Below are positions 1-28,033 of a DNA stretch of 28,033 bases, piece after piece. The translations under genes were made by a program, and so were the position numbers. Each line of letters starts with the position of its first letter. Position 1 is the first letter of the stretch. The notes below the pieces were generated by a model, which was not told the origin of the DNA, ran no database searches, and worked only from the letters and a program-made list of their open reading frames with translations. The stretch spans positions 1-28,033 of the IMG/VR virus record IMGVR_UViG_3300030107_004538; one strand, given 5' to 3'. Source of the stretch: a virus.

Positions 1-1
1 A

Positions 2-508
2 TCTGAAGATGACTATGTTCTTATAGAACAAATGACAGATAAATTAATGAGAGATTCTGATGCTAATACTTTAATAAGTAATGGAGATAAAGAACGTATT
101 ATTGCTTGGAATAATGAAGAATATGATGTAAATTGTAAAGGAATGCTTGATGTTTATAGAGAGGATTCTGGAATTATAGTAGATCTTAAAACTACACAAG
201 ACAGTTCATATAATGGATTTGCAAGCTCTGTAAGGAAGTTTAAGTACTATAAGCAAGCTGCATTCTATTTAGATGCTGTAAGAGCACAGGAATTCTATAT
301 TGTAGCAATAGAGAAAAGCCCTCCATTTAGTGTAAACATTATACAGATTGGAGATAATCTACTTGATAAGGGTAGAGAATTATATAATACAGATTTAGAA
401 GTATATAAATACTGTATTGATAATGATTATTGGCCAGGAGAAGGTTATGATTTTCTGGACAAAAATTCAGAACGAACTATTCACATAATGAATGACGATA
501 TATTATGA
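2..508 (+). CDS. PD-(D/E)XK exonuclease, RecE/Cas4-like (5' end cut off by window)
   Basis: The reading frame is open to the left edge, so the gene starts outside the window; the ATG at 32 is probably internal. The visible part has the core of a PD-(D/E)XK nuclease: a Glu in a helix (GDKER), the metal-binding Asp in KGMLDV, the catalytic strand DLKTT (Asp-x-Lys), and a downstream helix QAAFYLDA matching the Q-Y motif of RecB/RecE-type exonucleases. In phages such proteins are 5'-3' double-strand exonucleases that make single-stranded tails for annealing-type recombination, often beside a RecT, Erf or single-strand binding partner; the partner would lie upstream and is not visible. The next gene starts 4 bases before the stop (ATGA-type overlap), which points to one rightward operon. 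Family assignment is firm; the exact subfamily (RecE, lambda Exo or Cas4-like) is inference. Confidence 0.82.
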   Translation, partial: SEDDYVLIEQMTDKLMRDSDANTLISNGDKERIIAWNNEEYDVNCKGMLDVYREDSGIIVDLKTTQDSSYNGFASSVRKFKYYKQAAFYLDAVRAQEFYIVAIEKSPPFSVNIIQIGDNLLDKGRELYNTDLEVYKYCIDNDYWPGEGYDFLDKNSERTIHIMNDDIL

Positions 509-897
509 AAAACTCAGTAGTATTTGAAGGAGGTATTGATAAAGTTAGTACCTTAGCAGATGGTAGCTTACGTATTTATATAGGCACGCCTGAACTATCT
601 AACGAGACTATGGTTAATGTCTTTAGTTTAATTAAAAGACCAGGATACGTACTTGTATCTACTAATCCTCTTAATCAGGATCAGGTAGATGCGGTTGAAC
701 AAGCTACAGCTAATGCAGAATTTAATGAAAAAACTCCAAGCCAAAGACTAAGAGCTGTTATGTTTAAGCTTTGGGATAAAACACAGCCAAAACAAATTAA
801 TGGTGATTCTGGCGAAATGGAATATGTAGATTTTGACTTATTCTACAAAAGAAAAATGAATGAAATTATTAATCATTTAAAAACTAAATTAGACTAA
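505..897 (+). CDS. Conserved-looking phage protein, unknown function
   Basis: A 130-residue soluble protein whose start overlaps the stop of the exonuclease gene, so it is translationally coupled to it. The N-terminal half looks beta-rich (FEGGIDKVSTLADGSLRIYI). The C-terminal half has an amphipathic helix with TPSQRLRAVMFKLWDK, followed by an acidic/aromatic stretch (YVDFDLFYKRKMNEIINHLK). The second half resembles small proteins I associate with recombination and replication operons of phages, but I cannot name a family. Position next to a RecE-like nuclease suggests a role in DNA recombination or replication; this is context only. The stop codon TAA shares its last base with the ATG of the following 40-residue gene. 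Confidence 0.7.
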   Translation: MKNSVVFEGGIDKVSTLADGSLRIYIGTPELSNETMVNVFSLIKRPGYVLVSTNPLNQDQVDAVEQATANAEFNEKTPSQRLRAVMFKLWDKTQPKQINGDSGEMEYVDFDLFYKRKMNEIINHLKTKLD

Positions 898-1019
898 TGG
901 CAATAAAATCTTTTGTACATAGAGGAAATCCTCAAAAAAAACGCCCAGGCGTACATTCAAAGAATGCATCTAAAAATCAAAATGGATATAAAAAGAAATA
1001 TCGTGGGCAAGGAAGATAA
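897..1019 (+). CDS. Small basic protein, 40 residues
   Basis: The TAATG junction at 895-899 gives a start overlapping the previous stop by one base, and the frame runs 40 codons. The product is very basic and ends in KKKYRGQGR after a KKRPGVHSKNAS segment, with no hydrophobic stretch. Short Lys/Arg-rich proteins ending in a similar YRGQGR-like tail occur in phages of Bacteroidota as far as I remember, but I have no function for them. Charge and operon position suggest nucleic-acid binding (inference). The existence of this gene argues that the overlapping downstream frame does not start as early as its first ATG at 913. Confidence 0.65.
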   Translation: MAIKSFVHRGNPQKKRPGVHSKNASKNQNGYKKKYRGQGR

Positions 1020-1311
1020 ACATTCTAAATATTATTTTGAAGTAGACAGAAATGGGTGTGCTACTACTACTTCGTATAATGATAAAATACCATCTTATTA
1101 TGTTGGCAAGCATCATAAGTATCAAGCACGTAAAATAGTTGAAGACTTTGAACTAACCTATAATATAGGAACTGCGGTAACCTATCTTCTTCGTGCAGAA
1201 CGTAAGCACGATACGCCAATAGATTGTATTAAAAAAGCAATAGATCATTTACAATTTGAATTAGAAAGATTACAGCATGAAAGTAAAAAAAGTAAAAAGA
1301 AAGACATTTAA
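982..1311 (+). CDS. DUF3310 family protein (SaV-like)
   Basis: The central and C-terminal part matches the DUF3310 pattern: an IPSYYVGKHHKYQARKIVEDF segment comparable to the family's PSYY...YE.IDVIEDF, then NIGTAVTYLLRAERK (family: NLGNAVKYILRAGKK), then TPIDCIKKAIDHLQFELERL (family: DL.KA..YLEREI). This small helical family is frequent in phages; its biochemical role is unproven. The frame extends upstream to an ATG at 913, but that region overlaps the 40-residue basic gene and looks unlike the family, so I prefer ATG 982 (109 residues); GTG 1003 is also possible. The C-terminus is Lys-rich and overlaps the next gene's start at 1277. Confidence 0.75.
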   Translation: MDIKRNIVGKEDKHSKYYFEVDRNGCATTTSYNDKIPSYYVGKHHKYQARKIVEDFELTYNIGTAVTYLLRAERKHDTPIDCIKKAIDHLQFELERLQHESKKSKKKDI

Positions 1312-2134
1312 AATAAGACCTTCAGGCAGGTCTACAGATTTTATTAGTCCTAGTTTTGGTTATGGTTGTTTATATAACTGTTCTTATTGTTATATGAAAC
1401 GCCATAAATCTAGAGGACTGTCTGTAGCTACAAATACAGAAGATATATTAACTGAAATAAATAGTCATGCTGCTTTTGCAATAGTAGATAAGCCAAATCA
1501 AACACATAAAAAATATATTACATATGATATAAGTTGTAATGAAGATTTTGCTTTACACGCTAAATACCATGAGTGGGAAAAAATATTTACATTTTTTAAG
1601 AATCATCCTGTAGTTATGGCTAGTTTTGCAACAAAGTATGTAAATCCAGACTTAACTACATTTGATCCTCAAGGGAAAGTACGTATTAGATTTAGCCTTA
1701 TGCCACAACATAAGTCAGATCTACACGAGCCAAATACATCTAAAATTATTGATAGAATAAAAGCTATTGATGCATTTATAGATGCAGGCTATGATGTACA
1801 CGTCAACTATAGTCCTATCATAGTATATGATGGGTGGCTAAAAGACTATGAAGAAATCTTTGATATGATGAATACTTATGTAGAATATAAAGATCAAGTA
1901 TTAGCAGAATGTATATTTTTAACACATAACTTTGAAAAACATACTTTAAACTTAAAGAATCATCCACAAACAGAAGTAGATATATGGGTTCCAAATATAC
2001 AAGAAACTAAAATTTCACAATATGGATGTGAGAATGTTAGATATAATTACAAATTAAAACGTGAATATATTAATCAATTTAAACAATTGCATAATAAAAT
2101 AATACCTTGGAATAAAATAAGGTATATATTTTAA
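1277..2134 (+). CDS. Radical-SAM protein resembling spore photoproduct lyase
   Basis: A 285-residue protein with a CX3CX2C cluster at Cys31, Cys35 and Cys38 (GCLYNCSYCY), the iron-sulfur site of radical-SAM enzymes in the spacing used by spore photoproduct lyase (SPL) and related DNA-repair photolyase-like proteins. Other SPL-like features are the RIRFSLMPQ strand and the helix DRIKAIDAFIDAGYDVHVNYSPI, typical of the second half of the partial TIM barrel. Cys87 in DISCNED lies 49 residues after the cluster; B. subtilis SPL has its H-donor Cys about 44 residues after its cluster, so Cys87 is a candidate equivalent. The protein is shorter than SPL (about 340), mainly at the N-terminus. Role by homology: direct reversal of UV thymine lesions using S-adenosylmethionine; another radical-SAM activity cannot be excluded. 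It overlaps the DUF3310 gene by 35 bases. Confidence 0.8.
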   Translation: MKVKKVKRKTFKIRPSGRSTDFISPSFGYGCLYNCSYCYMKRHKSRGLSVATNTEDILTEINSHAAFAIVDKPNQTHKKYITYDISCNEDFALHAKYHEWEKIFTFFKNHPVVMASFATKYVNPDLTTFDPQGKVRIRFSLMPQHKSDLHEPNTSKIIDRIKAIDAFIDAGYDVHVNYSPIIVYDGWLKDYEEIFDMMNTYVEYKDQVLAECIFLTHNFEKHTLNLKNHPQTEVDIWVPNIQETKISQYGCENVRYNYKLKREYINQFKQLHNKIIPWNKIRYIF

Positions 2135-2144
2135 AATTAAAATT

Positions 2145-2243
2145 ATGAAATCAGAAAATCAATATAAAGATAGTGTGTTATTTTTTCTAATAGCAGCACT
2201 AGGAATATTTGCTCTTATATTAATATTAACATTTATAAATTAA
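2145..2243 (+). CDS. Single-pass membrane micro-protein, 32 residues
   Basis: A 32-codon frame fitted between the radical-SAM gene and the next small membrane gene, with an AT-rich leader of 10 bases. The first 10 residues are polar and charged (MKSENQYKDS); the rest is one uninterrupted hydrophobic helix (VLFFLIAALGIFALILIL) ending almost at the stop, so the C-terminus would sit just past the membrane. No family recognised. It is followed 4 bases later by another one-helix protein, so the two may act together in the inner membrane (inference). Confidence 0.5.
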   Translation: MKSENQYKDSVLFFLIAALGIFALILILTFIN

Positions 2244-2247
2244 AAAA

Positions 2248-2445
2248 ATGGAATATACAAATGTATTACAACCTATTATAATGATAGGAGTTTCTTTTGG
2301 AATTGGTCTTTTTTTAGGATCATTCTGGTCTTTTTGTATTATGTATAAAAAAGAAAAACAACTAGAAAAAGAATTAGATTCAAAGAATAGATTGCTAGAA
2401 TCTTATATGACTGTTTATGAAGACGATGGATATGAAGCATATTAA
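2248..2445 (+). CDS. Small membrane protein with coiled-coil tail
   Basis: A 65-residue protein with a single membrane helix near the N-terminus (about residues 9-32, glycine-containing: IIMIGVSFGIGLFLGSFW) followed by a Lys/Glu-rich helical stretch (KKEKQLEKELDSKNRLLESY) with heptad-like spacing. No family recognised. The topology, one TM followed by a cytoplasmic or periplasmic coiled coil, is seen in phage spanins and membrane-associated regulators, but position in a DNA-metabolism operon does not favour a lysis role. Confidence 0.6.
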   Translation: MEYTNVLQPIIMIGVSFGIGLFLGSFWSFCIMYKKEKQLEKELDSKNRLLESYMTVYEDDGYEAY

Positions 2446-2602
2446 AAAGAAAATCAAGAGGTTAAAACACTTGCTTGGATTTCATAATAAAAAGTGTAAA
2501 AGACGATTTTTCACAGAGAAAAATACTTATATTTGTCTTATAACTGGTAATAAATTTAAAAGAAAAAATTATGAGCTATTTAGAATTTTTAAAAAGAAGT
2601 AA
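2432..2602 (+). CDS. Small basic protein, unknown
   Basis: A strongly basic product of about 56 residues (start ATG 2432; an in-frame ATG at 2417 would add five residues and a longer overlap). It overlaps the preceding gene by 14 bases. It has two cysteines spaced 17 apart (KKCKRR and TYICLITG) and otherwise reads as a Lys/Arg-rich helix followed by a short beta-like segment. No family recognised; nucleic-acid binding is a guess from charge. Confidence 0.5.
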   Translation: MKHIKKKIKRLKHLLGFHNKKCKRRFFTEKNTYICLITGNKFKRKNYELFRIFKKK

Positions 2603-2789
2603 AAACCATACAGATACACGTTGGATAGTAAAATATAACACGAAAGGATTTGTTAGAGAAGTAAAACAAATTTATAAACCTTCGGAATATTATGCCGCAA
2701 ATAAACACAAAGGAGATAATGCTAGACCTTTGCATAATAAAAATGTTCTAATTAAAATTTTAGAAAGTGACAAGTCGAGAAGAGCTTAG
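2571..2789 (+). CDS. Small basic protein, unknown
   Basis: A 72-residue soluble protein starting MSYLEFLKRSKNH, overlapping the previous gene by 32 bases. It is rich in Lys, Arg, Tyr and Asn and contains VKYNTKGFVREVKQIYKPSEYY, with no hydrophobic segment. I recognise no family. The codon use and base composition match its neighbours, and the ends overlap neighbouring frames in the usual phage style, so it is likely real. Confidence 0.5.
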   Translation: MSYLEFLKRSKNHTDTRWIVKYNTKGFVREVKQIYKPSEYYAANKHKGDNARPLHNKNVLIKILESDKSRRA

Positions 2790-2877
2790 ATATTGGACAA
2801 AATACAAGCGTTACTTAGCTAAACTTATTAAGCAAGTAGACAAGCGTATAAGTAAGTTAAATAAATTAGTAAAATGA
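2767..2877 (+). CDS. 36-residue basic helical protein with GTG start
   Basis: A frame of 36 codons starting at GTG 2767, preceded in frame by a TAG at 2761, so GTG is the only common start available. It overlaps the previous gene by 23 bases and is the last rightward gene. The product (MTSREELRYWTKYKRYLAKL, then IKQVDKRISKLNKLVK) is a highly charged amphipathic helix with leucine/isoleucine spacing of 3-4, compatible with a coiled coil. Evidence is only composition, helix pattern and operon fit; it could be a chance frame. Confidence 0.4.
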   Translation: MTSREELRYWTKYKRYLAKLIKQVDKRISKLNKLVK

Positions 2878-2886
2878 ATATAGTTG

Positions 2887-4179
2887 TTATTTGGCCGTCA
2901 GCTCTACGTTGTAATTAAGAATTCCTTGTAGTCCGTTTTGCCTGCTATATATAAAAGCTTGAGCTTTCTTTATATTTCCTATAAACCCTTTACTATCGTG
3001 CCAGTAATCAGTTGCAGACATAGATGATAAGTTTCTAACGGTTATTCCGTTAAGCTCTTCTATGGCCTGTAACTTTGTGGCTTTGTTAGTATGATAATGA
3101 CCTCTGTGTACTTCAACAAAATCTACATCACTCCACATATTTTTAAATCTTTGAGAAATAATACCTGGAAGATCATTAGTTTTAGGGCCGTCTCCATGAT
3201 CAGAAATAATTAAATTATTACCATAGGGTATAGCTTTCATTAAACAATCACTATTATCAACCTTAACATTTTTATTGTTTTCGTAATAAAGTTGTAAAGT
3301 ATCTCCTAAATGCATAACAGATTCTCTATCGTGATTTCCTGGAATTACCATAACATGTGTATCTGCTACTTCAGATAATATATCTATAGCTTTTATCATA
3401 AGTTTTCTAGCAGCTCTATACATATCTATATGATAATCTGAATTAAATTGAGGCGTTCCTCTTGTGGTAGAAGGAATGGGCCAGTCTTTGTCTGAGTTTA
3501 ATAAATCGTGTCCTACAATAAAAAGTACCTTATCTATATAAAACCCTTGAGCTCTATACAATAAATGGTCTATGGCGCTTAAAAGACGTTTTTCGGCTAT
3601 ATCTATACTATATTCATCTCCTTTAATACCTATTTTACCTATATGTAAATCAAATGCAGATATTTCTAATAGATGTAAATCTTTTCTATCAGTAGGTCTT
3701 TTTCTTTTAATTTTTGAAACCTTTGGTGATAAATTACGTAAGTCTTCTATAAGTTGTTCTTTAATTTGTTTTAAGTTAAGTTCTGGCTTAATTCTTTTCA
3801 ACCACGCTTTAGTTCTAAACATAGTTATAGTAATAGGTTTTCTTTCTTTATCAAATCCTGTTACTTCATAGGTACCAATATCATATTTTTCTACTTCCCA
3901 TTCATTTTGATCTACACTACACGCTTCTAATAAATCATCTAACGATTTAACTCTGACACAATTCTCTGCTGTGACGACAGCATTGTTTTTAGTTTCTTGG
4001 AAATTTAATACTTCTTTTTCTCCAGGCTCTACATCTGGATTTTGCTTTCTTAAGTTTCGGGCAACAGTTCTAATTTGCTCGTAATTAGTTCCAAATTTTT
4101 TGGCTGTATCTGCGTATTTACTACGCATTAAGTGAGGGTTTTCTAAAAGATATTCTCTAATTTGATCATTCAAAGACAT
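2887..4179 (-). CDS. Calcineurin-like metallophosphoesterase with N-terminal helix-turn-helix
   Basis: A 430-residue protein. Residues 1-50 look like a small DNA-binding domain (IREYLLENPHLMRSKYADTA, then KKFGTNYEQIRTVARNLRK, an HTH-like pattern). From about residue 175 the metallophosphoesterase motifs follow in order: DLHIG (D-x-H), GHDLLNSD (the GD..D position, with His replacing the usual acidic partner order), GNHD at about 280, DHGDG, and GHYH at about 359. These residues bind two metal ions and cleave phosphodiesters. Phages carry many such enzymes with HTH-like extensions, acting as DNA nucleases or phosphatases; the substrate here is unknown. It is the last gene of the leftward block and converges with the rightward operon. 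The small gap upstream (15 bases) suggests co-transcription with the structural genes. Confidence 0.85.
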   Translation of the reverse strand: MSLNDQIREYLLENPHLMRSKYADTAKKFGTNYEQIRTVARNLRKQNPDVEPGEKEVLNFQETKNNAVVTAENCVRVKSLDDLLEACSVDQNEWEVEKYDIGTYEVTGFDKERKPITITMFRTKAWLKRIKPELNLKQIKEQLIEDLRNLSPKVSKIKRKRPTDRKDLHLLEISAFDLHIGKIGIKGDEYSIDIAEKRLLSAIDHLLYRAQGFYIDKVLFIVGHDLLNSDKDWPIPSTTRGTPQFNSDYHIDMYRAARKLMIKAIDILSEVADTHVMVIPGNHDRESVMHLGDTLQLYYENNKNVKVDNSDCLMKAIPYGNNLIISDHGDGPKTNDLPGIISQRFKNMWSDVDFVEVHRGHYHTNKATKLQAIEELNGITVRNLSSMSATDYWHDSKGFIGNIKKAQAFIYSRQNGLQGILNYNVELTAK

Positions 4180-4194
4180 ATTATAAATTGTTAA

Positions 4195-4437
4195 TTATTC
4201 TTCTATTCCGTAGCCATGTTGGCTTTTGAGTGATAAATTTATAGGTTTTAAAGTGTGTTTTTTACGATTACCTATTAACTTCTTAACTACTTTATTAACA
4301 ATTTTTTCGTCTGAAAATATACTTTCTTTATCTATTCCTTTAACTACAACATCATTTATAGTATGTTTATATTTTCTACTATCTTGAAATGTCCAATCTG
4401 ATAACCAAATAGGAATATTGTATTTACTTTTAGGCAT
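4195..4437 (-). CDS. Small protein, unknown
   Basis: An 80-residue soluble protein: MPKSKYNIPIWLSDWTFQDS at the N-terminus, then a Lys-rich helical middle (IFSDEKIVNKVVKKLIGNRKK), ending HGYGIEE. No family recognised. It sits two bases after a virion-type gene and 15 bases before the phosphoesterase, so it belongs to the same leftward operon. Confidence 0.55.
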   Translation of the reverse strand: MPKSKYNIPIWLSDWTFQDSRKYKHTINDVVVKGIDKESIFSDEKIVNKVVKKLIGNRKKHTLKPINLSLKSQHGYGIEE

Positions 4438-4439
4438 TT

Positions 4440-5228
4440 TTACTTACCTGATTCTGATAACAAGTATCCTTCCATTGTTGACTTTACTCCCATTGTTGCG
4501 CCTACTGTAATAGCTATCATTTTTACATCTACTTTTGATGGTATTAAAATAGGATGCATAAATGTTGTTTGTGGCGCATCAATATTTAAATATGAAGATC
4601 CTACGTTTCTATACAATTCATAAAGAATCCCAGTCTCTCCAATATTAATAGAATAATTTACTGCACTAGTTGATGTTACAGCTGATATATCTGTTGGATT
4701 TACTTCAACCTTTTCTATATATAAAGATTTACCTCTAGGCACTGTATAAATTGAGCTTAATATAGCGTTTTGTGTTGCGGTAATATATGCATATGTTCCT
4801 GACGCACTTGATCCATTCCAGTATTGTAAACTTATATTACCTGCATTATTTAATCCTGTTCCTGTACTTACTACTCTACATTCGTTTATTCTGAAATAAC
4901 TATTTACAAGATGAACTCCAGTAGTTCCTTTTAAAAAAACTACTTCTTCTATTTCGTTATATTCAGTATCTAATCCTTTAATATAAACACTTCTAGCTCC
5001 TGTGCTATTAAAGGTTGTATTATCAACATTTAAAGGATCGTTACTCCCATAGTCTGCAGCATCACTACTTACTATATAGTTAACTGGTGTAGTGGTAAGT
5101 GGAAACGTATAAGTTCCTCCTTTTGTCCAAACGTCTTCTGGATCACTTGATGTAGTGATAGCGCTATTATATCCTAATCTATAAAAAGGTTCTTTACCTT
5201 CATCGGTTATATATGATCTATATACCAT
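4440..5228 (-). CDS. Probable virion structural protein
   Basis: A 262-residue Thr/Ser/Asn/Gly-rich protein with alternating hydrophobic residues, almost no Cys, and no signal peptide. Segments such as VDNTTFNSTGARSVYIKGLD and NAILSSIYTVPRGKSLYIEK are typical of beta-sandwich virion proteins in marine podoviruses and siphoviruses, where the pattern 'IYTVPAGKTLYI' recurs. Likely a head, connector or tail surface component; the exact part cannot be told. It follows the DUF5675 gene by one base. Confidence 0.6.
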   Translation of the reverse strand: MVYRSYITDEGKEPFYRLGYNSAITTSSDPEDVWTKGGTYTFPLTTTPVNYIVSSDAADYGSNDPLNVDNTTFNSTGARSVYIKGLDTEYNEIEEVVFLKGTTGVHLVNSYFRINECRVVSTGTGLNNAGNISLQYWNGSSASGTYAYITATQNAILSSIYTVPRGKSLYIEKVEVNPTDISAVTSTSAVNYSINIGETGILYELYRNVGSSYLNIDAPQTTFMHPILIPSKVDVKMIAITVGATMGVKSTMEGYLLSESGK

Positions 5229-5229
5229 T

Positions 5230-5700
5230 TTAAGAATCTAGATCTATATATTCTATTGTTACTTCTTTTCCTTTTTCTAATTCTTCTGCAATTACAGGAT
5301 ACATACGTTTGTAAGCATTTGTAGACTTTCCTACAAACCCATCTTTAACAATAATATTATTTTCTTGAGAATCTCCTACAAGCAAACATCCTGCAGTATG
5401 CTCATCAGTATTACCTGTATGAATTAGAATAAACTCAAAGTTTGGAACATTTGTAACGTGTAACATACCTCTATGCCATGCCCCATATTTTGCTTTATAT
5501 CTAGAATGAAAACCTCCTTCTTTTCTTAATGCTAGCTTATATTTACCAGCAGGAACTCTAGTTTCTCCTCTAACTTTTTCTTCTCTTTTCTCATCTTCTA
5601 AGGTATAACATATAAATTTAATACCGTATTCATTTTCCTTAAAAAGCAAACCAGAAGTGCTATCTTTTTGACTGCTAAATCTTATTACTTTTAATTTCAT
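5230..5700 (-). CDS. DUF5675 family protein, possible peptidoglycan-active enzyme
   Basis: A 156-residue protein with the DUF5675 layout: N-terminal strands (LKVIRFSSQKDSTSGLLF), a CYTLEDEKRE motif, GETRVPAGKYKLAL, a central NVPNFEFILIHTGNTDEHTA with invariant His-Thr-Gly-Asn, and GCLLVG containing a conserved Cys. The His...Gly-Cys arrangement is reminiscent of the YkuD L,D-transpeptidase active site (HGT...GC). DUF5675 genes sit in lysis or structural regions of many Bacteroidota phages and prophages; a role in cell-wall cleavage has been suggested but I know of no firm proof. Its one-base overlap with the upstream paralog places it in the late operon, three genes after the holin-like gene's cluster. 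Confidence 0.75.
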   Translation of the reverse strand: MKLKVIRFSSQKDSTSGLLFKENEYGIKFICYTLEDEKREEKVRGETRVPAGKYKLALRKEGGFHSRYKAKYGAWHRGMLHVTNVPNFEFILIHTGNTDEHTAGCLLVGDSQENNIIVKDGFVGKSTNAYKRMYPVIAEELEKGKEVTIEYIDLDS

Positions 5701-6158
5701 TATTTAATTGCTATAAATATTTCTACGTCTACATTATTACTTGTAGTTGGTCTAGCTTGAATATTACTCAAATCTAACATTGTTCCAAAACTTGGAGAAG
5801 TATCTGCTTCTGCTAACATAACATCGTCACAATCTGATAAAATATGAGAATGCCCTGCTGCTAAAGTAACTTGATATAAGGTTGTGGTTCCTACAACTGC
5901 AAGTTCTATAGCATTTGAAGAGTCTAAATTAGTAACTCTTATATATATAATATTCTCTGTATCTAAATAAGGTACAACGTTCTCGCCAGCTGCAGGATTA
6001 GAAGCAAAAATAGCTAATGCTGTTGTGGTGCTATGCACACATGTTACGTTCCTTTTATAAATATCACCTACATCAGCGACAGAGGCTGAGTTTATTGAGC
6101 CATAATCACACCCATTTAAGATTACTGATTCTTGTAATGTAACGGTAAGTGTTGCCAT
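5700..6158 (-). CDS. Virion-type protein, tandem paralog 3 of 3
   Basis: A 152-residue beta-rich, Thr/Ala/Ser-rich protein, third in translation order of three adjacent paralogs. Shared landmarks are MATLTVTLQE at the start, KRNVTC near residue 35, YIRVTNLDSSNA near 75, LYQVTLAAGHSH near 95, and AEADTSPSFGTM near 115. It is closest to the middle copy; a 23-base DNA stretch encoding the VTLAAG region is the same in both. Proteins with this layout occur among marine phage structural genes, possibly as capsid decoration or tail-surface units; no specific function is proven. Confidence 0.65.
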   Translation of the reverse strand: MATLTVTLQESVILNGCDYGSINSASVADVGDIYKRNVTCVHSTTTALAIFASNPAAGENVVPYLDTENIIYIRVTNLDSSNAIELAVVGTTTLYQVTLAAGHSHILSDCDDVMLAEADTSPSFGTMLDLSNIQARPTTSNNVDVEIFIAIK

Positions 6159-6170
6159 ATATTAAAAGTA

Positions 6171-6617
6171 TTATGCGCTAGCGGTAAACACTTCAAGACT
6201 AACAGCATTACCACCAGGATTACATTGTATGCTTGCTATATCTGCCATTGTGCCAAATGAAGGACTTGTGTCTGCCTCTGCTAACATTAAGTCATCTGGA
6301 GATCCTAAAACATGACTATGACCAGCAGCTAAAGTAACTTGATATAAGGTAGCTGCCCCAACCATTGCTAATTCTACAGCATTTGTGCTATCTAAATTTG
6401 TTATTCTTATATATTTACAATCACCTACATCTACTGCACCAGCAGCTCCATGTACTGTAGCATTAAAAACAAGTACAGTAGTTGTCTGACTAGCTGTACA
6501 AGTTACAATCCTTTTTGAAACCTCGTCTATAGATGCAATTGAAAGTGTGTTTGTCCCACCAATCGCAGCACCATTTAATGTTAATTCTTCTGTTAATGTT
6601 ACTGTAAGTGTTGCCAT
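6171..6617 (-). CDS. Virion-type protein, tandem paralog 2 of 3
   Basis: A 148-residue paralog of its two neighbours, with MATLTVTLTE, KRIVTC, YIRITNLDSTNA, LYQVTLAAGHSH and AEADTSPSFGTM. It has fewer charged residues in the middle and an Ala/Gly-rich loop (VHGAAGAVDVG) where the other copies differ, so variation is concentrated in predicted loops. Same expected role as the flanking copies: small beta-sandwich particle protein (inference). Confidence 0.65.
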   Translation of the reverse strand: MATLTVTLTEELTLNGAAIGGTNTLSIASIDEVSKRIVTCTASQTTTVLVFNATVHGAAGAVDVGDCKYIRITNLDSTNAVELAMVGAATLYQVTLAAGHSHVLGSPDDLMLAEADTSPSFGTMADIASIQCNPGGNAVSLEVFTASA

Positions 6618-6648
6618 ATTTATTTATTTTTTAAAATATTATTCTTTA

Positions 6649-7116
6649 TTATGTAGCTGCTACAAAAACTTCAACTTTAATATTTTCCGATAATGGATCT
6701 ACTAATAAACTTTCTAAATCAGTTAAAGAAGTTACTATAGTTGCGTTTGCATCAGATACTGCAATACCATCATGAATCACATGTAAAATAAAGCTTTCTC
6801 CTGCTTGAAGAAGATGAGATGCTGACATATTAGCTGTACCTCCCTCACCTCCTGCTATTTGTAAAGAAAGATTACATGGATTAGAAGATTCTAAATTTGT
6901 CACTCTAATGTATTTAACATTTTCTAAATCTATAGCGCCATCTGAAGTATTTGTACCTGCCTGAAAAGTAGCAATAGTACAGTCAGTATCATCTACACAT
7001 GTAACAATTCTTTTAAATACATGATTTATACCTGTAATTTCCTTTGTTATAGTTCCTCCTTGTTGTGAATTATTTAAAACAAGATCTTCTTGTAGGGTAA
7101 CAGTTAATGTTGCCAT
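6649..7116 (-). CDS. Virion-type protein, tandem paralog 1 of 3 (most divergent)
   Basis: A 155-residue paralog that keeps the frame-work residues MATLTVTLQE, KRIVTC and YIRVTNLESSN but replaces LYQVTLAAGHSH by a longer NMSASHLLQAGESFILHV segment and lacks the AEADTSPSFGTM block. It therefore separated earlier than the other two. It starts 2 bases after the preceding gene, while 31 AT-rich bases without a clear promoter separate it from the next copy. Confidence 0.6.
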   Translation of the reverse strand: MATLTVTLQEDLVLNNSQQGGTITKEITGINHVFKRIVTCVDDTDCTIATFQAGTNTSDGAIDLENVKYIRVTNLESSNPCNLSLQIAGGEGGTANMSASHLLQAGESFILHVIHDGIAVSDANATIVTSLTDLESLLVDPLSENIKVEVFVAAT

Positions 7117-7118
7117 TC

Positions 7119-7391
7119 TTAATTATTGTTTTTGTTAAAAATTTGTTCTTTCACTTTTACTAAATCTGCGCATTTTTCATACTCTTCCAATTCACAAAAA
7201 TACGAAATTATATTATCAATAGTGTCTTTTGTTATCACTTTCTTTACAGGATTCCATGGTAAGGCTCCTCCATTATAATCTATTAAGTCTTCATAAGTTA
7301 GTTTGTCTATTAAAATTAAATAAGCATTCATCATAGCTTCTCGATACAATTCTTCGTCATCTATTTCTAATTTACTTTTAAACTTATCCAT
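7119..7391 (-). CDS. Small acidic helical protein, unknown
   Basis: A 90-residue acidic protein, mostly helical (EIDDEELYREAMMNAYLILIDK), with a short Gly-Pro region (NGGALPWNP) and a second helical part (YFCELEEYEKCADLVKVKEQ). No family recognised. Its ATG overlaps the holin-like gene's stop by one base (TAATG), so it is translated with it. Size, acidity and position next to virion proteins would also fit a chaperone or a small adaptor; this is a guess. Confidence 0.55.
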   Translation of the reverse strand: MDKFKSKLEIDDEELYREAMMNAYLILIDKLTYEDLIDYNGGALPWNPVKKVITKDTIDNIISYFCELEEYEKCADLVKVKEQIFNKNNN

Positions 7392-7783
7392 TACTTTTTA
7401 ACTTTTTCAAGAGATCTTCCACCAAAATAAGCTCCTATTACTGTAATCAAAACAAGCTGTAATAAATCTACCCAACTTGCTTTTACTTCAAATTGAATAA
7501 TACCAGCATCTATAAAAATTAAAAGCACTGTGCTTACTACAAGAAAAATTAAAACCATAGGTCTTATATTTTTACTAAGCCATGAATCAGATTGCATATC
7601 TACCTTCCATCTTTCAGTTACTTGCTTTTGCATTTCAGCTTCGTAACCCATAATCATGTCTTTGATTTTTCTTTCTGCTTCTAACTTTTCTTCTTTAGTA
7701 GTAGTAAGATTGTCTAATACACCTCCTACATTTTTTACTAATTCACTAGCTCCAGAACTAAATATTTTACCTAATACACTCAT
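7391..7783 (-). CDS. Holin-like protein (GTA-type three-TM holin family)
   Basis: A 130-residue protein: N-terminal soluble helix region (TTTKEEKLEAERKIKDMIMG, residues 28-47), then DSWLSKNIRPMVLIFLVVST (start of membrane region near 66-90), and a second membrane segment (LLQLVLITVIGAYFGGRSLEK, near 107-127). The sequence S-x-N-I-R-P before the first TM and IGAYFGGRS in the last TM are hallmarks of the 'holin of 3TMs' family found in gene-transfer agents and many phages. Role by family: inner-membrane pore formation at lysis. It overlaps the T9SS-cargo gene by four bases (ATGA), so the two are translated together. Confidence 0.75.
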   Translation of the reverse strand: MSVLGKIFSSGASELVKNVGGVLDNLTTTKEEKLEAERKIKDMIMGYEAEMQKQVTERWKVDMQSDSWLSKNIRPMVLIFLVVSTVLLIFIDAGIIQFEVKASWVDLLQLVLITVIGAYFGGRSLEKVKK

Positions 7784-10700
7784 TGTTTTATTATTTTATG
7801 ATTTGATATTTTACCATTATAGTTTATCATTATATTATATATACCTTTGTTATATGTAGATAAATCTATTTTGTTACTTTCTTTTACTTCTAAAATTAAA
7901 TCTCCTAAAATATTATAAACTTTTGCATCTATAATATTATTTGTAATAACCAAGCCACCAGTAGGGTTTGGATATAATAATATTAAATCTCCTCTTGTTT
8001 TTAAATCTGTTCCTTGCGGCCAACCATCAACACAATGATTATATGTTAATTGACATATATTATCCCATTCATTTTCACAACAATATGGATCTACCTGTAT
8101 TACCCACGCATAACAATCATCATTTAACCAATAAGGATTACCCGCACCAGTGATACAACCAGCATCATATAAGCAAGAAGCAGAGTCATTAACATTAGCC
8201 GTAATATCATAGTTGTACGCAGTTCCGTCCATACATCCTTCAACCACAGCCACACATGAACCATTATCAGTATTAGCTGTTGAATCATAATTAAGAGCAG
8301 TGCTATCGGTACAACCATAAATAAAAGGTATACAACTAAAATCTTCAGTATTAGCGGATGGGTTATAATTGAGCATAGAAGGATCAGTACAACCGTAAAT
8401 ATAAGGAACACAAGAATTGTTATCAACATTGGCTAAAGGATTATAATTAAACATTGTGCTATCTGTACATCCATATATTGGAAGTATGCAGCTAAAATCA
8501 TCAGTATTACAACTATCACAATAATTCAAAGCGATAGGATTAGTGCATCCATATATTATAGGAATACAGCTACCATTATCTACGTTAGCTAATGGATCAT
8601 AATTAAATGCTGTACTGTCCATACATCCGTATAATATAGGTATACAACTTCCGTCATCTGTATTACATGTGTCGCAATAATTAAATGCTACTGGATTTGT
8701 ACAACCATATATATAAGGAATACACGTTCCGTTATCTGTATTAGCAAACGGATCATAATTCCACATTGTTGAATCTATACATCCGTATAAATATGGTATA
8801 CAAGACCCGTTATCTGTATTTGCTAATGGATTAAAGTTAAACATCATAGCGTCTATACATCCATATATTATAGGCACACAAGAACTATCTAAAGTGTTTG
8901 CTATTGGATTATAGTTAAATGCAATAATATCTGTACATCCTAAAATAATTGGAACGCAAGAACCGTTATTAGTATTTGCTAAACTATCATAATTAAAAGC
9001 TGATGCATCTGTACAACCAAATACAATTGGTATACAAGAGCTATCACTAGTATTAGCAGCAGGGCTATAATTAAACATAGTGTCATCCATACAGCCATAT
9101 ATAACTGGAACACAAGCAGAAGAATCATTAGTATTAGCAGATGGATTAAAATTAAATGCTGTAGAATCCATACAGCCTATTACAATTGCTACACAAGATC
9201 CATCATCTACATTAGCAAGAGAATCATAGTTAAATGCTAATGTATTAGTACAACCAAATACTTTTGCTATACATATATCTGGCATATTAGCTACTGAATT
9301 ATAATTTAAAGCAGTAGAGTCCATACAGCCAAATACTCCTTCAGTACAATAATCACCACAATATGGAACTCCATTATATCTATAAGGAAACTGAAGTATT
9401 GGGTCTGTCCATGCATTAGTCCCACCTGATATTGTAGTGTCTCCTTCTGGCCCTATTAAATAAAAACCACATTGACTTGCTGTTGTTGCTGCATTACCTG
9501 GAGCAAAAAACATTACTTCTACAGGGCTCATAGCACTTAAGCTAATAGTAAATGATTGAGAGTACCCATCATTTGGCCCCATTTGGAATGGGCCTAATGC
9601 TATAGTGTCTTGTAATATACCTAGCCAACTACCAAACCAACCATCTTCTGCCTCATCTGTTATTATTAATGTATATTGACATTGGGGAATAATTGACATT
9701 GTATTTGCTAGAGAATCGTAATCTGGCGATGTTGAATCTATACAACCAATTATCACTGGTGTAGAACAACTACTATCATCAACTGTAGCTTGAGGATTAT
9801 ATTCTGTAAATCCTGGCGTTGTACAGCCATAAATAATATTAGGCGTACAAGGCGCTACTGTATATATTGTAGACGTATCTGTACCAAAATTAGCATTTCC
9901 TGGTAATAATGAATATATTGTATCTCCACAAAGTGTTTGTACTAATACTGTTCCATCTACACCTCCATAACATGATCCACATAAACCATCTCCAAAAGAA
10001 TCAAACATAGTAAACTCTATAACAGTTCCGTTTGGAATACAAACTTCGTTTACTACTGGAATACCTACTTGAGTAAAAGAAGATGATGCTGCTAGTACAG
10101 TTCCTGTTGTGTCTGCTATCTCCCAAGATGTTTCTCCTGGATATGTATCTGGTATTACAGTTACTACTATATTAGATTCTCCAGCTGAGCAATTTGCTGG
10201 AGGCATTTGACAAGAACCATCATTAACGTTAGCCCATGGATTATAGTTTAAGGCGGTGGGATCCATACATCCTGGTATACACTCTGTAGTTGTAACAACT
10301 AAAGTATCTGTTAAACTTGAATCAGCTAACATACCTAAGAAATAATATGTAGTATTATTTTGAGAATTACTAAATATTACACCTGTATTTGACCAGTTTG
10401 TAGGATAAGGATACCAAACATTTCCTAATGTGTTTGGATCTGTTGTTCTAGTATAATACGCCATTCTACAACTAGGATTCGGCATATTTGTCCATCTATA
10501 ATGAACTTTATTTTGAGCTCCTTGACAATAATTTAAAACATAAAATGTATCTAAACCTGTGCAAGGTGGGTAAATACATGATCCATCGTCCCATCCAGCT
10601 ATTGAATCATAGTTAATTGCTAATGGATCAGTACATCCTCCATAAGGAGGTGGGCAGGGTAACAAGTTTATTGTAGTGTCTCTTAAAAAGAAGCTGATGC

Positions 10701-11070
10701 CTTGCAACTGCCAATCAATCATCATTCCTTGACAAGTATTCTCCATCTTAAACCAAGACGGTAAATTAGATGTCCATCCATCTCCATAATTATCTGTTAA
10801 TGATACAGTATAATTACCAGAGTTTAATTGTATAGTTGTGTCTAAATATTGATAAGATACTGTTGGTTGATGATAAAACACTTGTTGTCCAGAGCTGTCA
10901 TTAACCATAAAGAAATTAGATTCTTGAACACCATAAAAATCGTATTGTACTTTAAAGTTTACCCAAGTATTTTGTCCAAAAGCTACATTAAAAAATGCGC
11001 CTATTGCTATTAAAAAGACAGCAATGTATATTGCTATCCAGGGAAATAATATTCCAGGTATTTTTTTCAT
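7780..11070 (-). CDS. Secreted Cys-rich repeat protein with type IX secretion sorting domain
   Basis: I start it at ATG 11070 (1096 residues), one base after the upstream stop; an ATG at 11082 adds four residues. Residues 1-33 form a signal peptide or anchor (MKK, then a long hydrophobic stretch ending NVAFGQ). Residues about 34-570 hold beta-rich parts with DNYGDGW- and DSFGDGL-type motifs common in flavobacterial surface proteins, plus four diverged repeats. Residues 579-968 are 15 contiguous 26-residue repeats of the form GC[TM]D..A.NY.P.AN.D.GSC.P. After a Cys-rich segment (DPYCCENEWDNIC) the last 70 residues match the T9SS type A sorting domain: YPNPTGG, AKVYNILGDLI, IDLSTYNKGIYNIMI, final KIIKQ. 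By family knowledge this tail directs export across the outer membrane by host PorU/PorV/Sov machinery. It is flanked by phage genes with overlapping ends, so it is phage-borne. Confidence 0.85.
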   Translation of the reverse strand: MKKIPGILFPWIAIYIAVFLIAIGAFFNVAFGQNTWVNFKVQYDFYGVQESNFFMVNDSSGQQVFYHQPTVSYQYLDTTIQLNSGNYTVSLTDNYGDGWTSNLPSWFKMENTCQGMMIDWQLQGISFFLRDTTINLLPCPPPYGGCTDPLAINYDSIAGWDDGSCIYPPCTGLDTFYVLNYCQGAQNKVHYRWTNMPNPSCRMAYYTRTTDPNTLGNVWYPYPTNWSNTGVIFSNSQNNTTYYFLGMLADSSLTDTLVVTTTECIPGCMDPTALNYNPWANVNDGSCQMPPANCSAGESNIVVTVIPDTYPGETSWEIADTTGTVLAASSSFTQVGIPVVNEVCIPNGTVIEFTMFDSFGDGLCGSCYGGVDGTVLVQTLCGDTIYSLLPGNANFGTDTSTIYTVAPCTPNIIYGCTTPGFTEYNPQATVDDSSCSTPVIIGCIDSTSPDYDSLANTMSIIPQCQYTLIITDEAEDGWFGSWLGILQDTIALGPFQMGPNDGYSQSFTISLSAMSPVEVMFFAPGNAATTASQCGFYLIGPEGDTTISGGTNAWTDPILQFPYRYNGVPYCGDYCTEGVFGCMDSTALNYNSVANMPDICIAKVFGCTNTLAFNYDSLANVDDGSCVAIVIGCMDSTAFNFNPSANTNDSSACVPVIYGCMDDTMFNYSPAANTSDSSCIPIVFGCTDASAFNYDSLANTNNGSCVPIILGCTDIIAFNYNPIANTLDSSCVPIIYGCIDAMMFNFNPLANTDNGSCIPYLYGCIDSTMWNYDPFANTDNGTCIPYIYGCTNPVAFNYCDTCNTDDGSCIPILYGCMDSTAFNYDPLANVDNGSCIPIIYGCTNPIALNYCDSCNTDDFSCILPIYGCTDSTMFNYNPLANVDNNSCVPYIYGCTDPSMLNYNPSANTEDFSCIPFIYGCTDSTALNYDSTANTDNGSCVAVVEGCMDGTAYNYDITANVNDSASCLYDAGCITGAGNPYWLNDDCYAWVIQVDPYCCENEWDNICQLTYNHCVDGWPQGTDLKTRGDLILLYPNPTGGLVITNNIIDAKVYNILGDLILEVKESNKIDLSTYNKGIYNIMINYNGKISNHKIIKQ
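7783..7992 (-). other. T9SS type A C-terminal sorting domain (part of the repeat protein)
   Basis: The last 70 codons of the repeat protein fit the TIGR04183-type 'Por secretion system' tail: a YPNPTGG opening, a strand with VYNILGDLI, the signature IDLSTYNKGIYNIMI (consensus idLs.l..GiY.v.i), and a terminal Lys-rich strand KIIKQ. Known role: recognition by the T9SS translocon, removal by the PorU sortase and attachment to A-LPS or release. Confidence 0.85.
8167..9336 (-). repeat. 15 tandem 78-base (26-residue) Cys-rich repeats
   Basis: Each unit encodes a hydrophobic pair, Gly-Cys, Thr or Met, Asp or Asn, then a [AM]xNY[DN] block, [AS]N[TV][DN][DN] and [GS]SC followed by [IV]P[IVYF]. Two Cys per unit (about 18 apart) could pair within a unit; the Asp/Asn-rich turn could bind calcium, like other DxDxDG-type repeats (inference). 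Units 13 and 15 carry the variant NYCDxCNTDD with four Cys. The total length (1170 bases) is exactly 15 x 78, so there has been no net indel drift. Confidence 0.9.
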
Positions 11071-11071
11071 A

Positions 11072-11431
11072 TTAAAAATCACTCATTATAATTTCATTAA
11101 TAACTTCTTGCACATCCTCTTCTCTAGCCATCATCTTAAAACTTAAATCAGCCTGAAACCTTTTAATTTCTTCACCATCATTAAGAATTATTATAGTAGG
11201 AACAACAACCACATTATGTTTCATTTGAGAATCTGAATCTTTTCCTATATCTATAAAACTCTTTTCACAGTCACTAAGATTTTTTATCCATTCAACTTCA
11301 TTAGACTTATTCCATTCAGCATTAAATTGAATAACTTTTACTTGACCAAATATTGTGCTACTGATAAATACAAAAACCATAATAAACACATACGCAACGT
11401 AAACTTTCCAAGTATAATTTGTTTTATTCAT
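11072..11431 (-). CDS. Membrane-anchored or secreted thioredoxin-fold protein without CxxC
   Basis: A 119-residue protein with an N-terminal hydrophobic segment (residues about 10-29, VYVAYVFIMVFVFISSTIFG) ending in a GQ-type cleavage-like site, then a thioredoxin-like domain: VKVIQFNAEW (first strand, where WCxxC normally follows), SFIDIGKDSDSQMKHNV (the D-V-D strand/helix), VVVPTIIILNDGEEIKRF (the cis-Pro strand and hairpin), and a final helix EEDVQEVINEIIM. The active-site position reads AEWNKSNEV, so both Cys are missing and ordinary redox activity is excluded; a chaperone, scaffold or binding role is more likely. Its stop lies one base before the T9SS protein's preferred start, so the pair is tightly coupled. 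The fold call rests on motif order and the cis-Pro segment. Confidence 0.65.
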   Translation of the reverse strand: MNKTNYTWKVYVAYVFIMVFVFISSTIFGQVKVIQFNAEWNKSNEVEWIKNLSDCEKSFIDIGKDSDSQMKHNVVVVPTIIILNDGEEIKRFQADLSFKMMAREEDVQEVINEIIMSDF

Positions 11432-11702
11432 AAAGCTTGTCTTCTATTTTTTCAATAGATTTTTTAATTTCTTGAACATCTTCCTGAGTAGTCATAATAG
11501 TTTGTCGTATCATTTGATCTTTCATATCAAATTCCATTCTAGTAACATCTGGTTCTGGTGGTACAGGTAATTCCCTAGCTTCATCAATATCAGCCTGTAA
11601 CATAAACCACATACTAATAACTGTTGCCATAGCAAATCCTATAGCAATAAGTGTTTTAATACTTACCTTAAATCCTGTATCTTCGTTTAATTCCTTTGCC
11701 AT
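11424..11702 (-). CDS. Membrane protein with coiled-coil C-terminus, unknown
   Basis: A 92-residue protein: short N-terminal polar part, one TM (about residues 15-35, TLIAIGFAMATVISMWFML), a Pro-rich link (ELPVPPEPDV), and a helical coiled coil (EDVQEIKKSIEKIEDKLYE). The layout, one TM then a rigid linker and coiled coil, recalls i-spanins and other periplasm-spanning phage proteins; no lipoprotein partner was found, so I do not call it a spanin. TAATG overlap with the upstream gene and an 8-base overlap with the downstream gene show operon coupling. Confidence 0.6.
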   Translation of the reverse strand: MAKELNEDTGFKVSIKTLIAIGFAMATVISMWFMLQADIDEARELPVPPEPDVTRMEFDMKDQMIRQTIMTTQEDVQEIKKSIEKIEDKLYE

Positions 11703-11908
11703 TATTCAAACAACATTTTAGTTACTATTCCTATTAAACTAGTAAAAAACACACCAAGCCATATCCTAGCAGATTTTCTAAAACTAGTATTCCAATTTAT
11801 ACGAGCAACAACTCCATCATCAGGATCAAGAAGACGTTTTTTAATTTCTCTAATGTCTTTCTTTAATTCAAGAATTTCTTCGTGAAGTTGTTCGTTAGTC
11901 ATTCTCAT
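11702..11908 (-). CDS. Coiled-coil plus C-terminal TM protein (XhlA-like layout)
   Basis: A 68-residue protein with an N-terminal heptad helix (NEQLHEEILELKKDIREIKKR), a DDGVVARI turn, an amphipathic segment (NWNTSFRKSARIW) and a C-terminal TM (LGVFFTSLIGIVTKMLFE). This arrangement matches haemolysin XhlA-like and related small phage membrane proteins found near holins. Function unproven: holin partner or membrane anchor. Both ends overlap neighbours by one base (TAATG). Confidence 0.65.
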   Translation of the reverse strand: MRMTNEQLHEEILELKKDIREIKKRLLDPDDGVVARINWNTSFRKSARIWLGVFFTSLIGIVTKMLFE

Positions 11909-12060
11909 TACAATTCAAATCCAAAGTTTAATATAATAAACCTATGTTCTACTTTTGGATTACAATACAATTCTAATATTGTAAATCTTCCAAGTCTGAT
12001 AGATATATCATATATATTATCTTTCTTATTTCCTTGTCTCCAACTATTTATCCAATTCAT
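11908..12060 (-). CDS. Small protein, 50 residues, unknown
   Basis: A 50-codon frame locked between neighbours: its ATG (12060-12058) sits in an ATGA overlap with the upstream Cys-rich micro-gene and its TAA shares a base with the ATG of the XhlA-like gene. The product begins MNWINSWRQGNKKDNIYDIS and continues with strands IRLGRFTILELY and RFIILNFGFEL, suggesting a small beta-hairpin fold, perhaps membrane-apposed. No family recognised; the overlaps at both ends are the main evidence. Confidence 0.6.
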   Translation of the reverse strand: MNWINSWRQGNKKDNIYDISIRLGRFTILELYCNPKVEHRFIILNFGFEL

Positions 12061-12161
12061 TTCTTACAACATTTATCGTGTCCACACTCACATACACACC
12101 AGTTAAAACATACTAATCCAAATGTTATAGCTTGAAACCATTTACAAATTTTATTTTTCAT
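12057..12161 (-). CDS. Cys-rich micro-protein, 34 residues
   Basis: A 34-codon frame starting at ATG 12161, four bases after the nuclease stop, and ending in an ATGA overlap with the next gene. It has seven Cys: one near the N-terminus (KNKICKWF), then a short hydrophobic part (AITFGLVCFNW) and a dense CVCECGHDKCCKK tail. The tail with its His could bind a metal, or the protein could be a small membrane-associated disulfide-rich peptide. No family recognised. Confidence 0.55.
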   Translation of the reverse strand: MKNKICKWFQAITFGLVCFNWCVCECGHDKCCKK

Positions 12162-12165
12162 AATT

Positions 12166-12534
12166 TTATCTTTTTCCGCCATGATATTCTACAGCATGAC
12201 CTTCTTTAATTAATAACTGATTTAAACTTTCCATCGTTAGAACTTCTTTACCATCTACAGTGTCTAAATGAAGCTCTCCGAGACATCTACCAAATTTACC
12301 TACTCCATGTGAAGTAAGCTGTATCCTATTACATCCATCTAGCAATTGACATACTCTATCTTTAGCAGCTAATCCTTTAGCTTTTTCTTCCAAGTCCCTA
12401 GTACGTGATTCTGGTGTATTTATCCCCATGAATCTTATTCTTTTTTTGACTGATATATCAAAACCTAAATCTATATTAGCATCAATAGTATCTCCGTCAA
12501 TAACTTTTACTACTTGGATGTTATAGGTATACAT
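12166..12534 (-). CDS. Staphylococcal nuclease (thermonuclease) homolog
   Basis: A 122-residue single-domain SNase. Motifs: KVIDGDTID (metal-binding Asp at residue 15), RIRFMGINTPES (Arg34 and Glu42 correspond to catalytic Arg35 and Glu43 of the S. aureus enzyme), GKFGRCLGEL (Arg83 corresponds to Arg87) and LIKEGHAVEY (the last helix). The second metal-ligand position, Asp40 in S. aureus, is Asn39 here, a change also common in active homologs with GINTPE. There is no signal peptide, so it should act in the cytoplasm, probably degrading host DNA/RNA or processing phage DNA in a calcium-dependent way. It lies between two membrane-protein genes in the late operon. Confidence 0.9.
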   Translation of the reverse strand: MYTYNIQVVKVIDGDTIDANIDLGFDISVKKRIRFMGINTPESRTRDLEEKAKGLAAKDRVCQLLDGCNRIQLTSHGVGKFGRCLGELHLDTVDGKEVLTMESLNQLLIKEGHAVEYHGGKR

Positions 12535-12541
12535 AATAATA

Positions 12542-12763
12542 TTACTTATCTAATAATTTATATAAAATTACTAAAGCTATTAAACCAACAACACCATTAT
12601 TTCCTAGCATGTTGATAATATCCATAACATTAGTAATTACTGACATTCCCATTACTGGGCTTCCAAATAAAATTTCTGCCATTACTCCAAAAGACATAAG
12701 TCCCATAAATAATGTTGTCATTTTACTAAAGAAACCGCTTACCATACTAAATATATTATCCAT
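12542..12763 (-). CDS. Small hydrophobic membrane protein, Met-rich
   Basis: A 73-residue protein with two probable TMs (LFMGLMSFGVMAEILFG near 18-34, and GVVGLIALVILYKLLDK at the end) separated by a Met/Asn-rich stretch (VITNVMDIINMLGNNG). Eleven methionines are unusual for its length. No family recognised; it could be a second holin, a membrane anchor or a membrane component of the particle. A 27-base AT-rich gap without a clear promoter separates it from the beta-barrel gene. Confidence 0.6.
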   Translation of the reverse strand: MDNIFSMVSGFFSKMTTLFMGLMSFGVMAEILFGSPVMGMSVITNVMDIINMLGNNGVVGLIALVILYKLLDK

Positions 12764-12790
12764 TTTTTTAATTATTTAATTAATACTAAA

Positions 12791-13831
12791 TTAGAATACG
12801 ACATAATTAAGTCCAAACTTAAAGTCGTACCACTCCCTGTTCCAATACTTATTGTACTTTCCTTCTACAAAACTTCCTAATTGTTTATTAAATTTATATC
12901 CAAAAATTAAACCGCCTGAATAATCATACCATTGTTTACCATCGTTATAATTGTGATATGAAAATTCTCCTCCATCATTATAATGCCAAGGCATAAAATT
13001 TAACCACGTATGCAACCAAAAATCTTTTTTATAATGATAAAAGTCTAATCCTAAAACTAAAGACTGTTGCATTTTTCTATCTAATTGATTTCTTTTTTTA
13101 TTTACATAATCTGCTATTACTTGAGGTATAACTATTTCTTCCCATACCTCTACAGATGTAGCAACAACATTACCAGCAGGATCTTTATATTCAGAATTAT
13201 ATACATCTATATTGTATCCTTCTTGTATTGCTAAATATGTATAATGAATGTTACCATTTGATAATAACCACTCATCTAAGGGGTTATATCCATAAGGCTC
13301 CGAAAGTCGCTGAGAAGCTCCTATATTAAGCGACAGCTTATTATTTAACTTATATCTATATCTTTCAGAAACTTCAAAATATTCTATATCTGCAAATCCA
13401 TCTTGCAAATATTCTCCTTTTAAAATATACCAATCTCCTACATATCTTATAAAATGATTTTGATCTAAATAGTTTACCCCTTCTTGTCTTTTATAATCTA
13501 ACTCAAATAAAAATTCTAAACCAGATACCTTCCCTATAGTAGCTGCGTCAGACCAAGATTTTTCAGTTCCATCATAAAATGTATTAGCTCTATTTTCATA
13601 ACCAAATCTTGCTATCTTTCTAATACCAAAAGCAAGATTATAATCATAAGGAGTTTCAAGTGTAGATGTTTTTAATCCATTTGAAATAGAATACTGATCT
13701 ACATCTGATAATGATGTACCGCCACTTACAGCTCCGTAAAAAGTAGAAAACTTAAAAGCTTTTTTGAAAGTTTGCGAATTTGCAGTAAAAAAGAAACACC
13801 ACAAAATTATTAAATATAATAACTTTTTCAT
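12791..13831 (-). CDS. Predicted outer-membrane beta-barrel protein
   Basis: I start it at ATG 13831, one base after the previous stop (346 residues); the longer frame to 13867 would bury the signal peptide. Residues 1-20 are a clear signal peptide (MKKLLYLIILWCFFFTANSQ) with a cleavage site near Ser19. The rest is aromatic-rich with alternating strands and turns (RYRYKLNNKLSLNIGASQRL, DFWLHTWLNFMPWHY, YDYSGGLIFGYKFNKQLGSF), and it ends FKFGLNYVVF with a terminal Phe, the usual outer-membrane assembly signal read by BamA. I find no plug, enzyme or TonB-box motif. Phage-encoded outer-membrane proteins are known to alter receptor use (for example Lom-type proteins); the role here is inference. 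Confidence 0.7.
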   Translation of the reverse strand: MKKLLYLIILWCFFFTANSQTFKKAFKFSTFYGAVSGGTSLSDVDQYSISNGLKTSTLETPYDYNLAFGIRKIARFGYENRANTFYDGTEKSWSDAATIGKVSGLEFLFELDYKRQEGVNYLDQNHFIRYVGDWYILKGEYLQDGFADIEYFEVSERYRYKLNNKLSLNIGASQRLSEPYGYNPLDEWLLSNGNIHYTYLAIQEGYNIDVYNSEYKDPAGNVVATSVEVWEEIVIPQVIADYVNKKRNQLDRKMQQSLVLGLDFYHYKKDFWLHTWLNFMPWHYNDGGEFSYHNYNDGKQWYDYSGGLIFGYKFNKQLGSFVEGKYNKYWNREWYDFKFGLNYVVF

Positions 13832-13832
13832 T

Positions 13833-14075
13833 TTATTCGTCTTCAATATACCACTCACCACTTTCATTGTCTAAAATAGCAAGGATTTCACTGTGCGTAT
13901 ATTCTGTTTTACCAGTTAAAAAACTTGGAGTACTACCTTCAAATTTTACAAATGTTTTTGTGTTGTCATTGTTATATCTAAGCATAGGAGCTGAATGTTC
14001 TAAAACCTTGTCAAAATCTATTCCGTTAACTTCACCTGCATCTATTATTACGTATTTTCTATTTTCGTATGTCAT
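13833..14075 (-). CDS. Small conserved-looking phage protein, unknown
   Basis: An 80-residue acidic soluble protein beginning MTYENRKYVIIDAGEVNGID with a short-strand character, followed by SAPMLRYNNDNTKTFVKF, then a TPSFLTGKTEYTHSEILAIL motif and an acidic tail (YIEDE). Small proteins with a similar start and EYTHSEILAIL-like tail occur among marine phage structural genes as far as I recall; function unknown. One base separates its stop from the beta-barrel gene's start, so the two are co-translated. Confidence 0.6.
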   Translation of the reverse strand: MTYENRKYVIIDAGEVNGIDFDKVLEHSAPMLRYNNDNTKTFVKFEGSTPSFLTGKTEYTHSEILAILDNESGEWYIEDE

Positions 14076-14085
14076 GTTATTTGTA

Positions 14086-14832
14086 TTAAGGTGTATCTAT
14101 ACTATATATCGCTCCGTTTATTGTTCCTGTATGACCATTGCCTGAACTATCATGCGCTGAAGTACCAGTACCTTTTTCAAATCTCCAATGAGCTATCAAG
14201 TTACCAGCGGCTCTATAAGTAGCTAAATCTTTAACAGCTCCCCCGTTATATAAATCTGAAGCAGAAACAACTGTATTAAATATAGCTAGTTCATCTAGAT
14301 TACCTTTAAAAGGTGCTGCTGTTGACCCTGTATTTCTACCAATATCTGCATTATCTATATCATTATCATGAACTGTTATTGCGCTACTATTAGTATTTAT
14401 TAATGTCCCATCCATATAAATTTTTACTTCATTTGCTGTCGTGTCCCATGTCCCTACAATATGCTTCCAGCCTTGACCTTCTATTTCAGTATCACCATCC
14501 TCAATTTGAGCAGTTCTTGTGACAGACCCTTCACTAGACGTGCCTTTATATGAAATTCGCATTTGGTTATTAGATGCGTGGTATATCATTTGTATTATAT
14601 TGTCTGTGCTACCCGATGATCCTTCTTGTGCTCTAAAAATAAATCCTGTTGAGCTTACTGTTGGTATTTTTACCCAACATGCAATTGTACCTACTTCTTT
14701 GTTTATATTAGTCGTAACGCTATCTACTTCAACAAAATCATTTGTTCCATCAAACTCTAAAGAATAGTCATTAGAAAACATCTCAACTAAACTAGCAGAA
14801 TCCTTAACGGTTTCGTTTCCTAATCCTAACAT
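14086..14832 (-). CDS. LamG/concanavalin-A-like lectin domain protein, likely adhesin or tail fibre
   Basis: I start it at ATG 14832, two bases after the previous stop (248 residues). The core is a LamG-type jelly roll: YSLEFDGTNDFVEV, VGTIACWVKIP, GWKHIVGTWDTTANEVKIYM (the hallmark W..I..T.D......IY.DG), NADIGRNTG, and GNLDELAIFNTVVSASDL. A C-terminal LIAHWRFEKGTG, then SGNGHTGTINGAIYS, is the usual end of these repeats. Such domains bind glycans, and on phage particles they usually sit in tail fibres or decoration proteins. No trimerisation or chaperone domain is visible. Confidence in the fold is high, in the particle location moderate. Confidence 0.8.
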   Translation of the reverse strand: MLGLGNETVKDSASLVEMFSNDYSLEFDGTNDFVEVDSVTTNINKEVGTIACWVKIPTVSSTGFIFRAQEGSSGSTDNIIQMIYHASNNQMRISYKGTSSEGSVTRTAQIEDGDTEIEGQGWKHIVGTWDTTANEVKIYMDGTLINTNSSAITVHDNDIDNADIGRNTGSTAAPFKGNLDELAIFNTVVSASDLYNGGAVKDLATYRAAGNLIAHWRFEKGTGTSAHDSSGNGHTGTINGAIYSIDTP

Positions 14833-14833
14833 A

Positions 14834-15214
14834 TTAATATGCTCTAGGAGCAAAGTAACAAATACATTGACCGCTATGAAGCTCTACATAATCCCATCTT
14901 CCATAAATAGTAATACCTTTTGGAAATGTATGAGTTGTTGCTGCAGATCCTTTAATCACATCAATAGCATTAGCAGCTGCACCAAATCCTAAAGTAGGAT
15001 CATCATGGTTATTTTCAGCAGTAACAGTACTAATAGAACCAATTTCTCCGTCTATATTTTGCAATTCTTCAAAAACAGTATCTGTTAGACATGTAATAGC
15101 TATAACATATCTAGTTGCACTACCTCCATTTAAGTCTACTTTGTCACCATCACTATCAAGTAAAGATGATCCATATTGACCATGAGAAGCATTAAATAAA
15201 TCGTTTACATTCAT
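14834..15214 (-). CDS. Probable virion structural protein
   Basis: A 126-residue protein starting MNVNDLFNASHGQYGSSLLD, with mixed strands (TRYVIAITCLTDTVFEEL, THTFPKGITIYGRWDYVELH) and a terminal SGQCICYFAPRAY. The 'TFPKGITIYGRWDYVEL.SG..I.Y' ending is a pattern I associate with small head or decoration proteins of marine phages. It is the first gene after the giant and may be the first of a separate late transcript, since a promoter-like sequence lies directly upstream. Confidence 0.6.
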   Translation of the reverse strand: MNVNDLFNASHGQYGSSLLDSDGDKVDLNGGSATRYVIAITCLTDTVFEELQNIDGEIGSISTVTAENNHDDPTLGFGAAANAIDVIKGSAATTHTFPKGITIYGRWDYVELHSGQCICYFAPRAY

Positions 15215-15230
15215 AATTTTTATTTTTTTA

Positions 15231-15238
15231 CAAAGTTA
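15231..15238 (-). promoter_or_regulatory. Candidate Bacteroidota -7 promoter element (TAnnTTTG)
   Basis: On the leftward strand the 30-base gap between the giant gene and the next gene contains TAACTTTG, a full match to the Bacteroidota sigma -7 consensus TAnnTTTG, about 17 bases before the start codon at 15214. No convincing -33 TTTG is visible at the expected distance. Such an 8-mer is expected by chance about once per kilobase at this base composition, so the call is weak. Confidence 0.3.
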
Positions 15239-15244
15239 ATAATT

Positions 15245-18200
15245 TTATCTGTATCTTACAGACGATTCTTCATCTCTTTTTGTAAAAGGTCGTAAAGCAG
15301 GTAATGTTCTGTATAAATCAGATTTCCATTTCTTTTCACCTTTTTCTAGATATAAGCCTGATCTTTCAGCAGTTGCACCTGTTGCAAAATGCCTTGTTCC
15401 ATGATAAACATTCTTCATTGTCCAATAAGAAGCTGGAGTTAATGTCCATTTCATTCTATCAGGATCAGTAAATATAAATATATCATCTAATAGCTTATCT
15501 AACACTCCTTTATCTTTATCATCTCCACCTCCAACTGCAGCAGCCATTAAAGCTACAGCCATCGCTATCTTAACACCTCTTCCCCATTTTTTAATAGCAT
15601 CTTTTTTATGTTGTGGTAATTTTTTAAATTCCTTTAATGTCATTTTACCCATAATTAAATCTCTACCTACTTGAGCTGCAGCAGTATATGATCCTATTTC
15701 TGCTTCACCAAATCTATTAATTGTTTCTGGGCCAAACCTTTCATTTACTAATGTTGGAAACCATCTTGTAAATTGTAGCATAGCTCTTCCCCAAGAATAC
15801 ATTCCCATAAGTCTTTGGTCTACAGGCGAATAACCTCTACCTTGCTCTCTTTTAATTTTATCATATCTTTTAACTGTTTCTTGTGGACTAAGAGCACTAT
15901 TCTCCATACCTTCTTTAATAATTAATTCCCCATCTTCATTTACGTCATAAGCATTTAGTTCTTGTTCTGTCATAGTCCCTAAAAATGCAGCACCTTGAAT
16001 CCAAAACTCTGAAGCATTCATTGGCCAAAAAACTATTTCATCTATCTTATTTTTTTCTTTTACAGAATAAATATCATCAAATACATTATATTCATGACGC
16101 ATTATTTTATTTATTATAGCATGATTTCTTTTCCAGTTTTTATGATCCCAAAATCTTTTTTCACCTAAAGCAAATTCTTTTCCACCTTTAGATCTCATCT
16201 GATTATATTTCCCTATTAAAATATTTCCTATTGCTGGTATAATACCAAAACCTAATACACCATATAAAGTATATTTAATAAAAGCATCTATCATTGTATC
16301 ACCAACTTTTCCAAATTGTTCTTGTTTTCTATTTAAAAGGTATCCATCTTTCCATACTTCTTGAAAATATTTTGCCATTTTCATATTTCCACCTTGCTTA
16401 TACATTTTAATAAGACCATCAATTAATGGAGACACTCTTTCCATTCCTTCAAATCCTGTAGCTCCTTCAATATGAGAATCGCCTCTAGCAAATACAGAAG
16501 CTCTTGCAAATAGTCTACCTATATCACCAAGATTTTTTGTGCCTATATCAGCCATTTTTACTTGTTTAGAGCTAGCAAAATCCTTAAATAAGTTTGATCC
16601 TAACATAGCTCTTGCTTCTGCCTTAGACATCCCTATAGGCTTTCCATTTGCATCTTTTCCAGACTTAAGATATTTATATGCTTTAGTTCTTAATTTTTCT
16701 AACTCCATAACTTTTCTTCCACCTACTGTTTCAATAGCTCCATTCCTATACATTTCTCTCCACTCTTGAAATGGCATAATTACTTTCTTCCCAGACGGCC
16801 CAAGACCATCTACCATAATATGATTAATGTCTGCTGTAGATCCTAATTTAGAATTATATAAACCAAACAAACCTCTATTAGCAAAAGATTCAAATGAATT
16901 CATCATCATATGAGGAATGTACCCCTCTTGATTATATTCATATTTTCTCATTAGTTCAACAAATGATTCGTAAAATTCTATTTCTTCAGGAGATAATGCT
17001 TTTATTTCTTTTTCGCTTTTTAACCTAATATAATTATCAGGCATAATATCTATCATATTTCTATACTTATATTCACCCCATTTACCTGTGAGAAGCAATT
17101 GCATATATTTAGGCCAGCCAACTTCTTTTCTTAATTTTCTATTTATTGCTCTCTCCGCTTTTGATATTCTAGCAACTTGTGCTTTATATGCTTTAACATA
17201 TTTAGCGTGTTCAGTTTCTATTTTTTTAATAACAGCTTGTGCTGCTGGATGATCCCCAGGTATATTATTAGACATTAACCACATTTGTACCCAGCTAATA
17301 TCTTCTGTTCCTTCTTTTACACCTGTAACCTTTGTTTGTTGTTCTGAATATCGTATAGCAAGTTCAGTTCCTATAATACCATTTATTAATTCGCTTACCT
17401 CTTGCTCATACTGATTCAAGTTCCCATACTCTATAGACAAATTAATAAGCTCATCTATAGAATAATCTTTAATACCGTCATTTTCTAAAGCAATAAGAAA
17501 TGGAAGAACTTCATTTTCCATCTGTTCTACATAATTATTATATTCTACTATTATAAGCCTTTGTGCTTCTGAATCTAAATTAGAAAGGGTTATTCCTTTT
17601 TTTTTTAACCACTCTTCTCTGCTTAGAATATCTACAGTCCCATGATCTGGTATGTTAGATCTTTTTAATCTTGTAGAACCAGTTAATCCTTTAAATTTAC
17701 CTCCACGTCTTCTTGCTAATTTTTTAATTTTAGCTTGAGCCGCTTTCTTTTCAAACTCAGTTTTTTCTGCTCTTGTAATTTTTCTAGGAGTTCCTCCAAA
17801 CTCTGGCAATACACCATCAGCGTCAACTAATTTATATTTTCCATTTCTTCCTGTATATTCTAATACAATATATTTTCCTTGACCTTTGTCCCAGGACTTA
17901 ATATAATGAACTCTACCTGACTCTTGTAAATTTCTTACAGTAACACTGTCTGGTCTTATAGAATTCTCGTAAGGAAAATATTCATATCTATTTCCTTTTT
18001 TAATAACATCTTTTGTGTTTGCAACAGGAATAAGTCTATATTGCTCTAACAACAATTCTCTTGCAACCTTATCCATTTCTTGTGAACTTAAAGGATCAGT
18101 ATTCATTTTATTACGCATAGCTTCTAATTCTGGATTTAATCCTTGCCATACATTATCACTCCATAATACAGCTGTAGTAGCACCTATCCATCTATTATGA

Positions 18201-21200
18201 ATAAAGTCGAGCTGTATAATTGCTTTTTGTAATTCAGGAGATAATTTTGCAAACTCTGATTTATACAAATCAATTTCAGCTTCTGTTGTATATTCATTTA
18301 TAAACTGTTTATTTATTCTAAACTTTTTATTACGCTTTTCTTTAGTTACTCTATCGTATTGTCCAAGCATAGTAATGCTTTCAGTTAAAAATAAATTAGG
18401 ATCTTCTTTTAATGATTCTTGTAATATATTTTCTTCTATTTGTAATATTAAATCTTGTTCGTTTTGTAAATCTTTTAGAACACTTAATTCTTGTTGCATT
18501 CTAATAAGAGCATACTTACGAGAAACTCTTCCATGAGCAGCCATTGGATTTTGATGTGATGAAAAATCTTTTAATACATTATTCATCATCGTACCTTCAT
18601 TAGAATCTACTATATTAGATATTTCATAATTCTTAATAATATTATTTAAAGTAAATAGATTATTCTTAATCATTTTATCTTCTTTAAATTTATCAGCAGA
18701 TTCTTTTTTAATTCTAGATCTATATACTGGTTTACCTTCTTCTTCAACAACAGTTCCTAGTCTTTCAAATCTTTCTATTATTTGATGTCCTTGATGTGAG
18801 CTATTAGGCCATGTTTTATAAACATTTAATATACTTCCAAAATCATATACATCTCTACTTACTTCATCTAATGTAGATAATAATGTTAAAACTTCAAGAT
18901 CATTTATATTATTTGTATCTATTTTAATAGTTAATCCACTTTCAGTTTTAAGTTTCTTTTGAATACCTCTCATTGTAGCTACACGTTTCTTTTGGTTCAT
19001 GTTTTCAAGCTCAACATCTGCATTTACAGATTCTTTTCCTACCTTCATATCTAACTCTAATAAAGCTTTTTCAGCAGGGGTATAAGTTGTAAACGTTTCT
19101 TTGTGTGTAACTAATTTGTCGCCAGCATATTTATTATATAATTTAGCCGCATTACTATTCATTATAGTTGCAATTTGCTCAAATGAATATCCCATTCGTT
19201 TTAATATAATAAATTGATTAACTGTGTTTCTAGTTATACCTAATTTATTAGCAAATAAATGTGTTGGATTATCTAATATAATATTCATTATTTGGGCTAC
19301 TCCAAAATGATTATTAGGATTTTCATTATTTAATGAATTTGATACTTTACCATCTATATCTATTTCAAAATCAAACTCTGTATTATAAAATGATAAATAG
19401 TTTAAGTTTCTATTCATTACAGCAGCAATACCAATAAGATTTCTAGCTGGTACATTATCATTAAATATTTCCATATCACCAACAGGAGATAAGTTTTCAG
19501 CTTTTACAGCTACATCTTCTTTATTAAGCTTAATATTTGATCCGCTTATAGCTCCACGAACTTCGCTTTCAAATTCTATAGGTTTTAAAATATCATTTCT
19601 CATTTTTGGATGAGATAAATATTGTACCATTCCTCTAAATGCTTTATTATATGTTTGCTTCCATTTTTCTTGACCAGTTCTATATTCTGTACTTACAAAA
19701 ATTGCATCTCCATCTAAATCTGCCCCAATCTTATTTGTAAGTTCTGCTGGCATTGTAATTGCTGATCCTGATTCTGTAGAGTGAAAAGATTTAATTACCA
19801 ACACATTTGTGTCAGATAGTTTAGATGCTGGTATTCTTGTTCCTAAAACAACATCACCAACTTTATATCCTAACTTCTTTAGAGAAGCAGGAGCAATAAT
19901 TTCTGATCCAAATATAGCCCCCATATTAGTCTGTAAACTTTGATGTGCTTTTAATGCGTGTCCTGCATCTGATGTTTGATACCCTATAGTTCCAGCTCCT
20001 TTAAGCTTTCCTTGCCCATTTAATATTAATTTAGATCCTGTTTGAGCAATAACGCTAGCCCCTACTGAATTTTTAATAATATTTAATTTAGGAAATAAAG
20101 CAGAAGCTACATTAGTTAATTTATCTACAGGATTACCAACCCAATTACCTAATCTTTTTAATATAGATTTATCTGACTTATCTAACGCTTTATCATTATT
20201 TCTATACTTTTCTTTTATTAATATATCTCCTGTTTCTGTATTAGATTTTTGCTGCATTGCATTAGTAAGATTATTAATAACGCCTTCAGCTATAGATTGT
20301 GTTTCTATATCATTATTAGCGTTAATCATAATATTACCAAACATCTGTACAGGTAAAGGAGCTTCTGTTCTTTCTTTATCTAATATAAGTTGAACTCCGA
20401 AATTCTCTCCTGATAATACTTGAAATTCACCATCTTCATTTGTAAATAAATCTTTTTGTATAGAGTCTATATTATTATGATTTACAGTATCTTCTCCTAT
20501 AGTATGCATTGCTTTATCTGTATCAAATCCAATTTTAACAGCTGAACCTGCTACAGCAACAACAAAATTACCTTCTTGCCTTTTCTTTCTTTCTTCTAGA
20601 ACTTGTTTAATGTTTTGTAGATGTTTACTATCTCCAACAATAGAATCTGTTAATACAAATGTATTACCTTTAAGATACATAGCGTCTACATTAATAGATT
20701 GATCTTTAGGTAAGATATGATTTGGACTACTTCCATAATAAACAAATTTGAAAAAATTACCAAAGTCATTTAATAACCCATAACCAGCTTTAGCTTGTTG
20801 TGCATCTTCAGGAAGTATATACATAGCTCCATCTGTTGCGTTAGTTACAAATTCTGGATTAGGATTACCGTTTAATAAATATTCTTCTGGAAGTTCACTA
20901 AGAGGAATAAAGCTATTTGAACCATTAACTTTATATAAGTCTTCAAACATTACAGTTTCTATTTTTGCATCTCTATCAAAAGGTATGTGTCTAGCTATAG
21001 CTCCAGATGCACGTTTAGAATAATCAATAGCAGTTTTACTATTTTCATGCTTTCCAATCATAAGTCGCTGTGCTTGTATACGATTCATAGCATAGTTAAG
21101 AACATACATTCTTAATTCATTATCTGCATTTGATTTGAATTGACCATTATTTGTTAAAATAGAAGAATAATTCTTTTTGCCTTTATAAATATGTATGTTT

Positions 21201-24200
21201 TCTTGTATATGGTTTTTAATTTCATTTATCTTATCTCTAACCCATATATTATCAATAGAGCCATCTTTTTTTAATACAGGAAATACAGCGCTTCCATCTT
21301 TATATGTTTTGTCTGCTAAATATTTTAACTTATCTAATTCTGTTTTTATTTCTTTCATTGTCTGAAAGGCAGGAGAATTAACATAATATCTTCTAGTCTT
21401 TTCACCAAATACTCCAATAGCTTGTTTGTAGAAAGGAATGCCACTTTTAGTATCTTTTATTCCTTTAAAGAACGCTCCCATATCAGCAGCCATAAGCTCT
21501 GTTCCATTCATTCTTACATAATTACTACCACTATTATTAATAGATGAATGCAACCCTCCTAAATAAGACATTCTTAATCTCTGTCCTTCAGCAAGCATTT
21601 CTAAAAATACATTACCTTCATTTTCTGCTAATAACTTATCTACTCTATCGAAATAAGCATCTGTTGGATTACCGTTTTCATCTTTTTCATATTCTTGTAT
21701 TTCAAATACATCTTCTATATTACGCTTTCTATTATGTATATATGATTCTTTATTTACTAAATTTGTAGGATTACCTTCTACATTATTAACCATAGTAATA
21801 TAATTCTTCATTCTTGAGGATATGATTAATTGCTTAACCAATTTCCTTGTCATATTTTCGTTTAGGGTATTTGTTCTTACAAATCCTTTACTCAACAACT
21901 TAGGAACTACTTCAGATAAAGTATAATTAACTCCATTATAGTTTACACCTTTAGCTCTAATTCTAACCCAATCAATCTTATTTTCTGAATGAGGATTAAT
22001 AAATACATAATTTTTAAGAAGTTGTTCAGCTTGTTTGTCAGTTAGATTGTTTAAGTCTAGCTTCATTAATTCTCTGATATCTTCTATCCTATCATTTTTA
22101 ATTTGTCTTGGAGATTCTGGATTTACATAAAAATAATTAAACTGATCCATTATGTAATCTTCTAAATTCTTTTCTTCAAAAGCCATAGCTTCTTCAGTAA
22201 AAAACTCATGCATACCTTCATTATCTTCTTCTTGGTTATAACTAAATATATCTTCATGTACTCTACCAGAAAACTCTTTATGTAACATCATTAAGAAAGC
22301 ATCTGCTTTTGTCGGATCATTTTCTAATAAGTTTTCTAGCCATTGAACAAATCTAATAGTTTGCTCATCATTACTAGATCTGATTGTATCAATAAATGCA
22401 GAAGGATCATTTTTAGAATCAAAACCTGCCATCATTAAAGTTCCTTGCAAATGTTTACCACCTCTTTGACTTTTCTTAATTCCTGGCTTTTTAGTTTTTG
22501 TATCTATACCATATTCTTCATTTAAGAATACTCTAATTAATCTTTGAACTGTTGGGCTTACTACATCATCAATGCTTTTCTTTTTTTCGTAATTAAACTT
22601 ATCTTGATTACCATGCCCTTCTTCAAAAAAGAAATCAGGATCTGTTCCGAATTGTTTAGTAATCATTTCATCTATAGTTTCTACAGCTTTAGCAATCCAA
22701 TCTTCATCTGTTAAAAATTGTTCTGCTATTGCAGGATCTAAATCTGCTCTAGTAACGCCTTCTTCTGCAGGACTTCTTTTAATTAAATCTTCTCGTATAT
22801 CTTTAATAGTTATCTCATTCCAAAACTTTCTAAACTCAGGAGACTGTGGAATTAAATAAGTAGCTACCTTCTCTTCTGCAAATGAAATTATTTTTTCTGT
22901 ATTTAAAAACTTGCTATTTACTCCCCACCCTTTATTAATCTTTTTAATTGCAGAATCTATAATTAACGGAATATATCTCTCTCTATCTTTAATAAATTGC
23001 TCAGCTGTTAAATATTTAGTTTTTCCCGCTTCAGTTATTTTAATTTTTTTACCTTCAAATCCTTTAATATTTTTACCACCTTTATCTTTAAGACCAACTA
23101 ATCCTAATATATCTCTATTTAATTGGCTTAATATATCTCCCATTTGTTTTTGATACGCAGGATCAATTCCTTTTAAAACATCCTTAGCTAATCTTTTAGA
23201 TGATTGACTTGTAGAATATGTATTTAAAGTATGTCTTCTTTGTCTTTTATTAACAATAGTACGCATACTCTCCTGAAGAGTAGGAATATCATCTATATCT
23301 TTTAATTCTGGATTTTGCTGACGAAGTACTTGTTTAGATATTTCTTCTTTATTCCCAAACTGTCTTTTAATTCTGTTCCAAAATCTTTTAGCATATCCTT
23401 TATGTTCTTCTAATTTTTTAGGAAACGTAGCACCAAGCATTTGCTCTAATACTACCTGACTATTTTCTTCTGTAGAAAGAGCCCACATTTCTTCTTTAAG
23501 AGCTTCTTGTTTATTTTTGGAAACTTCTTTCAACCAACCATTAGCATCTAATAAAGATTTTAACCTATCATAATCAGTGTTTAATTCTGATCTAGAATAT
23601 TTTCCAGTATTAAGCTTTCTGTTCATATCTTCTATTAGCTCTCTTACTTGTCTATATTCAGCTTCTTCGCTTTTAGCCCATTTAGTTCTTTTATCTGAAA
23701 CCAATCTATCCATATGGTCAGCTAAATCTTCTATAGTAAGTGTATGTGATTCTCCTGTCCTAGGATCTGTATAAGTATACATCATTAAGTTAGGATAAGT
23801 TTTAACAGTTTCATCCCATAACGGAGTTTCCATTAAATTGTTTACACCTTTCTTAACTGGCTGTGTATGTTTATATGCTCTATAAAATATATGCCCACCA
23901 TATTCATGAGCTAATGTTTCTTGCCATTCTCTGTCTGCTTTAATAAATATTGCCCCAACAATAGCTTCTCCTAAAACATCAGAAGGAACAACTTTTGTTA
24001 ATCTATTCATAACTACTAAAGCTGTTTTATCTACTTGTGAATTTCTATACATTTTTAAAAGCCTTCTAAGCGTTGTTTCGTCTCTGAGAGCTTGTATTAC
24101 ACTTGTTCCAGGATCTTCGCTTACAGTTACTCTTTGACTATTATTCCCAAACCTTCCTTTCTTTTTTGGTTTCTTTTTCTTTTTAGTAACAGGTTCTGTG

Positions 24201-27200
24201 TCTTTATTGTTTTCTTTTATATTATCAAAAAATTTATCTATTTTTTCTGTTTCTTCTTTTCCTTCTCTCTTCAATTTATCATACTTAGCAAATAACGGAG
24301 CTGACTCTATCGCTTTTCTTTCTTCTTCTGTTAATTCTGTTTCAGGAAATAACTCTTCTATTGCAGATATAAGCTCTTCTGCAGATAATTTTTTTTCATA
24401 ATTTTTACCGAAAACCTCTTCAAGCTTTTTTTGTAATTCCAAATTTTCAGGAAATAACTGTTCTATTGCAGACATTTCCTCTTCTGTTAATTCTGTTTCA
24501 GGAAATAGTTTTCTCTCCTTAGCTTTTTGTTCTTTTAATTCTTGTTCTACTGCATCATACTCTTCTTGAGTATACACGTCACTTCCTTTTCTTCTTCGTA
24601 TTTCTTCTATAACCTCACTCGGTTTAATAATAATATTTCTAGGGTCAGTCATATCAATACCCTCATCTATTTTTTTATCAGCTTTTTCTTTCGTTTCTTC
24701 AGTAGCAAGTATATTATTTATATCTTGTTTAATAGTTTCAATATCTACCTCACCATTTTTTGTAGGAATTCCTTCAGGAAATAATGAATTAATATCTTCG
24801 TCTGTAAGCGTTTCGCCAGATACTTCTTTTATAGTTTCTCTGATTTGATCAACAGCTTCTTGGTTAGCAACAGAACCGTCTTCATTAAATATCTGCTCTT
24901 TCTTACCTTCTTTATTTACTTTGATTTTATTAAACCCTTCTTGAAATGATTTGGCAAGCTGACCAGTTGTATCTGCAATTTTAGAAGCAATATTTCTTGC
25001 TGCTTTTAATGCTTTAGACGAAAGGATTCCAGCAGCTATTGCTACATCACCTGTAGTTTTTACACCACCAACTACACCTTTAACAGCATCAACTCCTTTC
25101 TTAAGTAGGTCTTTACCTTTCTGAATTAAACCTTTACCTTTTTTTTTAGCTTTATCTTTAAAGAATGAAGTAACCCTTTGTTTAATAGATTTTCCTTCTG
25201 GAGAGTTTTTTAAACGATTCATCTCAGCTAATATATTTGATCTTGTTTCAGTTATATTATTAGCCTTAAGATTTTCTATAGCTTTTTCTCTATATTCATT
25301 ATTTAATGTTTCTTCTTGCCCTTGCATTGTCCATTTCTTTTCTAATTCAGGGCTTAATTGTGGAGCCTCTTTAGAAACAAACGTACCAGGTTTTACTTCT
25401 TTAGTAACTACTTTATCTTCCTCTGTAGTAACAGGCGCTTCTTTAACACCTTTTCTATATCTTCTTCTTCCTTGTGGAGCTGACTCTGTAATAACACTAT
25501 TTATAATAGCTGCTTTTAATACTTCTTTTTCATTTATTAAATTTTCTACCGCTTCTATTTCAGCCTGTTTTTTTAATTCTAGCTTTTGAATTGCTGCTTC
25601 CTTTTGCTCTTGATTCATTCCTTTTTGCTTCTTAACTGCATTAACGTTTTCTTCATAAGCCTCATTTATAGCTTCAATATCATAAGCTGCATCTAAAATT
25701 GCATGCTCTGCAAGGAAGTAAGCTTCTTTTTGGATATCAGTCATCTCTTCTGAGAATTCCATATTATTCCAAGCTTCAGTTGTTTTTATTAAATTCTCTT
25801 GATATATATCGTGTGATTGTTGATCTATTTTTTCTTCTTGTAACAGCTGTGTAAGATACTGACTCATCTCTTCAGTCCTTCCATTAACAGCAGCATCAGT
25901 TGTTACTAATCTAATAACTTCTTGCTTTTTTTGCATATCAGTCATATCAGAATTTATAATAGAGTTTAAAGCCTCTTCTCTTTCTTCTATTATACTTTGT
26001 CTTTCTGCCATTGTATTGATAAATGCTTTACCGCCAGGAACAATACCTGTAGCAAATGCAACACCTCTTACTTTCATTCCTTCAGGAGAAGTAAAGTAAT
26101 CCCAATATCCCATATAGTCTCTACCTTCTCTTTTTCTTATATTTTTTTCTACTATCCATTCTTGATATGTTTCTTGAAACTGCTCTTCCATACCTTCAGC
26201 ACCACCTACACCTGCAGCTATAGCAAAAGGTCTTAGCTTTTGAGCAAATGTTCTTTTAGCGCCTTGCATAGCAGCCTTTCCTAATGTTCTTGAAAGAACC
26301 ATTTGTCCAATTCCTGCATAAGCAAAGCCCCAAGATAGCATATCTATTGCCATATATAATGAATTTTCTGCCCATATATTTGCAGCTACTAGTCTTGAAG
26401 CACCATTACTTAAACCACGTTCTCTTGCCTCTCTATATCCTGCACCAGCAACCATAGCACCATCAACAACGTTCATAAATGAACCACCACCTAATCCCAA
26501 TCCTGCTAATTTTCCTGATCTTGTTAATACGTTACCAAGTAATGCAGCTTCACCAGTCTTTTCTACAGCAGCTAATCTTCCAAGTAATCCTGCACCTTGC
26601 TTTATCTGTACGCCTCCAGCAGTAACTCCTGGAACAACCTTGCCAGACTTAATCATTTTTTTCATAGATTTATTTAAAGCTGTTGTTGCAACCTTACCTA
26701 CTGCATAACCTCCTGTCATCATTGCAAGCAAATTAGGAAGGACTCTTGCAACTTCTTGTCCCCAAAAATCAGGATTTCCTAAATCTCCCCAATTAAATTC
26801 TTGTATTTCTTTAGGAGCATAATTTACAGCATAGTCTTGAAATGGTTTACCAAGAGCTCTAATTGAATCTCCAATAGGATCTGCATAATTTAATGTCCAT
26901 CCAGTAAGTGGATTAACAGCATTAGCAAATGTTAATACATCACCTACTTGCATTATTACATCACCAACACCAGCAACAAATTGTCTCCCTGTCCTTTGTT
27001 CAATAGGCATTAAAACATCACCTACATCTTCAGGTATTATTTGTCCAGGAGCAGGCCCTGCAGCCATCTGTGCAGCTAATGGACTTTCAGCAGCAGATAC
27101 TTGTTGAGCAGCTAAAGCATCTAACTGTGAATCTGTTGTTCCTGTTTCTTGTGCTTCTTGTTGTTGTAATAAGGCTTCTTCTTCTCCTAATTGATTAAAA

Positions 27201-27304
27201 GATCCAAACCCAATAGGTTTTTGAAATTGCTGATCATAAGACTCAATATCTTTACCTGGTACAGATACGTTTCCTTTAGAAAGGTTTTTAACAAAATTTG
27301 GCAT
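15245..27304 (-). CDS. Giant multi-domain virion-associated protein with RNA polymerase-like and zincin domains
   Basis: 4019 residues, roughly 450 kDa. Order: (1) residues 1-90 Gln/Ala-rich, polar; (2) about 90-430 Gly/Ala-rich with several hydrophobic helices (LPNLLAMMTGGYAVGKV, LYMAIDMLSWGFAYAGIG), like membrane-penetrating ejection proteins; (3) about 430-1080 charged, coiled-coil and low-complexity, with repeated LFPETELTEEE; (4) zincin motif HEYGGH at 1133-1138; (5) about 1300-2350 mixed helical region with no family recognised; (6) about 2380-2760 RNA-polymerase-like module with DLDGD at 2529-2533; (7) about 2760-3650 helical, charged; (8) membrane segment near 3673-3700 (LYGVLGFGIIPAIGNILIG) and an Ala-rich one near 3905-3925; (9) basic C-terminus. 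Layout and size recall N4 gp50 and crAss-like giant proteins, packaged in the virion and injected. No frameshift or stop interrupts it. Confidence 0.85.
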   Translation of the reverse strand: MPNFVKNLSKGNVSVPGKDIESYDQQFQKPIGFGSFNQLGEEEALLQQQEAQETGTTDSQLDALAAQQVSAAESPLAAQMAAGPAPGQIIPEDVGDVLMPIEQRTGRQFVAGVGDVIMQVGDVLTFANAVNPLTGWTLNYADPIGDSIRALGKPFQDYAVNYAPKEIQEFNWGDLGNPDFWGQEVARVLPNLLAMMTGGYAVGKVATTALNKSMKKMIKSGKVVPGVTAGGVQIKQGAGLLGRLAAVEKTGEAALLGNVLTRSGKLAGLGLGGGSFMNVVDGAMVAGAGYREARERGLSNGASRLVAANIWAENSLYMAIDMLSWGFAYAGIGQMVLSRTLGKAAMQGAKRTFAQKLRPFAIAAGVGGAEGMEEQFQETYQEWIVEKNIRKREGRDYMGYWDYFTSPEGMKVRGVAFATGIVPGGKAFINTMAERQSIIEEREEALNSIINSDMTDMQKKQEVIRLVTTDAAVNGRTEEMSQYLTQLLQEEKIDQQSHDIYQENLIKTTEAWNNMEFSEEMTDIQKEAYFLAEHAILDAAYDIEAINEAYEENVNAVKKQKGMNQEQKEAAIQKLELKKQAEIEAVENLINEKEVLKAAIINSVITESAPQGRRRYRKGVKEAPVTTEEDKVVTKEVKPGTFVSKEAPQLSPELEKKWTMQGQEETLNNEYREKAIENLKANNITETRSNILAEMNRLKNSPEGKSIKQRVTSFFKDKAKKKGKGLIQKGKDLLKKGVDAVKGVVGGVKTTGDVAIAAGILSSKALKAARNIASKIADTTGQLAKSFQEGFNKIKVNKEGKKEQIFNEDGSVANQEAVDQIRETIKEVSGETLTDEDINSLFPEGIPTKNGEVDIETIKQDINNILATEETKEKADKKIDEGIDMTDPRNIIIKPSEVIEEIRRRKGSDVYTQEEYDAVEQELKEQKAKERKLFPETELTEEEMSAIEQLFPENLELQKKLEEVFGKNYEKKLSAEELISAIEELFPETELTEEERKAIESAPLFAKYDKLKREGKEETEKIDKFFDNIKENNKDTEPVTKKKKKPKKKGRFGNNSQRVTVSEDPGTSVIQALRDETTLRRLLKMYRNSQVDKTALVVMNRLTKVVPSDVLGEAIVGAIFIKADREWQETLAHEYGGHIFYRAYKHTQPVKKGVNNLMETPLWDETVKTYPNLMMYTYTDPRTGESHTLTIEDLADHMDRLVSDKRTKWAKSEEAEYRQVRELIEDMNRKLNTGKYSRSELNTDYDRLKSLLDANGWLKEVSKNKQEALKEEMWALSTEENSQVVLEQMLGATFPKKLEEHKGYAKRFWNRIKRQFGNKEEISKQVLRQQNPELKDIDDIPTLQESMRTIVNKRQRRHTLNTYSTSQSSKRLAKDVLKGIDPAYQKQMGDILSQLNRDILGLVGLKDKGGKNIKGFEGKKIKITEAGKTKYLTAEQFIKDRERYIPLIIDSAIKKINKGWGVNSKFLNTEKIISFAEEKVATYLIPQSPEFRKFWNEITIKDIREDLIKRSPAEEGVTRADLDPAIAEQFLTDEDWIAKAVETIDEMITKQFGTDPDFFFEEGHGNQDKFNYEKKKSIDDVVSPTVQRLIRVFLNEEYGIDTKTKKPGIKKSQRGGKHLQGTLMMAGFDSKNDPSAFIDTIRSSNDEQTIRFVQWLENLLENDPTKADAFLMMLHKEFSGRVHEDIFSYNQEEDNEGMHEFFTEEAMAFEEKNLEDYIMDQFNYFYVNPESPRQIKNDRIEDIRELMKLDLNNLTDKQAEQLLKNYVFINPHSENKIDWVRIRAKGVNYNGVNYTLSEVVPKLLSKGFVRTNTLNENMTRKLVKQLIISSRMKNYITMVNNVEGNPTNLVNKESYIHNRKRNIEDVFEIQEYEKDENGNPTDAYFDRVDKLLAENEGNVFLEMLAEGQRLRMSYLGGLHSSINNSGSNYVRMNGTELMAADMGAFFKGIKDTKSGIPFYKQAIGVFGEKTRRYYVNSPAFQTMKEIKTELDKLKYLADKTYKDGSAVFPVLKKDGSIDNIWVRDKINEIKNHIQENIHIYKGKKNYSSILTNNGQFKSNADNELRMYVLNYAMNRIQAQRLMIGKHENSKTAIDYSKRASGAIARHIPFDRDAKIETVMFEDLYKVNGSNSFIPLSELPEEYLLNGNPNPEFVTNATDGAMYILPEDAQQAKAGYGLLNDFGNFFKFVYYGSSPNHILPKDQSINVDAMYLKGNTFVLTDSIVGDSKHLQNIKQVLEERKKRQEGNFVVAVAGSAVKIGFDTDKAMHTIGEDTVNHNNIDSIQKDLFTNEDGEFQVLSGENFGVQLILDKERTEAPLPVQMFGNIMINANNDIETQSIAEGVINNLTNAMQQKSNTETGDILIKEKYRNNDKALDKSDKSILKRLGNWVGNPVDKLTNVASALFPKLNIIKNSVGASVIAQTGSKLILNGQGKLKGAGTIGYQTSDAGHALKAHQSLQTNMGAIFGSEIIAPASLKKLGYKVGDVVLGTRIPASKLSDTNVLVIKSFHSTESGSAITMPAELTNKIGADLDGDAIFVSTEYRTGQEKWKQTYNKAFRGMVQYLSHPKMRNDILKPIEFESEVRGAISGSNIKLNKEDVAVKAENLSPVGDMEIFNDNVPARNLIGIAAVMNRNLNYLSFYNTEFDFEIDIDGKVSNSLNNENPNNHFGVAQIMNIILDNPTHLFANKLGITRNTVNQFIILKRMGYSFEQIATIMNSNAAKLYNKYAGDKLVTHKETFTTYTPAEKALLELDMKVGKESVNADVELENMNQKKRVATMRGIQKKLKTESGLTIKIDTNNINDLEVLTLLSTLDEVSRDVYDFGSILNVYKTWPNSSHQGHQIIERFERLGTVVEEEGKPVYRSRIKKESADKFKEDKMIKNNLFTLNNIIKNYEISNIVDSNEGTMMNNVLKDFSSHQNPMAAHGRVSRKYALIRMQQELSVLKDLQNEQDLILQIEENILQESLKEDPNLFLTESITMLGQYDRVTKEKRNKKFRINKQFINEYTTEAEIDLYKSEFAKLSPELQKAIIQLDFIHNRWIGATTAVLWSDNVWQGLNPELEAMRNKMNTDPLSSQEMDKVARELLLEQYRLIPVANTKDVIKKGNRYEYFPYENSIRPDSVTVRNLQESGRVHYIKSWDKGQGKYIVLEYTGRNGKYKLVDADGVLPEFGGTPRKITRAEKTEFEKKAAQAKIKKLARRRGGKFKGLTGSTRLKRSNIPDHGTVDILSREEWLKKKGITLSNLDSEAQRLIIVEYNNYVEQMENEVLPFLIALENDGIKDYSIDELINLSIEYGNLNQYEQEVSELINGIIGTELAIRYSEQQTKVTGVKEGTEDISWVQMWLMSNNIPGDHPAAQAVIKKIETEHAKYVKAYKAQVARISKAERAINRKLRKEVGWPKYMQLLLTGKWGEYKYRNMIDIMPDNYIRLKSEKEIKALSPEEIEFYESFVELMRKYEYNQEGYIPHMMMNSFESFANRGLFGLYNSKLGSTADINHIMVDGLGPSGKKVIMPFQEWREMYRNGAIETVGGRKVMELEKLRTKAYKYLKSGKDANGKPIGMSKAEARAMLGSNLFKDFASSKQVKMADIGTKNLGDIGRLFARASVFARGDSHIEGATGFEGMERVSPLIDGLIKMYKQGGNMKMAKYFQEVWKDGYLLNRKQEQFGKVGDTMIDAFIKYTLYGVLGFGIIPAIGNILIGKYNQMRSKGGKEFALGEKRFWDHKNWKRNHAIINKIMRHEYNVFDDIYSVKEKNKIDEIVFWPMNASEFWIQGAAFLGTMTEQELNAYDVNEDGELIIKEGMENSALSPQETVKRYDKIKREQGRGYSPVDQRLMGMYSWGRAMLQFTRWFPTLVNERFGPETINRFGEAEIGSYTAAAQVGRDLIMGKMTLKEFKKLPQHKKDAIKKWGRGVKIAMAVALMAAAVGGGDDKDKGVLDKLLDDIFIFTDPDRMKWTLTPASYWTMKNVYHGTRHFATGATAERSGLYLEKGEKKWKSDLYRTLPALRPFTKRDEESSVRYR
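19024..20164 (-). other. RNA polymerase-like double-psi-barrel module in the giant protein
   Basis: Residues about 2380-2760. Landmarks in order: a strand-rich segment (GASVIAQTGSKLILNGQGKL), SEIIAPASLKKLGYKVGDVV, LGTRIP with Arg2490 (compare beta-prime RAPTLHR and the RIP of crAss-like polymerases), a strand VLVIKSFHS, ITMPAEL, then GADLDGDAIFVS with Asp2529, 2531 and 2533 as magnesium ligands. About 120-220 residues later come NLIGIAAVMNRNLNYLSF and a helical block (AQIMNIILDNPTHLFANKLG, then LKRMGYSFEQIATIMN) comparable to the helical part after the catalytic barrel in crAss-like enzymes. The DxDGD signature is known from QDE-1-type and phi14:2 gp66-type polymerases. I could not identify the lysines of the first barrel with confidence. 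Confidence 0.75.
23480..23990 (-). other. Zincin metallopeptidase-like domain in the giant protein
   Basis: Residues about 1105-1275. HEYGGH (His1133, Glu1134, His1138) follows a strand VGAIFIKADREWQETLA, which is the usual edge strand then active-site helix of zincins. A candidate third zinc ligand, Glu1271 or Glu1272 in LKEEMWAL, lies about 135 residues on, in a helix like the E..A helix of phage polyvalent-protein zincins. Possible roles: self-processing of the giant chain, or cleaving host protein after injection. Confidence 0.65.
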
Positions 27305-27305
27305 A

Positions 27306-28033
27306 TTATTCTTTTGTGTTTAATATATCTGCCCATAAGTCAGCAGATCTTTTTACTTTTTTTGCAAAATTAAAATTATTTGTTTCCATTAGCTTATAAT
27401 AATTAGACACATTTCCTCCTTTAAGTACTTCAAACCATTCGGCATTATTAGGATGTGCAACAAATTTACTAAAGTTTGCTATATTATTAAGTAATTCATT
27501 TGCTGGATCTTTTGATTTTGGATCAATACTTTCCATCATTTCTGCCATTAATAAAGGATACATATGTTTAGGAATACCATTAAGTTCCATTCTCTGTTGT
27601 AACGGATTTCCAAATGTGTCCATTAATGTCATTACAGATTCGGGAGATCCATCGCCATAAGCTTTAGCTATTTTCTTTTGACTCTGAACTATTCTTTTAT
27701 TTTCTGAAGACTGTTCATTTATTTTATGATAAGTATCTATATTTTGATTTCTTTCAGTAGCTAAATCTTCATTAATATCCATTGATTTATTTATTGCAGC
27801 CCTAAACATATCTGATTCAACGTTAATTTCTTTATAATATAAATCATCTCTTATTAAGTCAGAATCTCTAAGCTCTGCAATTACCACAGGAGCAACCTCT
27901 ACATTACCATAAAGCTCTTTCATTTCTTCTCTTTTATCTTTATCTTTTATATCAGTAATTAAGAATGATTCATATCTATTTGTTTTAGGATTAAATCCAT
28001 ATCCTTTATACCCAACAAACATACCTTGATAGT
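27306..28033 (-). CDS. Unknown helical protein upstream of the giant (5' end cut off by window)
   Basis: The frame is open to the right edge (reading ..YQGMFVGYKG at the border), so ATG 28022 need not be the true start. The visible 238+ residues begin with a short strand region (GYGFNPKTNRYESFLI), continue as a charged helical middle (KRIVQSQKKIAKAYGDGSPE), and end in a helical part (NGIPKHMYPLLMAEMMESID, then FAKKVKRSADLWADILNTKE). No family recognised. It ends one base before the giant gene's start, so it is co-translated with it; by position it may be another internal virion or ejection protein, or an assembly partner of the giant. Confidence 0.6.
   Translation of the reverse strand, partial: YQGMFVGYKGYGFNPKTNRYESFLITDIKDKDKREEMKELYGNVEVAPVVIAELRDSDLIRDDLYYKEINVESDMFRAAINKSMDINEDLATERNQNIDTYHKINEQSSENKRIVQSQKKIAKAYGDGSPESVMTLMDTFGNPLQQRMELNGIPKHMYPLLMAEMMESIDPKSKDPANELLNNIANFSKFVAHPNNAEWFEVLKGGNVSNYYKLMETNNFNFAKKVKRSADLWADILNTKE

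Follow-up and report, generated by a model that had tools for sequence, protein, structure and literature searches.

A predicted two-barrel RNA polymerase of the crAss-like virion type within a giant single-chain phage protein

The window analysed here, a 28,033-nucleotide stretch of viral DNA (IMG/VR record IMGVR_UViG_3300030107_004538), encodes a protein of 4019 residues (ORF and translation; Table 1). In all likelihood this giant cargo protein includes a DNA-dependent RNA polymerase of two-barrel, single-chain build, one of the crAss-like virion type. We regard this protein, with good support, as a variant of an established family, the crAss-like virion RNA polymerases, represented by the enzyme of phage phi14:2 (gp66 of Drobysheva et al. 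2021, which is gp077 in KC821624 and the protein of PDB entry 6VR4). The apparent novelty lies in a deep DxDGD-bearing clade that has parts resembling gp078, gp077 and gp076 of phi14:2 in a single chain.

Table 1. Positions of the giant protein, its parts and the gene upstream of it
Feature	Residues	Window coordinates	Strand	Evidence
C-terminal part, phi14:2 gp076 homologue	3650-4019	15248..16357	-	clade HMM E 1.1e-15; hhalign probability 98.4
Giant protein: fused virion RNA polymerase / ejection-type cargo (predicted)		15245..27304	-	ORF; full-length IMG/VR relatives of 3510-4709 aa
Two-barrel RNA polymerase core (predicted)	1850-2900	18605..21757	-	AlphaFold2; VIA-align to 6VR4
Long helix and next helices, putative bridge helix/trigger-loop region	2600-2720	19145..19507	-	names assigned from position
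Barrel A (DPBB-A), including R2490, P2492 and catalytic loop	2433-2539	19688..20008	-	model strands 586-690
DLDGD, predicted Mg-binding aspartates	2529-2533	19706..19720	-	D2529/D2531/D2533 invariant; align with phi14:2 D1361/D1363/D1365
Barrel B (DPBB-B), with D2158, K2212, K2257, Q2305, Q2320	2150-2325	20330..20857	-	invariant residues; exact limits predicted
Zincin-like metallopeptidase region	1000-1300	23405..24307	-	aligns with the sister HExxH, with a one-residue insertion
HEYGGH (HExxxH)	1133-1138	23891..23908	-	aligned to sister HExxH
N-terminal part, phi14:2 gp078 homologue	1-500	25805..27304	-	clade HMM E 3.1e-6; hhalign probability 93.8
Upstream gene, 238 aa in window		27306..28022	-	G002 and G003 matches, E 3e-9 to 4e-9; also L115, L114

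The sequence that drew attention to this protein, GADLDGDAIFVS, occupies residues 2527-2538 and contains the only DxDGD of the chain. Translation confirmed its setting as described in the initial annotation: MPAEL immediately precedes the motif, and the final residue of LGTRIP is 2492, 37 residues before DxDGD. Composition leads one to expect 0.046 DxDGD and 0.0004 G[AS]DxDGD by chance in such a protein, so that DxDGD by itself is weak evidence. Judged from an alignment of 52 sequences, the context of the motif is beyond chance, R2490, P2492, G2527 and the three aspartates being invariant between the window protein and its relatives.

Pfam and NCBIfam gave no match to the whole giant protein and PHROGs gave two weak matches to unnamed families, none of them an RNA polymerase family; phmmer against the PDB returned chance matches only, a tblastn search of phages with residues 2200-2900 as query was empty at E 0.01, and peptide-pattern scans built from the single sequence retrieved no relatives. 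When tblastn was repeated with residues 2001-4019 and the limit raised to E 1, the phages among the matches listed were crAss-like or gut phages of a similar kind; these matches lay on residues 2466-2562 and fell nearly all on genes annotated as RNA polymerase. Local blastp aligned the motif block together with a second, collinear block downstream of it. A DNA pattern for GADxDGDxIF identified three IMG/VR contigs of one phage (the sister phage), whose giant protein of 3644 aa is 25-34% identical to the window protein across most of its length. Profile scans then yielded 80 crAss-like loci, as well as 28 loci of a DxDGD clade; the clade ORFs closed at both ends measure 3510-4709 aa from stop to stop, and all carry [AS]D(L/M)DGD. 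The bacterial genome contigs scanned held no relative.

An HMM built from the clade alone matched phi14:2 gp077 with E 1.2e-21 and other crAss-like RNA polymerases with values down to 6.6e-25, and no reversed decoy stood among the matches listed for the polymerase region. Against the PDB, the clade-only profile gave two weak matches (E 0.47 and 0.79), both to gp96 of Thermus phage P23-45 at its DFDGD. We consider this profile the cleaner sequence test. A profile that contained phi14:2 also matched 6VR4; as this is circular, it was excluded as evidence.

Residues 1850-2990 were modelled with AlphaFold2 from the 52-sequence alignment (pLDDT 81.9, pTM 0.84). The best Foldseek match was 6VR4 (E 2.4e-24), followed by QDE-1 and P23-45 gp96, and VIA-align superposed the model on 6VR4 with Z 22.1 and an rmsd of 4.3 over 902 residues (model range 1-1051), the remaining two-barrel RNA polymerases scoring Z 10-13. 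In a library of predicted viral structures, most of the named top matches were crAss-like giants, phi14:2 included, with cr50_1 the best. Because the alignment includes distant phi14:2-like sequences and 6VR4 may be in the AlphaFold training set, the model and its match to 6VR4 are not fully independent; AlphaFold without an alignment gave an unusable model (pLDDT 31). The model indicates that residues ~1850-2900 have the phi14:2 gp66 fold, similar overall to 6VR4. The initial annotation had placed an RNA polymerase module resembling phi14:2 gp66 within the giant protein, and here fold, residues and clade profile agree: barrels were modelled with confidence, and the closest structure was 6VR4, with the other two-barrel polymerases after it, rather than an unrelated fold. 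The stretch it had flagged (19024-20164) takes in the first barrel and the bridge/trigger region (residues 2381-2760), and leaves the second barrel, with K2212 and K2257, outside.

Ten positions are invariant in the 52 aligned sequences (R2098, K2212, K2257, Q2320, R2490, P2492, G2527, D2529, D2531 and D2533), and A2628, D2678 and G2705 are conserved in >=94%. At all 17 conserved positions checked, the Asp triad and the two invariant lysines among them, phi14:2 gp077 has the identical residue; K2212, K2257 and Q2320 align with its K1027, K1065 and Q1116. The DxDxD catalytic motif of the phi14:2 gp66 family lies in barrel A; the VIA-align matches of Pol II largest subunits begin at model residues 580-584. 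The second barrel with its conserved lysines is on the same chain, in a region that was modelled and is inside the 6VR4 alignment, and it matched Suoliviridae at an hhalign probability of 94.3. Beyond barrel A, the model has a 33-residue helix at 2607-2639. By these alignments, residues ~1850-2900 hold both predicted sets of active-site residues.

These observations bear on two further readings of the motif. That DxDGD arose by chance in a helical ejection protein would be in keeping with the compositional expectation given above and with family searches that yielded nothing from Pfam and NCBIfam and two weak unnamed matches from PHROGs; the confident model, best matches that are all two-barrel RNA polymerases and the 17/17 positions held in common with phi14:2 make this reading scarcely credible, and we rejected it. 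It is also very improbable that the polymerase fold was kept as a catalytically dead, DNA-holding part of an ejection machine. The strong divergence from 6VR4 (13-15% identity) would fit such a loss, as would the A that follows the third Asp in the window protein, where most crAss-like RNA polymerases have K, but the invariance of the three aspartates, both lysines and R2490 in 52 sequences is not expected of a dead enzyme. A T7-like right-hand polymerase, as in N4, was rejected as well, since the modelled part matches two-barrel RNA polymerases and DxDGD lies in a barrel.

The chain around this core resembles the products of three phi14:2 genes. In phi14:2 these are adjacent and encode proteins of 1797, 2180 and 1421 aa, which are replaced in the window by one chain of 4019 aa. 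In addition to the terminal parts listed in Table 1, residues 2400-2800 match gp077; residues 500-1000, 1350-1850 and 2800-3650 had no match among the named crAss-like proteins tested by hhalign. Four profiles made from the clade (N, Z, R and C) all matched one chain in every clade ORF closed at both ends. Among named crAss-like phages, those tested mostly had their N, R and C matches on separate proteins, with crAss002, where R and C are together, as the exception; distant homologues may escape profiles made from the clade. As far as homology can tell, the gp078-, gp077- and gp076-like parts are joined in one chain, and their order is kept in all complete relatives.

The zincin-like region is recognised by its alignment to sister proteins. 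Its motif carries a one-residue insertion in the window protein and its nearest relatives L113, L114 and L115 (HEYGGH, HEFTGH, HEYTGH and HELTGH), which thus lack the canonical HExxH; the other clade members checked have HExxH. In dipeptidyl peptidase III, the zinc motif has the form HExxxH. Elsewhere, the region gave one marginal profile match, on the HEIMH region of phi14:2 gp076. In a simple hydropathy test only two segments passed, residues 110-130 and 3671-3700. Of the zincin and membrane segments described in the initial annotation, the former stands as a zincin-like region with HExxxH in place of HExxH, and the hydrophobic segments are weak.

A possible, if doubtful, variant of our explanation is that the chain is a precursor which the zincin-like domain cuts into N-terminal, polymerase and C-terminal pieces, the fusion being only genetic. 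Zincin-like domains were suggested by Iyer et al. to act in the processing of phage proteins with several domains (PMC5512222), and the three parts of the chain match three separate phi14:2 proteins. Against cleavage, we saw neither a cleavage site nor a processed product, the motif in the subclade of the window is HExxxH, and the P23-45 RNA polymerase remains within full-size gp96 in virions (PMC10770324).

The combination of polymerase and peptidase on one chain, which had been thought unusual, proved to have precedents in Suoliviridae, P23-45 gp96 and N4 gp50. Many crAss-like phages have HExxH and DxDxD on one ORF, and crAss-like RNA polymerase genes can encode up to about 6000 aa (PMC10136315). 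Of the known systems, phi14:2 shares with the window protein the fold over ~900 residues and the same catalytic and conserved residues, and the neighbours of its polymerase, gp078 and gp076, have their homologues in the N- and C-terminal parts; it differs in having three genes and DFDID, where the window has a single chain and DLDGD. The giants of Suoliviridae, such as cr10_1 gp32 (4460 aa) and cr50_1 gp59 (4774 aa), carry HExxH and DxDxD on one chain, with HExxH ~1480 residues nearer the N-terminus, and their barrel regions are homologous to those of the window protein, cr50_1 being the top fold match in the viral library. They differ from the window protein in that neither an N-terminus resembling gp078 nor a C-terminus resembling gp076 was detected on the same chain, and in forming a separate TerL branch. 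The public record of cr50_1 gp59 (L031:15826-30150) labels it 'DNA helicase' despite its HExxH and DFDID.

P23-45 gp96 (PDB 8H2M, 8H2N) likewise unites a two-barrel RNA polymerase (DFDGD), a metallopeptidase and membrane domains in a giant chain (PMC10770324), and when the clade-only profile was compared with PDB sequences, gp96 alone was matched. It differs in that the polymerase is at the N-terminus of the tape measure protein of a long-tailed phage, and the structural match is weaker. A tape-measure polymerase of this type was rejected for the window, where the polymerase is at residues 1850-2900 of 4019 in a crAss-like context. In N4-like phages (Schitoviridae), gp50 is also a single ejected chain of ~3500 aa with an RNA polymerase fused to a zincin-like HExxH domain and a likely membrane-spanning N-terminus (PMC12633501, PMC5512222), but that polymerase is a T7-type single-subunit enzyme, unrelated to the two-barrel RNA polymerases. 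One-chain cargo of polymerase and peptidase has arisen with at least two unrelated polymerase folds (N4 and two-barrel), a pattern suggestive of a common requirement among polymerases that are ejected. QDE-1 and plant RDR2 are two-barrel single-chain enzymes as well (Foldseek E down to 2.8e-7 for QDE-1; Z ~11-13), but they are eukaryotic RNA-interference enzymes.

Neither a capsid nor a terminase gene lies in the window, so that its lineage is judged from relatives. The sister contig (G002) encodes a capsid protein (Crass_capsid, 2.6e-41), and the relatives of its TerL and portal proteins are mostly from crAss-like phages. In a TerL tree of ten sequences, G002 fell outside Suoliviridae, Steigviridae and Flavobacterium phage Fpv3, with the Pachyviridae sequence farthest off; the tree has long branches, and its root serves for drawing only. 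The window and its relatives appear to represent a deep, apparently undescribed environmental crAss-like lineage. Flanking genes are common to the window, the sister contig and the nearer relatives. The sister phage has a 661-aa protein ahead of its giant protein, and the product of the gene upstream of the giant gene in the window is related to it.

We propose that the giant protein probably travels in the particle and enters the cell together with the DNA, by analogy with phi14:2, whose gp076-gp079 are annotated as virion proteins from MS/MS (record annotation). The phi14:2 enzyme, whose function is taken from its citation in PMC7886860, serves together with the crassvirus cargo model (PMC10172136) as the analogy for packaging, extrusion and refolding of the chain and for early transcription. 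The giant chain would be made late and packed in the capsid, as are gp076-gp079. On infection, it would thread through the tail partly unfolded, ahead of or with the DNA, and its N- and C-terminal parts may assist in crossing the envelope. The middle part would refold in the cytoplasm, where the two barrels would form one active site in which the three aspartates hold Mg2+ and the two lysines contact nascent RNA or NTP. The refolded enzyme could then transcribe early genes before host polymerase is needed. An extension of this proposal, which we consider unlikely, is that envelope crossing, peptidase and polymerase have been united as a single obligate chain in this deep crAss-like lineage, every ejected molecule forming part of a DNA channel and also serving as the polymerase at its cytoplasmic mouth, pulling the genome in by transcription.

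P23-45 also possesses a two-barrel RNA polymerase that is not in the virion, gp64 (PMC10770324), and the window enzyme could similarly be made after infection for middle or late genes. The gene neighbourhood speaks against this: the giant gene lies in a minus-strand run that includes lysis-type and structural-type genes, and in the sister contig it follows the TerL, portal, capsid and tail-lysozyme genes on a single strand. Moreover, the phi14:2 homologues of the N-terminal, middle and C-terminal parts are all found in virions. We therefore hold a non-packaged enzyme to be quite improbable.

The packaged, one-chain polymerase that we favour extends the crAss-like virion RNA polymerases to a lineage whose giant protein is missed altogether by Pfam and NCBIfam, and provides a clear case in which three injected proteins have become one. 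The joint action of polymerase and ejection proteins in genome entry thereby becomes a testable question.

Several other genes of the window deserve mention. The 1100-aa product of 7780-11082 (minus strand) contains numerous Cys-rich repeats and, at its C-terminus, a sorting domain of the T9SS (TIGR04183, 3.5e-8; Pfam, 4.3e-7), and this phage protein seems to be built for secretion by a Bacteroidota host. A 358-aa minus-strand product (12791-13867) has a signal-peptide-like stretch near its start and is 62% identical in L112, L114 and L115; it had no match in the family search and is possibly an outer-membrane barrel. On the plus strand, 1277-2134 encodes a radical SAM protein of the spore photoproduct lyase family (TIGR03886, 1.3e-93, below the curated cut-off of the model). 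Three tandem paralogues of 148-155 aa (MATLTVTLxE...) are present on the minus strand at 5700-7116, each with a match to one gene close to the capsid genes of the sister contig.
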